Shown piece after piece: positions 1 to 64,000 of a DNA stretch of 64,000 nt. The notes beneath the pieces are model-generated. The model did no database searches, had not been told where the DNA came from, and saw only the letters and a list, made by a program, of their open reading frames with translations. The DNA comes from Pseudosulfitobacter pseudonitzschiae. GTDB lineage: Bacteria > Pseudomonadota > Alphaproteobacteria > Rhodobacterales > Rhodobacteraceae. The stretch is from positions 372,001-436,000 of the forward strand of contig NZ_FQVP01000004.1 in assembly GCF_900129395.1 (NCBI RefSeq), read 5' to 3'. A program made the translations under genes and the position numbers. How positions within the stretch are numbered: position 1 is the stretch's first letter; the number at the start of each line of letters is the position of its first letter.

Positions 1-1
1 A

Positions 2-679
2 GACGACGCACTGGAGGTGATCGAAGGCGTTGCCACCCGTCTGGGCGCGCCGCTGATGGTCTATGGCCAGCACTGGCAGATCGGACCGGATCACGGTCGG
101 ATGGCGTTTCAGGACGACAGCGGCCTGCTGGATTTGCCGTTGCCAAACCTGATCGGGGCGCATCAGGTGCAGAATGCCGGTGCCGCGCTGATGGTGCTGC
201 GCACCCTTGGACTGGACGAGGCCGCCTGCACGGCCGCTGTCACCAACGCGCAATGGCCCGCCCGGATGCAGCGTTTGCGCACCGGCCCGCTGGCCGACCG
301 CGCAGGCAAGGCCGAGCTGTGGCTGGACGGCGGCCACAACCCCGCAGCGGGCGAGGCGCTGGCACAGGTTCTGGCAAACCTGCCGGACCGGCCCACACAT
401 CTGATTTGCGGGATGCTGAACACCAAGGACATCGGCGGCTATCTGCGTCCGCTGGCGGCCCACACGGCCAGCCTCACGGCTGTGTCGATCCCTGGCGAGG
501 CGAACACCTTGCCCGCGGAAACCACGGCCCAGGCCGCAGCCAAGGCCGGGATGCAGGCCAGCACGGCACAGGATGTGGCGCAGGCGCTGGACGCGATTCT
601 CACAACCGATCCCGACGCGCGCGTGCTGATCTGCGGGTCGCTGTATCTGGCCGGAAATATACTGCGCGAAAACGGCTGA
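2..679 (+). CDS. folC: Dihydrofolate/folylpolyglutamate synthase, C-terminal part (5' end outside window)
   Basis: The reading frame is open through the left edge, so this is the last ~225 residues of a longer protein. It would add glutamate to dihydropteroate and/or tetrahydrofolate in the cytoplasm, using ATP. The fragment shows the Mur-ligase-type GAHQVQNAG segment and the C-terminal motif LWLDGGHNPAAG, followed by the Rossmann-like half with HLICGMLNTKD and a closing RVLICGSLYLAG. These are characteristic of FolC; the central ATPase domain with the P-loop lies upstream. A GTG at 17 is in frame but is not a credible start because the conserved protein clearly begins earlier. Confidence 0.93.
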   Translation, partial: DDALEVIEGVATRLGAPLMVYGQHWQIGPDHGRMAFQDDSGLLDLPLPNLIGAHQVQNAGAALMVLRTLGLDEAACTAAVTNAQWPARMQRLRTGPLADRAGKAELWLDGGHNPAAGEALAQVLANLPDRPTHLICGMLNTKDIGGYLRPLAAHTASLTAVSIPGEANTLPAETTAQAAAKAGMQASTAQDVAQALDAILTTDPDARVLICGSLYLAGNILRENG

Positions 680-817
680 AACCGCTGCTTCCTTGCCACA
701 GGCCGAGGGCATTCGCATGCGCCTATATTGACGTTATCTCGGCATCGGCCCTAGATGTGGTGCAGAAAAGGTCGGAGGGCGCTGCGCCCGAAACCGCCAG
801 ATTCTGAGAGCAGATTT

Positions 818-1354
818 ATGGACCGCCGCATGTCACAGGCGTCCGCCACGGATACGCGGTTTGCGCCGCGCCACGAAGAACGGACCCCCACTGTCACCGT
901 TTTTGCCCTTGGCAGCGCCATCTTTGCGCTGATCGCAGGGATGAGCTTTTTATTGATGTCGCAAGGTTCGGTGGACGACGTGTCCCCGGTCGCGGCGCAG
1001 GACTGGGCCCACGACGTCAGCCGTGCGGACACGTCCATGCTGGACCCGGCCCCCGTCTCGACCGCGCAGGTTCTGGGCGGGATGTCCGACGCCGAAGGCC
1101 GCCCCGTGGATCTCAAGCGGGTGACCGACCGCGTGCTGGACTGGTACGGGTATTCGCCCAGGTCCGGCCAAAAGCTGCAATCGCTGCTGGTGTCCGCGCT
1201 GTCGCAAGAGCAATCGGACGCCTATATCGACACGCTGCTGAACATTGCCGCGCGACGCGGGGACTTCGTGGTCTCGGCGCATATGCGCAAGGCCAACGGG
1301 CGCGTCGACACCGAGGGGCTGCTGGCCGCCATCGTGCGTTACGCCTCGGGCTGA
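818..1354 (+). CDS. Hypothetical protein with one N-terminal membrane segment
   Basis: A 178-residue protein that I do not recognise. The start chosen is ATG 818, after a weak GAGAG; an in-frame ATG at 755 would add a low-complexity Arg/Pro stretch. Residues ~1-26 are polar and basic, ~27-48 form a single hydrophobic segment (FALGSAIFALIAGMSFLLM), and the remainder is soluble, probably periplasmic, with a helical C-terminal half around VLDWYGYSPRSGQKLQSLLVSAL. It follows folC by ~140 bp on the same strand and overlaps the 3' end of zapE tail to tail by 16 bp. Confidence 0.72.
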   Translation: MDRRMSQASATDTRFAPRHEERTPTVTVFALGSAIFALIAGMSFLLMSQGSVDDVSPVAAQDWAHDVSRADTSMLDPAPVSTAQVLGGMSDAEGRPVDLKRVTDRVLDWYGYSPRSGQKLQSLLVSALSQEQSDAYIDTLLNIAARRGDFVVSAHMRKANGRVDTEGLLAAIVRYASG

Positions 1355-2406
1355 CCCCAGTCCGCGGCCATCATCTCGCGCAGGCGCGACGCGGTGCGTT
1401 CGAATTCAAACGTGCCTTCGCCTTCGACATAGAGCATTTCGGGCACGGCAGCGGCCGAGGCGATCAGCTTGACCTTGGCCTCGTACAGCGCGTCGATCAG
1501 GGTCACGAACCGCTTGGCCTCGTTGAAGTTGCTGCGCGACAGGCGCGGGATGTTGTCGATCATCAGCACCCGCACGGTATCCGCGATCACCAGATAATCG
1601 CCCGGCCCCAAGGGTTTGCCACACAGGTCGTAAAACGGCGCGCGGGCGATGCCGCTGCGATAGGCGGGCAGTTCGACTTCGCGGCCCTTGATCTTCAGAA
1701 CCAGCGGTTCGGCCTCGCCCCCTGTCAGGTCGCGCCATACTGCGTCCATGGTGGCGCGGGTTTCCTCGGATATCGGGGTAAAGAACCGCTCTTCACCGGC
1801 CAGACGGTCCTGCCGATAGTCACGCGGGCTGACCATTTCGTGGACCACCATCTTGTCCTTGATCAGGTCGATGGCGGGCAGGAACAGCTGGCGGTTCAAC
1901 CCGTTCTTGTACAGCTCGTCCGGGTGGCGGTTCGATGTGGTGATCACGCATGTGCCCGCCTCGAACAGGGCGCGGAACAGCCGCCCGACGATCATCGCGT
2001 CGGTGATGTCGGTGATCTGCATTTCGTCAAAGGCCAGCAATCGCACGCTTTCGGCCACCTTTTTCGCCACGGGGGCCACCGCATCCTCGACGCCGTTCTG
2101 ATGCGCCTCGTGCAGGGCTGCGTGGATTTCCTGCATGAAAGCATGAAAATGCACACGGCGCGCAGGCACATCGTCCAGATGCTGGACAAACAGGTCCATC
2201 AGCATCGACTTGCCCCGCCCGACGCCACCCCACAGGTACAACCCCTTGGGGGCTTCGGGGGCTTTGCGGAACCAGCCGGTCTTTGCCGGCGTGTTCAGCG
2301 CCTGCTGGATGCGGTCGAATTCGTCCATCACCGCCAACTGGGCGGGATCGGATTGCAATGTGCCGTCTTCGGTCAATTGCGCGTAAATGGTGCTGAACTT
2401 GGTCAT
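1339..2406 (-). CDS. zapE: Cell division protein ZapE (AFG1-like AAA ATPase)
   Basis: A 355-residue P-loop ATPase of the AFG1/LACE1/ZapE family, which in E. coli acts on the Z-ring late in constriction. Walker A is GGVGRGKSMLMD near residue 59, Walker B is LLAFDEMQITD near residue 136, and the family signature FHAFMQEIH lies between them; the C-terminal part contains the sensor-like TTSNRHPDELY stretch. Length is normal for the family. It is divergent from the MFS gene at 2555 and its last codons overlap those of the hypothetical gene ending at 1354. Confidence 0.93.
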   Translation of the reverse strand: MTKFSTIYAQLTEDGTLQSDPAQLAVMDEFDRIQQALNTPAKTGWFRKAPEAPKGLYLWGGVGRGKSMLMDLFVQHLDDVPARRVHFHAFMQEIHAALHEAHQNGVEDAVAPVAKKVAESVRLLAFDEMQITDITDAMIVGRLFRALFEAGTCVITTSNRHPDELYKNGLNRQLFLPAIDLIKDKMVVHEMVSPRDYRQDRLAGEERFFTPISEETRATMDAVWRDLTGGEAEPLVLKIKGREVELPAYRSGIARAPFYDLCGKPLGPGDYLVIADTVRVLMIDNIPRLSRSNFNEAKRFVTLIDALYEAKVKLIASAAAVPEMLYVEGEGTFEFERTASRLREMMAADWGQPEA

Positions 2407-2554
2407 GCCCTGCCTTAGCCGAGCGTCAACGCGTTGAAAAGCAGGGGGCGCGGGGTTCTCATCAAATTTTGTGACGTGACGAATTGAAATGCTGATTTGA
2501 CCAAGGCCCGCATTTCCCTAAGAGTTTCCGTATTCCAATGCCGGAGCTTGCACG

Positions 2555-3805
2555 ATGCCCCCCCGTACTCCTCTTTTCACGCCCGTCTTGCTGGTCGGAT
2601 GCTTTATCATCATGGTCAGCTTTGCCGTGCGGGCGTCCTTTGGCGTGTTCCAGATTCCGATTGCTGCCGAATTCGGCTGGCTGAGGACGGAATTTTCGCT
2701 GGCCATCGCGATCCAGAACCTTGCGTGGGGCGTGGGCCAGCCGATTTTTGGGGCCATCGCGGAAAAGATCGGTGATCGCAAGGCCATCGTGATCGGTGCG
2801 TTGCTTTATGCCGTCGGGCTGGTGCTGTCCGCAGGATCGACCACCCCGTTGGAACATCAGGCCTATGCCTGGCTGGTGGGTTTTGGCATTGCAGGCACCG
2901 GCTTTGGCGTGATCCTGGCCGTGGTGGGCCGGGCCGCCAGTGACGACAACCGGTCGATGTCGCTGGCCATTGCCACGGCGGCGGGCAGTGCGGGCCAGGT
3001 CTTTGGCGCGCCGGTGGCCGAATGGCTGCTGACAATGATGAGCTGGCAGATGGTGTTCATGACCTTTGCCGCCGCGATCATGGCGATGCTGCTGACGCTG
3101 CCGCTGATGCGTGCGCCGGTCTCGGCGACCAAGGCCGAGCTTGAGGAAAGCATGGGGCAGATATTGGTCAAAGCGTTTCGCGATCCGTCCTTTACGCTGA
3201 TTTTCCTGGGGTTCTTTAGCTGTGGCTATCAATTGGGGTTCATCACCGCGCATTTTCCGGCCTTTGTGACCGAGCTGTGCGGCCCGATCCTGCCGGGTGG
3301 CGTGCTGCACAACATTGGTATCACCAGCACCTCGGCGCTGGGGGCGGTGGCGATTTCGTTGATCGGGCTAGCCAATATCGTGGGGACGCTGGCGGCCGGC
3401 TGGGCGGGCAAGCGGTTTTCCAAGAAATACCTGCTGGCGGGCATCTATGTCGGGCGCACCGTGATTGCGGCGCTGTTCATCCTGATGCCGATCACGCCAT
3501 TGTCGGTGATCCTGTTTTCGGTCGGGATGGGGGCGCTGTGGCTGGCCACCGTGCCGCTGACCTCGGGGCTGGTCGCGCATATTTACGGGTTGCGGTATAT
3601 GGGCACGCTGTATGGCATCGTGTTTTTCAGCCACCAGTTGGGCAGCTTTCTGGGCGTCTGGCTGGGCGGGCGCATGTACGACATCACCGGCAACTATACG
3701 ATGGTCTGGTGGGTTGGCGTCGGTGTGGGCGCATTCAGCGCCATCGTCCATCTGCCGATCCGCGAGCGGGTTCTGGGCCGTGGCCCGATGGCAAAACCGG
3801 CCTAG
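2555..3805 (+). CDS. Major facilitator superfamily transporter
   Basis: A 416-residue polytopic inner-membrane protein with about twelve hydrophobic segments and the usual short loops; the loop after the second segment (GAIAEKIGDRKAI) matches the MFS motif A region G-x3-D-x2-G-x-R only loosely. The start is the ATG at 2555, and the hydrophobic first helix begins within ten residues. The substrate cannot be deduced; the overall look is of the monocarboxylate/oxalate-like (OFA/CynX-type) carriers. It is monocistronic, divergent from zapE, and its stop overlaps the stop of the downstream minus-strand hydrolase by 4 bp. Confidence 0.9.
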   Translation: MPPRTPLFTPVLLVGCFIIMVSFAVRASFGVFQIPIAAEFGWLRTEFSLAIAIQNLAWGVGQPIFGAIAEKIGDRKAIVIGALLYAVGLVLSAGSTTPLEHQAYAWLVGFGIAGTGFGVILAVVGRAASDDNRSMSLAIATAAGSAGQVFGAPVAEWLLTMMSWQMVFMTFAAAIMAMLLTLPLMRAPVSATKAELEESMGQILVKAFRDPSFTLIFLGFFSCGYQLGFITAHFPAFVTELCGPILPGGVLHNIGITSTSALGAVAISLIGLANIVGTLAAGWAGKRFSKKYLLAGIYVGRTVIAALFILMPITPLSVILFSVGMGALWLATVPLTSGLVAHIYGLRYMGTLYGIVFFSHQLGSFLGVWLGGRMYDITGNYTMVWWVGVGVGAFSAIVHLPIRERVLGRGPMAKPA

Positions 3806-4725
3806 AGCTTTGGCGGGTTGTCGCGGATGATCTGCAACACCTGATCCGCGTGCGTGTAGGTCAGCGCATGGGTCGCGCCGTCGATCACTTCCTGATGTGC
3901 GTTGCGGCTCCATTCGGCCAGAACGCCGACGGATGACATCGAAATCACCGTGTCCTCGCGCCCCCAGATCGCCAGCACGGGAATGCCCGCGCGGTGGATG
4001 ATCTGGTGTTCGGCCTTCAGGTTATGCCCCAATACGCCGCGCAGGCTGGACAGAACCGCGGGCACGAACCCGCGCCAGTTCAGTTCGGCCTGCTGCTTGT
4101 CACCGATGTTTTCCACCTGCGTCTTGAAGGCAGCTTCGGACCTGATCCCCTTGCGCAGCTGGCGCGGGAAAAAGGCCAGCATGAGCCAGTCGCCGATCAG
4201 CGGGGTCTGCGTGATGAACCGGTTCAGTCGTGACCGCACAAGGCCCATGCCGGCAGGGGCCAGCAGGATCAGCTGGCGCACGCGGTCGGGGTGGTTTGCG
4301 GCAAACAGCGTGGCGATGGCTCCGCCCATCGAATAGCCAATCAGGGTAATGTCGCCGCCGACGTTTTCATGGGCCAGCAGCTCCTCAAGCTCGGTCAGGT
4401 AGAAGGCATCGTCATGCGCCGCCTTGGGCCGGTCCGAATAGCCGCGCCCGTAGTGGTCGAAAATCAGGATGCGAAAGCCCATCAACGCCAGCCCACGCGC
4501 CAAGCCGCCCCAGACATAGGACGACGTGGTCAGCCCGTGGATGCACACACAGACCGGCCCGCGCGTGGGACCAAGCCAGTCATAATGCACCACGCCTTGG
4601 GACAGGGTGGCAAACTTGCCCAGCGCATCGCGGCGGGTGTCCTGTGTCATGCGCTTGCGGGTGAGTTCGATCACCAGTGGAATGGCGATAACGACAGCCA
4701 GCAAAAGCAGCACCCAGCCTATCAT
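3802..4725 (-). CDS. Alpha/beta hydrolase, membrane-anchored
   Basis: A 307-residue alpha/beta-fold hydrolase. The ATG at 4725 overlaps the TGA of the preceding gene (ATGA) and has GGAAAG about 7 nt upstream; this is better supported than a TTG at 4740. The first ~20 residues are strongly hydrophobic (IGWVLLLLAVVIAIPLVIEL) and probably act as a signal anchor. The oxyanion HG motif (CVCIHGLTTSS) and the nucleophile elbow GYSMGG are present, with Asp in LAIWGREDTV and His in GATHALTY completing a plausible triad. Its substrate is unknown. It is the last gene of the minus-strand run. Confidence 0.86.
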   Translation of the reverse strand: MIGWVLLLLAVVIAIPLVIELTRKRMTQDTRRDALGKFATLSQGVVHYDWLGPTRGPVCVCIHGLTTSSYVWGGLARGLALMGFRILIFDHYGRGYSDRPKAAHDDAFYLTELEELLAHENVGGDITLIGYSMGGAIATLFAANHPDRVRQLILLAPAGMGLVRSRLNRFITQTPLIGDWLMLAFFPRQLRKGIRSEAAFKTQVENIGDKQQAELNWRGFVPAVLSSLRGVLGHNLKAEHQIIHRAGIPVLAIWGREDTVISMSSVGVLAEWSRNAHQEVIDGATHALTYTHADQVLQIIRDNPPKL

Positions 4726-5642
4726 TTGCCCGCTTTCCAACGGTCCAGGATATAGCGGCTGGTCATCAGGTCCAGATGCGCGCCGCCGCCGTTCTTGAAC
4801 AGCGTAATCTCGTCGTCCGACCTGCGTTTGAACGCGGCGATGTCATAGTAATCGGCCAGCAGGTGATCGCGGGTGATCGCGCCGCTTTCCAGCGGAATGT
4901 TGATCTCGCCGATATGGCCGATGGTGGTGTCGAAGCTGTCGACAAAGACCCGTGCTTTTTGCAGGGCTGCGTCGTCAACCTCGCGCATGTCGGGGCGATA
5001 GGCGCCGATCAGATCGACGTGCTGGCCCGGTTGCAACCAGTCGCCCTTGATCAGCGGTTCGGTGGACATGGTGGCGCTGGTAATGATGTCGGCGGCCCGC
5101 ACGGCTGTCTCCAGATCGTCCGCCACCTGCAAGCCGTCCACCTCTTGCGCCATCTTGTCGGCATTGGTGCGGGTGCGGTTCCAGACGGTGAAGCGTGCAT
5201 TGGGGAAAGCGGCGGAATAGGCCGCGTGCAGGCTGTGTCCCACGGTGCCCGCGCCCACGATCAAGATGTTTTCGCTGTCCGGGCGCGCCAGCCGACGGGC
5301 GGCGGTCAGGCTGTCGCCTGCGGTTTTCCACTTGGTCACAAGGTGGAAATCCACAATCGCCTCAAGCGTGCCATCGGTGTCGGCATACAGCGTCACACCC
5401 CCGTTCACCATCGGCTTGCTGTGCGCCGGATTGCCCGGAAAGATCGTTGCCGATTTCACCGCGATGCCCAGACCGTCAATCCACGCCGAGCGGCTCAACA
5501 GCGTGTCGGGATCACGGTAAAGAAACGTGTCGCCAATTTCGGCACGGGGCAGGTCGTGGCCCGCCGCCAGCGCATCGGTCAGGCCGATCCAGTCCAGCAG
5601 CGCCTCGCCTTCGGCAAAGGGGATGATGGGGATATGGCTCAT
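4722..5642 (-). CDS. Ornithine cyclodeaminase / mu-crystallin family protein
   Basis: A 306-residue NAD(P)-dependent enzyme of the OCD/mu-crystallin family, whose members include ornithine cyclodeaminase, alanine dehydrogenase and ketimine reductases. The Rossmann fingerprint ILIVGAGTVGHSL is near residue 127, and the family segment ADIITSATMSTEPLI plus the GAYRPDMREVD stretch follow. The ATG at 5642 overlaps the stop of the upstream HAD gene (ATGA), so I prefer it over a longer frame. Without the ornithine-specific residues in view I would not name the substrate. It belongs to a tightly overlapping HAD-OCD-hydrolase unit. Confidence 0.85.
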   Translation of the reverse strand: MSHIPIIPFAEGEALLDWIGLTDALAAGHDLPRAEIGDTFLYRDPDTLLSRSAWIDGLGIAVKSATIFPGNPAHSKPMVNGGVTLYADTDGTLEAIVDFHLVTKWKTAGDSLTAARRLARPDSENILIVGAGTVGHSLHAAYSAAFPNARFTVWNRTRTNADKMAQEVDGLQVADDLETAVRAADIITSATMSTEPLIKGDWLQPGQHVDLIGAYRPDMREVDDAALQKARVFVDSFDTTIGHIGEINIPLESGAITRDHLLADYYDIAAFKRRSDDEITLFKNGGGAHLDLMTSRYILDRWKAGK

Positions 5643-6259
5643 TTGGCTTCGTCCTCGGTCAAAAGCCCTTCGGACACCAGACGGGCGGCCCAGCCTTCGG
5701 GATTTCTGAAAAGATGCGTCTTCCACCCCCGCGCTGCGGCGGCGGCGATGTTGTCGTCGCGGTCGTCGGCAAAGATCAACGCATCCCCGGACAGGCCGCT
5801 TTCATCCTCCAGCATTTGGAAAATCTGCGGGTTGGGTTTGATCACCCCCATGTGCCCCGAGATGAAGTCGCGGTCGAATTCACGCAGGAACGGATAAACC
5901 TCGGCTGCGATGTCATAGGTCTGGATGCCGAAGTTGGTCAGCGAAAACACCGGCGTGCCTTTGGCTTGCAGCGCTTTCATCAGCCGGACCGAGTGGTCGA
6001 TGGCGGGCGCTGCCATGTCGATCCAGCGGTCGTGCCACATGCGGATTTCCGTTGCCCAGTCGGGGTTGGCATCGGCGGTTGCCATAACAGTGTCGGTAAA
6101 GTTCTTGCCCAGGTCGACGCGGTCGTTCATGCCGTGCAGGTCCACGTTGGCGAACATTTCGCGGCGACGTTGACCGCCGATGACGCTGTCAAAGAAACGC
6201 TCCGGCTGCCACTCGATCAACACGTTTCCGATGTCGAATACGACGGCTTTGATGGTCAT
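5639..6259 (-). CDS. HAD-family hydrolase
   Basis: A 206-residue haloacid-dehalogenase superfamily hydrolase (subfamily IA look). The nucleophile motif VFDIGNVLIEW begins at residue 6, motif II is the FSLTNFG segment, motif III lysine is in GVIKPNP, and motif IV is LIFADDRDDN. The start ATG at 6259 directly precedes the first beta strand; the long upstream extension of the frame is noise. Probably a small-molecule phosphatase, substrate unknown. It ends in an ATGA overlap with the OCD gene. Confidence 0.88.
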   Translation of the reverse strand: MTIKAVVFDIGNVLIEWQPERFFDSVIGGQRRREMFANVDLHGMNDRVDLGKNFTDTVMATADANPDWATEIRMWHDRWIDMAAPAIDHSVRLMKALQAKGTPVFSLTNFGIQTYDIAAEVYPFLREFDRDFISGHMGVIKPNPQIFQMLEDESGLSGDALIFADDRDDNIAAAAARGWKTHLFRNPEGWAARLVSEGLLTEDEAK

Positions 6260-6306
6260 ATATCTTGCCTTTCCCGCGCCGGTCTCCGCTGCGGGAAAGG
6301 GGCGCT

Positions 6307-6756
6307 TTATGTCTTTGCTGCGGCGCGGATTGCCCGCTCCAGTGCGTCCAGAAAACGTGAGCGGTCGGCCTTTGTAAAGCCTTTGCCGCCGCCCATGCGA
6401 AAGGGATCGGCGCTGCGCAGATCGGTCATCAGATCGCGGGTGGCCAGCACGTTGCCGATGTTGGCCTGCGTCAGCGGTTCGCCGTTGTGTTTCAACACCT
6501 GCGCACCCGCCTCGACGCATTTGGCGGCCAGGGGAATATCACCCGTCACCACGACATCGCCGGGGCCAGCGCGGTCGGCAATCCACATGTCGGCGACATC
6601 CGGCCCCTCGGGCACGATAACGGTTTCCACCAGCGGGTTCTGCGACGGACGCAGCCCGCCGTTCGACACCACATACATCTTCAGCCTGTGCCGCGTGGCA
6701 ACCCGTTCAGCCTCGGCTTTGACCGGGCAGGCGTCGGCGTCGATATACAGGCTCAT
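6307..6756 (-). CDS. YaiI/YqxD (UPF0178, DUF188) family protein
   Basis: A 149-residue member of the conserved YaiI/YqxD family, recognised by the N-terminal [20 protein letters not shown], the central VSNGG and the [14 protein letters not shown] and [11 protein letters not shown] motifs. The family fold is PIN-like, suggesting a nuclease-type activity that has not been clearly shown, so I give no function. Its ATG overlaps the TGA of sthA (ATGA), which points to translational coupling. Confidence 0.9.
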
Positions 6757-8177
6757 TCGGTGCCCTTGCGCGGTGTTTTATACTGTTCAGGGATCGGCAT
6801 GCGGTTAAAGGCATCCAGCCCCGCAATCTTGTAAGCCTCTGCCAGCGTTGGATAATTGAACGTGTTCTGCACGAAATAATCCACCGTCCCCTTCAGGTTC
6901 AGCACCGCCTGCGCGATGTGGATCAGCTCGGTCGCCCCTTCGCCGACGATCTGCACACCCAGAACCCGGCGGGTTTTCAGGCTGACCAGCATTTTCAGCA
7001 TGCCATGTTCCAGCCCCATGATATGCCCGCGTGACGTCTCACGCATACGGGCAATTCCAACCTCGTAGGCGATGCCGCGCTCCTGCATCTCTTCCTCGGA
7101 CATGCCGCAGGTGCTGATTTCGGGAACGGAGTAGATGCCATAGGGAAACCACGGACTTTCTTCCAGCGTCGGGGTGTCCAGCGCGTGACAGGCCGCAACG
7201 CGCCCCTGTTGCAACGAGGTCGAGGCCAGCGAAGGGTGGCCGATCACATCACCGGCTGCATAAATATGCGGCACATTGGTCTGATAGGTCTTGCGATCCA
7301 CACTCAGCCGCCCCCGATGGTCGGTCTCAAGCCCGGCCGCCGCCGTGTTCAGCTGGTCGGTGGCCCCCATGCGTCCGGCGGCGAACAACAACATCTCGCC
7401 GCGCACATGGCGACCGTTGGACAGGCTGACCTCGATATGGGGGCCTGCATCCTCGATCTTGTCCACCGCGGAACCCAGCCGCAGATCAACGCCGTTTTCT
7501 CGGATTTCATGCATGAATTCCTGAATGGTGGCGGTGTCGATGAAGTCCAGGAAGCTGTCGCGTGGTTCGATCAGGGTGACGCGCACATCCAGCGCGGCGA
7601 ACATGGTGGCATATTCCACGCCGATCACACCCGCGCCAATGACAATCAGGCTGCGCGGAATTTCCTGCATGTCGAGAAAATCGTCGCTGTCCACCACCGT
7701 GCGCCCGTTGAACGGCACATTGTCAGGACGGTAGGTACGGGTGCCTGTGGAAATCAGGAACTTGTCGGCGGTGATCTGGGTCTTTTCCCCGGCTTCGGTG
7801 TCCACCTCGATGGTATGCGGGTCAAGAAAACGGGCCGCACCATGCAGGGTATCGACGTGGTTGCGGGCGAACTGGTGTTCCAGCACGTCCACCTCGTAAT
7901 CCAGTGTCATGTGCAGCCGCGCACGCAGGTCTTCGGCCCCGATATCCTGACGCGCGCGATAGGACCGCCCGTAAAAGCTGCGCTCGCGCCAGCCGCTGAG
8001 GTTCAGCACGGTTTCGCGCAGGGTCTTGGACGGGATCGTGCCGGTGTGCACCGAGACTCCGCCCAGACGGTCGCGCCGGTCGATGACCAGCACGCGGCGT
8101 TTCAGCTTGCCCGCCTGAATAGCGGCGGACCGGCCTGCGGGGCCGGACCCGATAATGACAAGATCATAGTGCGACAT
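6753..8177 (-). CDS. sthA: Si-specific NAD(P)+ transhydrogenase (soluble)
   Basis: A 474-residue flavoprotein of the pyridine nucleotide disulfide oxidoreductase family that exchanges hydride between NADPH and NAD+. FAD-binding [14 protein letters not shown] is at the N terminus, the NAD-binding [16 protein letters not shown] is near residue 183, the second FAD motif [16 protein letters not shown] is near residue 310, and the dimerisation domain follows. The region that in related dehydrogenases holds the redox CxxxxC reads [13 protein letters not shown], so both cysteines are absent; this separates it from lipoamide dehydrogenase and fits SthA. It follows fghA by 8 bp. Confidence 0.92.
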
Positions 8178-8185
8178 GGGCGTCC

Positions 8186-9019
8186 TTAATCTGCGTAAAG
8201 CGCCTCTGCGTGGAAGGCCACGTGATCCTCCATGAAGGTCGAGACGAAAAAGTAGCTGTGATCATAGCCTGGTTGCAGCCGCAGCGTGGCCTGTTGGCGA
8301 CGCTTTGTAACCGCGTTGGCCAAAGCTTCGGGTTTCAAAAGGTCGATGAACTGGTCATTGGTGCCGGTGTCGACCAGAATGGGGCCGTCAAAGCCTTTTT
8401 CAGTCATCATCAGGCTGGCGTCATGGCGCGCCCATGTGGATTCGTCATCCCCCAGATAGCCCTGAAGCTGCTTGCGGCCCCAATCGCTGCCCGCGGGATT
8501 GCAGATCGGCGCAAAGGCCGAGACCGAGCGGTAGCGCCCGGGCAGGCCCATCGCCAGCGTCAGCGCACCGTGTCCGCCCATCGAATGGCCGGTGATCGCC
8601 TGCCGGTTCATGTCCACCGCAAAATTCTCCCCGATCAGATTGGGCAGTTCTTCTGCAATATAGGTCCACATGTTGAAATTCGGTTTCCAAGGGTCTTGCG
8701 TCGCATCCACGTAAAAACCTGCACCTTTGCCCATGTCATAGGCATCGTCGTCGGCCACATCCTCGCCGCGCGGCGAAGTGTCGGGGAAAACCAGCGCGAT
8801 GCCATGTTCGGCGGCCCAGGCCTGAGCGCCCGCCTTGGTCATGGCGTTTTCGTGGGTGCAGGTCAGCCCCGAAAGATACCACAGCACCGGCACCGGCCCG
8901 TCGCGCGCTTCTTCGGGCAGGAACAGGCCAAAGGTCATGTCGCAACTGCAGGCGTCGGAGGCGTGGGAATAGACACCCTGGGTGCCGCCAAAACAGGTGT
9001 TTTCGGAAACGGTTTTCAT
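8186..9019 (-). CDS. fghA: S-formylglutathione hydrolase
   Basis: A 277-residue esterase-D-type serine hydrolase that releases formate and glutathione from S-formylglutathione, the second step of glutathione-dependent formaldehyde oxidation. Diagnostic features are the N-terminal FGLFLP, LWYLSGLTCTHEN, the nucleophile motif GHSMGGHGAL near residue 145, Asp in LVDTGTNDQFID and His in GYDHSYFF. AAAGGAG precedes the ATG at a good distance. The formaldehyde dehydrogenase partner is not in the window; sthA and others follow in the same direction. Confidence 0.95.
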   Translation of the reverse strand: MKTVSENTCFGGTQGVYSHASDACSCDMTFGLFLPEEARDGPVPVLWYLSGLTCTHENAMTKAGAQAWAAEHGIALVFPDTSPRGEDVADDDAYDMGKGAGFYVDATQDPWKPNFNMWTYIAEELPNLIGENFAVDMNRQAITGHSMGGHGALTLAMGLPGRYRSVSAFAPICNPAGSDWGRKQLQGYLGDDESTWARHDASLMMTEKGFDGPILVDTGTNDQFIDLLKPEALANAVTKRRQQATLRLQPGYDHSYFFVSTFMEDHVAFHAEALYAD

Positions 9020-9118
9020 ATCGGTGCTCCTTTGAAGGTTAGCGCATGGCTAGCGGGTGGCGGCGCGGGCGGCAAGGACGGGTGCCTCCGGCGGGGACAT
9101 TTCCGGCCAAAAGACGCG

Positions 9119-10048
9119 TCAGGCTGCCGTCAGCCAGCCGATGATCAGCGATACGGTGACAATGCTGATGGCGGTCGAGACGAGAATGGCCGCCGACACC
9201 CGCTGGGGCGCCACGCCATAGTGCTGCGCCAGCATAAAGATGTTGCCCGCCACCGGCAGCGCTGCGGCCGAGATGATGACGGTGGCCGAGAATGTATCGA
9301 CCGAGAACAGGAAGATCGCGCCAAAGGCGACAAAGGCCGGGTGCAGCACCAGCTTGCAAAAGCTCAGCCAGCCTGCGACCGACAGCCGTTCGGCGGATTT
9401 GCTGGCCAGCGACGCGCCGATGGCGAACAGCGCGCAGGGCGTGGCGGCCGCACCCAGAATGCTGAGGAATTCGTTCATGGGTGCAGGGATCGGGATATGC
9501 AACGCGGACCAGACAAAGCCCAGCGTGATCGCCACGATCATCGGGTTTTTCAGCAGTCCGATGGCAACGGCCTTGAAGATGCCAAGACGGATTTCGCCCT
9601 CGCGTGCGGCGGTGATCAGGATCACGATCAGCGAGGAGAACACGATCAGGTCAACAGCCAGCGCCAGCACCACGGGGCCGATGGCCGCCTCGCCCAGCAA
9701 CAGGGTCAGCATCGGCACGCCCAGAAAACCGGTGTTGCCGATGACCGCACATTGCGCCTCGATGGCGGTGACCTCGGTGCTTTGGTGGCGCAGGTAGCCG
9801 ACGATCGTGGCAATCCCGTAGACAAAGAGCGTGCCCCAAAGATAGGCCGCCACGAGCCGCCCGTTCCAGACTTCGGCCAGTCCAAGGTTGGCGGAAAACC
9901 GGAACAGCATGGCCGACAGGGCAAAGTAGAACACGAATTTGGTCAGATAGGCGGTCGCCTCCTGACTGAAAAAACGCGCGCGTCCGGCCCAGTAACCCAG
10001 GCCGATCAGCGCGAAAAACGGCAACGTCTTGAGGAAGATGGCCAACAT
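9119..10048 (-). CDS. AEC-family (auxin efflux carrier-like) transporter
   Basis: A 309-residue integral membrane protein with about ten hydrophobic segments in two halves, typical of the AEC/malonate-type carriers. Conserved asparagines occur in GNTGFLGVPM and LKNPMIVAI, and PVAGNIFMLAQHYG near the C terminus is a family hallmark. Substrates in the family include malonate, malate and other organic acids; none can be assigned here. It lies 34 bp downstream of mbfA on the same strand and 99 bp upstream of fghA. Confidence 0.9.
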   Translation of the reverse strand: MLAIFLKTLPFFALIGLGYWAGRARFFSQEATAYLTKFVFYFALSAMLFRFSANLGLAEVWNGRLVAAYLWGTLFVYGIATIVGYLRHQSTEVTAIEAQCAVIGNTGFLGVPMLTLLLGEAAIGPVVLALAVDLIVFSSLIVILITAAREGEIRLGIFKAVAIGLLKNPMIVAITLGFVWSALHIPIPAPMNEFLSILGAAATPCALFAIGASLASKSAERLSVAGWLSFCKLVLHPAFVAFGAIFLFSVDTFSATVIISAAALPVAGNIFMLAQHYGVAPQRVSAAILVSTAISIVTVSLIIGWLTAA

Positions 10049-10082
10049 TGGGCACAGGGATAACGTGCCATTTGCAGGCTGT

Positions 10083-11057
10083 CTATCCGCTGCCGATCAA
10101 AACCCCCGCCGCAAAGACCAGCGCGCCGCCCAGAACCACCTGTAAGGTCGCGCGCCAGAAAGGCGTGTCCATGTAGGTTTTCTGAATCCAGGCGATGGCC
10201 CACAGTTCGATGAACACCACGACAAAGGCGACCGTCGTTGCAGTCCAGAAGTCGGTGATCAGGTAGGGCAGCGCGTGACCCAGCCCGCCCAGCGTGGTCA
10301 TGACCCCGGCAGCCAGCCCGCGTTTGATCGGCGAACCGCGCCCCGACAACGCACCATCGTCCGATGCCGCCTCGGTAAAGCCCATCGAGATGCCCGCACC
10401 GATGGATGCGGCAAGGCCCACCAGGAATGTGGTCCATGTGTTGTGCGTGGCAAAGGCGGTGGCAAAGATCGGCGCCAGCGTAGACACCGACCCGTCCATC
10501 AACCCCGCGAGCCCCGGTTGCACCCATGTCAGGATGAACTGACGGCGCTCGACGGCATCTTCGGTCGCGCGCGCCTGTTCGGTCAGGTGCTGGTCGTGCA
10601 GATCCTCGGCGGCCGTCTGGTGGCCTGCTTCGGCGGCGGCCAGATCGCCGAGCAGTTTGCGCGTGTCGGCATCCTGCGTGCGCGCAGCAGCGGCCAGATA
10701 GAACCGTTCGGCATCATGCTCCATCGCGGCGGCTTCGGCGCGGATGCGCTCCAGACCCAGGTTATGTGTCAGCCAGACCGGGCGGCGGGCATAGAAACCC
10801 GAGACATGCTCGCGCCGGATCAGCGGGATCACCGAGCCAAAGCGGGCGCTGTGCAGGTCAATCAGGCGTTGGCGGTGGGTATCTTCCTCGGCGGCCATGC
10901 CATCGAATACAGCCGCGCTTGCCGGGTAATCGGCGCGCAGGCTCTCGGCATAACCGCGATAAATCTGCGCGTCGTCTTCCTCGGAGGAAATCGCCAGCGC
11001 CAGAATTTCCTGTTCGTCCAGATCGCGAAACCGTTTGCGGGCAAGGTTGAAGCGCAT
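10083..11057 (-). CDS. mbfA: Membrane-bound ferritin MbfA (ferritin-like domain fused to VIT1/CCC1 transporter)
   Basis: A 324-residue two-domain protein. Residues ~1-150 form a ferritin-like four-helix domain with the iron-ligand type pattern ISSEEDDAQIY and GMAAEEDTHRQRL; residues ~165-324 are a VIT1/CCC1 transporter domain with GLMDGSVSTLAPIFATAF and GAGISMGFTEAASDDG. In rhizobia MbfA exports iron and protects against peroxide, and is repressed by Irr. The Irr-box-like palindrome 20 bp upstream of the start fits that scheme. It heads the minus-strand run toward the AEC transporter. Confidence 0.93.
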   Translation of the reverse strand: MRFNLARKRFRDLDEQEILALAISSEEDDAQIYRGYAESLRADYPASAAVFDGMAAEEDTHRQRLIDLHSARFGSVIPLIRREHVSGFYARRPVWLTHNLGLERIRAEAAAMEHDAERFYLAAAARTQDADTRKLLGDLAAAEAGHQTAAEDLHDQHLTEQARATEDAVERRQFILTWVQPGLAGLMDGSVSTLAPIFATAFATHNTWTTFLVGLAASIGAGISMGFTEAASDDGALSGRGSPIKRGLAAGVMTTLGGLGHALPYLITDFWTATTVAFVVVFIELWAIAWIQKTYMDTPFWRATLQVVLGGALVFAAGVLIGSG

Positions 11058-11077
11058 GGGAGATCTTTCTGCATCTT

Positions 11078-11096
11078 TATTAGAATGATTCTAATA
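11078..11096. promoter_or_regulatory. Irr-box-like (iron control element) palindrome upstream of mbfA
   Basis: TATTAGAATGATTCTAATA is a perfect 9-1-9 inverted repeat and matches the TTAGAA-N3-TTCTAA core of the rhizobial iron control element bound by Irr. It lies between mbfA (start 11057) and the divergent TetR gene (start 11202), in the position expected of an operator for mbfA. Confidence 0.8.
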
Positions 11097-11201
11097 TACG
11101 CGACGCCATCCGCTTCACAAGCAAAAGTGAAGTCTTGCGGGAATGTGCTGTGCGAACTGAACCAAGCAGTTTATATCTGGTGCACCCAAGGTAAGAGTCT
11201 C

Positions 11202-11819
11202 ATGAACACATACAGTTCCACCATCCGCAAAGGCCGCAAGTTCGATCAGGTTCTTGAAGGCGCGCGGTCGGTGTTCCTGGTGGACGGGTTCGAGGGCGCC
11301 AGCGTTGACCAGATCGCCAAGGTGGCGGGCGTGTCCAAGGCGACGCTGTACAGCTATTTCCCCGACAAACGGCTTTTGTTCATGGAGGTCGCCGCAGGCG
11401 AATGTCGGCGTCAGTCGCAAGCCGCGGTGGACATGATCAACAGTTGCGGCCATCCGCGCGAGGTTCTGGACCAGGCGGCGCGGCATTTGCTGGCTTTTCT
11501 CACCTCGACCTTTGGCCGACAGATGTTCCGCATCTGTGTCGCAGAAAGCGAACGATTCCCCGATCTGGGCCGACAGTTCTATGCCTCGGGTCCGATGGTG
11601 ATGAAGGGTGAATTGATTCGCTACTTTGAATCCGCCGTGGCGCGGGGCGAGTTGGTGATCGATGATATGCAACTGGCCGCCGATCAGTTCGGCGAGCTGT
11701 GCAAGGCCGATTTGTGGCCACGTCTGATCTTTGGCGTCATGGACGGCGTGACCCAACAGGACATCGACCGCGTCGTGACCGGCGCCGTCGAGATGTTCAT
11801 GGCGCGCTATGGTGCGTGA
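11202..11819 (+). CDS. TetR/AcrR-family transcriptional regulator
   Basis: A 205-residue repressor-type protein. The helix-turn-helix lies at residues ~20-60 (GFEGASVDQIAKVAGVSKAT followed by LYSYFPDKRLLF), and the remainder is an all-helical ligand domain of the AefR-like C-terminal type. The ATG at 11202 sits just before the DNA-binding domain; the much longer in-frame extension upstream runs antisense to mbfA and is not coding. It is divergent from mbfA, so it could act on itself, on mbfA or elsewhere; the ligand is unknown. Confidence 0.88.
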   Translation: MNTYSSTIRKGRKFDQVLEGARSVFLVDGFEGASVDQIAKVAGVSKATLYSYFPDKRLLFMEVAAGECRRQSQAAVDMINSCGHPREVLDQAARHLLAFLTSTFGRQMFRICVAESERFPDLGRQFYASGPMVMKGELIRYFESAVARGELVIDDMQLAADQFGELCKADLWPRLIFGVMDGVTQQDIDRVVTGAVEMFMARYGA

Positions 11820-11999
11820 CGGGGTTGGACAATCCTGTTGTATCTGAATCACGTCCCCGCGGCATGATTGGTCGCGGCAAGCGGAACCTGGCGGATGCCA
11901 CATTTGCAGCAATCCCTGTCAGGTCGTAGAATTCAGGCACAGAACCTTTCGGATCACCGGATTCGCAAATCCGTCCTTCAACCGCAAAGAACGCACAAA

Positions 12000-12419
12000 A
12001 TGCCGTCCACCTGCTTTCCGGCAATCATCGGGGTCCTGGCGCTATTGGCGTCGCCTGTCCTGGCTGACGACACGCCACTTTTTGATGAAGAGGGACCGTT
12101 TCGACAGGGCGAGGGCTTTGGGACGCCAGCAACCTGCGAAACCATTGCGAATTGGATTGATCGCGTGCCGGACTACAACGGCAGGATCACAATGAACATC
12201 ACGGGCGCGATCATCGAAAACCATTGGGACGGAGCGCTGGCCTATCTGATCATGTGCGCGCCCGAGGGCATACAGGTCATGTGCGTCACCTATGCCCCGC
12301 AGGAAATCACGGGCAAGGAGATCATGTTCGCGGGCGGCTATAACCGCTATTCCGACACGCAGATCCTTCTTGATCCCTGTCTGGTGTATCCGGTGGGCAC
12401 GGTCTCGGACCTGCGCTGA
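12000..12419 (+). CDS. Small secreted protein of unknown function
   Basis: A 139-residue protein starting with a Sec signal peptide (basic N terminus absent but PAIIGVLALLASPVLA, cleavage likely after Ala ~21). The mature part has five cysteines (in ATCETI, IMCAPE, MCVTYAP and DPCLVYP among others), suggesting disulfides in the periplasm. I do not recognise the family. The start ATG at 12000 is the one next to the signal peptide. The stretch from 11820 to 11999 shows no gene; downstream it converges on paaK. Confidence 0.72.
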   Translation: MPSTCFPAIIGVLALLASPVLADDTPLFDEEGPFRQGEGFGTPATCETIANWIDRVPDYNGRITMNITGAIIENHWDGALAYLIMCAPEGIQVMCVTYAPQEITGKEIMFAGGYNRYSDTQILLDPCLVYPVGTVSDLR

Positions 12420-12501
12420 CGGCGCACGCGCAAGATACCTTTCGGTCCATACCCAGCCGGCAGGTTCAGGGGCACAGCGCAGGACCACGCCCCCAAACCA
12501 T

Positions 12502-13803
12502 TCACCGTTTGTCGATGATCCGCGCGGCCTTGCCTTCGGAGCGGGCCACGCCGCCCACGTCGGACACCTGCACCTTGACCGAAATGCCGATGATCTGCTT
12601 GATCCGGTCCGACAGCGCCTTGGCCGCCGCGTCCCGTGCGTCACCCAGCACCGATGCGTCCGCCACTTCGGCCAGAACGCAAAGCTGGTCCATCCGTCCC
12701 GGCTTGGTCAGCTCGATCTGGAAGTGGGGCGCAAGTCCGGCGGTGGCCATCAGGCATTCCTCGATCTGGGTCGGGAAGACGTTGACGCCGCGCAGGATGA
12801 TCATGTCGTCAGAGCGGCCTGTGATCTTTTCCATCCGCCGCATGCTGCGGGCGGTTCCCGGCAAAAGGCGCGTCAGATCGCGGGTGCGGTAGCGGATGAT
12901 CGGGAAGGCTTCCTTTGTCAGCGAGGTAAAGACCAGCTCGCCCTGTTCGCCGTCGGCGACCAGTTCGCCGGTCTCCGGGTTGATGACCTCGGGATAAAAA
13001 TGATCCTCCCAGATGTGCAGCCCGTCCTTGGTCTCGACGCATTCGTTGGCGACACCCGGCCCCATAATTTCGGACAGGCCGTAAATGTCGACCGCGTGCA
13101 TATCAAAGGCATCCTCGATTTCGCGGCGCATGGCGTTGGTCCAGGGTTCGGCGCCGAAAATGCCGACCTTCATCGAGCAATCGCGGGGGTCCAGCCCCTG
13201 GGCGTTGAATTCGTCCAGGATCGACAACGTATAGGATGGCGTGACGGTGATGCCGTCGGGTTTGAAATCCTCGATCAGACGCACCTGGCGCGGTGTCATG
13301 CCGCCCGAGATCGGGACGGTGGACAGGCCCAGTTTGTCAGCACCCAGATGGATGCCCAGACCGCCGGTGAACAGCCCGTAACCATAGGCGTTGTGCAAAA
13401 GATCGCCGGGGCGCAGGCCCGAGGCGCGCAGGCTGCGGGCGACAACGCTGCCCCAGACATCCAGATCGTTGCGGGTATAGCCGACAACAGTGGGCTGGCC
13501 CGTGGTGCCCGACGAGGCGTGAATGCGCGAGACCTGTTCGCGCGGCACGGCAAACATGCCAAACGGGTAGTTGTCACGCAAATCCTGTTTCACGGTAAAC
13601 GGAAACTTGGACAGGTCCGACAGGCTGTGCAGATCGTCGGGGTGTACGCCCGCAGCGTTAAAAGCCTGTTTGTAATGCGGAACGTTCGTATAGGCGTGGT
13701 TCAGCGACCATTTCAGCCGCGTAAGCTGCAAGGCCGAGATTTCATCGCGCGAGGCAAGCTCGATCGGATCAAGGCTTGCCTTGTCCGGTGTCAGGTCTTT
13801 CAT
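12502..13803 (-). CDS. paaK: Phenylacetate-CoA ligase
   Basis: A 433-residue adenylate-forming enzyme that activates phenylacetate with ATP and CoA. It contains the AMP-binding signature SSGTTGQPTVVGYT near residue 98, the PaaK-type segment YGYGLFTGGLG, IYGLSEIMGPGVA, and the C-terminal hinge RSDDMIILRGVNVFPTQIEE. Length matches PaaK. Its ATG overlaps the stop of paaI (ATGA). Only paaI and paaK are here; the paaABCDE oxygenase genes are not in the window. Confidence 0.95.
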   Translation of the reverse strand: MKDLTPDKASLDPIELASRDEISALQLTRLKWSLNHAYTNVPHYKQAFNAAGVHPDDLHSLSDLSKFPFTVKQDLRDNYPFGMFAVPREQVSRIHASSGTTGQPTVVGYTRNDLDVWGSVVARSLRASGLRPGDLLHNAYGYGLFTGGLGIHLGADKLGLSTVPISGGMTPRQVRLIEDFKPDGITVTPSYTLSILDEFNAQGLDPRDCSMKVGIFGAEPWTNAMRREIEDAFDMHAVDIYGLSEIMGPGVANECVETKDGLHIWEDHFYPEVINPETGELVADGEQGELVFTSLTKEAFPIIRYRTRDLTRLLPGTARSMRRMEKITGRSDDMIILRGVNVFPTQIEECLMATAGLAPHFQIELTKPGRMDQLCVLAEVADASVLGDARDAAAKALSDRIKQIIGISVKVQVSDVGGVARSEGKAARIIDKR

Positions 13804-14240
13804 GTGTTGCCCTCCTCCTCAGGGAAAATCTGGCCTTTGATCGTGCGCGACAGGCCGCGAAACAGCGCCAGCGTGGTGCCGTCGCTTGCGGTCACAGTCA
13901 CGTCATAGATGCCCGACCGTCCGGTACGCGACACCTCGACCGCGCGGGCGGTCAGGGTGTCGTTCGGCTGGCCGGGGGCCAGGTAGGTGATCTGGTTCTG
14001 CTGCGCGACGGTGCGCTGGTTGTAGGTGTTGCAGGCAAAGGCAAAGGCGCTGTCAGCCAGCGTGAAGATATAGCCACCGTGGCAAATGCCGTGCCCGTTC
14101 AACATGGTGTCGTTGACCGGCATGGTCAAAGTGGCCTGCCCCGGTGCGATTTCGGTGATCGTCATGCCCAGCGTCTGGCTGGCGGTATCGCCTTGCAGCA
14201 TCTCGCGGGCACTGCGTTCGGCGCGGTCTTGCGGGGTCAT
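13800..14240 (-). CDS. paaI: Hydroxyphenylacetyl-CoA thioesterase PaaI
   Basis: A 146-residue hotdog-fold acyl-CoA thioesterase of the PaaI group, which recovers CoA from dead-end phenylacetyl-CoA-derived esters. It shows the hotdog signature MLNGHGICHGGYIFTLADSA with the catalytic Asp in TLADSAF, and QNQITYLAPG. It is the first gene of a two-gene unit with paaK and is divergent from the DUF2794 gene. Confidence 0.93.
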   Translation of the reverse strand: MTPQDRAERSAREMLQGDTASQTLGMTITEIAPGQATLTMPVNDTMLNGHGICHGGYIFTLADSAFAFACNTYNQRTVAQQNQITYLAPGQPNDTLTARAVEVSRTGRSGIYDVTVTASDGTTLALFRGLSRTIKGQIFPEEEGNT

Positions 14241-14353
14241 GGATCACCTCATGTTTCCAAGTTTAGTCAAGTTGCCTGCAAACTGTAACGCTTTCAAGTC
14301 TCATGCCGTTGAAGGGGCTTGATTTGCGCGGTTTTCAACGCAACTGTTATAGC

Positions 14354-14701
14354 ATGACATTGCACACGCCACCCCCCGTCAATCTGCGCGAGATGCCCAG
14401 CCCACAGGTGGCGTTCCAGCGCCCCGAATTGGCGCTGATCCTGTCGCTCTATGGCCGGATGGTGGCGGCAGGCGAATGGCGTGACTACGGGATTTCCTGT
14501 CTGCGCGACGTTGCCGTGTTTTCCGTGTTCCGCCGCACCGCCGAACATCCGATGTACCGCATCGAAAAGCGCCCCAAACTGCGGGGCAAACAGGGCATGT
14601 ATGCGGTAATCGGCATGGACGGGCAGATCTTGCGACGCGGTGCGGACCTGAAAACCGTGCTGCGTGTGCTGGAGCGCAAACTGATCCGCGCGGTCGAGTG
14701 A
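14354..14701 (+). CDS. DUF2794 domain protein
   Basis: A 115-residue protein of the DUF2794 family, which is common and of unknown function in alphaproteobacteria. The conserved run LILSLYGRMVAAGEWRDYGI, FSVFRRTAEHPMYRIEKRP and the KQGMYAVIGMDGQILRRG segment cover nearly the whole protein. I use the ATG at 14354, directly before TLHTPPP; a longer frame from 14303 is possible but unsupported by a ribosome binding site. Confidence 0.87.
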   Translation: MTLHTPPPVNLREMPSPQVAFQRPELALILSLYGRMVAAGEWRDYGISCLRDVAVFSVFRRTAEHPMYRIEKRPKLRGKQGMYAVIGMDGQILRRGADLKTVLRVLERKLIRAVE

Positions 14702-14714
14702 GATCGCACGCGTG

Positions 14715-14756
14715 TTTGGGGGCTCTGCCCCCGGCGCTGCGCGCCTCCCCCGGAGT
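14715..14756. repeat. Palindromic repeat (REP-like), possible bidirectional terminator
   Basis: Three hairpins follow each other: GGGGGC-TCT-GCCCCC (14718-14732), GGCGC-TGC-GCGCC (14733-14745) and CTCC-CCC-GGAG (14745-14755), ending in GTTTTC. It lies between two convergent genes. Elements of this composition are frequent between genes in Rhodobacteraceae; copy number must be checked in the genome. Confidence 0.55.
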
Positions 14757-14773
14757 TTTCTGGCAAGATGAAA

Positions 14774-15549
14774 TCAGAGGCGTTTGTGCGCTGTGCGTCC
14801 GCTATCTGATTGTTCGATACGGGCCAGCGCGTCGCTGATCGGTTCGAAGGTTGTGGACATATGGTGCGCATTGGCATGGATCAGGGTATTGGCGTCATAG
14901 ACCAGCGCGACGTGACCTTTCCAGAAGAACAGATCGTTGCGCTGGGGCGGGGTGCCTTCGGGCAGGGTGGTGCCCAGGTTGCGCGCCTGTTGGTCGCTGT
15001 CGCCGTCGCAGGGGATGTTGCAGGCCAGGCAGGCGGCCTGAACAAGGCCTGAACAATCGATGCCGGTGCCCGAGTTGCCGCCCCACAGGTAGGGCGTGCC
15101 AATGAATAGCGCGGCGATGGCGGCGGGATCGTCGTGCCATTGCCCTTCGGGCGCAATGTGCTGCTTGGGAATGAATCCTGCGGTGGTTTCGATGAACTTC
15201 GGCGTTTCGGACAGCGCCGTCAGGCGGCTGCCAAAGCTGAGCGCCACCCGGTCTGGCGACTTCATGTCAGCGCGCGCATAGGCGTGGCTGGCGCGGGCGA
15301 TGATGCGGTGGGTGTGTGGCGTGGCCTCGGCCAGCGCCGCGGTGGGCACAAAGCCTATGTAGCCGTCCCGGTCAGCACGGACATAGCTGTGCCCGTCCTG
15401 TGCGCCCAAAACAGTGACCGGATCGCCGTAGACCAGCTGCCGGTCGCGGATGCCATTCGGGGCGTCCAGCAGGTCGGTCAGCGCCACACCGATCTGCGCA
15501 GGTGCGCTGCTGTCGACCCACGCGGGATTGGGCGTGCTGCGACGGTCGG

Positions 15550-15553
<4 letters not shown>
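14774..15553 (-). CDS. NlpC/P60 family peptidase with SH3-like domains
   Basis: A 259-residue cell-wall peptidase-type protein. Residues ~30-120 are two SH3b-like modules (PVTVLGAQDGHSYVRADRDG and the following repeat), and ~130-240 is the NlpC/P60 domain with catalytic Cys in GTGIDCSGLVQAA and His in KGHVALVYD. Members cleave gamma-D-Glu-diaminopimelate bonds in murein peptides. No signal peptide is evident, so it may work on recycled cytoplasmic muropeptides, like gamma-D-glutamyl-L-diamino acid endopeptidases. It is coupled to the upstream aminopeptidase gene by an ATGA overlap. Confidence 0.9.
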
Positions 15554-16940
<1,387 letters not shown>

Positions 16941-16941
<1 letters not shown>

Positions 16942-16978
16942 GTGCGCAACCTTGTTAGGAGATTGCGCACAACCTAAC
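16941..16978 (-). promoter_or_regulatory. Interlocked inverted repeats in the aminopeptidase leader, touching the start codon
   Basis: On the minus strand the order is GTTAGG, TGTGCGCAA, CCTAAC, TTGCGCACA, then TG, so that the last A of the second repeat is the A of the ATG. The 6-bp and 9-bp pairings interlock as an H-type pseudoknot, with the only SD-like AAGG in the final loop. It could instead be a DNA operator made of two overlapping dyads. Confidence 0.5.
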
Positions 16979-17010
16979 GGGCCTGCGGCGGCCCGCAAGC
17001 CCTGCCTGAC

Positions 17011-17391
17011 CTAAAGCGTGATGTCCTGCAGGTCCCAGACCGCCGTCAGCGACCCTTCGCCGGTGCGCATCAGCCGGTTCACCGTGGCGGCCAGCGCCAC
17101 CGTGTCCTTGCGATCGATGCAATAGGTTACGTCGCCCGCCACCCGGGCCAGCACATCCATGCCGATCTGTTCGGCGATGGCGATCAGTGACCGCGCGCTT
17201 TTGCGCAGGCCCGCATGATCGTCCGTGCGAAACAGCCGCTCGCAATGCGACATGCGCAGCGCCAGCTCTTCCATGGCGCGACACAGGATATCTTCGGCAG
17301 ACACCTCGCCCATTTCGGCATACAGCGCACCCAGTCTGGCGTTGTTGACGGCCACAGGTTCGGATGGATTGATTTTAGTCACATAGCTCAT
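17011..17391 (-). CDS. Hypothetical all-helical protein (weak Hpt-like look)
   Basis: A 126-residue protein that I cannot assign. The start ATG 17391 precedes SYVTKINPSEP; a longer frame reaches upstream but is Arg/Pro-rich noise. The body is predicted as a helical bundle (ILCRAMEELALRMSHCERLF, LRKSARSLIAIAEQIGMDVL, LAATVNRLMRTGEGSL). The LRKSARSLIAIAEQIG helix resembles the histidine phosphotransfer helix but without a phosphorylatable His at the expected place, so any link to phosphorelays is conjecture. It is divergent from the carbonic anhydrase gene. Confidence 0.65.
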   Translation of the reverse strand: MSYVTKINPSEPVAVNNARLGALYAEMGEVSAEDILCRAMEELALRMSHCERLFRTDDHAGLRKSARSLIAIAEQIGMDVLARVAGDVTYCIDRKDTVALAATVNRLMRTGEGSLTAVWDLQDITL

Positions 17392-17566
17392 GTCTCGGTC
17401 ACCCCTTGATGGACCCCCACGGCCCTTTGCGCACCTTAGGGCTTTACGGGTTTGCATTTGGTTGACATGCGGTGGGGCAGGCGACGATTTTCTCTCGAAA
17501 TTCAGAACAATTCGCTGTATCGCGGGCCTCACCCGCCCCGAGGCTCAAGTGAGAGGACCGTTACAG

Positions 17567-18226
17567 ATGCATAATGTGAAGCCACTGCCCAGCTATCTGC
17601 TGCAACGCTATAATGGGTGGAAAGCCACCGGATATGCCGACAATCAGGCCTGGTATCGCCGCTTGGCCAACGAAGGGCAGCGCCCGCGTGCAATGATGAT
17701 CTCGTGCTGTGACAGCCGCGTGCACGTCACGTCGATCTTTGGCGCGGACCAGGGCGAATTCTTTATCCACCGCAATATCGCCAACCTTGTCCCGCCCTAC
17801 GAGCCGGACGGCGACCATCACGGCACATCTGCCGCGGTCGAATACGCGGTGACAGTTCTGAAAGTGGCGCATCTGATCGTGATGGGTCATTCGAACTGTG
17901 GCGGCGTCAAAGGATGCATCGACATGTGTCAGGGCAAAGCGCCCGAGCTGGAAGAAAAAACCAGCTTTGTGGGCCGCTGGATGGATATCCTGCGTCCGAA
18001 ATACGATCTGGTCGCGGATGAGACGGACCCGCAGGTGCAAATCCAGCAGCTTGAGAAACACGCGGTTGTTGCGTCGCTCGAAAACCTGCTGACCTTCCCC
18101 TTTGTGGCCGATCGCCTGAAATCGGGTGAGTTGACGATGCACGGGCTGTGGATGGACATCGGCGAGGGCGGGTTGGAGTATTACAACCATCAGGACAAGA
18201 AGTTCCTGCCGGTCTCGACAATCTGA
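17567..18226 (+). CDS. Beta-class carbonic anhydrase
   Basis: A 219-residue zinc enzyme that interconverts CO2 and bicarbonate. Zinc ligands are visible: Cys-Asp-Ser-Arg in ISCCDSRVHV near residue 48, and His and Cys in MGHSNCGG near residues 106-110. Start ATG 17567 lies about 9 nt after AGAGGA; a longer frame from 17390 is not supported. TTGACA at 17462 could be a -35 element. A good intrinsic terminator follows directly, so the gene is likely monocistronic. Confidence 0.94.
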   Translation: MHNVKPLPSYLLQRYNGWKATGYADNQAWYRRLANEGQRPRAMMISCCDSRVHVTSIFGADQGEFFIHRNIANLVPPYEPDGDHHGTSAAVEYAVTVLKVAHLIVMGHSNCGGVKGCIDMCQGKAPELEEKTSFVGRWMDILRPKYDLVADETDPQVQIQQLEKHAVVASLENLLTFPFVADRLKSGELTMHGLWMDIGEGGLEYYNHQDKKFLPVSTI

Positions 18227-18236
18227 ACCCCAAGAA

Positions 18237-18272
18237 AAAAGCGGCGATGCCTCCCACAGCATCGCCGCTTTT
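18237..18272 (+). terminator. Rho-independent terminator after carbonic anhydrase
   Basis: AAAAGCGGCGATGC, an 8-nt loop and GCATCGCCGCTTTT form a 14-bp stem starting 10 bp after the stop codon, with the T-run as the 3' arm. The A/T symmetry means it could work in both directions. Confidence 0.88.
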
Positions 18273-18849
18273 GAATTTATGTTCCATGCGCGTCCGGCCT
18301 GTCTGGGGACTGCACCCGGCGGAGCGCAAAGCAACCGCCGCAGTACCCTGGGCCTGACCTTGAACAGCCGACGCCGGTCCACCCCTGAACCGATATGGCA
18401 GCTGACAATCATCGTTTTTGATTGAAGGCATGTGAACTATGGTTCGAAAGCGCGTCCGCTTGCGGCGGCTTTCGCCAAGTGCGCTTTTGCGGCACTGGCT
18501 GGTCGGCTCCCCCCGGAGCCGCATCGAAATCAGACTCCCCCCGGAGCCGTAGTTACCTGTGGCCGTTGTCCCATGTCCCCACACGGGCGGCCGATGTCAG
18601 CGGGATGCTGTCGCGTCGCAATGCGTTACATCCGTCGACAGAAACACCATAGCCCGACAGGTGTTAAGGATTGTTTGCGCCAATCGTTAAACAGCGCGGT
18701 TAGTTTGTGAGAATTTCAAATAGTTAATTGGAATCAACATCTTACCGTATATATGCCGGACAAAACAAATCCTCCGGCCTTGTGTTTTCTCGGCTGCTCA
18801 GGCCGACTGTGGTTAACAGCGGGGTAAGCTTTGCAACGCGCACATCCGG
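18273..18849. other. Gene-free stretch
   Basis: No open frame here looks coding. It holds a 7-bp hairpin CGGCTCC-CCCC-GGAGCCG (18504-18521) whose 15-bp 3' part CTCCCCCCGGAGCCG is repeated directly at 18535-18549, and an AT-rich segment from about 18660 to 18790. Two look-alikes, TTAAACAGCGCGGTTAG (from ~18687) and TTAACAGCGGGGTAAG (from ~18812), sit in that segment. No function can be given. Confidence 0.6.
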
Positions 18850-20499
18850 TCAGCGCAGGATTTTCCCCTCGGGCCAGCTCATATCCACCTCCAGCGTCAC
18901 ATTCGATTCGTCACCGGGGGCCACTGTCAAGTCCCACATCAGGACCCCTTTGCGGTCCTCGTGGTCGGTGACGGTGGGGGCAGGTTGCGCGCTCCAGTCG
19001 ATCTCAAGGTCTTCCTGCTCGGACACCGGCACACGGTCGAACAATTCGACCCGCCACGGTTTCGCGCCCGTGTTCTCGATGTCGATGCGCGTCGCTTCGG
19101 TGATCTCGTTGGACCGCGAGATGATGCCCCGGTCGCCTTCGTTGCGGTTCAGGCGCACACGGTTCAGGCGCAGGGTTTCGATGGGGCCAAAGGCGATATC
19201 GACCTCTTGACCGGGTGCTACGGGGGCAAAGTTGAATTGCCCGACCATCTGCCCATCCACAAAGGCGGTGGCAAGGTCGGTGCCCAGCAGCTGTTCCTGC
19301 GTGGTGTTGGTCATACGCGCCATGCGGTAGGCAACGCTGTCGCTCAGCGGCACCGCGCGGGCGTAGACGTCGGCGTCAAAACCGACCTTGTCCAGCGCGA
19401 TACGGACGTCGTCGGCACCGTTGGCCACGCTGACGGGCAGGGGAAAGGCATATTGAACGCTGGGACCATCCAACATTGCGACGGCCATGGCCGGTTCCTG
19501 TATGGTCTCGGGCACTGGCGACGGTGGCGCCATGTCAGCGGCTGCCCCCAACGCCGCTTCCGCGTTCATGCGGGCCTTGGGTTTGGCCGGGTCCTCGATA
19601 CGTCGTAGGTCCGAATAGATCGTTCCGGGCCACGTCTGGCCACTGGGTTGGACCGTCGCAAGTGTCATCGACACGTCGCCCCAATCCTCGCCGCTGTACT
19701 GCCGCACGGCCGCGCCGCGTTCCAGTTCCACAGATGACGTGTCGCCCGTTGTCAGGCGCAGGTTATAGACCGGGGCCCAGGCGGCATCATCCACATGATA
19801 GCTGACCTCGACCGTCGCCTCGCCCGCGGCCTGCGCGGTTGCGGTCAGGGTCAGGCGGGTGCGGTCCTGATCGGCCGTCAGCAACGCATCCAGCGCGGCC
19901 TGTGCGTCAGCCACATCCTCGGTGCGGTCCTTGCGTTCTTCCATCAGGATGCGGATCGACGTTTGCGCCTGTCCGGCGACCTGACCTGCCACAAGGGTCT
20001 GATCCCCGATCATCTGTGCCAGTTCGCGCAGGGTCGCCACATCCATCGGCAGCGCCTCGGAGGTGCCAAGCGCGGTCAGGAAATCGGTCTGGGCCTTGGC
20101 CGCCTGCACGGCCACCTGCGCCAGCGCAATACGGTCATCCAGCGCGCCCAACGCGGTTTCCGCCGCCTTCAACGCATCCCGCGCGGCGGTCACTTCGGGT
20201 GTGTCCTGATCGGGGCCGGGGGGCTGGTTGCGGTCGCGGAACGACACCGACTGCAATTGCGCACCCGCCAGCTTGACCGAAATGCGGCCCGGATCGACGT
20301 TTTGCGGCAGGTCGGGCAGCACCAGGTCATGGGTGCCCTGCGGCAACGTCACCGTGGCCGTGCGTGTCACTTGCGCGCCATAGGGATAGACCGTCACGGC
20401 GCTGGGCGCGCTGTCGACGGTCAGCGTGTCAGCCCACAGCGCCAGCGGGGCCAGTAGGGCAGAAAGGGAAACGACGGGGGCTAAAATGGCAAAGCGCAT
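18850..20499 (-). CDS. DUF4139 (mucoidy inhibitor MuiA-like) secreted protein
   Basis: A 549-residue exported protein. The signal peptide is MRFAILAPVVSLSALLAPLALWA, with the start at 20499 chosen because of it. An N-terminal DUF4140-type beta domain (VTVYPYGAQVTRTATVTLP) is followed by a long helical, probably coiled-coil part (~residues 95-200) and the C-terminal DUF4139 beta domain with WAPVYNLRL and GEDWGDVSMTLAT. Family members are periplasmic or surface proteins with no settled function. It lies downstream of asd on the same strand, separated by a terminator hairpin. Confidence 0.88.
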   Translation of the reverse strand: MRFAILAPVVSLSALLAPLALWADTLTVDSAPSAVTVYPYGAQVTRTATVTLPQGTHDLVLPDLPQNVDPGRISVKLAGAQLQSVSFRDRNQPPGPDQDTPEVTAARDALKAAETALGALDDRIALAQVAVQAAKAQTDFLTALGTSEALPMDVATLRELAQMIGDQTLVAGQVAGQAQTSIRILMEERKDRTEDVADAQAALDALLTADQDRTRLTLTATAQAAGEATVEVSYHVDDAAWAPVYNLRLTTGDTSSVELERGAAVRQYSGEDWGDVSMTLATVQPSGQTWPGTIYSDLRRIEDPAKPKARMNAEAALGAAADMAPPSPVPETIQEPAMAVAMLDGPSVQYAFPLPVSVANGADDVRIALDKVGFDADVYARAVPLSDSVAYRMARMTNTTQEQLLGTDLATAFVDGQMVGQFNFAPVAPGQEVDIAFGPIETLRLNRVRLNRNEGDRGIISRSNEITEATRIDIENTGAKPWRVELFDRVPVSEQEDLEIDWSAQPAPTVTDHEDRKGVLMWDLTVAPGDESNVTLEVDMSWPEGKILR

Positions 20500-20550
20500 A
20501 TCGGGGACCTTTTGAAAATCAATGGGTCCAGCGTGCAAAAGCAGCGCCCA

Positions 20551-20580
20551 AAAGAAAAGGGGCGCCGTGCAGCGCCCCTT
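20551..20580 (-). terminator. Rho-independent terminator after asd
   Basis: On the minus strand AAGGGGCGC, a 6-nt loop and GCGCCCCTT are followed by TTCTTTT, 27 bp beyond the asd stop. This should separate asd from the DUF4139 gene. Confidence 0.85.
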
Positions 20581-20606
20581 GAAATCTGTACATATTTCGG
20601 CGGAAT

Positions 20607-21629
20607 TCAGCCCTTTTTCAAAATCCGCTGGCCCAGCACTTCGGCGATCTGAACCGCGTTCAGGGCGGCGCCCTTGCGCAGGTTGTCGCTGACGCACCAC
20701 AGGTTCAGACCGTTGTCGATGGTGCTGTCCTGACGGATGCGGCTGATGAACGTGGCAAAGTCGCCAACGCATTCAACCGGCGTGACATAACCACCGTCTT
20801 CGCGCTTGTCGATCACCATGACACCGGGTGCCTCACGCAGGATATCGCGGGCTTCGTCCTCGTCCAGGAACTCTTCGAACTCGATGTTAATCGCTTCCGA
20901 GTGGCCGACAAAGACCGGAACCCGCACGCAGGTTGCCGTGACCTTGATGGACGGGTCGACGATTTTCTTCGTCTCCGCGACCATCTTCCACTCTTCCTTG
21001 GTCTCGCCCGAGTCCATGAACACGTCGATGTGCGGGATCACGTTGAACGCAATCTGCTTGGTGAACTTGCGCGCAGGCTTGTCATCGGTGGGGTTGTACA
21101 TCGACTTGGTCTGGTCCCACAGCTCGTCAATGCCTTCTTTGCCCGCACCGGATACCGACTGGTAAGTGCTGACAACAACGCGCTTGATGCGTGCACGGTC
21201 GTGCAACGGCTTCAGCGCCACGACCATCTGTGCAGTCGAACAGTTGGGGTTGGCGATGATCTTGCGCTTGACGGCCAGTTCGATGGCCTCGGGGTTCACC
21301 TCGGGCACGATCAGCGGAATGTCAGCGTCGTAGCGATAGAGCGACGAGTTATCAATGACATAGCAGCCCGCCTTGGCGGCAATGGGCGCGTATTTCTTGG
21401 TCGCTTCCGATCCTACCGCGAACAACGCAATGTCCCAGCCCGTGAAATCGAACGTATCGAGATCCTTCGTCTTGAGTGTCTTGTCGCCAAAGCTGACCTC
21501 CGTGCCCAACGACTTGCGGCTGGCCAGAGCGGTGATTTCATCCACCGGGAACTGGCGTTCTGCCAGGATGTTCAGCATTTCGTGGCCCACGTTTCCGGTG
21601 GCGCCAACGACGACGACGCGATAACCCAT
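20607..21629 (-). CDS. asd: Aspartate-semialdehyde dehydrogenase
   Basis: A 340-residue NADPH-dependent enzyme that reduces aspartyl phosphate to aspartate semialdehyde, at the branch to lysine/diaminopimelate, threonine and methionine. The N-terminal VVVVGATGNVGHEML is the nucleotide site, the catalytic Cys is in IIANPNCSTAQMV near residue 131, and STYQSVSGAGKEGI and the His in VFVGHSEAINIEF complete the active site. Full length and normal in every visible motif. An MFS gene lies 76 bp upstream in the same direction. Confidence 0.96.
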   Translation of the reverse strand: MGYRVVVVGATGNVGHEMLNILAERQFPVDEITALASRKSLGTEVSFGDKTLKTKDLDTFDFTGWDIALFAVGSEATKKYAPIAAKAGCYVIDNSSLYRYDADIPLIVPEVNPEAIELAVKRKIIANPNCSTAQMVVALKPLHDRARIKRVVVSTYQSVSGAGKEGIDELWDQTKSMYNPTDDKPARKFTKQIAFNVIPHIDVFMDSGETKEEWKMVAETKKIVDPSIKVTATCVRVPVFVGHSEAINIEFEEFLDEDEARDILREAPGVMVIDKREDGGYVTPVECVGDFATFISRIRQDSTIDNGLNLWCVSDNLRKGAALNAVQIAEVLGQRILKKG

Positions 21630-21705
21630 TGCGATTCTCCATTATTGGGTGCTTGGCGTCCATATACCGCTTGGTCCCCCGTTGAAAGGGGCACGCGCCC
21701 GCCTT

Positions 21706-22878
21706 TCAGGCGGTGTTGTCGCGGGAAAACAGGTAGACGGCCAGACCGGCGACCAAAGCCAGCCCGAAGAACCCGAAAATCGCCGCATAGGGTGCCGCCA
21801 CATCGCCGCCCTGCGCGCCTGCGTGCAGCCGTCCAGAGGCGAATTGCATCAGCCCGACACCGCCGATGCCAAAGAGGTTCAGCAGGGTCACGCCACGCCC
21901 GGTCAGATGGGGCGGCACAAAGCTGCGACCGTGGGCGATCATGACCGGGAAGGACGCTCCGAACAGGCCTACGGCACACATCAGTGCCACGGCAGTCCAC
22001 ATGCCGGGCTGTGGCAACGCCCACAGGGTCAGCACCACGGCGGCGGTCAGCGCATTGCCGGTAAAGTTCACCCATTTGCGGCTGCCCACCAGCCGGTCGA
22101 GCGGGCCATACATGACCACGCCCGCGATCATCGCCAGGCCCATCATAAGTGTCGCCATGCCGATCTGGGACTGGCTGGCGTCAAAGACATCGCGCAGATA
22201 GGGGCCGATCCACAGCCCGCGGATGGCTCCGGCGGGGGCATAGTGGACGAAGGTCAGCGGCAGGATCAGCCACAGCACCGGCATTTTCAGCAGGTCGAAC
22301 ACCGATCCACGCAGATCGCTCTCGGGCTTGGCGGGGTCGCGCACGGTCAGCGCCACGCCTATGGCCACTGCTGCCGACAATGAAGCCAGCCCGCCCATGG
22401 ACGCGCGCCAGCCGATCATCTCTGCGGACATGGCCATGGGGTAGGATGCGATCAGATTGCCCACGGTTCCAACGCCGACCATCAACGCCGCCAGCGTGGC
22501 AAATTGCAGGGGCGGAAATTCGCGGGCGAAAATGTAATAGGATGCCATCAGCACCGGCGAACAGCCGATCCCGATCAGCACCATGGCAATGTCGATGTGC
22601 ACCGCGTTTGTCGCCATCGCGAACAGCGCTGCCCCGCCACCGCCGCCCACAAGCAGCAAAGTGGCTGCAGTGCGCCGCGGGCCGATGGTGTCCAGCGCCC
22701 AACCGACAGGAAGCTGCATGGCAGCAAAAGACAGGAACCAAAGGCCCGAAGCAAAGGCCAGATCATCCGGTGTCAGGCCCAGATCGCTTTCAAGCGGACC
22801 GGCCAACACCGCAAGAAAGGCGCGAAAAAATTGGCTCAGCACATAGGCCAGCGCCAGAAGAAACAGTCCGGAACGCAT
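21706..22878 (-). CDS. Major facilitator superfamily transporter
   Basis: A 390-residue inner-membrane carrier with about twelve hydrophobic segments. The chosen ATG 22878 opens directly into the first helix (RSGLFLLALAYVLSQFFRAF); the longer frame adds 70 polar residues that do not look real. LDTIGPRRTAA in the second-third helix loop is the MFS motif A variant. No substrate can be assigned. A TGAAAGG/CCTTTCA stem at 21683-21708 overlaps its stop codon and may limit read-through to asd. It is divergent from the DUF3095 gene. Confidence 0.88.
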   Translation of the reverse strand: MRSGLFLLALAYVLSQFFRAFLAVLAGPLESDLGLTPDDLAFASGLWFLSFAAMQLPVGWALDTIGPRRTAATLLLVGGGGGAALFAMATNAVHIDIAMVLIGIGCSPVLMASYYIFAREFPPLQFATLAALMVGVGTVGNLIASYPMAMSAEMIGWRASMGGLASLSAAVAIGVALTVRDPAKPESDLRGSVFDLLKMPVLWLILPLTFVHYAPAGAIRGLWIGPYLRDVFDASQSQIGMATLMMGLAMIAGVVMYGPLDRLVGSRKWVNFTGNALTAAVVLTLWALPQPGMWTAVALMCAVGLFGASFPVMIAHGRSFVPPHLTGRGVTLLNLFGIGGVGLMQFASGRLHAGAQGGDVAAPYAAIFGFFGLALVAGLAVYLFSRDNTA

Positions 22879-22985
22879 GGTACGGCCTTTCAAGCTTTGG
22901 TGAAGCTTGGTTACACGGACACCACGCCCGTGCAAGAGTGGGTATAAGGGCAAGCATGCCGCGAGAGCAGAAAGCGAGAGACCGG

Positions 22986-24125
22986 ATGAGCGACTTCTAT
23001 GATCAGCTGCCCCTGCAGGACGCCTTTGCCAAGCTGTCAGATCAGTCGCTTTATACGCCGTTGCCCGATGACTGGGTGGTGGGTGCATCAGATATCGTGG
23101 GGTCCACGCAGGCGATTGCCGAAGGGCGTTACAAGACGGTCAACATGATCGGCGCCGCGGTGATCTCGGCGCAGATCAACCTGGCAAAAGGACGTGCGTT
23201 TCCTTTCATCTTTGGCGGCGACGGGGCGGCCTTTGCCTGTCCGGCCGAACATGCCGACGCAGCGGCGCAGGCATTGTCCGAGGTGCGTGTCTGGGCCGCC
23301 GAGGAATTCGGCCTGACCCTGCGCGTGGCAATGGTGCCGGTGGCCGCGATCCGCAGCGCGGGACGCGACGTCGCTGTGGCACGGTATCAGGCCGCACAGG
23401 GTGTGGATTACGCCATGTTCACCGGTGGCGGGATCAGCTGGGCCGAGGCCGAGATGAAGCGCGGTCAGTTCGACCTGCCCCATGCACCTGCAGGCACCCA
23501 GCCTGACCTGACCGGCCTGTCCTGCCGCTGGAGCCAGATGAAGGCGCGCAACGGGCAGATCCTGTCAATCTTGATCCAGCCGGAAGAAGGCGCGGATGAC
23601 ACAGCCGTCGCGGCCTTGATCCGGGATGTGTTGAAAGTGGTCGGCGATCTGGAGCGCAACGGTCACCCCGCACCCGTCGACGGACCCGGTGCAGGCTGGC
23701 CACCCGCAGGCGCCGAGATCGAGGCCCGCGCCACCCATGGCAAAATGACCGTGGCCAAACGCAAGCGGCAGATCCTGTTCGAGAGCTTCCTGGCCTGGGT
23801 GCTGATCAGGACCGGCCTGAAAATCGGCGGCTTCGATGCGCGCAGCTATGCCCGGTCCGTCGGGGAGAATGCGGACTTTCGCAAGTTCGACGACGGGTTG
23901 AAGATGACGCTGGACTGTGACGACGCCACCGCGGCGCGGTTGACGGACATCCTGGAAAATGCCCGCAAGGCAGGTACGATCCGCTATGGGATGCACAGCC
24001 AGAGCGAGGCGATGATGACCTGCATCGTGCCCTCGATGATGCGTGACGATCACGTGCATTTCATCGACGGGGCGGCGGGCGGCTATACTCAGGCTGCAGC
24101 GCAGATCAAGGGCGGCAGCATCTGA
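22986..24125 (+). CDS. DUF3095 protein, nucleotide cyclase-like
   Basis: A 379-residue soluble protein of the DUF3095 family. Start ATG 22986 is the one adjoining the conserved N terminus (SDFYDQLPLQDAF). VVGASDIVGSTQAI near residue 35 and FPFIFGGDGAAFACP near residue 78 resemble the two metal/substrate regions of class III nucleotide cyclases (DIVGST and FGGDG), and RVAMVPVAAIR follows where a cyclase domain would continue. The second half (GLKIGGFDARSY, KFDDGLKMTLDC, THCIVPS-like end) is a family-specific domain. Cyclase activity is inference; no product or trigger is known. Confidence 0.85.
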   Translation: MSDFYDQLPLQDAFAKLSDQSLYTPLPDDWVVGASDIVGSTQAIAEGRYKTVNMIGAAVISAQINLAKGRAFPFIFGGDGAAFACPAEHADAAAQALSEVRVWAAEEFGLTLRVAMVPVAAIRSAGRDVAVARYQAAQGVDYAMFTGGGISWAEAEMKRGQFDLPHAPAGTQPDLTGLSCRWSQMKARNGQILSILIQPEEGADDTAVAALIRDVLKVVGDLERNGHPAPVDGPGAGWPPAGAEIEARATHGKMTVAKRKRQILFESFLAWVLIRTGLKIGGFDARSYARSVGENADFRKFDDGLKMTLDCDDATAARLTDILENARKAGTIRYGMHSQSEAMMTCIVPSMMRDDHVHFIDGAAGGYTQAAAQIKGGSI

Positions 24126-24175
24126 GGCTGCCGCCGGGTTTTGATGCTTTTATCCAGAACAATTGGGGATTTGGC

Positions 24176-24943
24176 TCACTTGACCCAGCGCTTTGCCGAG
24201 GCGCGGGCGGCGTTGGCCAGCAGTGAAGCGTCAATGCTGACGGCAACAAAGCGTGCGCCGGCCTCTATGGCGGCGGTCAGCACGGCCTCGTCACCGCTGA
24301 GGATTCCGGGAGCTTTGCCCGCTGCGGCGATCCGGCGGGTGGCGTCCAGGATAACCTCCATCACGTCGGGGTGGCTGAGCTGGCCCATGTATCCCAGGTC
24401 GGCAGACAGGTCGGCGGGGCCAATGAACACGCCGTCAATGCCGTCGATGGTCAGGATTTCGTCCAACGCGGCCAGACCGGCGCGGTTTTCCACCTGCACC
24501 AGCAGGCAAGTCTGGTCGTCCGCCGTCTGGCCGTAGTCGGGGATGCCGCCAAAGCCTGCGGCGCGGGTGCTGGAATAGCCGACACCACGATTGCCGAAGG
24601 GCGGGTATTTCATCGCGCGCACCAGTTGGCGCGCCTGCTCGGCGCTTTCGACCATGGGGACCAGCACGGTTTGTGCGCCCACGTCCAGCACCTGTTTGAT
24701 CATCCACGTCTCGCCCGATGGCACGCGCACGGCGGCGTGCGACGGCGACGCCTCAAGCGCCATAAGCTGGTTGCGCAGGTTCGAGATGTCATAGGGTGTA
24801 TGCTCGCCGTCGATCAGCAGCCAGTCAAAGCCCATGGTGCCCATCAGTTCGGTCGTGTTGACCGTGCCAAGGCTGAGCCACGATCCGATGACGGTTTCAC
24901 CGTTGGCGAGGGCTTGTTTGAACGTATTGATCGGGGCTGGCAT
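24176..24943 (-). CDS. HpcH/HpaI family aldolase
   Basis: A 255-residue class II pyruvate aldolase-type barrel. ATG 24943 has a strong GGAGGAG six nt upstream, so it is preferred over GTG 24976. Family landmarks are the catalytic His in LIDGEHTPYD near residue 43, the metal Glu in VQVENRAGLAALDEI and Asp in FIGPADLSADLG. Relatives cleave 4-hydroxy-2-oxo acids such as 4-hydroxy-2-oxoheptanedioate or 2-keto-3-deoxy-rhamnonate to pyruvate and an aldehyde. No pathway neighbours narrow the substrate. Confidence 0.9.
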   Translation of the reverse strand: MPAPINTFKQALANGETVIGSWLSLGTVNTTELMGTMGFDWLLIDGEHTPYDISNLRNQLMALEASPSHAAVRVPSGETWMIKQVLDVGAQTVLVPMVESAEQARQLVRAMKYPPFGNRGVGYSSTRAAGFGGIPDYGQTADDQTCLLVQVENRAGLAALDEILTIDGIDGVFIGPADLSADLGYMGQLSHPDVMEVILDATRRIAAAGKAPGILSGDEAVLTAAIEAGARFVAVSIDASLLANAARASAKRWVK

Positions 24944-25019
24944 CGGTTTCTCCTCCGGGGTGTATGCGAGGCGCACCTTAGAGCGCGCCTTGCAACTTTG
25001 ACCAGAGCGAGTTGGCAGG

Positions 25020-25724
25020 TCAGATCACCTTGATCACGTCCTTGCCCACCGCCAGCATATATCCGCGCCGCGCAATGTTCTTGACCAGCAGTTCGCTGAC
25101 GATCTGGTTGCCCAGCGTGTCGCGCAGACGCTTGATGCGGGTGGCCCCTGCGGCTTCTTCGCAATCCGACGCATCGCGGCCCGAGATGATCGCCTCGATC
25201 TCGACGCCGGACAGCACGTCGTCGTCCATCCGCGCCTCGGCCAGGATCGACATGGTTTCCATCGCCGCGTCGGTCAGCTTGAAGCCAAGGTTGTTCAGGT
25301 AAACGGTGTTTTCCTCGCGGCTGATCAGCAGCGAATTCACCTCGATGCCCGCGCGTTCGATCTGCTTCAGGCTGCGCCCCATGACGACCAGCATCACCAG
25401 AAACACCAGTGCGGCCACCAGCATGGCGGTCGCAAAGGTCAGCAGAACGAAGATGATGAACCGGTAACTGGTCAGTGTGTCGGAAAAGGCGGTGCCCGAC
25501 TGCGCGAGGATCTCAAGCAGTTTGATCTCGGACTGGCTGGTCAGGTCGGCGTTTTCGACAAAGATCCGCTCGACCTGGGCGTTAAAGGCACCGGCGTCGG
25601 GCAGGGTCAGGAACAACACGATGGCGGCCGCCAGCAGGATCGCGACAATCGCCGCGATCCCGCCCAGCACCAGCCGCTCGCCGGTCTGGCGCATTTCAGA
25701 AGCGGAGGAAATATTGTCCGGCAC
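25020..25724 (-). CDS. Membrane protein with C-terminal winged-helix domain
   Basis: A ~234-residue protein. Two hydrophobic segments (LGGIAAIVAILLAAAIVLFL near residue 22 and FIIFVLLTFATAMLVAALVF near residue 88) enclose a ~45-residue periplasmic loop. The C-terminal ~110 residues look like an OmpR/PhoB-type winged helix: VYLNNLGFKLTDAAMETMSI, then RIKRLRDTLGNQIV and NIARRGYMLAV, the last matching the recognition helix and wing. The start is uncertain: GTG 25724 has AAAGGA six nt upstream, ATG 25694 lacks an SD, and TTG 25742 is possible. It overlaps the 3' end of the upstream secreted-protein gene. A membrane-held transcription factor is the natural reading, but this is inference. Confidence 0.75.
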   Translation of the reverse strand: MPDNISSASEMRQTGERLVLGGIAAIVAILLAAAIVLFLTLPDAGAFNAQVERIFVENADLTSQSEIKLLEILAQSGTAFSDTLTSYRFIIFVLLTFATAMLVAALVFLVMLVVMGRSLKQIERAGIEVNSLLISREENTVYLNNLGFKLTDAAMETMSILAEARMDDDVLSGVEIEAIISGRDASDCEEAAGATRIKRLRDTLGNQIVSELLVKNIARRGYMLAVGKDVIKVI

Positions 25725-25983
25725 TGTCTTTCCTTTGATCAAGGCCTTCGGGGCCGAACACAGACATGATCTGCAACAACGTCCAGCCGCTGGCGGCCAG
25801 ACGGTTCTTCAGCTCGGCCTGCGCCGCACCACGGTCACAGGCCGACACCTGCGCCACACCGTAATGCAGGCGCAAGGGGTTGTCCTTCTTTGCCTTGTAA
25901 TCGGCAAAGCAATCGGCGGCCTGGGCCGCCACCGGTGCGGCCAGAAGGGCGGCACAGGCAAGGGAAAGGAGAATGTGTTTCAT
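25696..25983 (-). CDS. Small secreted protein
   Basis: A 95-residue protein with a clear Sec signal peptide (KHILLSLACAALLAAPVAAQA) and a ~72-residue mature part containing two cysteines (DCFADY, SACDRG) that may form a disulfide. I do not recognise a family. It is the first gene of the minus-strand unit with the winged-helix membrane protein and is divergent from the gene at 26164; the intergenic region carries a duplicated 21-bp motif. Confidence 0.78.
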   Translation of the reverse strand: MKHILLSLACAALLAAPVAAQAADCFADYKAKKDNPLRLHYGVAQVSACDRGAAQAELKNRLAASGWTLLQIMSVFGPEGLDQRKDSAGQYFLRF

Positions 25984-26009
25984 GATGCGACTGTGCGCCT
26001 TGCGCGCGC

Positions 26010-26063
26010 GATATTCAATAACAACAGGGGTTTCGGACGGCTGATATTGGATAACAACGGGCT
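26010..26063. promoter_or_regulatory. Tandem 21-bp direct repeats in a divergent promoter region
   Basis: GATATTCAATAACAACAGGGG (26010-26030) and GATATTGGATAACAACGGGCT (26043-26063) differ at only five positions and are 33 bp apart, about three helical turns, so a protein could bind both from the same face. The second copy also forms a small dyad ATAACA-ACGGGC-TGTTAT (26051-26068). They lie between the genes starting at 25983 and 26164. Confidence 0.6.
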
Positions 26064-26163
26064 GTTATTGTGTGACCGGGGGCTGGAGACCCATCCTTGA
26101 TCCACGGTTCAGCCATGCAGGCCGGGCCACCAAAAACAAAATCCTGTCTGAAAGGAATACGTC

Positions 26164-26685
26164 ATGCCGGTTTTCACACCTCGGTCCCTGCACCGCAAGT
26201 TCATCGCCCTCGTCGCGGGCTTGTCCATCGCCATCACCGGTCTGTCCGCCGCGCCTGCGGCCGCCGATCAGGATGACACCGCCCGCGCGCTGGCTGCCAT
26301 CCTGGGCCTCGCGATTGTGGGCGCGGTGATCCACAATTCCCGCAAGGATGATAACGTGACGCGCTATGACAACCACCGACCCTATGATCGCCCCGGTTAC
26401 CGTCCCCATGACCGCCCCGGTTATCACCCGCTGCCGCCGCGCCCGCGTCCGTTGCCGCCGCGCGCGGACAATCGCAAGCTTTTGCCCCAGGCCTGCCTGC
26501 GCACCTTCCAGACCCGTCAGGGCAAGATCAACGGGTTCGGCGGCAAATGCCTGTCGAGCAACTATCGCTATACCAACAGCCTGCCCCAGGCCTGCGCACT
26601 GCGCTTTCGCGACCAGTACGGATTTGGCAAGGGCTATGACGCGCAATGTCTGCGTCACCGTGGCTACCAATTGGCCCGCCGCTAA
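26164..26685 (+). CDS. Secreted Pro/Arg/Tyr-rich protein with C-terminal Cys repeats
   Basis: A 173-residue exported protein of unknown function. A signal peptide covers residues ~1-35 (FIALVAGLSIAITGLSAAPAAA). A hydrophobic stretch ALAAILGLAIVGAVIHNS follows and may anchor it in a membrane. Residues ~70-100 are repeats of the type YDRPGYRPHDRPGYHP and a PPRPRPLPP run. The C-terminal ~65 residues hold two similar units, each opening with LPQAC, containing a G-x-G segment and closing with a second Cys (GGKCL and DAQCL). It is divergent from the small secreted protein at 25696-25983. Confidence 0.8.
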   Translation: MPVFTPRSLHRKFIALVAGLSIAITGLSAAPAAADQDDTARALAAILGLAIVGAVIHNSRKDDNVTRYDNHRPYDRPGYRPHDRPGYHPLPPRPRPLPPRADNRKLLPQACLRTFQTRQGKINGFGGKCLSSNYRYTNSLPQACALRFRDQYGFGKGYDAQCLRHRGYQLARR

Positions 26686-26770
26686 CAAAGGCGGAGTCAT
26701 GACCGGGGATGGGTCCCTGTTTCCGGTCTAACTTGGGGGAGGGTGTTCGGGCACCTTCCCCCTTTTTACG

Positions 26771-28735
26771 TCAGGTGGTCAAAGCGACCACATATGCGTG
26801 GCGTATGGCGGCGTGCACATCGCGTGATGCCACCGCGTCGCCCAAAAGGTGGACTACGCCGTTGAACGCGTCCGAAGCTTTCAGTTCGTGATAAAGTTCG
26901 TTTAGCGCTTGTGTTCCGCGTTCGACCACGATCTGGTCGGTCTCGATGGTGTGTAAATGGCCGCTGAAACAGTGCACAAAAGTCGCCCTGAGCCGCGCCC
27001 CCGCTTGCTCGACGCGCAGCAGGTCCAGATCACCCAGGATTTGAATCCCCTGCTCGGCAAAGCGTTTCCGAAAGCCGGTGCCGTCTTGATAGGGCATTTC
27101 CTGCCCGACCACGCCATCGCTGGTGGCAAAGGTGACGCTGCTGCCCGATTTTCTGGCCAGCAACGCACAGGAGGGGGCTGGCGCGCGGCCAGTGCCATCG
27201 TGGATCAGAACCTCGGCGGCGGGTGGTAAGGTGCCAGACAGGAAGTCCCAGGTGTTCTGGCAGAAATCCGCGCCCTCGATCTGTCCAAGGTCGGGCAGGC
27301 CGCCGGTGGCGACAAATACCGTGTCCGGGTTTTCGGCCAGCACGTCCTGCAAATCTGCATAGCAGTTGGTGCGCACCTCGACCCCAAGCCGTGCGAGTTC
27401 GGCAATGCGCCAGTCGACGATGCCAATCATGTTGGCCCGTTCGGAGGCGCGCGCCGCCAGACGCAACTGCCCTCCCAATTGCGACGCCGCCTCAAGCATT
27501 ACGACAGCATGACCACGCAGTGCAGCGACCCGCGCAGCCTCCAGCCCGGCAACACCCCCGCCAACAACAACGACGCGGCCCGGCGTTTCTGCCGGTGTGA
27601 CGGTATGGGGGATTTTCAACTCGTTGCCGGTGGCCGCGTTGTGGATGCAGGTCGCTTTTTTGTACAGGCAGTAAGAGGAGCCGACGCAGGGGCGAATGGT
27701 GTCTTCCGTCCCGTTCAGCAGGTGTTGCACCAGATGCGGATCGGTCAGGTGTGCGCGGGTCATGCCGACCAGATCGACAATGCCTGCGCGGATGGCATGG
27801 CGGGCGGTGGCGGTGTCGCGGATGCCCCCTGCGTGGATCACCGGAAGGTTCACTTCCTTGCGGAACTGTTCGACCGACGACAGGTAGGGCGCATCGGGTT
27901 GGAACATGCCCGGCATGTTGTCCTCGGACAGGATCAGGTCGCTGTCCATCCGCCCGTAAATCGCATCAAAGAAATCAAGCAATCCTTCGCGCTCGAACAT
28001 CTGCGCCAACGCGATACCGTCGTCGGCGGTCAGCCCGCCGGGTGTGCCTTCGTCGATGACCAGACGGATGCCAACGGCAAAGTCGGCCCCGACCGCGTCG
28101 CGGATTGCTTCATGAACCATCAGCCCGAAACGGGCGCGGTTTTCCAACGATCCGCCAAATGCGTCGGTGCGCTGGTTGGCAAGGGGCGACATGAACTGAC
28201 CGATCAGATGGCCCCCGCACAGGGTTTCCACACCGTCCAGCCCGCCGTCCTGCGCGCGTTTGGCGGCGCTGGCGTAGTCGGAGATCACCCGGTCGATGTC
28301 GTCACGGTCCATTTCGCGCGGAAAGCTGCGGCTGCGCACTTCGCGGATGGGCGAGGGGGCTATCACGGGGGTCCAGTCGCCGTGGAATGCATTGGCCCGA
28401 CGGCCCAGATGCGAAATCTGGGTCATCACCGCGGCACCTTGGCCGTGCACCCGCGACGACAGGTTTTGCAGATAGGGGATGATGCGGTCGCTGCTGAAAT
28501 CCAGCTGTCCGCCGCCCCAGCTGGAATCGCGTGAGACCATGGCGCTGCCGCCGATCATCGTCATGGCCAGCCCGCCGCGCGCCTTTTCCTCGTGATAGGC
28601 CTGGTAGCGGTCGCCGGGCATACCGCCGTCGTCATTCATCGACGCGTGGCTGGTGCTGACGATCCGGTTGCGCAAATGCACCTTGCCCAATGTGAACGGG
28701 GACAACAGCGGATCGTTGGCGTTGGGTGCGGTCAT
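26771..28735 (-). CDS. NADH:flavin oxidoreductase with Fe-S and FAD/NAD domains (2,4-dienoyl-CoA reductase / trimethylamine dehydrogenase family)
   Basis: A 654-residue three-cofactor enzyme. Residues ~1-340 form an Old Yellow Enzyme-type FMN barrel (LRNRIVSTSHAS, QISHLGRRAN, HAGGIRDTATARHAI). A 4Fe-4S site follows with cysteines in IRPCVGSSYCLYKKATCIH, and ~390-640 is an FAD/NAD domain starting GRVVVVGGGVAGLEAARVAA. Relatives include dienoyl-CoA reductase, trimethylamine dehydrogenase and N-methylproline (stachydrine) demethylases. Given the amine-oxidising neighbours I lean to an N-demethylase or amine dehydrogenase role, but this is inference. It is divergent from a LysR regulator. Confidence 0.9.
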   Translation of the reverse strand: MTAPNANDPLLSPFTLGKVHLRNRIVSTSHASMNDDGGMPGDRYQAYHEEKARGGLAMTMIGGSAMVSRDSSWGGGQLDFSSDRIIPYLQNLSSRVHGQGAAVMTQISHLGRRANAFHGDWTPVIAPSPIREVRSRSFPREMDRDDIDRVISDYASAAKRAQDGGLDGVETLCGGHLIGQFMSPLANQRTDAFGGSLENRARFGLMVHEAIRDAVGADFAVGIRLVIDEGTPGGLTADDGIALAQMFEREGLLDFFDAIYGRMDSDLILSEDNMPGMFQPDAPYLSSVEQFRKEVNLPVIHAGGIRDTATARHAIRAGIVDLVGMTRAHLTDPHLVQHLLNGTEDTIRPCVGSSYCLYKKATCIHNAATGNELKIPHTVTPAETPGRVVVVGGGVAGLEAARVAALRGHAVVMLEAASQLGGQLRLAARASERANMIGIVDWRIAELARLGVEVRTNCYADLQDVLAENPDTVFVATGGLPDLGQIEGADFCQNTWDFLSGTLPPAAEVLIHDGTGRAPAPSCALLARKSGSSVTFATSDGVVGQEMPYQDGTGFRKRFAEQGIQILGDLDLLRVEQAGARLRATFVHCFSGHLHTIETDQIVVERGTQALNELYHELKASDAFNGVVHLLGDAVASRDVHAAIRHAYVVALTT

Positions 28736-28814
28736 GGCGGAATTCCTGATCTGGCAATCTCCAGCATGACCCGCGCGGGATACCTCATAAAGCTTGAAAA
28801 AACAGGAAACCCCT

Positions 28815-28829
28815 ATACGCTCAGCGTAT
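28815..28829. promoter_or_regulatory. LysR-type operator candidate overlapping the lysR start
   Basis: ATACGC-TCA-GCGTAT is a perfect 6-3-6 dyad containing the T-N11-A pattern of LysR-type boxes. It lies in the 92-bp divergent promoter region and covers the first bases of the regulator's ATG at 28828, as expected for autorepression. Confidence 0.5.
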
Positions 28830-29826
28830 GACCGAGCTGGCCCGCCTGATCACGTCGCCAAAGTCGCTGCTGGTGTTCGAGACGGTCGCACGCCACGGCA
28901 GCTTTACGCGCGCGGCCAAGGATTTCAACATTTCGCAGCCCTCGATCAGCCGCAATATCGCGCAGCTTGAACAGGACGTCGGTGTGCCATTGTTCGTGCG
29001 CGGTGCGGGCGGTGCTCGTCTGACCGATGCGGGACGCGTGCTGTATGCTGCCACCAGCGAGGGGCTGGGACGTATCGGAGAGGCGGTCGAAACCCTGCGC
29101 GCGCAAGCTGGCGCAACCGAGAGCGAGGTGGTCCTGTCGCTGTCCAACGCTTTTGTCACCAACTGGCTGGGGGCACGGCTGGCGGCCATGTCCGAGCAGT
29201 TTCCCCAAGCGGTGCTGCGCTTTGATCTGGTGGCAGGCACGCGCAAGTCCGTGGCAGGCGAGGTGGACCTGGCCACCCTGATCACCGAGGCAGGGCCTGA
29301 TGACATCGTTCTGGCGCCCGAGGTGATCGTGCCGGTTTGCAGCCCCGAATATCTGGCGTCGCATGGTGGGATGTTGCCCGGGGACCCTGCGCGGCTCAGG
29401 GCGGGCCATACATTCTTGCACCTGTCGGACCATCCGCGCACGATATGGGACCCGTTTCTGGGCAAGAACGCCATGGCGCGCGGCGAAGCGGTCTGGCACG
29501 GGTTTTCGGACTATGCCGCGATCATTCAGGCCGCGACGGACGGCACCGGGATTGCATTGGGCTGGCTGAACGTTGTCGCAGGCAGCCTGCGCAGCGGCCG
29601 GCTGGTCCCTGCATGGCAAGGGCGCTGGATCGATACTGGGCGTGTGATCCGGCTGCAATCAACGCGGCCGGGGCCGATGCGCCCGCTGGCACGCGAGATT
29701 GCGCGCTGGCTGTGTGATCGTATGGCCGAAGATCTGGAGGCGGTCGCAAGTCTGGGCGCGGGCCCGGAAACCTTGGGTCAAAGCGCAGCAGATTGTGTCA
29801 TTCAGGACCGGTATTCGGTAGAATAA
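28828..29826 (+). CDS. LysR-family transcriptional regulator
   Basis: A 332-residue regulator. The winged helix-turn-helix is at residues ~10-70 (VARHGSFTRAAKDFNISQPS and ISRNIAQLEQDVGVPLFVRG), followed by the periplasmic-binding-protein-like effector domain. The GcvA-like spacing and C-terminal length are normal. Divergence from the FMN/Fe-S/FAD reductase gene suggests that it controls that gene; the co-inducer is unknown. Confidence 0.92.
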   Translation: MTELARLITSPKSLLVFETVARHGSFTRAAKDFNISQPSISRNIAQLEQDVGVPLFVRGAGGARLTDAGRVLYAATSEGLGRIGEAVETLRAQAGATESEVVLSLSNAFVTNWLGARLAAMSEQFPQAVLRFDLVAGTRKSVAGEVDLATLITEAGPDDIVLAPEVIVPVCSPEYLASHGGMLPGDPARLRAGHTFLHLSDHPRTIWDPFLGKNAMARGEAVWHGFSDYAAIIQAATDGTGIALGWLNVVAGSLRSGRLVPAWQGRWIDTGRVIRLQSTRPGPMRPLAREIARWLCDRMAEDLEAVASLGAGPETLGQSAADCVIQDRYSVE

Positions 29827-29906
29827 ACCATACACTTCGGACCATAATGGCAGCGGCACGAAGCATGTTTCTCGTGTCTGTTAGAGTTCAGGACAGGAAG
29901 CGTGAC

Positions 29907-30887
29907 ATGCAGGCCAAAAGCGGTACCGTGAACGAACAGATGGTAAAAAAGTCTTCGGGCAGTGCCGCCAGCGCCGCGCGGTACAAGGCGTTCATGTCAC
30001 GATCGATGCCCGCCGACGAAGAGCGGTTGATGCTGGACACCTACGAGGCGACGATCCGACCGATCACCCTGGCCGATCGCCCATTGATGCACGAGCTGAC
30101 AGTGGCAGTGTTCTGGCCGCACCGTGCGCATGATCTGGATGCGTTTCTGTCATTGGGTAAAGGATATATCGCGCTGGATGAAATCGGCCGCCCAATCGGG
30201 TCTGCGATGTATTTTCCGATGGGGTCCGACTTTGCGATGTTCGGCATGATGGTGACAACACCACGCTTGCAGGCCTTGGGTGCGGGCGGTCGGTTGCTGC
30301 GGCGTATTCTGAAAGATTGCGAAGGTCTGGACCTGCGGCTTTCGGCCACGAAATCAGGCTTTTCCCTGTATGAATCCGCAGGGTTCGAGACCGTGGGACT
30401 CATCTGGCAGCAACAAGGCGTGGTGCGGTCCATTCGCATGCCGAAGCTTGCGCAGGGTCTGAGCCTGCGCAAGCTCGAAGCATCGGACCGCGCGGCGATC
30501 CATGCGCTGGACAGCCATGCCTATGGGGCGAACCGGCCCGAGGTTCTTGATGCCATGGTCGATCTTTCGACAGGTGTCGTGGTGGAACGCGATGGCGCGG
30601 TTTGCGGTTTTGCGATGATGCGTCCCTTTGGCAAGGGGATCGTGATCGGACCGGTTGTTGCAGAAGACGACCAGATGGCGATGTGCCTGTGTGCACCGCT
30701 GATCCAGCAATGCGAAGGCCGCTTTGTCCGTTTGGACACGCCCCAGCAAAGTGAACATTTCAAGGCGTTCCTGTCCGCTGCGGGCATGGGTGTTTACGAC
30801 ACGGTGACCGAAATGCACCTGGGCGGGTTTCGACGTGCCACGGAAAATGCGCAAACCTACGGTCTGTCGTCGCATTCCCTGGGTTAG
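29907..30887 (+). CDS. Two-domain GNAT-family acetyltransferase (paralogue 1)
   Basis: A ~326-residue protein. Start ATG 29907 follows AGGAAG by 6 nt; longer starts exist. Residues ~25-75 are a polar extension, ~60-190 an N-terminal GNAT domain (VFWPHRAHDLDAFLSLGKG and LGAGGRLLRRILKDC at the CoA site), and ~200-310 a second GNAT-like domain of the Acetyltransf_18 type (RPFGKGIVIGPVVAEDDQ). The C terminus TYGLSSHSLG recurs, as TYALVSQALG, in the paralogue at 34743. Acceptor unknown, probably a small amine or amino acid. Confidence 0.82.
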   Translation: MQAKSGTVNEQMVKKSSGSAASAARYKAFMSRSMPADEERLMLDTYEATIRPITLADRPLMHELTVAVFWPHRAHDLDAFLSLGKGYIALDEIGRPIGSAMYFPMGSDFAMFGMMVTTPRLQALGAGGRLLRRILKDCEGLDLRLSATKSGFSLYESAGFETVGLIWQQQGVVRSIRMPKLAQGLSLRKLEASDRAAIHALDSHAYGANRPEVLDAMVDLSTGVVVERDGAVCGFAMMRPFGKGIVIGPVVAEDDQMAMCLCAPLIQQCEGRFVRLDTPQQSEHFKAFLSAAGMGVYDTVTEMHLGGFRRATENAQTYGLSSHSLG

Positions 30888-30917
30888 GACAGGGGCGCGT
30901 GCCGCCCCCGTCGGTTT

Positions 30918-32207
30918 TCAGGACAGACGGTCCTTCAGGCCAAACCACAGTCCCACCATGGGCAGAAACCACGGTTTGCCGCTGTGCATCGGGATGCTGG
31001 GCCAGTCCAGGCCCGCCAGCGGGTTGGTGTCCTGGCGGCCCATCGCCATATCGGCCAGCGCCTGACCGATCAGCGTGGACATCTGCGCGCCGTGGCCGGA
31101 ATAGCCCATGCCATAGATCATCCCGTCTGCCTCGCCCGCGCGGGGGAAACGGTCCTTTGTCATGCCGACAAGGCCGCCCCAGCAATAGTCGATCTGCACG
31201 TCCCCCAGATGCGGGAAAATCTGCGCCATCGAACGGCGCAGGATCTCGCCCGATTTGGCATCCGACTGCTGGTCGGACACCGCCGAGAACCGCGCACGAC
31301 CGCCAAACATCAGGCGGTTGTCCGGCGACAGGCGGAAGTAGTTCCCGATGTTCATCGACGTGACACAGGTACGGTTGCCCGGCAGGGTGGCGGCGATTTC
31401 AGCCGGGGTCAGCGGACGGGTGGCAATGATGAAAGACCCCACCGAAATAATCCGTCGCCGGAAATAGGCCAGCGGCTTTTTCGCATAGGCCCCTGAATAG
31501 GCACCGGTCGCGGCAATGACACGGTCGGCGGTGATCTTGCCCTTGGGTGTGGTCAGCTCCCAGCGCGATCCGCTGCGTTGGCGATCTGTGACCGGCGCAC
31601 GCTCCCAGATCAGCGCCCCGTGGCGGTGGGCGGCTTCCGCCAACCCGTTCACATAGCGCCCCATGTGTATCATCGCCGATTTTTCGTAGATCATCCCGCC
31701 GTGAAATGAATCCGAGCCGATTTCCCTTGGCAAGTCGGCCTTGTCGACCCAACGTGTGTCGGGGTCGATCTCTTGGTTCAGTTGTTCAAAACTGGCCCGC
31801 AGACCGGCGACATGCGACGGTTTCGACGCCAGTTTCAGCTTGCCCGAGCGACGAAAGTTGCAGTCGATATTCTCCTCGGCAATGACGTCCTCGATCATGT
31901 CGATCGACCTGTCGTATGCCTTGTAGATCGCATGCGCGCGGTCGGCGCCAAAGTGGACCTTGGCCTCGGAATATCCGTGCGCCATGCCATTGTTCAGATG
32001 GCCACCGTTGCGCCCCGAGCCACCCGCGCCGATGTGGTCGGCTTCCAGCAGGGCGACGCTGACACCTTCACGGGCCAGCTTGCGGGCGGCATTCAGCCCG
32101 GTGAATCCGCCGCCGATCACGGCGACATCGACGTGGCCGGCGACAGGGCCGGTCTGCGCATCGCCAAACGGCGTGGCTGTGTCGTGCCAGTATGACATGT
32201 ATTTCAT
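30918..32207 (-). CDS. FAD-dependent amine/amino-acid oxidoreductase (PuuB-like)
   Basis: A 429-residue enzyme of the D-amino-acid-oxidase superfamily, closest in layout to gamma-glutamylputrescine oxidase and related secondary amine oxidases. The FAD fingerprint VAVIGGGFTGLNAARKLA is near residue 27, followed by GAGGSGRNGGHLN, which is typical of the PuuB group; GMGYSGHGAQMSTLIGQALA closes the FAD site. ATG 32207 lies 16 bp after the HAD gene stop. It is likely co-transcribed with that HAD gene and may oxidise an amine taken up by the neighbouring transporter (inference). Confidence 0.88.
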   Translation of the reverse strand: MKYMSYWHDTATPFGDAQTGPVAGHVDVAVIGGGFTGLNAARKLAREGVSVALLEADHIGAGGSGRNGGHLNNGMAHGYSEAKVHFGADRAHAIYKAYDRSIDMIEDVIAEENIDCNFRRSGKLKLASKPSHVAGLRASFEQLNQEIDPDTRWVDKADLPREIGSDSFHGGMIYEKSAMIHMGRYVNGLAEAAHRHGALIWERAPVTDRQRSGSRWELTTPKGKITADRVIAATGAYSGAYAKKPLAYFRRRIISVGSFIIATRPLTPAEIAATLPGNRTCVTSMNIGNYFRLSPDNRLMFGGRARFSAVSDQQSDAKSGEILRRSMAQIFPHLGDVQIDYCWGGLVGMTKDRFPRAGEADGMIYGMGYSGHGAQMSTLIGQALADMAMGRQDTNPLAGLDWPSIPMHSGKPWFLPMVGLWFGLKDRLS

Positions 32208-32223
32208 GATATGTTTCGGTCCC

Positions 32224-32889
32224 TTACAGCCCGACGATGGCGGCCAGATCAGAGAGGTCCTTGATTTCTGTATATCCATAGTAGGGGTTTGCCGGTTCGT
32301 GGCCACGGTTCACCCAAACCTTGTTCTTGATGCCGAGATCATGCGCGGTCATCAAATCATAGCGAAAGCTCGACGACACGTGCAGCACGTCTTCGGGGCC
32401 GCAACCCAGCATGTCGAACATATACTCAAACGCCTGCATCTGCGGCTTGTAGGCACCGGCGCTTTCCGCCGTATAGACATGTGCGATGGGTGCGCCCAGT
32501 TTTTCGATGTTGTGCGGGATCTGGTCATTCATCGAATTGGTTAGCGCCACCATCGGGATCTTGTGCGCGACCTTGGCCAGACCGGCGGGCACATCCGGGT
32601 GCGGACCCCATGTTGGCACACGCGAGTAGATATCGGCGGCAACCGCAGGATCAAAGGCAACGCCGTTGCGTTTGCAGGTGCGTTCCAGCGCATTGTGCAC
32701 GATGTCGGCATAGGGTTTCCAAGCGCCCAGCACCTCGTCCAGCCGGTAGGCCGAGAAATCAGTGATGAATTTGTCCAGCTGCTCGGGCGTCAGGGTGTCG
32801 GCATAATGCGCACGCGCGGCGCCGGCCATGTCAAAGAAAATCATGGTGCCGTGGCAGTCAAAGGTGATGAATTTGGGGCGAAAGGTCAT
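32224..32889 (-). CDS. HAD type II (2-haloacid dehalogenase-like) hydrolase
   Basis: A 221-residue protein. The nucleophile motif is ITFDCHGTMIFF (Asp near residue 10), motif II is MVALTNSMNDQ, the Lys is in SAGAYKPQMQAF and the motif IV region is HVSSSFRYDLMTAHDLG, as in L-2-haloacid dehalogenases. True dehalogenase activity is not implied; many relatives act on phosphorylated or unknown acids. It is upstream of the PuuB-like gene and divergent from the cupin. A second type II paralogue lies at 38092. Confidence 0.87.
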   Translation of the reverse strand: MTFRPKFITFDCHGTMIFFDMAGAARAHYADTLTPEQLDKFITDFSAYRLDEVLGAWKPYADIVHNALERTCKRNGVAFDPAVAADIYSRVPTWGPHPDVPAGLAKVAHKIPMVALTNSMNDQIPHNIEKLGAPIAHVYTAESAGAYKPQMQAFEYMFDMLGCGPEDVLHVSSSFRYDLMTAHDLGIKNKVWVNRGHEPANPYYGYTEIKDLSDLAAIVGL

Positions 32890-33109
32890 GTCGGTCTCCG
32901 GGTTACTGTTCGCATCATGATCACCCGCAACACGCCACAGCGCTTGCCGCGTTTCGGGTTTTCAAAGCACGAAATAGCGAATGCGGCACGGCGCGCGGCA
33001 TGACCTGCCGCTGGGTGCGTGTCTTTGGTCACGACAGCGGCGCGGGCGGTGGCAACTTGTCGGCAATACCGTCAAACGCACCACCCGTGCCCGTATAGAA
33101 AGACCCGCA

Positions 33110-33478
33110 ATGCCCCATATCGTTTCCGTCCCCACCACGCCGGATTTCACCCCGCGCAAGGATGTTGCCGCCCCCGAACGCCTGATCGAAGGCGCGCCGT
33201 CCTTTCAGACCTGGGAGCTGGACACGGCACTGGCCGAGGCTGCCAAATGGGGCCAGATCAGGACCGGCGTGTGGGAAGCAACGCCCGGCACGACCATTTC
33301 GATCAAGGGCGACACCTTTGAATTTTGCCACATCCTGTCAGGCCGGGTCGAGATCATCGAAGACGGGGGCGACACGTTTCTTTTTGGGGCCGGTGACAGC
33401 TTTGTCATGAAGCCGGGCTTTGTCGGTCAGTGGAAGACCATCGAGACCGTGCGCAAGATCTATGTTATCGCCTCCTGA
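33110..33478 (+). CDS. Cupin-domain protein
   Basis: A 122-residue single-domain cupin of the (R)-ureidoglycine/ethanolamine-utilisation type (cupin_3-like). The barrel is visible as IRTGVWEATPGTTISIKGD, FEFCHILSGRVEIIEDGG and FGAGDSFVMKPGFVGQW. Only one His and one Glu are in the usual metal positions, so metal binding is unsure. ATG 33110 is adjacent to the conserved start. It is followed 9 bp later by the ArgE-like gene, so they are likely one unit. Confidence 0.85.
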   Translation: MPHIVSVPTTPDFTPRKDVAAPERLIEGAPSFQTWELDTALAEAAKWGQIRTGVWEATPGTTISIKGDTFEFCHILSGRVEIIEDGGDTFLFGAGDSFVMKPGFVGQWKTIETVRKIYVIAS

Positions 33479-33487
33479 GCCTGCCCG

Positions 33488-34606
33488 ATGACATTGAACC
33501 TGTCCCCCGCCGATCTGCTTGACCGTCTGGTCGGATTTCCCACTGTCGTGGGCACGCCCAACGGCGCGTTGATGGCGTTTGTCGCGGATTACCTTCGCGC
33601 GTATGACGTCCCCTTTACCTTGCTCAAGGGGCCAGAGGGCGACCGGTACAATCTGTTTGCGACGATCGGTGATGCCTCGGTGCCGGGGTATATCCTGTCA
33701 GGACATGTCGATGTCGTGCCCGCGCAAGAGCCAGAATGGCAAGCCGATCCCTTTGTGATGCGGCGTGTTGACGAACGGCTGATCGGGCGCGGGTGTTGTG
33801 ACATGAAAGGATATGTCGCAGCGGCCTTGGCGGCGGTCCCTGCCTTGCAACAGATGAACCTGTCCGCACCCGTGCACATTGCCCTGTCCTATGACGAAGA
33901 GGCCGGATGCCGTGGCGTGCCGCATATGCTGGCGGCACTGCCCGATCTGTGTGCGGCCCCCTTGGGCTGTATCGTGGGTGAACCGACGGGGCTGGTGCCG
34001 GTGCTGGCGCACAAGGGCAAGGCGGCGCTGCGGTTGCTGTCCGATGGGCGCGCGGGCCACAGTTCACGCCCCGATCTGGGCGTGAATGCAATCCACGGTC
34101 TGCTGCCCGCGCTTGTGGCTGCCACGACGCAGGCCAAGGCGCTGGAGAGCGGGCCACAGGACACACGTTTTGCGCCGCCTTACTCCAGCCTGCAAATCGG
34201 TACGATCAAGGGCGGGCAGGCGATCAACATCATCCCCGAGGCCGCGCAGGCCGAGATAGAAGCGCGTGCAATCGCGGGGATCGATCCGCAGGCGTTGCTG
34301 GCGCCGGTTCTGGACGCACTGGACGAGGGCGTGCGTGGCGAATGGATGTCGACATATCCGGCGCTGGCGCTGGATGCGGATCATCCGCTTGCGAAATTGG
34401 TGGCAGACATCTCGGGGAAGACGCCCCTGGGCGCTGTCAGCTTTGGGACCGAGGCTGGCCTGTTTCAACAGGCAGGCGTGCCGTCGATCATCTGCGGCCC
34501 CGGCGACATCGCCCGTGCCCACCGCCCCGAGGAATACCTGACCCAAGACGAATTGCAGGGCGCGGTCGACATGATCCTGTCATTGGGCAACGCACTGTCC
34601 ACCTGA
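33488..34606 (+). CDS. argE: Acetylornithine deacetylase-like M20 peptidase
   Basis: A 372-residue zinc-dependent amidohydrolase of the M20/ArgE family, which hydrolyses N-acetyl or N-acyl amino acids. Metal-binding motifs are SGHVDVVPAQ (His-x-Asp near residue 79), RGCCDMKG (bridging Asp), DEEAGCRG (catalytic Glu pair) and a C-terminal FGTEAGLFQQAG. The two-domain lid is present. In this catabolic setting, next to acetyltransferase genes, an N-acyl amino acid other than acetylornithine is as likely a substrate as in arginine synthesis. Confidence 0.85.
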   Translation: MTLNLSPADLLDRLVGFPTVVGTPNGALMAFVADYLRAYDVPFTLLKGPEGDRYNLFATIGDASVPGYILSGHVDVVPAQEPEWQADPFVMRRVDERLIGRGCCDMKGYVAAALAAVPALQQMNLSAPVHIALSYDEEAGCRGVPHMLAALPDLCAAPLGCIVGEPTGLVPVLAHKGKAALRLLSDGRAGHSSRPDLGVNAIHGLLPALVAATTQAKALESGPQDTRFAPPYSSLQIGTIKGGQAINIIPEAAQAEIEARAIAGIDPQALLAPVLDALDEGVRGEWMSTYPALALDADHPLAKLVADISGKTPLGAVSFGTEAGLFQQAGVPSIICGPGDIARAHRPEEYLTQDELQGAVDMILSLGNALST

Positions 34607-34742
34607 CCGCAAGGTGTGCAAGGCAGCATATCCTGCGGCGGTGCCAGCGGAATGTAATCGAAACTGCTGCCTGTCCAGTGGAACAAGACGAAACTGCCAA
34701 CCGCCCGACGCTACGCTGAGCCTGAACAATACGGACCATCTT

Positions 34743-35594
34743 ATGACCTCCACCAAACCCCTTAAAACACCGCTGTCACAGGCAAACATCACCTTTGAAC
34801 CCTTCACGCAGGGCCATCTGGCCGACGGTTTGCGTATGTCGCAGGCGGTCCAATGGCCGCACCGCGCCGAGGACTGGGCGCTGTCGCTGTCAGTGTCCAA
34901 TGGCGTTGTGGCTATGGCGGACGGTCAGGTTGTGGGAACGGCGCTGTGCTCCAGCTTTGGGGCGGTGGCGACGATGAACATGATCATTGTCGATGCTGAC
35001 ATGCGGGGCTGCGGTCTGGGCCGTGGGCTGATGGAGCGGGTCATTGCGCTTGGCGGCGCCCGCGAACTGCGGCTGGTGGCGACGGCGGATGGCTTGCCAC
35101 TGTACGAAAAGCTGGGGTTTCAGGCCACGGGCCGTATCCTGCAACATCAGGGCATCGCGCGGCCGACAACGCCCGATCTGCCAGTGGCGACCGGCATGAC
35201 AGACGACATCGCGCGGCTGGCCCAGATGGATACGGCGGCCTCTGGCATGTCGCGGGACGCGTTGCTTGCGACCATTGCCGCCGGGGGCGAGATCTTGACG
35301 CACCAAAACGGGTTTGCCATGCTCCGCAGCTTTGGGCGTGGCAAGGTTGTTGGCCCGATCGTGGCCAAAGATGCCGCCACCGCGCGGGCGCTGTTGACCG
35401 AAGCGGCCAACCGGTGCGCGGGCCAGTTCCTGCGTGTCGACCTTGTCGAAGAACACGGGCTTGCAGGCCATGCGCAAGACCTTGGGCTGGACCATACAGG
35501 CACCGGGATCGCCATGCGCCGGGCGCAGGCACCTCTACCGGCGCGTTCTACTGATTTCAAAACCTATGCTCTTGTGTCGCAGGCACTGGGCTGA
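34743..35594 (+). CDS. Two-domain GNAT-family acetyltransferase (paralogue 2)
   Basis: A 283-residue protein built like the one at 29907: an N-terminal GNAT domain (VQWPHRAEDWALSLSVSNG, then DMRGCGLGRGLMERVIA at the acetyl-CoA site) and a C-terminal Acetyltransf_18-like domain (MLRSFGRGKVVGPIVAKDAA). The upstream frame to 34614 is not supported. It sits between the ArgE-like deacetylase and the class III aminotransferase (18 bp gap), hence probably in the same unit. The acceptor is unknown. Confidence 0.83.
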   Translation: MTSTKPLKTPLSQANITFEPFTQGHLADGLRMSQAVQWPHRAEDWALSLSVSNGVVAMADGQVVGTALCSSFGAVATMNMIIVDADMRGCGLGRGLMERVIALGGARELRLVATADGLPLYEKLGFQATGRILQHQGIARPTTPDLPVATGMTDDIARLAQMDTAASGMSRDALLATIAAGGEILTHQNGFAMLRSFGRGKVVGPIVAKDAATARALLTEAANRCAGQFLRVDLVEEHGLAGHAQDLGLDHTGTGIAMRRAQAPLPARSTDFKTYALVSQALG

Positions 35595-35611
35595 ACCTTT
35601 CGGAGACTGAA

Positions 35612-36985
35612 ATGCTGACCAATTCCCTTGTCGAGCTGGACCGCCGGCACCTTGTTCACCCCGTATCGTCGTTCCGCGGCCACGAGGCGCGCGGCGTGCG
35701 CATCCTGAAATCTGCCAAGGGCGCGACCGTCACCGACGCCGAAGGCCGTCAGTTGATCGACGGCTTTGCGGGGCTGTGGTGCGTGAACGCAGGCTATGGC
35801 CAGGAAAGCGTGATCGAAGCCGCTGCAGAACAGATGCGTCGCCTGCCTTATGCCACCGGCTATTTCGATCTTGGCTCCGAGGCCCCGATCCGGCTGGCCG
35901 CAGAATTGGCCGAGCGCAGCCCGGGCGACCTGAACCATATTTATTTCACACTTGGCGGGTCGGACGCGGTCGACAGCACGATCCGCTTTGTCCGCTATTA
36001 CTGGCACGCCAAGGGCCAGCCGCAGCGCGATCAGTTCATCTCGGTCGAGCAGGGCTATCACGGGTCCACCACGATGGGCGCGGGCCTGACGGCGCTGCCC
36101 GGCTTCCACGACGGCTTTGGCGTCCCATACGCCTGGCAGCACAAGATTTCGTCACACTACCTGTACCGCAACCCGTTGGGGGATGACCCGAAAACGGTCA
36201 TCGACGCATCGGTCGCCGAGTTGCGCGCCAAGGTGGCCGCGATTGGCGAAGACAGGGTCGCCGCATTCTATGTCGAGCCGATCCAGGGCTCGGGTGGCGT
36301 TCTGGTGCCGCCAAAGGGCTGGATCAAGGCGATGCGCGATGTCTGCAAGGAGCTGGGCATCTTGTTCATTGCCGATGAAGTCATCACCGGCTTTGGCCGC
36401 ACCGGCCCGATCTTTGCCAGCGCCGAAGAAGGCATCGTGCCCGACTTTATGACCTGCGCCAAGGGTCTGACCTCGGGCTATGTTCCGATGGGCGCGGTGT
36501 TCATGGCGGACCACGTCTATGACACCATTGCCGACGGGGCAGGGGCCAAGGCCGTAGGCCACGGCTTTACCTATTCCGCCCATCCGGTTTCGGCAGCCGT
36601 CGCGCTTGAGGTTCTCAGGCTCTACGAAGGCGGGTTGTTCGACAACGGTATCAAGGCCGGGGCGCGTCTGATGGCAGGGCTGGAAAGCCTGCGCGATCAT
36701 CCGTTGGTGGGCGACGTGCGCGGACGCGGGTTGCTGGCGGCGGTTGAACTGGTGACCGACAAGGACAAAAAGACCCCGCTGCCCGCCGAGGTGCAGCCGG
36801 CAACGCGGTTGTTGGACCGTGCATGGGATCAGGGGCTGATCGTGCGGTCGTTTGCGCAAGGCGTCTTTGGCTATGCGCCACCGCTGTGCTGCACCGACAG
36901 CGAGATTGACGCGATTGTCGAACGCACCCGCACCGTGCTGGACCTGACGCTGGAAGATCCCGAAATTCGCGCGGTGTTGCGCTGA
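35612..36985 (+). CDS. Class III (omega-amino acid/amine) aminotransferase
   Basis: A 457-residue PLP enzyme. The glycine-rich segment GFAGLWCVNAGYG near residue 51, the PLP-stacking YHGSTTMGAG, the Asp in LFIADEVITGFGRTG near residue 257 and the Schiff-base Lys in CAKGLTSGYVPMG near residue 287 are all present. It looks like the beta-alanine/taurine/putrescine:pyruvate aminotransferases common in roseobacters and would turn an omega-amino group into an aldehyde. Good SD (GGAGA). Its TGA overlaps the ATG of the next gene. Confidence 0.92.
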   Translation: MLTNSLVELDRRHLVHPVSSFRGHEARGVRILKSAKGATVTDAEGRQLIDGFAGLWCVNAGYGQESVIEAAAEQMRRLPYATGYFDLGSEAPIRLAAELAERSPGDLNHIYFTLGGSDAVDSTIRFVRYYWHAKGQPQRDQFISVEQGYHGSTTMGAGLTALPGFHDGFGVPYAWQHKISSHYLYRNPLGDDPKTVIDASVAELRAKVAAIGEDRVAAFYVEPIQGSGGVLVPPKGWIKAMRDVCKELGILFIADEVITGFGRTGPIFASAEEGIVPDFMTCAKGLTSGYVPMGAVFMADHVYDTIADGAGAKAVGHGFTYSAHPVSAAVALEVLRLYEGGLFDNGIKAGARLMAGLESLRDHPLVGDVRGRGLLAAVELVTDKDKKTPLPAEVQPATRLLDRAWDQGLIVRSFAQGVFGYAPPLCCTDSEIDAIVERTRTVLDLTLEDPEIRAVLR

Positions 36986-37896
36986 TGGCGTTCCTGTTTC
37001 TGTCGACCCCCGAGCGGGCTGCCGTTTGGGGGCCGATGTTTGAAGACGCGGGCGAGCGGTTTATCGTCGGCGAGGACGCGGTGACCGATCCGGCGGAAAT
37101 TACACATCTGATGTGTTGGCTGCCGCCAAAGGATCTGGGGCGCTATCCCAATCTGAAAGTCGTCATCGGCTCGGGGGCTGGGGTGGACCACATGCCCAAG
37201 ATGCCCGAGGGCGTCACATTGGTGCGCACGCTTGCCCCGGGGATTGACGAAATGGTGCGCGATTGGGTGGTTATGGCCACGCTGATGTTGCACCGCAACA
37301 TGCCGACCTATGTGCAACAGGCGCGTGCCGGACAATGGCAAAGCCACGCGGTCCCACGTGCGCGCGGCACGCGTGTCGGTATCATGGGAACGGGTCGCAT
37401 CGGCGCACTGGCGGCGCGGACGCTGGCGGACATGGAGTTCGACGTGGTGGGCTGGTCACGGTCCGGCCGACCTGTCGAAGGGATTCAGGTCTTTGCCTCT
37501 GACGGGTTGGATGACTTTCTGGCGCAGGCGGACATTCTGATCTGTCTGCTGCCCCTGACCGATGAAACCCGGGGCATCTTGAATGAAACGCTGTTTGCAA
37601 AGCTGCCCCATGGCGCGCGCCTGGTCCATGCAGGGCGCGGGGCGCACCTGGATATGGATGCGCTCAAACAGGCGCTGGACGATGGCGTTCTGACCTCTGC
37701 GATGCTGGATGTGACCGCCCCTGAACCTTTGCCCGAAAACCACTGGGCATGGCGTGATCCACGCGTTTTCATCACACCGCACATCGCCGCAAATACGGAC
37801 GCTGCCGAAGGCGCGCGTCATGCTCTGGCCGTGGTTCGCGCCAGCCGCGAGAACGCGGAATTGCCCGGTCAGGTTGATCAGAATCGCGGGTATTAA
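36985..37896 (+). CDS. D-2-hydroxyacid dehydrogenase, GhrA-like (glyoxylate/hydroxypyruvate reductase)
   Basis: A 303-residue NAD(P)-dependent reductase. The Rossmann fingerprint VGIMGTGRIGALAARTLADM is near residue 131, the substrate Arg lies in VHAGRGAHLDMDAL, and the Glu/His catalytic pair in VTAPEPLPENHWAW and FITPHIAA. The sequence and length fit GhrA-type glyoxylate/hydroxypyruvate reductases. The ATG overlaps the aminotransferase stop (ATGA-type, 1 bp), so the two are translated together; it could reduce the keto acid formed by the transaminase reaction. Confidence 0.88.
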   Translation: MAFLFLSTPERAAVWGPMFEDAGERFIVGEDAVTDPAEITHLMCWLPPKDLGRYPNLKVVIGSGAGVDHMPKMPEGVTLVRTLAPGIDEMVRDWVVMATLMLHRNMPTYVQQARAGQWQSHAVPRARGTRVGIMGTGRIGALAARTLADMEFDVVGWSRSGRPVEGIQVFASDGLDDFLAQADILICLLPLTDETRGILNETLFAKLPHGARLVHAGRGAHLDMDALKQALDDGVLTSAMLDVTAPEPLPENHWAWRDPRVFITPHIAANTDAAEGARHALAVVRASRENAELPGQVDQNRGY

Positions 37897-38091
37897 GTGG
37901 AAAATGGCAGATTGCGGGGAAATGCCGCTGTTTTCCCGAATACAGTAGAATCTGCCGCGCTCCTGCCCACATTCGGCGTTTTGCGGAACCTGTTTCAGGG
38001 AAACCTGAGGGGAGAAACCGCAAGAGCCGGTTCCCCGGCATCACTCACGAACCTTGCGAAAATCCGTTTTTGCGCACCGAGGATATAAGAG
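37897..38091 (+). other. Intergenic region rich in potential RNA hairpins
   Basis: No gene. Potential stems on the plus strand: GCAGATT (from 37909) with AATCTGC, enclosing CGGGGAAA and TTTTCCCG; CAGG-GAAA-CCTG, a GNRA-capped hairpin near 37997-38008; and GCCGG-TTC-CCCGGC near 38028-38041. These could be a terminator for the ghrA unit followed by a structured leader of the HAD/ABC transporter unit. I could not match a known riboswitch. Confidence 0.45.
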
Positions 38092-38823
38092 ATGACGACG
38101 ACAACCGAAGTGAAACCCCTGACAGAATTCGGTTACGTCAGCTTTGATGTGGTCGGCACCTTGATCGACTTTGAAGCCGCGATCAAAAGTGGCCTTGCCG
38201 ACATCGCAGCGAAAGAGGGCATCGACCTGAATGGCGAGGCTGCGCTGGCCGTGTATCGCGATGCGCGTTACGAACCTGACGCGGGCCTGTTCCCGGATGA
38301 TCTGGGCCGTTGCTATGGGCGCATTGCCGAGGCGTTCGGCCTGCCCGACACCCCGGAATATCGCCAGTACATGATCGACACCGTTGGCGAGGCCGAACCC
38401 TTTGCCGACAGCGTCGAGGCGATGGCGCGGCTCAAGACGCGTTACAAGCTGATTGCGATGACGAACGCACGGCGCTGGGCGTTTGACAAATATTCCGCGA
38501 AACTGGGCAATCCGTTCTGGGCCGCTTTCACCACCGACGACACTGGCACGGAAAAGCCTGACCGCGTCTTTTTCCAAAAGGTGTTCGCCCACGTGGAGCG
38601 CGATGGCGGTTCCAAGGACGACATCCTGCACACCGCGCAAAGCCAGTACCACGACATCGGAATCTCGCGGGCGCTGGGCATGACCAACGCCTGGATTCAG
38701 CGGCGCCATGCGCAGGACGGATACGGCGGCACCATCGCGCCCAGTGAGTTCACCGAACCGGATTACCATTTTCACGCGTTGATCGAACTGGCCCAGGCGG
38801 CCGACGATGCCTTTGGCGCGTGA
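38092..38823 (+). CDS. HAD type II (2-haloacid dehalogenase-like) hydrolase
   Basis: A 243-residue HAD protein. The nucleophile is in YVSFDVVGTLIDF, motif II in IAMTNARRW, the Lys in TGTEKPDRVFFQKVF and the motif IV region in HTAQSQYHDIGISRALGM. It is distantly similar to the HAD at 32224. It lies 68 bp upstream of the binding-protein gene of the ABC importer and probably belongs to the same transcript, which hints at a role with the imported substrate. The specific reaction is unknown. Confidence 0.86.
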   Translation: MTTTTEVKPLTEFGYVSFDVVGTLIDFEAAIKSGLADIAAKEGIDLNGEAALAVYRDARYEPDAGLFPDDLGRCYGRIAEAFGLPDTPEYRQYMIDTVGEAEPFADSVEAMARLKTRYKLIAMTNARRWAFDKYSAKLGNPFWAAFTTDDTGTEKPDRVFFQKVFAHVERDGGSKDDILHTAQSQYHDIGISRALGMTNAWIQRRHAQDGYGGTIAPSEFTEPDYHFHALIELAQAADDAFGA

Positions 38824-38890
38824 TCTCAGCGGCCTGAAGCGACAGCAAGATCGCCAGGGTTTAACTTTCACAACAACAGGGAAACGAGAA

Positions 38891-40501
38891 ATGACAAATA
38901 CGCCCACAAACTGGACCAGCCGCGATGATGCAGCGGTTGAACACATGATCCGCCGCGGCGCATCGCGTCGCGAGTTGCTGAAAATGCTTATGGCATCGGG
39001 TGTGGCCGTGGCCGCCGGGGGCACGCTTTTGTCCCATGCGACAGCCGCTGTTGCCGCGACGCCCACAACGGGCGGCACGCTGAAAGCCGCAGGTTGGTCG
39101 TCGTCCACCGCCGACACGCTGGACCCGGCCAAGGCGACACTGTCCACCGACTATGTCCGCTGCTGTGCCTACTACAACCGCCTGACTTTCCTGGACGGTG
39201 CCGGCACGGCGCAGATGGAGCTGGCCGACAGCATCGAATCCGACGATGCGCAAACCTGGAACATCAAGCTGAAGTCCGGCGTACAGTTCCACGACGGCAA
39301 GACACTGACCGCGGACGATGTCGTGTACTCGATGAACCGTCACCTCGACCCGGCCGTGGGGTCCAAAGCCAACTCGTTGGCCAAACAGATGGCCGAGATC
39401 ATCAAGGTGGACGACCTGACCGTCAAGATCGTCCTGGCGGAGCCGAACGCCGACCTTCCCACCATCCTGTCGCTGCACCACTTCATGATTGTCGCGGACG
39501 GCACCACCGATTTCTCCACCGCCAACGGGACCGGCGCTTTCAAGAGCGAAGTGTTTGAACCCGGCGTGCGGTCGATCGGCGTGCGCAACGACAACTACTT
39601 CAAGTCACAAGGACCCTATCTGGACAGCTTCGAGTTCTTCGCGATCCCCGACAACAACGCACGCGTCAACGCCTTGCTCTCGGGCGACATCCAGATTGCG
39701 GCGGCGGTGAACCCCCGTTCGTTGCGGATGGTGGAAGGGAATGACGCGGTGCGCACCAGCATCTCGACCGCTGGCAACTATACCAACCTCAACATCCGGC
39801 TCGACGTTGCACCGGGCGAGCAGATGGATTTCGTCGAAGGGATGAAATCGCTGATCAACCGTGAAGCGATCCAGAAATCGGTTCTGCGCGGGCTGGCGGA
39901 TATTGGCAACGACCAACCCGTTTCTTCTGCCAACCGCTACCACAACCCCAACCTTGCACCGCGTGACTTTGATCCCGAAAAGGCCAAGTTCCACTTTGAA
40001 AAAGCGGGCCTTCTGGGGGTCGAGATTCCGATGGTTGCCTCCGATGCGGCCGGGTCGTCCGTCGACATGGCAACAGTGGTCCAGCAGGCAGGCGCGGAAA
40101 TCGGCATGAACCTGACGGTCGACCGTGTGCCATCCGATGGCTACTGGTCGAACTACTGGCTGAAATCGCCGGTTCACTTCGGCAACATCAACCCGCGTCC
40201 GACGCCGGATATTCTGTTCTCGCTGCTGTACTCCTCCGAGGCGCCCTGGAACGAAAGCCAGTACAAGTCCGAGAAGTTCGACAAGATGATGGTCGAAGCA
40301 CGTGGCGCGCTGGACGAGGAAAAGCGGACGGCGATGTATTGGGAAATGCAGGAAATGGTGGCCAACGAAGCAGGCACGATCATTCCCGCCTATATCTCCA
40401 ACGTCGACGCCGTGACCTCCAAGCTGGGCGGCCTCGAGGCCAACCCGCTGGGCGGCATGATGGGTTATGCCTTTGCCGAATATGTCTGGCTGGACGCATG
40501 A
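38891..40501 (+). CDS. ABC transporter substrate-binding protein, SBP_bac_5 family, Tat-exported
   Basis: A 536-residue periplasmic binding protein of the peptide/nickel/opine class. ATG 38891 is supported by the spacing to GAAACGAG and by the signal: the twin-arginine motif ASRRELLKML near residue 22 is followed by a hydrophobic run (ASGVAVAAGGTLLSHATAAVAA). The SBP_bac_5 core is visible in DSIESDDAQTWNIKLKSGVQ and DDVVYSMNRHLDP. Tat export suggests folding before secretion. It is followed by two permeases and a fused ATPase. Ligands in the family range from di/oligopeptides to opines and glycosides. Confidence 0.92.
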   Translation: MTNTPTNWTSRDDAAVEHMIRRGASRRELLKMLMASGVAVAAGGTLLSHATAAVAATPTTGGTLKAAGWSSSTADTLDPAKATLSTDYVRCCAYYNRLTFLDGAGTAQMELADSIESDDAQTWNIKLKSGVQFHDGKTLTADDVVYSMNRHLDPAVGSKANSLAKQMAEIIKVDDLTVKIVLAEPNADLPTILSLHHFMIVADGTTDFSTANGTGAFKSEVFEPGVRSIGVRNDNYFKSQGPYLDSFEFFAIPDNNARVNALLSGDIQIAAAVNPRSLRMVEGNDAVRTSISTAGNYTNLNIRLDVAPGEQMDFVEGMKSLINREAIQKSVLRGLADIGNDQPVSSANRYHNPNLAPRDFDPEKAKFHFEKAGLLGVEIPMVASDAAGSSVDMATVVQQAGAEIGMNLTVDRVPSDGYWSNYWLKSPVHFGNINPRPTPDILFSLLYSSEAPWNESQYKSEKFDKMMVEARGALDEEKRTAMYWEMQEMVANEAGTIIPAYISNVDAVTSKLGGLEANPLGGMMGYAFAEYVWLDA

Positions 40502-40522
40502 TCTCTTAGGGCTGTAAACTGG

Positions 40523-40546
40523 GGGCGCGCGGACACTGCGCGGCCC
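40523..40546 (+). terminator. Intercistronic hairpin after the binding-protein gene
   Basis: GGG-CGCGC, a 7-nt loop and GCGCG-g-CCC form a GC-rich stem with one bulge, 22 bp after the stop. No T-run follows, so it more likely stabilises or partly attenuates the message, as is usual behind binding-protein genes. Confidence 0.45.
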
Positions 40547-40579
40547 TTCAGACGTTTTTCAACCGAAACGAGGTGCCTT

Positions 40580-41536
40580 TTGACCCGATCATTCCTGCCA
40601 TACATTCTCGTTGCGCAAAGGCTGGGCATCGCATTTGTGACGTTGATCATCGTGTCCTTCGCGGTGTTTTTCGCAACGGCGATGCTGCCCGGTGACGTGG
40701 CAGAAATCCTGCTGGGCCAGGCCGCGACGCCCGAAGCTGTCGCCGGTCTGCGCGAGGCGATGGGGCTGGATGAGCCGGCGCTGTCGCGTTTCGTGCATTG
40801 GCTTCTGGGGTTGGCCCAAGGCGACATGGGCACGTCCTATGTCAACAATATCGAAGTCGCCGAACTGATCGGCGGGCGTCTTCTGAACTCGCTGCGTCTG
40901 GCCGCTGTCGTGACGCTGGTGTCGGTGCCGGTCGCGCTGACGCTGGGGATCTGTGCGGCCATGTGGCGCGGTTCGATCTTTGATCGTCTGGTGTCCTTGC
41001 TGACGATCTTTGTCGTGTCGGTGCCTGAATTCATGGTCGCCACATTGGCCGTGCTGGTCTTTGCCGTCTGGCTCGGGTGGCTGCCCGCGCTCAGCTATGG
41101 CGTCGAACTTGACAGTTGGTCGGCCATGCTTCGGGCCTATGCCATGCCGGTGATCTCCTTGTCGCTGGTCGTGTCTGCGCAGATGATCCGCATGAGCCGC
41201 GCCGCGGTGATCGAAACCATCAACACGCCTTACGTGGAAATGGCGCTGCTCAAGGGGGCGTCGCTGTCGCGCATGGTGCTGCGCCATGCGCTGCCCAATG
41301 CGTTGGGGCCCATTGCCAACGCGGTCGCGCTGTCGCTGAGCTATCTGGTGGGCGGGGTCATCATCGTCGAGACGATTTTCAACTATCCGGGTGTTGCCAA
41401 GCTGATGGTCGATGCGGTGTCCACCCGCGACCTGCCGCTGATCCAGTCCTGTGCCATGATCTTTTGCGTCAGCTACCTGTCGCTGATCACCCTGGCGGAT
41501 CTGATTGCAATCCTGTCTAACCCGAGGCTTCGTTGA
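40580..41536 (+). CDS. ABC transporter permease, DppB-like
   Basis: A 318-residue inner-membrane permease of the oligopeptide/nickel class with six membrane segments. The N-terminal RLGIAFVTLIIVSFAVFFAT helix and the EAA loop region INTPYVEMALLKGASLSRMV are typical. The start is TTG 40580, with GAGG six nt upstream; no ATG is available before the first helix. Its TGA overlaps the next gene's 5' region. It pairs with the DppC-like permease to form the channel. Confidence 0.9.
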   Translation: MTRSFLPYILVAQRLGIAFVTLIIVSFAVFFATAMLPGDVAEILLGQAATPEAVAGLREAMGLDEPALSRFVHWLLGLAQGDMGTSYVNNIEVAELIGGRLLNSLRLAAVVTLVSVPVALTLGICAAMWRGSIFDRLVSLLTIFVVSVPEFMVATLAVLVFAVWLGWLPALSYGVELDSWSAMLRAYAMPVISLSLVVSAQMIRMSRAAVIETINTPYVEMALLKGASLSRMVLRHALPNALGPIANAVALSLSYLVGGVIIVETIFNYPGVAKLMVDAVSTRDLPLIQSCAMIFCVSYLSLITLADLIAILSNPRLR

Positions 41537-41538
41537 TC

Positions 41539-42402
41539 ATGGCCGATACCGTGTCTCACACCTTGTCCGAAGATAAGGCTCCCGAGGGTCCCAAGTTCGT
41601 TTTCAACTGGGTTGGACGTATCGGTCTGGCGGTTATCGTCTTTTGGGCCATCGTCGCCATCGCCGGGCCGTTCCTGGCACCGCATCCCCCGGGCGAGATT
41701 GTGGATTGGGACTATTTCGGTCCGGTCACGTCGGAATTCTGGATGGGCACCGATTATCTGGGGCGCGATATCTTTTCGCGCATCATCATGGGCGCGCGCT
41801 ATACCGTGGGCATCGCCCTGGCTGCCGTGACGCTGGCCTGCACCATCGGTGTCCTGCTGGGCATGATTGCGGCCGTGGCCGGAGGCTGGTTCGACATGAT
41901 CCTGTCGCGCCTGCTGGATGCGTTCAACGGTATTCCGTCGCTGCTGTTCGGACTGGTGGTCGTGGCGGCCGTCGGCTCGTCCATTCCGATCCTGATCATG
42001 ACCCTGACGGCGATCTACATGCCGGGGTCCTACCGCTTTGCGCGGGCGCTGGCGGTGAACATCAACACCATGGATTTCGTGACCGTGGCGCGGGCGCGCG
42101 GCGAGGCGACGCCCTATCTTATCCTGCGCGAGATATTTCCGAACATCCTGGGGCCGGTTCTGGCCGATCTTGGCCTGCGTTTTGTCTTTATCGTGCTGGT
42201 GTTGTCGGGCCTGTCGTTTCTGGGCCTTGGCGTGCAGCCGCCGAATGCAGACTGGGGCGCGCTGGTGCGCGAGAATATCGAAGGGCTCAGCCTGGGCGCG
42301 CCCGCGGTCGTATTCCCGTCGATTGCCATCGCGTCGCTGACCATCTCGGTGAACATGTTCATCGACAACCTGCCGACCCTTATCCGCGACAGGAGCGAAT
42401 GA
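41539..42402 (+). CDS. ABC transporter permease, DppC-like
   Basis: A 287-residue partner permease. After a ~30-residue cytoplasmic N terminus the first helix is IGLAVIVFWAIVAIAGPFLA; the DppC-type periplasmic motif FWMGTDYLGRDIFSRIIMGA and the EAA loop (MDFVTVARARGEATPYLILR) follow. ATG 41539 is preferred to the overlapping TTG 41533. Its stop TGA overlaps the ATGATG of the ATPase gene. Confidence 0.9.
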   Translation: MADTVSHTLSEDKAPEGPKFVFNWVGRIGLAVIVFWAIVAIAGPFLAPHPPGEIVDWDYFGPVTSEFWMGTDYLGRDIFSRIIMGARYTVGIALAAVTLACTIGVLLGMIAAVAGGWFDMILSRLLDAFNGIPSLLFGLVVVAAVGSSIPILIMTLTAIYMPGSYRFARALAVNINTMDFVTVARARGEATPYLILREIFPNILGPVLADLGLRFVFIVLVLSGLSFLGLGVQPPNADWGALVRENIEGLSLGAPAVVFPSIAIASLTISVNMFIDNLPTLIRDRSE

Positions 42403-44078
42403 TGTCCCAGACAAACCACGACACACCGCTTGTCAGCGTCCGCGATCTGAAGATCGGCGCGGTCACCGATGCCAAGCGCAAGGTCGAGATCATCAAGGGC
42501 GTCGATTTCGACATCGCGCCCGGGGAGATTCTGGCGCTGATCGGGGAATCCGGTTCGGGCAAGACGACGATTGCCCTTTCGCTGATGGGGCACACGCGGC
42601 CCGGCTGTTCCATCAACGGCGGGCGCATCCGCGTGGGCAACAACAATGTCACCGCGATGACCACCCGCCAGCGTGCGGCGATGCGCGGGACCGAAGTGTC
42701 CTATGTGCCGCAGTCGGCAGCGGCGGCATTCAACCCGTCACAGCGGATCATGGATCAAGTGATCGAGATTTCGACGATTCACAACCTGATGCCAAAGGCA
42801 GAAGCCCGCGCCAAGGCGGTGGAACTGTTCCGTGCGCTGGCCCTGCCCAACCCCGACACAATTGGCGACCGTTACCCGCATCAGGTGTCCGGTGGCCAGC
42901 TTCAGCGCCTGTCGGCGGCCATGGCACTGATCGGTGATCCGCGTCTGGTGATCTTTGACGAACCGACAACGGCGCTGGACGTGACCACCCAGATCGAGGT
43001 GCTGCGCGCCTTCAAATCGGCGATGGCCGCAGGAGGCTGTGCCGGTGTCTACGTCAGTCACGACCTGGCGGTTGTGGCGCAGATTGCCGACCGTATCGTC
43101 GTGTTGCGCGGCGGCGAGGTGCAAGAGGTCGGCACGTCCGAGCAGATTCTGAACGCGCCGCAAAACGCCTATACCAAAGAGCTTTTGGCCGCCTTTGAAC
43201 CCGCAGGTCGCACGCCGCAACCGGTGCAGGCATCGGACAGGAAAAAACCGATACTCGAAGTCACCAACCTGCACGCAGGCTATGGACCCATCCGGAACGG
43301 TGCGCCGGTGGCCAAGATTCTGAAGGATGTGAATTTCCAGCTGGAACCGGGCCGCAATCTTGGTGTGATCGGCGAATCCGGCTCTGGCAAATCGACATTG
43401 GCCCGCGCAATTGCAGGCATCCTGCCACCCTACAGGGGCAGCGTCCTGGTGGACGGACGGGAGTTGAAACCCGATCTTGCAAGCCGCTCCAAGGAAGACC
43501 TGCGCCGTACCCAGATCGTTTTCCAGTTGGCGGATACCGCGCTGAACCCCGGACATTCCATCGCCAATATCATTGGCCGCCCGCTGACGTTCTACAAGGG
43601 TCTGCGCGGCAAGGCGCGTGACGCGCGGGTGATCGAACTGCTGGACATGGTCCACCTTCCTGCCAACATGCGTCACCGCCTGCCCAGCGAATTGTCCGGC
43701 GGGCAAAAACAGCGGGTGAACCTGGCGCGTGCGCTCGCGGCCGAACCCGAACTGATCCTCTGTGACGAAATCACGTCGGCGCTGGATACGGTTGTCGCGG
43801 CAGCCATCCTTGAACTGCTCAAGGAACTGCAAAGCGAGCTGGGCCTCAGCTACATGTTCATCAGCCATGACCTGTCCACCGTCGAGGCGATTTGCGACGA
43901 TGTTCTGGTGATGCACAAGGGCGTGGTCGTCGAAGCACTGCCCGCCAGCAAGATGTCAGAATGCGCCACACATCCCTATTCGCGGTTGCTGATCTCTTCG
44001 ATCCCCAAGCTCGACACCGGCTGGCTGGCGTCGCTGGAGCAAGACCCGGACCTGATCGCGCAATTTTCTGACCGCTGA
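42402..44078 (+). CDS. ABC transporter ATP-binding protein, two fused ATPase domains
   Basis: A 558-residue protein carrying both nucleotide-binding domains of a peptide/opine-class importer (DppD and DppF fused). Domain 1: Walker A IGESGSGKTT, signature VSGGQLQR, Walker B VIFDEPTTALD. Domain 2: Walker A IGESGSGKST, signature LSGGQKQR, Walker B LILCDEITSALD. The Q-loop of domain 2 reads IVFQLADTALNP rather than the usual FQDP. AGGAG six nt before 42402 supports this ATG over the overlapping one at 42399. It completes the importer. Confidence 0.92.
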   Translation: MSQTNHDTPLVSVRDLKIGAVTDAKRKVEIIKGVDFDIAPGEILALIGESGSGKTTIALSLMGHTRPGCSINGGRIRVGNNNVTAMTTRQRAAMRGTEVSYVPQSAAAAFNPSQRIMDQVIEISTIHNLMPKAEARAKAVELFRALALPNPDTIGDRYPHQVSGGQLQRLSAAMALIGDPRLVIFDEPTTALDVTTQIEVLRAFKSAMAAGGCAGVYVSHDLAVVAQIADRIVVLRGGEVQEVGTSEQILNAPQNAYTKELLAAFEPAGRTPQPVQASDRKKPILEVTNLHAGYGPIRNGAPVAKILKDVNFQLEPGRNLGVIGESGSGKSTLARAIAGILPPYRGSVLVDGRELKPDLASRSKEDLRRTQIVFQLADTALNPGHSIANIIGRPLTFYKGLRGKARDARVIELLDMVHLPANMRHRLPSELSGGQKQRVNLARALAAEPELILCDEITSALDTVVAAAILELLKELQSELGLSYMFISHDLSTVEAICDDVLVMHKGVVVEALPASKMSECATHPYSRLLISSIPKLDTGWLASLEQDPDLIAQFSDR

Positions 44079-44088
44079 TGCGGTCAGA
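44067..44088. terminator. Perfect hairpin spanning the two convergent stop codons
   Basis: TCTGACCGC-TGAT-GCGGTCAGA, a 9-bp stem with a 4-nt loop, covers the stop codons of the ABC ATPase gene (44078) and of the lrp gene (44084). It lacks a T-run in both directions, so the termination strength is uncertain. Confidence 0.5.
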
Positions 44089-44578
44089 TCCGGTCTTCGA
44101 ACAGATCCGTCAGGGGCAGTTGCGCTTTGACAAAGGGCGTCTTCATCACGACAAAGCTGAAATATTTGTCTATCCCGATGCTGCGGTCGATCAAGGCTTC
44201 GATCACGTTCTGATAGTCGGCGATAGAGGATGTGACAAATTTCGCCAGATAATCATAACCACCTGATACCAGATGACATTCGACGCAGGACGGGACTTTT
44301 TCCAAAGCTTCCTGGAAACGGGCAAAGTCGATCTGGCGGTGGTTGGCCAGGGTGAATTCCGTAAACACCGTCAGCGTATCGCCCAGCTTTGCCACGTCGA
44401 TCTGCGCAGAGTATCCGACGATGTACCCGGCCTTTTGCAGTTTTTTGACGCGCATCAGGCAGGGCGACGGCGACAGGCTGACCAGATCGGCCAGTTCGAC
44501 ATTTGTGATACGTCCATTGCGCTGAAGTTCGGTCAGAATCTTCAGGTCGATCCGGTCCAGCTTATAACGGGTTGTCAT
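44084..44578 (-). CDS. Lrp/AsnC-family transcriptional regulator
   Basis: A 164-residue regulator with the AsnC winged helix at residues ~5-60 (LDRIDLKILTELQRNGRITN, VELADLVSLSPSPCLMRVKK) and a RAM ligand-binding domain after it (VECHLVSGGYDYLAKFVTSS). Such proteins usually sense amino acids. It is convergent with the ABC importer and divergent from the DadA-like gene at 44739, so it is a good candidate regulator of that gene (inference). Confidence 0.93.
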   Translation of the reverse strand: MTTRYKLDRIDLKILTELQRNGRITNVELADLVSLSPSPCLMRVKKLQKAGYIVGYSAQIDVAKLGDTLTVFTEFTLANHRQIDFARFQEALEKVPSCVECHLVSGGYDYLAKFVTSSIADYQNVIEALIDRSIGIDKYFSFVVMKTPFVKAQLPLTDLFEDRI

Positions 44579-44738
44579 CTGCTATCCTTCGGAGGCTGCG
44601 CGCCATGTATCCCCTTGTGAACGGCAGCCACCCTTTATAGTCAACCGCATTCGACATGAAATGCTGTTTGCAAGGCGACATCCGGCACAAGTGGTTGAAC
44701 AGGGTGGCGTAGGTTTTGGCAACAAATCGGAGAACTTC

Positions 44739-46064
44739 ATGCCCGCGCCTTTGATGCACATAGAAACACACGAAACTTTGCCCGAACATGCCGATTGTGT
44801 GGTGATCGGTGCCGGTATTGTGGGGGTCAGTGCCGCCTATTGGCTGTCGCGCGCCGGACTGCGTGTGGTGTTGCTGGAAAAGGGGCGCGTCGGGGCCGAA
44901 CAATCCAGCCGCAACTGGGGCTGGTGCCGTCAGCAGAACCGCGACGCGCGGGAACTGCCGTTGTCGACCAAAAGCCTCGCGCTGTGGGAGGAAATGGCCG
45001 AAGACATCGGTGCCGATCTGGGCTTTCGGCGCTGTGGTTTGCTGTATCTGTCCAATGACCAGTCCGAACTGGATGGCTGGGCCAACTGGGGACGCTTCGC
45101 GCGCGGCGAAGGTGTCGACACGCGTATGCTGGACAGCACGCAGGCGACGGCGCGCGGAGCCGCGACCGGCCAGTCGTGGCTTGGCGGTGTCTGGTCCCCG
45201 ACGGACGGCATTGCCGACCCGTCCCGCGCCGCACCTCTGATCGCCCAAGGGGCCATCAAACACGGTGCCACGGTGGTTCAGAACTGCGCCGCGCGCGGGA
45301 TTGAAACCAGTGCGGGCGCGGTGTCCGGGGTTGTGACCGAACGTGGCACGATCAAGACATCGAATGTGGTTTTGTCGGGCGGCGCATGGGCGGGCAGCTT
45401 CCTGCACCAGTCGGGTATTTTCTTCCCTCAGGCGTCTGTCCGCAGCTCGATCCTCTCGCTGAACCCGGTGCCCGGCGATTTGCCTGATGCGCTGCACACA
45501 GCGGCGGCCTCGGTCACGCGCCGACGTGACGGCGGCTATACGGTGGCCGTGTCGGGCCGCAGCCATTTCGATCCGACGCTGCGGATGATCGCGTGCGCCA
45601 GGCATTTCCTGCCGATGTTCGCCAAACGCTGGAAGTCCCTGTCGCCCGGTGGCCTGCAGGCCTGGAAGGCAGCATTCGAGACCCGCGCGATCTGGGCGCT
45701 GGATCAGCAGACCCCGATGGAACGCACCCGTATTCTGGACCCCCGCCCGTCCAGGGCGCATGTGGACGACGCATTGCGCCGCGCCCGTGCCTTGTTGCCC
45801 GCGTTGAAGGATATCGAAATGCGGCAAAGCTGGGCGGGTTACATCGACAGTACGCCCGACGGTGTGCCAGTGATCGACTCCGACATCGGCGTGCCGGGGC
45901 TGACGCTGGCGGCTGGCCTTTCGGGTCATGGCTTTGGCATCGGCCCGGGCGTGGGGCATCTGGTGGCTGACCTGGTGCTGAACCGCGACCCGATCACCGA
46001 AACCCTGCAGTACAAGCTGAACCGCTTCGACAAATCGCAATGGGGCAAGGTGTCGAAATTCTGA
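44739..46064 (+). CDS. FAD-dependent D-amino-acid dehydrogenase/oxidase-like protein
   Basis: A 441-residue enzyme of the DAO superfamily. ATG 44739 follows CGGAG by 7 nt. The FAD motif CVVIGAGIVGVSAAYWLSRAG is near residue 21, SSRNWGWCRQQNRDARELPL matches the family's second conserved block, and the C-terminal GLSGHGFGIGPGVGHLVADL closes the site. It resembles the catalytic subunits of opine/D-amino acid and proline dehydrogenases. It ends 2 bp before the end of another DAO-type gene on the opposite strand. Confidence 0.88.
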   Translation: MPAPLMHIETHETLPEHADCVVIGAGIVGVSAAYWLSRAGLRVVLLEKGRVGAEQSSRNWGWCRQQNRDARELPLSTKSLALWEEMAEDIGADLGFRRCGLLYLSNDQSELDGWANWGRFARGEGVDTRMLDSTQATARGAATGQSWLGGVWSPTDGIADPSRAAPLIAQGAIKHGATVVQNCAARGIETSAGAVSGVVTERGTIKTSNVVLSGGAWAGSFLHQSGIFFPQASVRSSILSLNPVPGDLPDALHTAAASVTRRRDGGYTVAVSGRSHFDPTLRMIACARHFLPMFAKRWKSLSPGGLQAWKAAFETRAIWALDQQTPMERTRILDPRPSRAHVDDALRRARALLPALKDIEMRQSWAGYIDSTPDGVPVIDSDIGVPGLTLAAGLSGHGFGIGPGVGHLVADLVLNRDPITETLQYKLNRFDKSQWGKVSKF

Positions 46065-46066
46065 CA

Positions 46067-47206
46067 TCATGCCGCAAACCGCTTGATGTCAAAGGGCGCC
46101 AGCGGCGTATCGCAGGTGCCGGTCGCGATCAGCTCGGCCATCGCATCGCCAACACCGGGGCCCAGCTGAAACCCGTGGCCGCAAAAGCCGAAGGCATGGA
46201 ACAGTCCCGGCGTCGTGCCCGATGCGCCCATGATCGGCAGGTCATCCGCGACATACCCTTCACAGCCCGACCATTGCCGGATCACGGCCACATCCCTCAG
46301 GGCAGGAACCAGGCGGACAACCGTTTTCAGTTGCTGCGCCAGCAGGCGCGGGTCTGCCTTGGCATGGCCCGTCAGCGGATCGACTGGTGTGCGGGTCACA
46401 CCGCCGCCAAAGACGACATTGCCCCGTTCGACCTGACGCAAGTAGGCTCCTATGTCCTGCGACCACATTCCCACAACCGGCAGGATACGGTGTGGCAGCG
46501 GTTCGGTCACACCCATTTGCGGGCCGTGCATGGTCAACGGCACGTCTTCGCCGAACTGCGCGGCAATCGCCTTGCCCCATGCGCCGGCACAGTTCAGCAA
46601 AATCGCGCTTTCCAATCCACCCCGACTGGTTTGCACGGAAAAACCGGTATCTGTCCTGGCGATTGCCTGCACCTTGGTGTGCGGCAGAATATGCGCCCCC
46701 AGCCGGGCCGCCGCATCGGCAAAGGCGGGTGCAACAAGTCGCGGGTTGGCCGATCCGTCCTGCGGCGAGAACGACGCGCCAATGGCCTGCGCGCCCAAAC
46801 CCGGAAACCGGCGGCGCAGTTCGGTGGCGTCCAGCTCTTCCAGCGTCAGGCCCCAGGGCGCGGCAGCATCCGCAAAACGGCGCATGTCGGCGTGGCTTTG
46901 TGCATCAAAGATCAGGCGCACATGGCCGGTGGCGCGAAACTCGACATCGCGGCCCAGCAATGTTTCGGTTTGTGCCCACAGCGCCCGCGACCGGTGGGCC
47001 AGGGGCAGTTGCGGCAGAAAACGCCCCGTGCGCCGGATGTTGCCAAAGGACGCCGTGGTGGCCCCCGCGCCGATGGCGTTGGGGTCTACCAGCGTGACAG
47101 CGATCCCCCGGCGGGCCAGGAAAAACGCGGCACTTGTGCCCATCAGCCCGCCGCCCAAAACGATCACATCCACGGCTTGCCCCTTTTCGTGACTTGGTTC
47201 CAGCAT
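46067..47206 (-). CDS. FAD-dependent DAO-type oxidoreductase
   Basis: A 379-residue enzyme of the same superfamily as its convergent neighbour, but clearly diverged. The FAD fingerprint VIVLGGGLMGTSAAFFLARRG is near residue 14, GAGATTASFGNIRRTGRF follows, and HAFGFCGHGFQLGPGVGDAM closes. The promoter faces the LysR gene at 47280, and the intergenic dyad at 47255 is repeated before hyuA. It could be the catalytic partner of the 2Fe-2S and BFD proteins encoded at 52.3-54 kb (inference). Confidence 0.88.
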   Translation of the reverse strand: MLEPSHEKGQAVDVIVLGGGLMGTSAAFFLARRGIAVTLVDPNAIGAGATTASFGNIRRTGRFLPQLPLAHRSRALWAQTETLLGRDVEFRATGHVRLIFDAQSHADMRRFADAAAPWGLTLEELDATELRRRFPGLGAQAIGASFSPQDGSANPRLVAPAFADAAARLGAHILPHTKVQAIARTDTGFSVQTSRGGLESAILLNCAGAWGKAIAAQFGEDVPLTMHGPQMGVTEPLPHRILPVVGMWSQDIGAYLRQVERGNVVFGGGVTRTPVDPLTGHAKADPRLLAQQLKTVVRLVPALRDVAVIRQWSGCEGYVADDLPIMGASGTTPGLFHAFGFCGHGFQLGPGVGDAMAELIATGTCDTPLAPFDIKRFAA

Positions 47207-47254
47207 CAGAGCGCACAGGGTGGCCCTGCGTCAAAGACCGGATATGATATGACT

Positions 47255-47271
47255 CATAAGCCGAACTTATG
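47255..47271. promoter_or_regulatory. LysR operator copy 1 in the oxidoreductase/lysR divergent promoter
   Basis: CATAAG-CCGAA-CTTATG is a 6-5-6 dyad with the LysR-type T-N11-A core (T47257, A47269), 9 bp upstream of the lysR start. A near-identical dyad occurs at 48171-48189. Confidence 0.72.
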
Positions 47272-47279
47272 GGGGTTCC

Positions 47280-48176
47280 ATGCGCGCACGACAGCTTGAA
47301 GTGTTCACCGCCGTGATGCGGGTGGGAACGGTCACCGGGGCCGCGCAGTCGCTGAACATCTCACAGCCGGCGCTCAGCCAGATCTTGTTGCATTGCGAGG
47401 ACGAACTGGGGTTCAAACTGTTCGACCGCGAAAAGGGTCGGCTGCGGCCCACCGCCGAGGCGCTGGAAATCCACGCCGAGGCCGAACGGCTGTTTGCGGG
47501 TCTCGAAGGGTTGCGGCGCAAGACACAGGATTTGCGGCTGGGGCAGGCGGGATTGGTGCGGGTCGCAGCATCGGTGCCGCCCGCGATGTCGCTTTTGCCC
47601 GACATTCTGGCCCGTTACCGTGCCGGATATCCCGATGTTCTGCTGCGCAGCCACGTCGCCCCCATCGCGTCCCTGATCGCGCTGCTGCGGGCCGGCGATG
47701 CGGCGATGGCCATGGCGATGGACGACCAGATGACCCCCGACATCATGGTCGAACGTCTGGGTGTCACCACCTTTTGCTGTCTGCTGCCCAATGATCATCC
47801 GCTGGCGGCGCAAGACACCGTATCCTTTGCCGACCTGCAAACAGAAACGGTTATCTCCTATCGCAGCCCGACCCGCCCACGGGTCGAACTGGATAAGGCC
47901 GCACGGGCGCAGGGACATGACTTTTCCGCCCAGCTTGAGATCGAGGTATCGATTTCGGCGGTGGGCTTTGTTCAGGCCGGTTTGGGCGTTGCCGTTGTCG
48001 ATGCGCTGATGCCCTGGCTCCAGTTCCAGGGCGTCACAACCCGCCCGCTGCAAGACAGCCCAAAGCTGCCTTTGTCCTTGCTGACGTTGACCGGCAAAAC
48101 CCTGTCGCGCGCCGAAGCGGGAATGCGCGACGAGATCCGCAAGCTTTGCGCAGAACGGCTGCCCTCGCGGCCATAA
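47280..48176 (+). CDS. LysR-family transcriptional regulator
   Basis: A 298-residue regulator with the winged helix at residues ~3-60 (QLEVFTAVMRVGTVTGAAQS and LNISQPALSQILLHCEDELG) and the effector domain after residue ~90. It sits between a divergent DAO-type gene and the hyuA operon, and matching dyads occur on both sides of it, so both are its likely targets. The TAA stop lies inside the second dyad. Confidence 0.92.
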   Translation: MRARQLEVFTAVMRVGTVTGAAQSLNISQPALSQILLHCEDELGFKLFDREKGRLRPTAEALEIHAEAERLFAGLEGLRRKTQDLRLGQAGLVRVAASVPPAMSLLPDILARYRAGYPDVLLRSHVAPIASLIALLRAGDAAMAMAMDDQMTPDIMVERLGVTTFCCLLPNDHPLAAQDTVSFADLQTETVISYRSPTRPRVELDKAARAQGHDFSAQLEIEVSISAVGFVQAGLGVAVVDALMPWLQFQGVTTRPLQDSPKLPLSLLTLTGKTLSRAEAGMRDEIRKLCAERLPSRP

Positions 48177-48189
48177 GTCCGACTTATGG
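48171..48189. promoter_or_regulatory. LysR operator copy 2 upstream of hyuA
   Basis: CCATAAGT-CCG-ACTTATGG is a perfect 8-3-8 palindrome, sharing CATAAG and CTTATG in the same 17-bp frame with the dyad at 47255. It overlaps the lysR stop codon and lies 87 bp before hyuA, as an operator for that operon would. Confidence 0.75.
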
Positions 48190-48275
48190 ACCGCCCCCGC
48201 ATGGGTCTTGGACCCCTGCCGCACTTTCTGATGGTTTGAGCACGAACGCATCGCACCTGACGAAAGGACGTTATC

Positions 48276-50342
48276 ATGGATGGCGCATCACAGCCCAAAC
48301 CCGATTGGAAGATCGGGGTCGATATTGGCGGCACCTTCATGGACTTCTGTGCGCTTGAAACCGTGTCAGGCCGCGTTGCGTCACTCAAGGTGCTGACGAC
48401 GCCCGACGATCCGGGGGCCGAGCTGTTGGACGGCCTGTGCCTGCTGGCCGAACGCGAAGGGCTGGACCCGGCATATGTCACCCGGTTCGTGCACGGCACC
48501 ACGGTCGGGATCAACACGATCATCCAGCGCAAGGGGGCCAAACTGGCGCTGATCACCAACGCCGGTTTCGAAGACGTGATCGAACTGGCGCGCTTGCGGA
48601 TGCCGGATATGTATTCGCTGTTCTGCCACCGGCCCGATCCCCTGATCGCCCGCGACATGGTGTTCGGCGTGCCGGTGCGGATGCGCGCCGATGGGTCCGA
48701 AGCACTGGCGCCCGATACCGCCTCGGTCGCTGCCGCAGCCAGACAGGCGCAAGCTGCCGGTGCAGAAGGTGTGATCGTGGCCCTTTTGCACAGTTGGCGC
48801 GACACTTCCCAAGAGGCATCGGTCAAGGCAATGATCGAAGCCGCCACGCCCGGAATGTTCGTTTTCACCTCGTCCGAGGTCTGGCCGGTGATCCGCGAAT
48901 ATGAACGCACCTCGACCGCGATCCTGAACGGATATGTGCACCCGCGCGTTGCGGGGTATCTGACCGCGCTGGAAAGCCGTCTGGACGCCCAGGGCGTTCC
49001 GGCCAAGGCTATGCTGACCCGGTCAAACGGCGGGTTGATGAGCGCGGGGCAGGGGCGGCGCGACTGTGTGTCGATGTTGCTGTCCGGCACCGCCTCGGGT
49101 GTTATCGGCGCGTCGTGGCTGGCGCGCCAGGCGGGCGAAGCGCGGGTGCTGACGCTGGACATTGGCGGCACCTCGGCGGACTTTGCGCTGATCGTGGACG
49201 GCGAAGTGCAATATGGCACGGATGAACAGGTCGGAGAATTTCCGCTGCACATCCCGTCGGTTTCCGTCAGCTCGATCGGCATCGGCGGCGGGTCGATTGC
49301 CACGCTGGGCGCACTTGGCGTGTTGCGCGTCGGCCCTGAATCCGCAGGATCAAACCCCGGTCCGGCCTGCTATGGCCGTGGCGGCACCGATGCAACGGTG
49401 ACCGATGCGCTGGCGGTGTGCGGCTGGCTGGGGCATTCGGAAATGGCCTATGGCCAGTTGCGCATGAACGTCGATCTGGCGCGTCAGGCCGTGGGTGTGC
49501 TGGCCGACCAATTGGGCCGCAGCATCGAGGAAACGGCACAGGCGATCATCGACATCGCCGTGTCCGAAATGTTCGTCGAGGTGGAAAAACTGTGCTCGCG
49601 CGCGGGTGTCGACCTGCGCGACTTCGCCCTGATGCCCTTTGGCGGCGGCGGCCCGATGCTGGGCGCGTTTCTGGCACAGGAACTGGGTATGTCCCGCGTG
49701 ATCGCGCCACGTCGCCCCGGTGTGGTGTCGGCGCTGGGGGGGCTTGTGTCCGACCTGCGTGGCGACTTCATCCGGACCGTTTATGCCCCGCTTGAGGACG
49801 CGACGCTGCCGCAGCTTGAACAGGACTTTGCCGCGCTGGCGGACGAAGGCCGCGCATGGCTGGACACGCAAGGTTTTGACGGCACCGCCGATCTGCGATT
49901 GTCCGCAGACATGCGCTACGCAGGCCAAAGTTTCGAGATCGAAGTGGCGCTGTCACCCGACTGGCTGAACGCGGTCGATCAGATCGCGGCGGCCTTTCAC
50001 GAAACTCACAAACGCATCTACGACTTTGAAGACCCCGACGGAAAGATCGAGCTGGTCAACCTGCGCCTTTCCGCGCTCGGCGGCGCGCCAAAGCCCACGT
50101 TCCCGGTGTCGCAAGCCACGCAAGAGCAGGCCACGGCGGACCGTCATGTGCCGGTCTGGATCAACGGCTGGTGTGATGTGCCAATCTATGATCGCGCCCA
50201 ACTGGGCGGCGGTGCGGTGTTCGACGGCCCCGCGATTGTGGCCCAAGAGGACACGACCTTTGCCGTGCCGCCGGGCGCAAGCGCACATGTCGATGCCCAT
50301 CTGAACATCCATCTTAGCCTCGTGGAGCAATCCAATGTCTGA
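48276..50342 (+). CDS. hyuA: Hydantoinase/oxoprolinase subunit A
   Basis: A 688-residue ATP-dependent ring-opening amidohydrolase subunit. The N-terminal ASKHA-type phosphate loop KIGVDIGGTFMDF and FVHGTTVGINTIIQRKGAKL, and the central TLDIGGTSADFALI, are hallmarks of HyuA/N-methylhydantoinase A. It works with HyuB to cleave cyclic amides (hydantoins, 5-oxoproline, some lactams). AAAGGA precedes the ATG. hyuB starts 8 bp inside its 3' end. Copy 2 of the LysR operator lies upstream. Confidence 0.93.
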   Translation: MDGASQPKPDWKIGVDIGGTFMDFCALETVSGRVASLKVLTTPDDPGAELLDGLCLLAEREGLDPAYVTRFVHGTTVGINTIIQRKGAKLALITNAGFEDVIELARLRMPDMYSLFCHRPDPLIARDMVFGVPVRMRADGSEALAPDTASVAAAARQAQAAGAEGVIVALLHSWRDTSQEASVKAMIEAATPGMFVFTSSEVWPVIREYERTSTAILNGYVHPRVAGYLTALESRLDAQGVPAKAMLTRSNGGLMSAGQGRRDCVSMLLSGTASGVIGASWLARQAGEARVLTLDIGGTSADFALIVDGEVQYGTDEQVGEFPLHIPSVSVSSIGIGGGSIATLGALGVLRVGPESAGSNPGPACYGRGGTDATVTDALAVCGWLGHSEMAYGQLRMNVDLARQAVGVLADQLGRSIEETAQAIIDIAVSEMFVEVEKLCSRAGVDLRDFALMPFGGGGPMLGAFLAQELGMSRVIAPRRPGVVSALGGLVSDLRGDFIRTVYAPLEDATLPQLEQDFAALADEGRAWLDTQGFDGTADLRLSADMRYAGQSFEIEVALSPDWLNAVDQIAAAFHETHKRIYDFEDPDGKIELVNLRLSALGGAPKPTFPVSQATQEQATADRHVPVWINGWCDVPIYDRAQLGGGAVFDGPAIVAQEDTTFAVPPGASAHVDAHLNIHLSLVEQSNV

Positions 50343-52320
50343 TAAAATGACCCTTCAGGTGCTGGCCAACCACGCGCGCGCCGCTGCCGAAAACATGGCG
50401 CACACCCTGCACCGCACCGCGCATTCCGCCTTTGTCAAGGAAACCCAGGACTTTACCGTTCTTCTGATGGACAGGATCGGTGACACCTTTGCCGTTCCGA
50501 TGGATCTGGGGGCGACGTGGTATCCCGGCCTGTCGCACGGACCGGCCATTGAAATGGTGGATGACTACCGCCCCGGCGACGTGGCCTTTACCAATGATCC
50601 CTATTCCGGCCATGTGGCCACGCACACACCGGACACACACCTGTGGCGTCCGATCTTTGACGGCGACGACATCGTGGCCTTTGCGGGCGGGCACATCCAC
50701 AACACCGACATGGGCGGTGCGGTGCCTGCATCGCTGTCCCGCTCGCTGACCGAAATTCATCAGGAAGGCATCCGCTTTCCCCCGATGAAGCTGGTGAACG
50801 AGGGGGTCTTTGACCCGCAAATCCTGCGGATCATGGAAACCAACGTGCGCAAGCCCGCGCTGAACATCGGCGACATCAAGGCACTGGCCGGCGCGCTCAG
50901 CACCGGCGAACGCAAGGTGCAGGCGATGATCTCGCGCTTTGGCAAGACCGGCTTTTTGCAAGGCGTCAGCGCGCTGATGGATCAGTCCGAGGCGCAGGCG
51001 CGTGACATTCTGCGGGCGATCCCCGACGGTGAATACGTCTTTGCCGACTACGCCGACGAAGACAGCGACGAAGCGAACCCCTGCCGCCTGAAGCTGACCT
51101 TGCGGATCACCGGCGACAGCGCCGTGCTGGACTTTACCGGATCGGACCCGCAACTGGCGTCGTCGCTGAACGTGCCCTCGGGCGGCAATCCGCGCCACAC
51201 CATCCTGTTGGTGGGGGTCTACTATGTCCTTTACACGCTGAACCCGCGCATGTTGCTGAACACGGGCATGACGCGGCCCTTCACCTGCATTGCGCCCGAA
51301 GGCACGGTCTTGAACCCGGTTGAACCGGCGGCCGTGGGGATGCGGTCGCTGACCTGCGCGCGCCTGCGGTCTGTGATCTTTGGTGCGTTCAGTCAGGCCA
51401 TTCCCGACCGGATGCCTGCAGCGCCTGCCGGCAACAACTGTATCGTCAACGTGATGACCCGCGACGAGCGCACGCAGAAGACGGTGATTGCCGCCGTCAA
51501 TCCTGTCGTCGGCGGCGGCGGCGGGATGCCGCATCGCGATGGGTCGAACGGGTCGGGTGCGGATGCCGCGTACCTGAAAAACACACCCATCGAGATCACC
51601 GAGACCGAAGTGCCGGTGGAGTTCGTGAAATACGGACTGGCCCAGGACAGCGGCGGGGCGGGATACTGGCGCGGGGGGTTGGCGACCGAAATGGCGTTCC
51701 GGGTCTTTTCCCCCGACACACGCATCACCGCGCGCAACCGCGACCGGTCGTTCTTTCGCCCCTGGGGTACTCTGGGCGGCCATGCCGCAGGCCTGTCCGA
51801 TATGATGATCAACCCCGGCACGCCTCAGGCGCGGCCTTTGGGCAATGTCGACACCGCAATTCTGGAACCGGGCGACGTGCTTGAAATCCGCTCGGCCGGT
51901 GGTGGCGGGCGCGGTGATCCGCTGCAACGGCCTGCGGAACGGGTCGCGCGGGATGTCCTGGGCGGTTATGTCTCGGTCGATGCTGCCCGCCATGAATATG
52001 GCGTGGTCATCACCGACGGCGTGGTGGACGAGGACGCAACCACCGCACTGCGCGCCTCCATGACGCCCCACACCCAGCACTTTCATTTTGGCCCCGAACG
52101 CGATGGCTACGAGGCACAGTGGACCGATACGGCCTATGACCTGCTGACGCAAATTTTGGCGGACCTGCCGATCCACTGGCGGTTCTTCACCAAGACCGAG
52201 ATTTTCCGCCGCATGAAAGGCCGCAAAGGGCCCGAAGGTGTCACCGCAGCCTTTGCTGAGGTCTGCGAACGGTTCCCCGCGCTGCCCCATGCAGCGCCCC
52301 GCAAAGAGGCCGCAGAATGA
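50335..52320 (+). CDS. hyuB: Hydantoinase/oxoprolinase subunit B
   Basis: A 661-residue partner of HyuA. Typical segments are MAHTLHRTAHSAFVKETQDF, DVAFTNDPYSGHVATHTPD, AGHIHNTDMGGAVPASLSRS and the Gly-rich VGGGGGMPHRDGSNGSGAD. The last ~90 residues extend beyond the usual HyuB core. A missing or altered HyuA-HyuB pairing is not apparent. The stop overlaps the 2Fe-2S gene by 4 bp, placing both in one transcript. Confidence 0.93.
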   Translation: MSDKMTLQVLANHARAAAENMAHTLHRTAHSAFVKETQDFTVLLMDRIGDTFAVPMDLGATWYPGLSHGPAIEMVDDYRPGDVAFTNDPYSGHVATHTPDTHLWRPIFDGDDIVAFAGGHIHNTDMGGAVPASLSRSLTEIHQEGIRFPPMKLVNEGVFDPQILRIMETNVRKPALNIGDIKALAGALSTGERKVQAMISRFGKTGFLQGVSALMDQSEAQARDILRAIPDGEYVFADYADEDSDEANPCRLKLTLRITGDSAVLDFTGSDPQLASSLNVPSGGNPRHTILLVGVYYVLYTLNPRMLLNTGMTRPFTCIAPEGTVLNPVEPAAVGMRSLTCARLRSVIFGAFSQAIPDRMPAAPAGNNCIVNVMTRDERTQKTVIAAVNPVVGGGGGMPHRDGSNGSGADAAYLKNTPIEITETEVPVEFVKYGLAQDSGGAGYWRGGLATEMAFRVFSPDTRITARNRDRSFFRPWGTLGGHAAGLSDMMINPGTPQARPLGNVDTAILEPGDVLEIRSAGGGGRGDPLQRPAERVARDVLGGYVSVDAARHEYGVVITDGVVDEDATTALRASMTPHTQHFHFGPERDGYEAQWTDTAYDLLTQILADLPIHWRFFTKTEIFRRMKGRKGPEGVTAAFAEVCERFPALPHAAPRKEAAE

Positions 52321-52631
52321 CAGGACGGCTTGTCCGGCTGGCCGAGGCATCGCGCCCGAAGGTGTCGTTCACCTTTGACGGCGCGGTGCTGACAGGGCTG
52401 GAAGGAGACAGCGTGCTGACCGCGATCCTGATGTCGCGCGGTGCCCTGCGACAGGCCGAGTTCGGCCCCGAACAGCGGTCCGGCTTTTGTCTGATGGGGG
52501 CCTGTCAGGACTGCTGGATCTGGCAGTCAGACGGCGCACGCTTGCGGGCATGTTCGACCCAGCTGCAAGCAGGAATGCGTCTGCAATCCGCCGCGCCGGA
52601 TAAGTGGCCTGTCGGGGACGACGCGCCATGA
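52317..52631 (+). CDS. 2Fe-2S ferredoxin-like subunit (HcnA/opine-oxidase small-subunit type)
   Basis: A 104-residue protein with four cysteines in the plant-type pattern C58-x4-C63-x2-C66-x12-C79 (SGFCLMGACQDCWIW and LRACST). Such small proteins, with an FAD/BFD subunit and a DAO-type catalytic subunit, form HcnABC, opine oxidases and some amino acid dehydrogenases. ATG at 52317 overlaps the hyuB stop. It presumably carries electrons within such a complex in the cytoplasm or at the membrane. Confidence 0.9.
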   Translation: MTGRLVRLAEASRPKVSFTFDGAVLTGLEGDSVLTAILMSRGALRQAEFGPEQRSGFCLMGACQDCWIWQSDGARLRACSTQLQAGMRLQSAAPDKWPVGDDAP

Positions 52632-54001
52632 CCCGCGTCTTGATTGTCGGCGCAGGCCCCGCAGGCATCCGCGCGGCGCAGCGGCTGGTGACGGCAGGCC
52701 TGCATCCCGTCGTCGTGGACGAGGGGGCGCGGGCCGGTGGCCAGATCTATCGCCGCCCGCCCGAGGGGTTCACACGGCCGCCGCAGACCCTGTACGGGTC
52801 AGAGGCGGACAAGGCCCTGGAATTGCACCGTTGTTTCGACAGAATGCTGGACGCGGGCCAGTTGACCTATCACCCGCGCAGTTCTGTTTTGGCCCTTGGC
52901 GCGCAGGGCGCGCAGGTGCTTGGGCCGGATGGCGTGGATACCCTTGCTTATGACAAGCTGATCCTTGCAACCGGCGCCACCGACCGGCTGGCGCCCGTGC
53001 CCGGCTGGCAAAGCGCCGGCGTCTATTCACTGGGCGCCACGCAGATCGCGCTGAAATCGCAGGGCGTGGCGCTGGGGCGGCGGATGGTTCTGGCCGGATC
53101 AGGCCCATTGCTGACGCTGGTCGCGTCACAACTGCGCAAGGCGGGTGCGCAGGTCGTGGCGGTTCTGGACACCGCACCGCTGACCACACAGGCGGCAGGC
53201 GCATTTGGCATGGCGCTGGCGCGTCCGCGTGTCACCCTGCGCGGTGCCGCACTGCGCGCGGGGCTGGGGCGCAGCTATCACGCAGGCGTCACGCTGACGC
53301 GGATCGCGATGAACAGCACAGGGCCTGTGGCGATCCACTGGCAGGATGCGCGGGGGCGTGACCACATGACGCCCTGCGATATGGTGGGCTTAGGCTGGCA
53401 CCTTAGAGCCGAAACACACCTCGCCGATCTTGCAGGTGTTTCAATGGCTTGGGATAAGGTGTTTCACCAATGGCTGCCGCTGACCGACGCCATGGGCCGT
53501 GCCGCTGCGGGCGTGTATCTGGCAGGTGACGGGATGCGGATACTGGGGGCAGACGGCGCAGAACTGGCCGGAAAAATCGCAGCCAGCGCCTGTTTGCAGG
53601 ATCTCGGGGTGCCTGCCCCCGATACAGAGCGCGATCTGAAGGAACTGCGCCGTATGCAACGCTTTGCCAGCGCCATGCAGCGGGCGTTTCCGTGGCCTGC
53701 GCAGATGGTCCGCGATCTGCCCGCCGACACGGTCTTGTGCCGGTGCGAAGCCATCAGCGTGGGCGACCTGCGCACAACCCTGTCCCTGTCCGGCCCCGAA
53801 GCGAACCGTGCGAAATCACTGTCGCGCGTCGGCATGGGGCGGTGCCAGGGGCGCTATTGCCAGCTTGCAGGTGCCGAGGTTCTGGCCGCCGAAGCTGGTG
53901 TTCCGGTCGACAAGATCGGACGGCTGCGCAGCCAGCCACCCGTGCGTCCGGCGCCGATCAGCGCCTATCTGGACAAGGGGCCAGATGCGCGCGCGAAATA
54001 A
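52628..54001 (+). CDS. FAD/NAD(P)-binding oxidoreductase with BFD-type Fe-S domain (HcnB/OoxA-like)
   Basis: A 457-residue protein. The FAD fingerprint VLIVGAGPAGIRAAQRLV is at the very N terminus, a second Rossmann motif RMVLAGSGPLLTLVASQL near residue 155, and a C-terminal BFD-like [2Fe-2S] domain with Cys 371, 373, 406 and 411 (LCRCEA and GRCQGRYCQ). It is the second subunit of HcnABC/opine-oxidase type complexes. The ATG overlaps the ferredoxin stop (ATGA). No DAO-type third subunit follows in the operon. Confidence 0.9.
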   Translation: MTRVLIVGAGPAGIRAAQRLVTAGLHPVVVDEGARAGGQIYRRPPEGFTRPPQTLYGSEADKALELHRCFDRMLDAGQLTYHPRSSVLALGAQGAQVLGPDGVDTLAYDKLILATGATDRLAPVPGWQSAGVYSLGATQIALKSQGVALGRRMVLAGSGPLLTLVASQLRKAGAQVVAVLDTAPLTTQAAGAFGMALARPRVTLRGAALRAGLGRSYHAGVTLTRIAMNSTGPVAIHWQDARGRDHMTPCDMVGLGWHLRAETHLADLAGVSMAWDKVFHQWLPLTDAMGRAAAGVYLAGDGMRILGADGAELAGKIAASACLQDLGVPAPDTERDLKELRRMQRFASAMQRAFPWPAQMVRDLPADTVLCRCEAISVGDLRTTLSLSGPEANRAKSLSRVGMGRCQGRYCQLAGAEVLAAEAGVPVDKIGRLRSQPPVRPAPISAYLDKGPDARAK

Positions 54002-54005
54002 TCTG

Positions 54006-54053
54006 CTGTCGCCGACAGTCTGATGGCGGATGATGCCGGGCAACCGGCTCTTT
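54006..54053 (+). terminator. Two small hairpins at the end of the hyu unit
   Basis: CTGTC-GCC-GACAG (54006-54018) and GCCGG-GCAA-CCGGC (54035-54048), the latter GNRA-capped and followed by TCTTT. Together they may end the hyu transcript before the aldehyde dehydrogenase unit. Confidence 0.4.
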
Positions 54054-54065
54054 CGGCACCTGTTT

Positions 54066-54090
54066 GTACATATTCCCGGCAAATATGTAC
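54066..54090. promoter_or_regulatory. Operator-like palindrome upstream of the aldehyde dehydrogenase operon
   Basis: GTACATATT-CCCGGCA-AATATGTAC is a 9-7-9 perfect inverted repeat ending 26 bp before the ATG at 54117. No cognate regulator gene adjoins it; the shape suits a GntR- or LysR-type dimer. Confidence 0.6.
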
Positions 54091-54116
54091 GTAATTCATG
54101 AAAGACGAGGTGTCCG

Positions 54117-55580
54117 ATGTCCTGTGCCTATGACCCCAGCGGTCTGACCCTTCCCAATGCGCATTTTATTGGCGGGGAATATGTTGGCGGACCCGCGGCG
54201 TTGAACGTCGTGTCGCCATCGACCGGGGCAATCATCGGGGAAATCCCCTGCGCAGATGTGGAAGTTGTCGACCGAGCCGTTCAAGCCGCCCGCACTGCGC
54301 TGGCCGCGTCGAACTGGGGCGGGATGCAGCCCCGTGATCGGACCCGCGCCCTGTGCGCCTGGGCCGACCTGATGGAGGCCGAAGCCGAAACGCTTGCAGC
54401 GCTCGAAGCCATCTGTTCGTCGCGCCCTTACGCGCATGTGCGGACAGGTGACATCGTGGTGACGGCGGAACAAATCCGCTTTTTTGCCGAACTCGCGGAC
54501 AAGGAATGCGGCGCGCTGGCGCCGGTGTCGGACAGCCACTTTGGTTATATCGCGGATGAACCTTACGGCGTGATCGGTGCCATTACGCCGTGGAACTTCC
54601 CGATCTCGATGGCCGGTTGGAAGCTGGGACCGGCCCTGGCCGCAGGCAACGCCGTGGTGTTGAAGCCGTCCGAGATGACGCCCTATTCCACCCTCTACAT
54701 GGCCGAACTGGCCATACGTGCGGGCATCCCCGCGGGCATTTTCAACGTGGTGCTGGGCGATGGTCCGACCACGGGGGCCGCAATCACCGGACACGCGGGC
54801 ATCGACAAGGTGTCGTTCACCGGATCGACCCGCGCGGGTGGGGCCATCATGGAAAACATCGCGCGCACCGGCATCAAGCCGATGACGCTGGAGCTGGGTG
54901 GCAAAAGTCCGATGGTGGTCTTTGCCGACGCCGATCTGGATCTGGCGGCGGATTGTCTGGACCGCGGGATCATGTCCAACGCGGGCCAGGCCTGTGTGTC
55001 CGGCTCGCGGATGATCGTGGCGCACGAGGTGGCCGACGCACTGGCGGCCAAGCTGACCCAGCGTTTCGCGCGCTACCGTCCCGCCAACACCTTTGCCTCC
55101 GAACCGGGATTTTCGCCGATCATTTCAGAAACGCAACTGGGCCGGATCGACAGCATCGTGCAGGCAGCGGCGTCCCAAGGGGCCGAGATGCTGTGCGGCG
55201 CTGCGCGATTTGACCACGAAGGCAGCTATTACCAGCCTACGTTGATCACCGGCGTGGATGACACCAACCCAGCGGTGCGTGACGAAATCTTTGGCCCCGT
55301 GGCGACGTTCCAGACCTTTGGATCGGAAGACGAGGCCATGGCTCTGGCCCGTCACGCCACCTATGGCCTGTGCGCAGGCCTATTCACACGCGACCTCAGC
55401 CGTGCGATGCGGCTGACACGCAAGCTTGAGGCGGGGACGGTCTGGGTAAACCGCTATGGCCGCTCGCGCGATCACATATTGCCTACGACCGGCTGGAAAT
55501 CCAGCGGGCTGGGCCACGATCTGGGCCGCGAGGCCTATCACGCCAACCGACGCAAGAAATCGGTGCTGATCGACCTGTAA
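54117..55580 (+). CDS. Aldehyde dehydrogenase family protein
   Basis: A 487-residue NAD(P)-dependent aldehyde dehydrogenase. Visible are the oxyanion Asn in TPWNFPISMAGW, the cofactor loop SFTGSTRAGGAIM, the Glu in LELGGKSPMVV near residue 258 and the catalytic Cys in SNAGQACVSGSR near residue 292. The substrate is likely a semialdehyde or amino aldehyde, given the neighbours. It is the first gene of a unit headed by the palindrome at 54066. Confidence 0.92.
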   Translation: MSCAYDPSGLTLPNAHFIGGEYVGGPAALNVVSPSTGAIIGEIPCADVEVVDRAVQAARTALAASNWGGMQPRDRTRALCAWADLMEAEAETLAALEAICSSRPYAHVRTGDIVVTAEQIRFFAELADKECGALAPVSDSHFGYIADEPYGVIGAITPWNFPISMAGWKLGPALAAGNAVVLKPSEMTPYSTLYMAELAIRAGIPAGIFNVVLGDGPTTGAAITGHAGIDKVSFTGSTRAGGAIMENIARTGIKPMTLELGGKSPMVVFADADLDLAADCLDRGIMSNAGQACVSGSRMIVAHEVADALAAKLTQRFARYRPANTFASEPGFSPIISETQLGRIDSIVQAAASQGAEMLCGAARFDHEGSYYQPTLITGVDDTNPAVRDEIFGPVATFQTFGSEDEAMALARHATYGLCAGLFTRDLSRAMRLTRKLEAGTVWVNRYGRSRDHILPTTGWKSSGLGHDLGREAYHANRRKKSVLIDL

Positions 55581-55610
55581 TCCCGATCACGCACGTTGAA
55601 GGAGAAAGAC

Positions 55611-56657
55611 ATGACCACTTACAAACTCGCATTGATCCCCGGTGACGGCATCGGCGTTGACGTGACTGACGCGGCGATGACCGTGCTGGACGTTGCGGCG
55701 AAACGGTTCGGTTTTGCGCTGGAGCCGCAGACCTTTCCGTGGTCCTGCGACTATTACCTCAAGACCGGCGCGATGATGCCCGCAGACGGAATCGAAACCC
55801 TGCGCGGCTTTGATGCGATCTTTCTGGGTGCCGTTGGCTGGCCCGACACGGTGCCGGATTCGGTGTCGCTGCACGGGCTTTTGCTGCCGATCCGCAAGGC
55901 GTTCGATCAATACGCCAACATCCGCCCCCACCGTATGCTGGCGGGGGTCGAGGGGCCGCTGAAAGCGTCCGAGTTTGACATCCTGTGCATCCGTGAAAAC
56001 ACCGAAGGCGAGTATTCCGGTGCCGGCGGGCGCGTGCATCAGGGCAAGGGCAACGAGGTTGCCGTTGAAACGTCCATATTCACCCGCGTGGGCGTGGAAC
56101 GCATCCTGCGCTTTGGCTTTGAGCAGGCGCAGGCGCGGCGCAAGCATCTGACGTCGGTGACCAAATCGAACGCACAGAAATATTCGATGGTGTTCTGGGA
56201 CGAGGTCACGCGCGAACTGGCCGCCGAATACCCCGAGGTGACGGTCAGCCACATGCACATCGACGCGATGGCGGCCAAGATGGTGATGAACCCGCAGGAT
56301 CTGGACGTGGTCGTGGCGTCGAACCTGTTTGGCGACATCCTGACCGATCTGGGGGCGGCCATTCAGGGCGGCCTTGGCTTTGCCGCTTCGGCCAACATCT
56401 GTCCCGACCGCTCTGGTCCGTCGATGTTTGAACCGGTGCACGGGTCGGCCCCCGATATTGCGGGCCAGAACATTGCCAACCCGATTGCCGCGATCTGGTC
56501 CGGTGCGCAGATGCTAGAGCATCTGGGCGAGACAGACGCCGCCGCCGCCGTGCTGGACGCGGTCGAAGCCGCGACCGCCAAGGGCATTGGCACGCGCCCG
56601 GGCCAGAACACGACCGATGATATAACGGCGGCCGTTTGTGCCGCGCTGGAGGCTTGA
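55611..56657 (+). CDS. Tartrate/D-malate dehydrogenase (isocitrate/isopropylmalate family)
   Basis: A 348-residue beta-decarboxylating dehydrogenase. AAGGAG precedes ATG 55611. Substrate and metal motifs are ANIRPHRMLAGVEGPL, ENTEGEYSGAGGR (TtuC/DmlA-type, not isopropylmalate-type), the Lys/Asp pair in TKSNAQKYS and HIDAMAAKMV, and FEPVHGSAPDIAGQNIANP. It would oxidise D-malate, tartrate or a similar 2-hydroxy diacid. Between two aldehyde dehydrogenase genes, in the same unit. Confidence 0.9.
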   Translation: MTTYKLALIPGDGIGVDVTDAAMTVLDVAAKRFGFALEPQTFPWSCDYYLKTGAMMPADGIETLRGFDAIFLGAVGWPDTVPDSVSLHGLLLPIRKAFDQYANIRPHRMLAGVEGPLKASEFDILCIRENTEGEYSGAGGRVHQGKGNEVAVETSIFTRVGVERILRFGFEQAQARRKHLTSVTKSNAQKYSMVFWDEVTRELAAEYPEVTVSHMHIDAMAAKMVMNPQDLDVVVASNLFGDILTDLGAAIQGGLGFAASANICPDRSGPSMFEPVHGSAPDIAGQNIANPIAAIWSGAQMLEHLGETDAAAAVLDAVEAATAKGIGTRPGQNTTDDITAAVCAALEA

Positions 56658-56659
56658 CC

Positions 56660-58138
56660 ATGACCATACACAACCCCATTACCACCGACCTGCGCAGCCG
56701 CCTGGCCGACCCGGATCTGTTCCGCGAGGCCGCACTGATCGACGGCACGTGGATTGCCCGCGCCGATATGCCTGTCACCAACCCCGCGACGGGGGACGTG
56801 ATGGGGCATATGCCCGACAGCACCGCCGAGGAAACCACAGCCGCCATTGCCGCCGCCGATGCGGCGATGAAAGGCTGGCGGGCGCGCACGCACATCGAGC
56901 GCGCGGATATCCTGATGAAATGGCATCAGCTGATGCTGGATCATGCCGACGATCTGGCGCTGATCCTGACCGAGGAACAAGGAAAGCCGCTGGCCGAGGC
57001 GCGCGGCGAGGTAATGTACGGCGCATCCTTCGTGCGCTGGTTCGCGGAAGAGGGGCGGCGGATCAACGGGCATATTATCCCGTCGCCGGTCGCGGGCAAG
57101 AAGCTGTTTGCCATGAAAGAGCCCGTGGGCGTCTGTGCGATCATCACACCGTGGAACTTTCCCATCGCGATGATCACGCGCAAGGTTGCACCGGGGCTGG
57201 CGGCAGGCTGTACGATGGTCATCAAGCCGTCGGATTTCACCCCCTATTCCGCGTTGGCGCTGGCTGTGCTGGGCGAACGGGCGGGCATTCCCGCGGGTGT
57301 GCTGAACATCCTGACAGGTCGCCCCGAAGCGATCGGCGCGACGCTGACGGCATCGCCGGTGGTGCGCAAACTGTCGTTCACCGGATCGACGCGCGTGGGG
57401 GCGCTGCTGGCGGAACAATGCGCGCCGACGCTGAAGAAAATGTCGCTGGAGCTGGGTGGCAACGCGCCATTCATCGTTTTTGACGACGCCGACCTGGATG
57501 CGGCGGTCGAGGGCGCGATGCTGTCGAAATTCCGCAACGGCGGGCAAACCTGCGTGTGCGCCAACCGCATTCTGGTGCAGTCGGGCATTCACGACGCGTT
57601 CGTGGCGGCCCTGGCAAAGCGTGTGGACGCGCTGACGGTTGGCCCCGGCACGGCAGAGGGGACGATGATCGGTCCGATGATCAACACCGCGGCCATCGCC
57701 AAGATCAACGCCCATGTAGAGGACGCGCTGTCCAAGGGCGCCAACCGCGCGACACAGTCCCGCGACCTGGGCGCGCAGTTTGCCGATCCGGTGGTGCTGA
57801 CCGGGGCCACGACCGACATGAAACTGGCGGATGAGGAAACCTTTGGTCCCGTTGCCCCGATCTTCAAGTTCGAGACCGAGGCCGAGGCGCTGGAGATTGC
57901 CAATGGCACGCCCTTTGGTCTGGCGGCCTATTTCTTCACCACCAACATGGCCCGCGCATTCCGCTTTGGCGAGGCGTTGGAGGTGGGGTTGGTTGGGCTG
58001 AACACCGGCGTTGTCAGCCACGCCGAAGCACCGTTCGGAGGCGTGAAATCCTCGGGGCTGGGCCGCGAGGGCGCACAAGAAGGGATCGAAGAGTACCTTG
58101 AAACCAAGGCCTTCCATTTTGGCGGGCTGGACGCCTGA
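56660..58138 (+). CDS. gabD: Succinate/glutarate-semialdehyde dehydrogenase
   Basis: A 492-residue aldehyde dehydrogenase of the GabD type. Its ATG is 2 bp after the previous stop. Key segments are ITPWNFPIAMITRKVAPGLA, SFTGSTRVGALL, the Glu in LELGGNAPFIVF near residue 266, the catalytic Cys in NGGQTCVCANR near residue 300 and the C-terminal APFGGVKSSGLGREG. In the pathway it would convert a semialdehyde such as that from 4-aminobutyrate to succinate, or a close homologue. A terminator follows. Confidence 0.9.
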   Translation: MTIHNPITTDLRSRLADPDLFREAALIDGTWIARADMPVTNPATGDVMGHMPDSTAEETTAAIAAADAAMKGWRARTHIERADILMKWHQLMLDHADDLALILTEEQGKPLAEARGEVMYGASFVRWFAEEGRRINGHIIPSPVAGKKLFAMKEPVGVCAIITPWNFPIAMITRKVAPGLAAGCTMVIKPSDFTPYSALALAVLGERAGIPAGVLNILTGRPEAIGATLTASPVVRKLSFTGSTRVGALLAEQCAPTLKKMSLELGGNAPFIVFDDADLDAAVEGAMLSKFRNGGQTCVCANRILVQSGIHDAFVAALAKRVDALTVGPGTAEGTMIGPMINTAAIAKINAHVEDALSKGANRATQSRDLGAQFADPVVLTGATTDMKLADEETFGPVAPIFKFETEAEALEIANGTPFGLAAYFFTTNMARAFRFGEALEVGLVGLNTGVVSHAEAPFGGVKSSGLGREGAQEGIEEYLETKAFHFGGLDA

Positions 58139-58162
58139 GCTATCAGGATCGCTGAAGAAACA

Positions 58163-58196
58163 GGGGGTAAGGACCGAAAGGTTCCTTGCCCCTTTT
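58163..58196 (+). terminator. Rho-independent terminator after gabD
   Basis: GGGGTAAGGA pairs with TCCTTGCCCC around a CC-GAAA-GG cap, followed by TTTT. It is 24 bp after the gabD stop and marks the end of the catabolic region. Confidence 0.85.
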
Positions 58197-58301
58197 GCTA
58201 GAGGGCGCTCTGTTCTTGCGGTTTGCGCCGTGCTTTGAAATGTGTGTTCTTCGCCTTGGGCGAGGATTTTCGGGGCCAAAAGTAACAAAGGGGCGTGGAC
58301 C

Positions 58302-58904
58302 ATGCCGGATTTTTCATTCGAGCTTGAGATCGGGGGCCGCGTGGCCGGCGTGGACGAAGTGGGGCGCGGGCCGCTGGCGGGGCCGGTGATGGCGGCCGCC
58401 GTGGTGTTGAACCCCGATGACATTCCCGAGGGGCTGAACGATTCAAAGGCGCTGAGCGCCAAGCGGCGCGAGGCGCTGTATGCCGAACTGATGGCGCGGG
58501 CTGACGTGTCGGTGGGCAGTGCCTCGGTTGCCGAGATTGACGAACACAACATCCTGCGTGCTTCGCATATTGCCATGGTGCGCGCCATTGCGGGGCTGTC
58601 GGTGCCGCCCGATCATGTGCTGATTGACGGGAACATGGTGCCGCGCGGACTCAACCTGGCGGCGACTACAGTCATCAAGGGCGATGCCCGGTCCCTGTCG
58701 ATTGCGGCGGCTTCAATTGTGGCAAAAATCAGGCGCGATCGGCTGATGGTGGATTTGGCGCAACAGCATCCGGGCTATGGCTGGGAAACGAACATGGGTT
58801 ATCCGTCAAAAAGCCACAGAGAGGCGTTGCAGAATATTGGTGTCACCCCACACCATAGACGTTCGTTTAAACCTGTACACAATATCTTGTATCAAGAGAA
58901 ATAG
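58302..58904 (+). CDS. rnhB: Ribonuclease HII
   Basis: A 200-residue endonuclease that removes ribonucleotides from DNA:RNA hybrids. The catalytic DEDD set is visible as VAGVDEVGRGPLAGP (Asp, Glu), the Asp in HVLIDGNMVPRG and the fourth acidic residue in RDRLMVDLAQQHPGYG, which also has the RNase HII-type Tyr/Gly. Start ATG 58302 agrees with the conserved beginning PDFSFELEI; a longer frame to 58242 is not supported. Confidence 0.95.
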   Translation: MPDFSFELEIGGRVAGVDEVGRGPLAGPVMAAAVVLNPDDIPEGLNDSKALSAKRREALYAELMARADVSVGSASVAEIDEHNILRASHIAMVRAIAGLSVPPDHVLIDGNMVPRGLNLAATTVIKGDARSLSIAAASIVAKIRRDRLMVDLAQQHPGYGWETNMGYPSKSHREALQNIGVTPHHRRSFKPVHNILYQEK

Positions 58905-58914
58905 TTAAGCAATT

Positions 58915-60105
<1,191 letters not shown>

Positions 60106-60199
60106 TCCCCGCGGGATCATCTCACCACAGTTTTACCAACACCGCTGGTGCCCCCGCGACTTTCACCCATTGTCGCAATCACATGGGGCGCCTACCTAT

Positions 60200-60226
60200 G
60201 CCCCGCCTTCATGGCGGGGCTTTTTT
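60200..60226 (+). terminator. Rho-independent terminator after ccrM
   Basis: GCCCCGCC-TTCAT-GGCGGGGC followed by TTTTTT, 95 bp after the ccrM stop. It lies just ahead of the 3' end of alkB, which comes from the other strand. Confidence 0.93.
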
Positions 60227-60238
60227 CGTTTCAGGGCC

Positions 60239-61387
60239 TTAGCGCGGGCGCGGATTGGTCGCCTTGTTATAGGCGGTCCAGTCGGTGATCTCGGGGTAAT
60301 ACATATCCCGCCAAGCGCGCACGCGGGGGTGCATGATGCGCTTCCAGACACGTGGCAGCATCGCGGCCATGGTCATCACCGGATAGCCATAGGGCAGCTG
60401 CGGTGCGTCCGCCTCGGTGTGGTTTTGCAGCACGGGAAAGCGGCGGTCGGGTTTGTAATGGTGGTCCGAATGCCGTTGCAGGTTGATCAGCAGCCAGTTC
60501 GACGCGCGGTGGGTGGCGTTCCACGAATGGCGCGGATGGACGTGTTCATATTTGCCATCCCCCAAATGTTTGCGCGTCAGCCCGTAGTGTTCGATGTAAT
60601 TGACGAGCTCAAGCTGCCAGATCGCGACACCCGCCTGCAACAGGAACAGGCCCAGCCCGGCCCAGCCGCCAAGGGCAAAGGCCAGCACCAGAAAGGTGCC
60701 CTGGAGATACCAGTATCTGAAAAACGGGTTCGACATATCGCTCCACGGCAGGTCCTTGCGGGCTAGCATGTCCTTTTCGGCGTTCCACGCGCTGATCAGA
60801 GATTCCTTCAGCACCCGGGGGTAGAACCGGTAAAAGGTTTCGCCCATGCGCGCGGTGACCGTGTCGCGCGGGGTGCCGACATAGCGGTGGTGCACCAGCA
60901 TGTGCTCGGACCGGAAATGCGAATACAGCACCATCGCCAACAGCACGTCGGCGCACCAGCGTTCCAGCTTTGACCGTTGGTGCATCAGTTCGTGGGCATA
61001 GTTGATGCCCACGGTGCCGGTCACGGCGCCGACGCCAAAGAACAGCACCAGCTTTTCCAACACGCCCAGATGGTCGGCCGGGGCGACGTACCAGATCAGC
61101 GCGAACAGGTTGATGAATTGCAGCGGTGCCCAGGCGATGGTGATGGCGCGGTACCAGAACAGATCGTCGTCGTCGGTGTCCGGGTCCGCGTTGTCAGGGT
61201 CCAGCCCCACGGCAAAATCCAGCGCCACAAACAGATACCACGTGAACACCGGCAGCAGGATCACGGTCCAGCCGCCGGTCACGGCACAGGCCCAGGCCAG
61301 CGGGATCAGCAGCACCGACAGCGCATAGGGCGCGGCGCGGGTCAGCTTGGCCATCTCAGCGGCGGGGATATAGGACGATGATGTCAT
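60239..61387 (-). CDS. alkB: Alkane 1-monooxygenase
   Basis: A 382-residue membrane di-iron hydroxylase that oxidises the terminal methyl group of alkanes to alcohol. The His boxes are HELMHQRSK near residue 135, HMLVHHRYVG near residue 167, the AlkB-specific NYIEHYGLTR and LQRHSDHHYKPDRRF. About six hydrophobic segments surround them. ATG 61387 is chosen over GTG 61396. Rubredoxin and rubredoxin reductase partners are not adjacent. It is convergent with ccrM and downstream of mutY. Confidence 0.94.
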   Translation of the reverse strand: MTSSSYIPAAEMAKLTRAAPYALSVLLIPLAWACAVTGGWTVILLPVFTWYLFVALDFAVGLDPDNADPDTDDDDLFWYRAITIAWAPLQFINLFALIWYVAPADHLGVLEKLVLFFGVGAVTGTVGINYAHELMHQRSKLERWCADVLLAMVLYSHFRSEHMLVHHRYVGTPRDTVTARMGETFYRFYPRVLKESLISAWNAEKDMLARKDLPWSDMSNPFFRYWYLQGTFLVLAFALGGWAGLGLFLLQAGVAIWQLELVNYIEHYGLTRKHLGDGKYEHVHPRHSWNATHRASNWLLINLQRHSDHHYKPDRRFPVLQNHTEADAPQLPYGYPVMTMAAMLPRVWKRIMHPRVRAWRDMYYPEITDWTAYNKATNPRPR

Positions 61388-61455
61388 GGTGCACACTCGG
61401 CTGGGCGGTTGATTGCCTTGAATATAGCGCAGCGTGCCTATGAACCAAAGGGTGC

Positions 61456-62499
61456 TTAATGCCGCGTCAGGTCAAAGGCCTTGCGCATCACCGTAGGCAG
61501 GTCCGAGGGGCCGAACTCGGCTTGGGTCATGAACCGGCCCGTGTCGGGTTCGGCGTCGGTTTCGGCCAGCATCACCGTCAGGATCAGGTGGAAATGCGTA
61601 AAGGTGTGGCGCACCTCGCCTTGCAGGACAGTCCAGTCGGCATTGACCGGCGGCGTGCCTGCGGGACGGTCCATGCTGACATCCACCCAATCCGATCCGG
61701 GCCAGCCCAGCATCCCGCCCAACAGGCCACGGTCGGGGCGGCGTTCCAGCAGATAGGCGCCATCGGGGCGGCGCGCGACATAGACGGTGCCGTGGCGGAT
61801 CGGCTTGGCCTTTTTCGGTGTCTTCTTTGGCAGTTCCGCCGCCGTGCCCCGTTGGCAGGCCAGGCAGGGATCGCGCCACGGGCAGATGCCGCAGGCGGGG
61901 GATTTGGGGGTGCAGATGGTGGCACCCAGATCCATCACCGCCTGGGCATAGTCACCGGGGCGCTCGGCAGGCGTCAGCGCCTCGGCGTGGGCCATCAGGA
62001 TCGGTTTGGCGACAGGCAGGGGCGTATGTTCGTCGTAGATTCGCGCCATCACCCGCTCGACGTTGCCGTCCAGCACCGCATGGGGCAGGTCAAAGGCGAT
62101 CGAGGATATGGCGGCGGCGGTATAGGGACCGATCCCCGGCAAGGCCAGCAGCGCCGCGTGATCGGCGGGAAACTGGCCACCATGGTCTGCCACGACAGCA
62201 CGGGCGCATTTCAACAGGTTGCGGGCGCGGGCGTAATAGCCCAGCCCCGCCCATTCGGCCATCACGTCGCCGTCCTCGGCGGCGGCCAGATCGGCGACGG
62301 TGGGCCAACGCGTTGTGAAACGGGTGAAATAGTCCTTTACCGCGGCAACCGTAGTCTGTTGCAACATCACCTCGGACAGCCAGACCGCATAGGGATCGGG
62401 ACGCGTGCCGGCGCGTTTGTCCGCAGGCGGCGTGCGCCATGGCATCACGCGGGCATGGACATCGTACCAGTCCAGCAGGTCTTTGGCGCGTTCACGCAA
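61456..62499 (-). CDS. mutY: A/G-specific adenine glycosylase
   Basis: A 347-residue base-excision repair enzyme that removes A opposite 8-oxoG. SEVMLQQTTVAAVKDYF carries the catalytic Glu near residue 44, the HhH-Asp element is LPGIGPYTAAAISSIAFD, and the 4Fe-4S cluster cysteines are CTPKSPACGICPWRDPC (C-x6-C-x2-C-x5-C). A C-terminal NUDIX-like domain reads the 8-oxoG. Divergent from the DciA-like gene. Confidence 0.95.
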   Translation of the reverse strand: MRERAKDLLDWYDVHARVMPWRTPPADKRAGTRPDPYAVWLSEVMLQQTTVAAVKDYFTRFTTRWPTVADLAAAEDGDVMAEWAGLGYYARARNLLKCARAVVADHGGQFPADHAALLALPGIGPYTAAAISSIAFDLPHAVLDGNVERVMARIYDEHTPLPVAKPILMAHAEALTPAERPGDYAQAVMDLGATICTPKSPACGICPWRDPCLACQRGTAAELPKKTPKKAKPIRHGTVYVARRPDGAYLLERRPDRGLLGGMLGWPGSDWVDVSMDRPAGTPPVNADWTVLQGEVRHTFTHFHLILTVMLAETDAEPDTGRFMTQAEFGPSDLPTVMRKAFDLTRH

Positions 62500-62584
62500 G
62501 ATTTATGCCCTTCTCTGGCGGCTATGTCTGGCAGCGGGCGCGCAAATCTTTATGATCCGCACCAACCTTTGGGGGAACATAGTC

Positions 62585-63091
62585 ATGGCGCGGCGTCCTG
62601 CCACCACAAAAGGGTTCAAACGAACCTCTGCCTTGCTGACGGGGCGCATTCGCACCGCAAGCGAAAGCCGTGGCTTTGCCCAATCGCGCCTATTGACCCA
62701 TTGGGCCGAGGTGGTCGGCGCCGACATCGCCGCCATCGCCCACCCGGTCGAGGTCAGCTATGCCCGCGGGGGAATGGGGGCGACGCTGACCTTGCTGACC
62801 ACCGGCGCGCAGGCCCCGATGCTGGAAATGCAAAAGGAACAGCTGCGCACCAAGGTGAACAGCGTCTATGGCTATAACGCCATTGCCCGTATCCGCGTGA
62901 CCCAGACCGCGCCCACCGGCTTTGCCGAGGGGCAGGTGGCCTTTGGTCAACGCAAGGCCGCTGCGCCGAAAGAGATCGACCCCAGCCTGAAAGCCAGGGC
63001 CGCCGAGACAACCGCCCCCGTGGCCGACGAGGGCCTGCGGGCCGCGTTGGAACGTCTGGGCACCAATGTACTGACAAAAGCAAAACGCTAA
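62585..63091 (+). CDS. DciA family (DUF721) protein
   Basis: A 168-residue protein. The DUF721 core RLLTHWAEVVGADIAAIAHP is near residue 37, followed by the KH-like beta strand region GATLTLLTTGAQAPMLEMQK. DciA proteins load the replicative helicase in many bacteria; members of this family in alphaproteobacteria are thought to do likewise. ATG 62585 is next to the conserved start. It is 12 bp upstream of the dsbA-type gene on the same strand and divergent from mutY. Confidence 0.88.
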   Translation: MARRPATTKGFKRTSALLTGRIRTASESRGFAQSRLLTHWAEVVGADIAAIAHPVEVSYARGGMGATLTLLTTGAQAPMLEMQKEQLRTKVNSVYGYNAIARIRVTQTAPTGFAEGQVAFGQRKAAAPKEIDPSLKARAAETTAPVADEGLRAALERLGTNVLTKAKR

Positions 63092-63103
63092 GAGGTAAGT
63101 TTC

Positions 63104-63784
63104 ATGAAAAGATTGATCGCAATTGTGGCCGCCGTGGCGGTCGTCGCCGTCGCCGCATGGTTCGTCGTGGGCCGCACCACACCTTCGGCCACGCCGCTGG
63201 CCGCAACCGTGACCACGCAGCCCGCCGAGGGCGAAAGCGCCATCGACATTTCGGACGTGCAGGAGATGCAGCAAGGCAACCCCGACGCGCCGGTCACCAT
63301 GATCGAATATGCCAGCTATACCTGCCCGCACTGCGCTGCCTTTAACACAGGCCCCTATAAGCAGTTGAAAAAGGACTATATCGACACCGGCAAGATCAAC
63401 TTTATCTACCGCGAGGTCTATTTCGATGGTCCCGGCGTGTGGGCGTCGCTGCTGGCGCGCTGTGCCGGTCCTGAAAAGTTCTTTGGCATCACCGACCTGC
63501 TGTATGCCAGCCAGTCTAACTGGGCCAATGCGGGCGGGCGTGATCCCGTGGCGATCTCGGCCGAGCTGAAAAAGATCGGGCGTCTGGCGGGCATGGATGG
63601 CGACAAGATCGAAGCCTGCATGCAGGACGACGAACAGGCCAAGAAAATGGTCGAATGGTTCAAGGTGAACAGCGCCAAAGATGACATCACCGGCACGCCC
63701 AGCTTTGTCATCAACGGCAAAACCTACAGCAACATGTCCTATGCCGACATGAAAGAGACCCTTGACGCGGCAGGTGCCAACTGA
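63104..63784 (+). CDS. DsbA-family thiol:disulfide oxidoreductase
   Basis: A 226-residue protein with an N-terminal membrane segment (residues ~3-22) and a thioredoxin-fold periplasmic domain. The active site is CPHC (C74, C77) in [12 protein letters not shown], and the cis-Pro loop is [14 protein letters not shown] near residue 205. DsbA/BdbD-type proteins introduce disulfides into exported proteins. AAGAGGT precedes the ATG by ~9 nt. Its TGA overlaps the ATG of the CoA transferase gene. Confidence 0.92.
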
Positions 63785-64000
63785 TGGCGGCACCGCTTGC
63801 TGGTCTGAAAGTTGTTGAATTGGCACGTGTTCTGGCCGGCCCCTGGGCCGGTCAGACGCTGTCGGACCTGGGCGCCGAAGTGATCAAGGTCGAAGCCGCC
63901 GCAGGTGACGACACGCGGCAATGGGGCCCGCCCTTTGTGACGCGCGACGACGATGTATCGGCCTCGTATTTCCACTCGGCCAACCGGGGCAAGGCGTCGA
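63784..64000 (+). CDS. CaiB/BaiF class III CoA transferase, N-terminal part (runs off window)
   Basis: The first 72 residues of a class III CoA transferase: [20 protein letters not shown], then [20 protein letters not shown] and [10 protein letters not shown], all standard N-terminal motifs (LAGPWA and the V-K-V/I-E strand). The active-site Asp lies beyond the window. It is translated from an ATG overlapping the upstream stop (TGATG). Donor and acceptor CoA esters cannot be read from this fragment. Confidence 0.9.

What the first reader, a model, noticed from the sequence alone, without database searches (positions are those of the whole stretch)
44739..58138. Candidate pathway for ATP-dependent opening and oxidation of a lactam or hydantoin-type compound
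Seen: HyuA-HyuB, a 2Fe-2S protein, an FAD/BFD oxidoreductase, two DAO-type FAD enzymes, an aldehyde dehydrogenase, a tartrate/malate-type dehydrogenase and a GabD-type dehydrogenase in a 13 kb stretch, with a class III aminotransferase and a Tat-dependent ABC importer just upstream. Known: HyuAB-type enzymes open hydantoins, 5-oxoproline and, in reported cases, lactams (caprolactam; the N-methyl-2-pyrrolidone clusters also use hydantoinase-like, amine-oxidase-like and SSADH-like genes). Inference: import, ring opening to an (N-methyl)amino acid, oxidation or transamination to a semialdehyde, and oxidation to a dicarboxylate such as succinate.
Basis: partly seen in the sequence, partly recalled or inferred. 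Interest (0 to 1): 0.75.

Follow-up and report, generated by a model that had tools for sequence, protein, structure and literature searches.

The report
Likely azetidine-compound degradation gene cluster
The ring-opening genes that were flagged are one removable block of a cluster of about 26 genes shared by marine bacteria, rhizobia and Azospirillum, which probably breaks down compounds with a four-membered nitrogen ring (as in the plant metal carrier nicotianamine) to pyruvate; if true, it would help explain how microbes destroy these plant iron carriers.

Summary
In detail: HyuA, HyuB, a 2Fe-2S protein, a FAD/BFD protein, two DAO enzymes (one on the minus strand), an aldehyde dehydrogenase, a tartrate/D-malate-type dehydrogenase and an SSADH lie at 44.7-58.1 kb, plus a LysR gene. 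They are the right-hand part of a larger conserved cluster (about 26.8-58.1 kb). HyuAB, DAO2, 2Fe-2S and FAD/BFD form a cassette that is absent from similar clusters (Thioclava, Sinorhizobium; stretch fetched) and sits at different places in others. The most telling gene lies outside the flagged stretch: the HAD gene beside the ABC importer is 38% identical to L-azetidine-2-carboxylate hydrolase (E 7e-38; the six best fold matches are that enzyme and a near relative). The relative was solved with (2R)-4-amino-2-hydroxybutanoate, which the clustered aminotransferase, SSADH and D-malate-type dehydrogenase would turn into pyruvate. I propose an azetidine-compound pathway (parent perhaps nicotianamine or deoxymugineic acid), with HyuAB opening a related gamma-lactam. 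Some related clusters lack this HAD gene, and no substrate is proven. Ten searches of an open-licence library listed no description of the cluster.

The parts
26771..28735 (-). OYE-type NADH:flavin oxidoreductase (peripheral member)
   Evidence: PF00724 2.6e-55; relatives beside the cluster in L023, L065, L154
28828..29826 (+). LysR-type regulator (peripheral)
   Evidence: PF00126/PF03466
29880..30887 (+). GNAT N-acetyltransferase with Acetyltransf_18 domain (start codon uncertain)
   Evidence: PF18014 6.5e-25; a relative lies beside M20 in rhizobia
30918..32243 (-). DAO3, FAD amine/imino-acid oxidase-like; the true start may differ
   Evidence: PF01266 2.5e-73; best NCBIfam L-pipecolate oxidase 196 bits, cut-off 600; overlaps HAD-II by 17 bases
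32227..32889 (-). HAD-II, haloacid-dehalogenase-type-II-like hydrolase; nearest by sequence to azetidine-2-carboxylate hydrolase, weakly
   Evidence: TIGR01428 163 bits, cut-off 125.4; 3smv 71.6 bits; fold search does not separate the subfamilies
33110..33478 (+). EutQ-like cupin
   Evidence: PF05899 6e-22
33488..34606 (+). M20 (ArgE-like) deacylase
   Evidence: PF01546 9e-33
34614..35594 (+). GNAT N-acetyltransferase (two GNAT domains; start uncertain)
   Evidence: PF18014, PF13508
35612..36985 (+). class III aminotransferase, proposed 4-amino-2-hydroxybutyrate aminotransferase
   Evidence: PF00202 4e-84; a polyamine:pyruvate transaminase is among its nearest PDB relatives, 349 bits; NF004625 830.6 bits, cut-off 729, unnamed function
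36985..37896 (+). GhrA-like D-2-hydroxyacid dehydrogenase
   Evidence: PF02826; GhrA model 166.6 bits, cut-off 403
38092..38823 (+). HAD-IA: proposed L-azetidine-2-carboxylate hydrolase (AzeH-like)
   Evidence: 3smv 133.7 bits E 7.3e-38 over full length, 87/230 identical; six best fold matches are AzeH or 8hp5-7
38891..40501 (+). family-5 substrate-binding protein with Tat-like signal
   Evidence: PF00496 1e-64 (on the longer ORF from 38807); nearest NCBIfam NikA 113, GsiB 96.5 bits, far under cut-offs; SRRELLKM
40580..41536 (+). ABC permease 1
   Evidence: PF00528
41539..42402 (+). ABC permease 2
   Evidence: annotated ABC permease in the same place in L021, L022; 75-90% identical in L021-L024 and L031
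42402..44078 (+). fused ABC ATPase
   Evidence: two ABC_tran stretches
44084..44578 (-). Lrp/AsnC regulator
   Evidence: PF13412/PF01037
44739..46064 (+). DAO1, FAD amine/amino-acid oxidoreductase
   Evidence: PF01266; nearest PDB L-amino acid deaminase 6e-54
46067..47206 (-). DAO2, sarcosine-oxidase-beta-like (cassette; proposed partner of 2Fe-2S and FAD/BFD proteins)
   Evidence: PF01266; 1y56 chain B 8e-42
47280..48176 (+). LysR regulator of the cassette
   Evidence: PF00126, PF03466
48276..50342 (+). HyuA, ATP-binding subunit of an ATP-dependent lactam/hydantoin hydrolase
   Evidence: PF01968/PF05378/PF19278; caprolactamase alpha 450.7 bits, cut-off 1000
50335..52320 (+). HyuB, hydrolase subunit
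   Evidence: PF02538; PDB N-methylhydantoinase 7hk5 235 bits, 6yra (named hydantoinase) 198 bits
52317..52631 (+). 2Fe-2S protein
   Evidence: PF13510 1.5e-19
52628..54001 (+). FAD/BFD (SoxA-like) oxidoreductase subunit
   Evidence: PF07992, PF17806 (on the ORF from 52604)
54117..55580 (+). aldehyde dehydrogenase (aminobutyraldehyde/betaine-aldehyde type)
   Evidence: PF00171; best NCBIfam NF010000 423 bits, cut-off 615
55611..56657 (+). tartrate/D-malate-type dehydrogenase, decarboxylating family
   Evidence: TIGR02089 570.8 bits, cut-off 470.4
56660..58138 (+). succinate-semialdehyde dehydrogenase-like; proposed malic semialdehyde dehydrogenase
   Evidence: TIGR01780 656 bits, cut-off 646.35

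Best explanation
The flagged 13 kb is the right-hand part of a conserved catabolic cluster (about 26.8-58.1 kb). Proposed trunk route: a binding protein with a Tat-like signal and an ABC importer bring in an azetidine-containing compound; FAD amine oxidoreductases (DAO1, DAO3) cut C-N bonds and release C4 semialdehydes and azetidine-2-carboxylate; the AzeH-like HAD-IA (or HAD-II where HAD-IA is missing) opens the four-membered ring to (R)-4-amino-2-hydroxybutyrate; the class III aminotransferase makes 2-hydroxy-4-oxobutanoate (malic semialdehyde); the SSADH-like enzyme makes (R)-malate; the tartrate/D-malate-type dehydrogenase makes pyruvate and CO2. GNAT and M20 proteins would acetylate and deacetylate a reactive intermediate. 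The HyuAB cassette, with a DAO2/2Fe-2S/FAD-BFD dehydrogenase, opens a matching five-membered lactam (such as a 3-hydroxy- or N-substituted 2-pyrrolidone) by ATP hydrolysis and oxidises the product into the same route. Shown here: gene content, conservation, the AzeH relationship of HAD-IA, and linkage of cassette and core. Inferred: every substrate and the order of steps. Nicotianamine or deoxymugineic acid is the best guess for the parent compound.
For: HAD-IA matches L-azetidine-2-carboxylate hydrolase 3smv end to end, 133.7 bits, E 7.3e-38; of the six PDB sequences listed at E <= 0.001 five are 3smv, its mutant and 8hp5-7, the sixth (cis-epoxysuccinate hydrolase) has 38.7 bits; 87 of 230 aligned residues identical. 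The six best fold matches are AzeH and 8hp5-7, TM 0.83-0.87. The residues mutated in those entries (D12, K152) align with D19 and K155, invariant in 14 HAD-IA sequences. 8hp7 is titled as trapped with (2R)-4-amino-2-hydroxybutanoic acid, the configuration that leads to D-malate, which suits a tartrate/D-malate-type dehydrogenase (specificity of that family recalled). In a Pseudomonas strain AZC is reported to be hydrolysed to 2-hydroxy-4-aminobutyrate and then transaminated, and the GNAT enzymes Mpr1/2 acetylate AZC (PMC8016842, passages). In a sample of 390 genomes all 20 with HAD-II also have the TDH (18 of 20 within 35 kb, the other 2 on different contigs); HyuB type 1 goes with TDH in 13 of 13 and with HAD-II in 12 of 13. 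In Rhizobium tropici and CCGE531 the whole core plus the cassette stand in one locus with the cassette at the other end. A second HyuAB clade sits in the same cluster in five loci; one common clade is rejected, AU p 0.0008 (the groups were named after a first tree). In 18 stretches around HAD-II, 17 of them from other classes of the phylum, relatives of the importer, DAO3, GNAT and GhrA-like genes lie nearby in 11 to 14.
Against: No activity is known for any of these proteins. HAD-IA lacks the tyrosine of the AzeH motif (DVVGT for DCYGT), so its substrate may differ; and the relative 8hp5-7 bears the PDB name (S)-2-haloacid dehalogenase. HAD-IA is not constant: it was not found between aminotransferase and binding protein in L067 and L076, and L144, L152 and L159 show neither HAD-IA nor this importer between the GhrA-like and DAO1 genes. 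There HAD-II would have to do the job, and its fold match does not separate AzeH from epoxysuccinate hydrolase or haloacid dehalogenases; epoxysuccinate hydrolase ranks first. The 18 stretches around distant HAD-II genes show HAD-IA in 1, HyuAB in 0 and no TDH at 70% identity or more, though TDH relatives at 54% and 57% in two. The binding protein is not close to any named one; one GNAT has only generic PDB relatives; the DAO enzymes likewise. Marine hosts are not an obvious place for plant chelators. Shinella carries the cassette and ALDH without the core in 48 kb. Co-occurrence tests are not corrected for descent or for transfer as one block.
Confidence: 0.45

Rival explanations
1. One reading: the cluster serves a plain lactam or hydantoin (2-pyrrolidone, N-methylpyrrolidone, 5-oxoproline, N-methylhydantoin); HyuAB opens it, an amine oxidase makes a semialdehyde and GabD makes succinate.
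For: HyuAB nearest to caprolactamase and, for HyuB, N-methylhydantoinase; SSADH passes its model; a class III aminotransferase is near; the cassette plus ALDH occurs without the core in Shinella. Caprolactamase of this family is ATP-dependent and does not act on 5-oxoproline (PMC6061476, passages).
Against: HyuAB is missing from similar clusters in the stretch fetched; a decarboxylating tartrate/D-malate dehydrogenase, a GhrA-like reductase, an AzeH-like hydrolase, GNATs and M20 have no place in it; HyuA is far under the caprolactamase cut-off.
Confidence: 0.2
2. The cluster degrades a hydroxylated amine such as hypusine or hydroxyputrescine: a DAO enzyme cuts it to an amino-hydroxybutanal, the ALDH gives amino-hydroxybutyrate, then aminotransferase, SSADH and TDH give pyruvate.
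For: ALDH nearest to aminobutyraldehyde and betaine-aldehyde dehydrogenases; a polyamine:pyruvate transaminase is among the nearest PDB relatives of the aminotransferase; the same last three steps.
Against: Gives no role to two dehalogenase-like hydrolases, one clearly AzeH-like, nor to HyuAB.
Confidence: 0.13
3. The HAD enzymes act on a halo-acid or an epoxide, and the TDH on tartrate: a tartrate or epoxysuccinate type pathway.
For: HAD-II passes the haloacid dehalogenase type II model (163 bits, cut-off 125.4) and its top fold match is cis-epoxysuccinate hydrolase; 8hp5-7, near relatives of HAD-IA, are named (S)-2-haloacid dehalogenase; TDH passes a tartrate dehydrogenase model; GhrA-like reductase present.
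Against: HAD-IA is far closer to AzeH than to epoxysuccinate hydrolase (133.7 against 38.7 bits); DAO enzymes, aminotransferase and GNATs speak for a nitrogen compound.
Confidence: 0.1

Closest known systems
L-azetidine-2-carboxylate hydrolase (AzeH; PDB 3smv, 8ywo, 8yvw; relative 8hp5-7)
   Same: HAD-IA aligns end to end, about 38% identity, same fold, the mutated Asp and Lys kept
   Different: motif tyrosine replaced by valine; set in a large cluster with oxidases and an importer; activity untested
AZC assimilation in a Pseudomonas strain and Aspergillus nidulans (PMC8016842, passages)
   Same: hydrolase, transamination and GNAT acetyltransferase as components
   Different: the passages name no DAO oxidases, HyuAB, binding-protein importer or D-malate-type dehydrogenase
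ATP-dependent caprolactamase CapAB (NF050156/NF050157; PMC6061476, passages)
   Same: same two-subunit family and expected ATP-dependent ring opening, with an omega-aminotransferase in the pathway
   Different: far below the equivalog cut-offs; different partner genes
N-methyl-2-pyrrolidone (nmp) clusters (recalled, not compared by sequence)
   Same: hydantoinase-like pair, amine-oxidase-like and SSADH-like genes
   Different: no AzeH-like, TDH, GhrA, GNAT or M20 genes as far as recalled
L-carnitine pathway of Acinetobacter (PMC11353897, listing and start of abstract; rest recalled)
   Same: malic semialdehyde converted to malate
   Different: starts with the CntAB monooxygenase; no match to such a protein among the families of the cluster genes scanned here

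Membership tests
ATP-dependent hydantoinase/oxoprolinase (HyuAB) | HyuA with three domains and HyuB domain, adjacent | tested here: met
   PF05378, PF01968, PF19278 and PF02538 over gathering scores; genes overlap by 8 bases
caprolactamase CapAB | scores over NF050156 and NF050157 cut-offs | tested here: not met
   450.7 and 240.1 bits against 1000 each
L-azetidine-2-carboxylate hydrolase | best full-length similarity to AzeH structures with the Asp and Lys that were mutated there | tested here: met
   HAD-IA:
L-azetidine-2-carboxylate hydrolase | DCYGT motif with tyrosine | tested here: not met
   HAD-IA has DVVGT, invariant in 14 sequences; HAD-II has DC(Y/H)GT, H in the window. Whether the tyrosine is needed is not known to me
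L-azetidine-2-carboxylate hydrolase | hydrolysis of AZC | not testable with these tools
   needs enzyme assay
tartrate/D-malate dehydrogenase | over the TIGR02089 cut-off | tested here: met
   570.8 against 470.4 bits; but under NF006048 (467.4 against 501)
succinate-semialdehyde dehydrogenase | over the TIGR01780 cut-off | tested here: met
   656 against 646.35 bits; under the NADP equivalog NF008415 (648 against 828)
N-methylpyrrolidone degradation cluster | hyuAB pair, amine oxidase and SSADH, orthologous to nmp genes | tested here: inconclusive
   gene kinds present; nmp sequences were not compared
heterotrimeric FAD/2Fe-2S/BFD amine dehydrogenase | DAO, 2Fe-2S and FAD/BFD subunits encoded together | tested here: met
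   together in the type-1 cassettes that were read in full; a complex is not shown
nicotianamine or phytosiderophore catabolism | turnover of nicotianamine or deoxymugineic acid | not testable with these tools
   no such family among the matches; needs growth and assay

The most novel reading that the evidence does not exclude
This is the bacterial gene cluster for complete breakdown of azetidine metal chelators (nicotianamine, deoxymugineic acid) to pyruvate, spread through rhizobia, Azospirillum, marine Rhodobacterales and, in a variant, other classes of the phylum, with an ATP-dependent lactamase cassette for their cyclised forms.
Probability: 0.27. Interest if true: 0.82.

Novelty: new variant of a known kind. 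Interest (0 to 1): 0.6.

Why it matters
Mugineic acids are reported to be readily degraded by soil microorganisms, and the instability of deoxymugineic acid is blamed on its azetidine ring (PMC7946895, passages). Pseudomonas fluorescens SBW25 lowers phytosiderophores in grass exudate; the passages seen name only three induced genes as candidates (PMC7786132, passages). A cluster that joins an AzeH-like hydrolase to an importer, C-N-cutting oxidases and a route to pyruvate would make that question directly testable in laboratory rhizobia. Even if the parent is another compound, the cluster recurs in Rhodobacterales, Rhizobiaceae and relatives and Azospirillum, and my searches listed no assigned function.

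Tried and rejected
Rejected or left open: (1) HyuAB as the heart of the pathway: missing from similar clusters in the stretch fetched. (2) The plus-strand ORF 46040-47299: no family match; the real gene is DAO2 on the other strand. (3) Carnitine: no CntAB-like family among the cluster genes scanned. (4) 'HAD' genes as phosphatases: both lack the second Asp of the phosphatase motif (recalled rule; sequences). (5) PDB search with the binding protein at E 1e-25 found nothing, a poor choice of threshold. (6) Fold search of HAD-II did not separate subfamilies. (7) Literature: ten searches, several with far more papers than the 15-25 listed, showed no paper describing this cluster; the library holds only open-licence papers, and the 2008 AZC paper was not held. 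(8) A Rhizobium phaseoli root-exudate transcriptome had none of six terms in its main text. (9) In some searches two query proteins (a GNAT and the binding protein) were misframed, so their identities there are wrong; one search repeats with correct frames. (10) The control (28 of the 50 loci with TDH under 60%, those of 17 kb or more: no companion gene in any) used identity thresholds that I set after seeing the relatives, with TDH at 70%, so TDH is 0 by construction and distant taxa score low for that reason too; under the looser rule, ten control loci (L094-L103) showed only weak ATPase hits in one and one GabD at 49%. (11) On rereading the calls I lowered the main confidence from 0.48 to 0.45 and the novel case from 0.28 to 0.27, because HAD-IA is missing from more clusters (L067, L076) than I had first written; two rivals went up slightly.

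Full report
OBSERVATION. DAO2 is on the minus strand (46067-47206) and a LysR gene (47280-48176) precedes hyuA. HyuA, HyuB, the 2Fe-2S protein and the FAD/BFD protein overlap one another by 4 to 8 bases; ALDH, TDH and GabD are 30 and 2 bases apart. The binding protein of the upstream importer begins with a twin-arginine-like signal.

THE CLUSTER IS LARGER. On a plasmid of Pseudosulfitobacter sp. DSM 107133 the same order continues upstream: cupin, ArgE-like M20, GNAT, class III aminotransferase, GhrA-like reductase, HAD-IA, binding protein, permeases, Lrp, DAO1, DAO2, LysR, hyuA, hyuB, 2Fe-2S, FAD/BFD, ALDH, tartrate dehydrogenase, SSADH (the ATPase is not annotated but found by search). Alloyangia, Paracoccus sp. 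MA and Salipiger agree over the part fetched. In the window the block continues to the left with HAD-II and DAO3 (overlapping by 17 bases, minus strand), a second GNAT, a LysR and an OYE-type enzyme, to about 26.8 kb. To the right come a ribonuclease HII gene and a DNA methylase with a RAMA domain, which look like housekeeping genes.

THE HYUAB BLOCK IS A REMOVABLE CASSETTE. Thioclava GXIMD4216 has the same cluster, over the part fetched, with ALDH directly after DAO1 and without DAO2, LysR, HyuAB, 2Fe-2S and FAD/BFD. Sinorhizobium meliloti 2011 pSymA has the core from GNAT and M20 to DAO1 in one 31 kb stretch, without HyuAB; the rest of these genomes was not searched for HyuAB. The cassette stands between DAO1 and ALDH in the window and its close relatives, after GabD and inverted in G150, beside the GNAT and a DMT transporter in Azospirillum, and beyond DAO1 in Rhizobium tropici CIAT 899 and CCGE531, where core and cassette together make one locus. 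Shinella PSBB067 has the cassette with the ALDH but not the core in the 48 kb examined. On a tree of 36 HyuB rows (three rows under 40% identity and all matches shorter than 550 columns left out) type 1 (24 rows) and cluster type 2 (5 rows) are separate, each 100/100; holding them together against 7 other rows is rejected (AU p 0.0008). The groups were named after a first tree, some branches are long, and calling the G026 copy 'other' was my choice. So HyuAB seems to have joined this pathway more than once.

HOW OFTEN. In one sample of 390 genomes of the window's order the TDH was found in 29 (E <= 1e-140), HAD-II in 20 (E <= 1e-70) and HyuB at E <= 1e-180 in 18, of which 13 are type 1 at 75% identity or more (one partial, with an inner stop). 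HAD-II occurs with TDH in 20 of 20, HyuB type 1 with TDH in 13 of 13 and with HAD-II in 12 of 13; the other HyuB group (7 genomes, 2 of them also with type 1) with TDH in 3 of 7. Hypergeometric p values (6e-27, 1e-16, 7e-17, 0.01) are not corrected for descent. HAD-II lies within 35 kb of TDH in 18 of 20 and HyuB type 1 within 25 kb in 12 of 13, the rest on other contigs. Of 30 named-genome loci with TDH at 66% or more, 25 are 17 kb or longer; of these 17 show HAD-II, 17 the aminotransferase, 17 M20, 18 the GhrA-like gene, 9 HAD-IA, 3 HyuAB, 24 GabD; stretches are cut, so these are lower bounds. HAD-II alone was found in 28 of 398 genomes of a phylum sample. Eighteen stretches around it from 16 genomes (15 from other classes, unnamed, probably beta- and gammaproteobacteria by inference; one from another family of the same class) show DAO3 in 14, the binding protein in 14, GNAT in 13, GhrA-like in 11, HAD-IA in 1, HyuAB in 0.

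THE KEY CLUE. HAD-IA (38092-38823) matches L-azetidine-2-carboxylate hydrolase 3smv from end to end with 133.7 bits (E 7.3e-38); 8hp5-7 follow with 121-125 bits, and cis-epoxysuccinate hydrolase has 38.7 bits; apart from a 3smv mutant nothing else is listed at E <= 0.001. Identity to 3smv is 87 of 230 aligned residues. An AlphaFold model (mean pLDDT 87.8) has as its six best PDB matches 8ywo, 8yvw, 3smv and 8hp5-7 (TM 0.83-0.87, E 2.5e-19 to 1.3e-17), followed by other HAD enzymes from 2.3e-14. 8hp5-7 bear the name (S)-2-haloacid dehalogenase, but 8hp7 is titled as trapped with (2R)-4-amino-2-hydroxybutanoic acid, the ring-opened form of azetidine-2-carboxylate, so I count them with AzeH. The aspartate and lysine mutated in these entries are kept (D19, K155), but the tyrosine of DCYGT is valine in all 14 sequences aligned. 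HAD-II is weaker: 71.6 bits to 3smv against 38 for an epoxide hydrolase and 32 for an L-haloacid dehalogenase; with a 17-row profile 89 and 86 bits to 8hp5 and 3smv against 57 and 52.5; its fold match favours no subfamily. HAD-IA is not constant: it is missing from L067, L076, L144, L152 and L159 where its place was read.

PROPOSED ROUTE. A Pseudomonas AZC hydrolase is reported to give 2-hydroxy-4-aminobutyrate, which is then transaminated; Mpr1/2 acetylate AZC and NgnA, their orthologue, assists detoxification in Aspergillus (PMC8016842, passages). A class III aminotransferase, an SSADH-like enzyme and a tartrate/D-malate-type dehydrogenase in the same cluster would carry (R)-4-amino-2-hydroxybutyrate through malic semialdehyde and D-malate to pyruvate; that this dehydrogenase family uses D-malate is recalled knowledge. 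The importer and three DAO oxidases suggest a parent larger than free AZC. [quoted passage not shown] both carry C4 arms on nitrogen (structures recalled) that amine oxidases could release as semialdehydes. 4-Aminobutyrate-type arms can close to 2-pyrrolidones, which gives HyuAB, a relative of caprolactamase, a plausible substrate. These last steps are inference.

REGULATION HINT. A paper on the S. meliloti regulator AniA/PhaR lists SMa1850 (oxidoreductase), SMa1855 (aminotransferase), SMa1864 (ABC ATPase) and SMa1869 (amino acid oxidase) next to one another in one class of a table (PMC12542648, one passage). The order fits DAO3, aminotransferase, ATPase and DAO1 of L030, but L030 carries no locus tags, so the mapping is my inference.

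VERDICT.

Noticed in passing
L032 and L034 (Rhizobium plasmids), between DAO3/HAD-II and GNAT/aminotransferase: L-threonate-type genes (ltnD, otnI, otnK, aldolase, LacI regulator; in L034 named by other words) are inserted inside the core cluster.
   Followed up: no
L023 (Paracoccus sp. MA plasmid), 27-30 kb: Zinc importer genes aztB, aztC, aztD lie about 7 kb from the cluster, which would suit a metal-chelator substrate but may be chance.
   Followed up: no
G205:C4:39054-40991 and G524:C9:119141-120589: HyuB matches with an in-frame stop (TGA, TAG) in two unnamed relatives: possible decay of HyuAB there, or sequencing error.
   Followed up: no
L033 (Cereibacter sphaeroides plasmid): A related tartrate dehydrogenase and SSADH stand in a sugar-type operon with an ABC sugar importer, aldolase and sugar kinase: another use of the same pair.
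   Followed up: no
L144, L152, L159: Clusters with neither HAD-IA nor the importer between the GhrA-like and DAO1 genes: a second modular part.
   Followed up: partly
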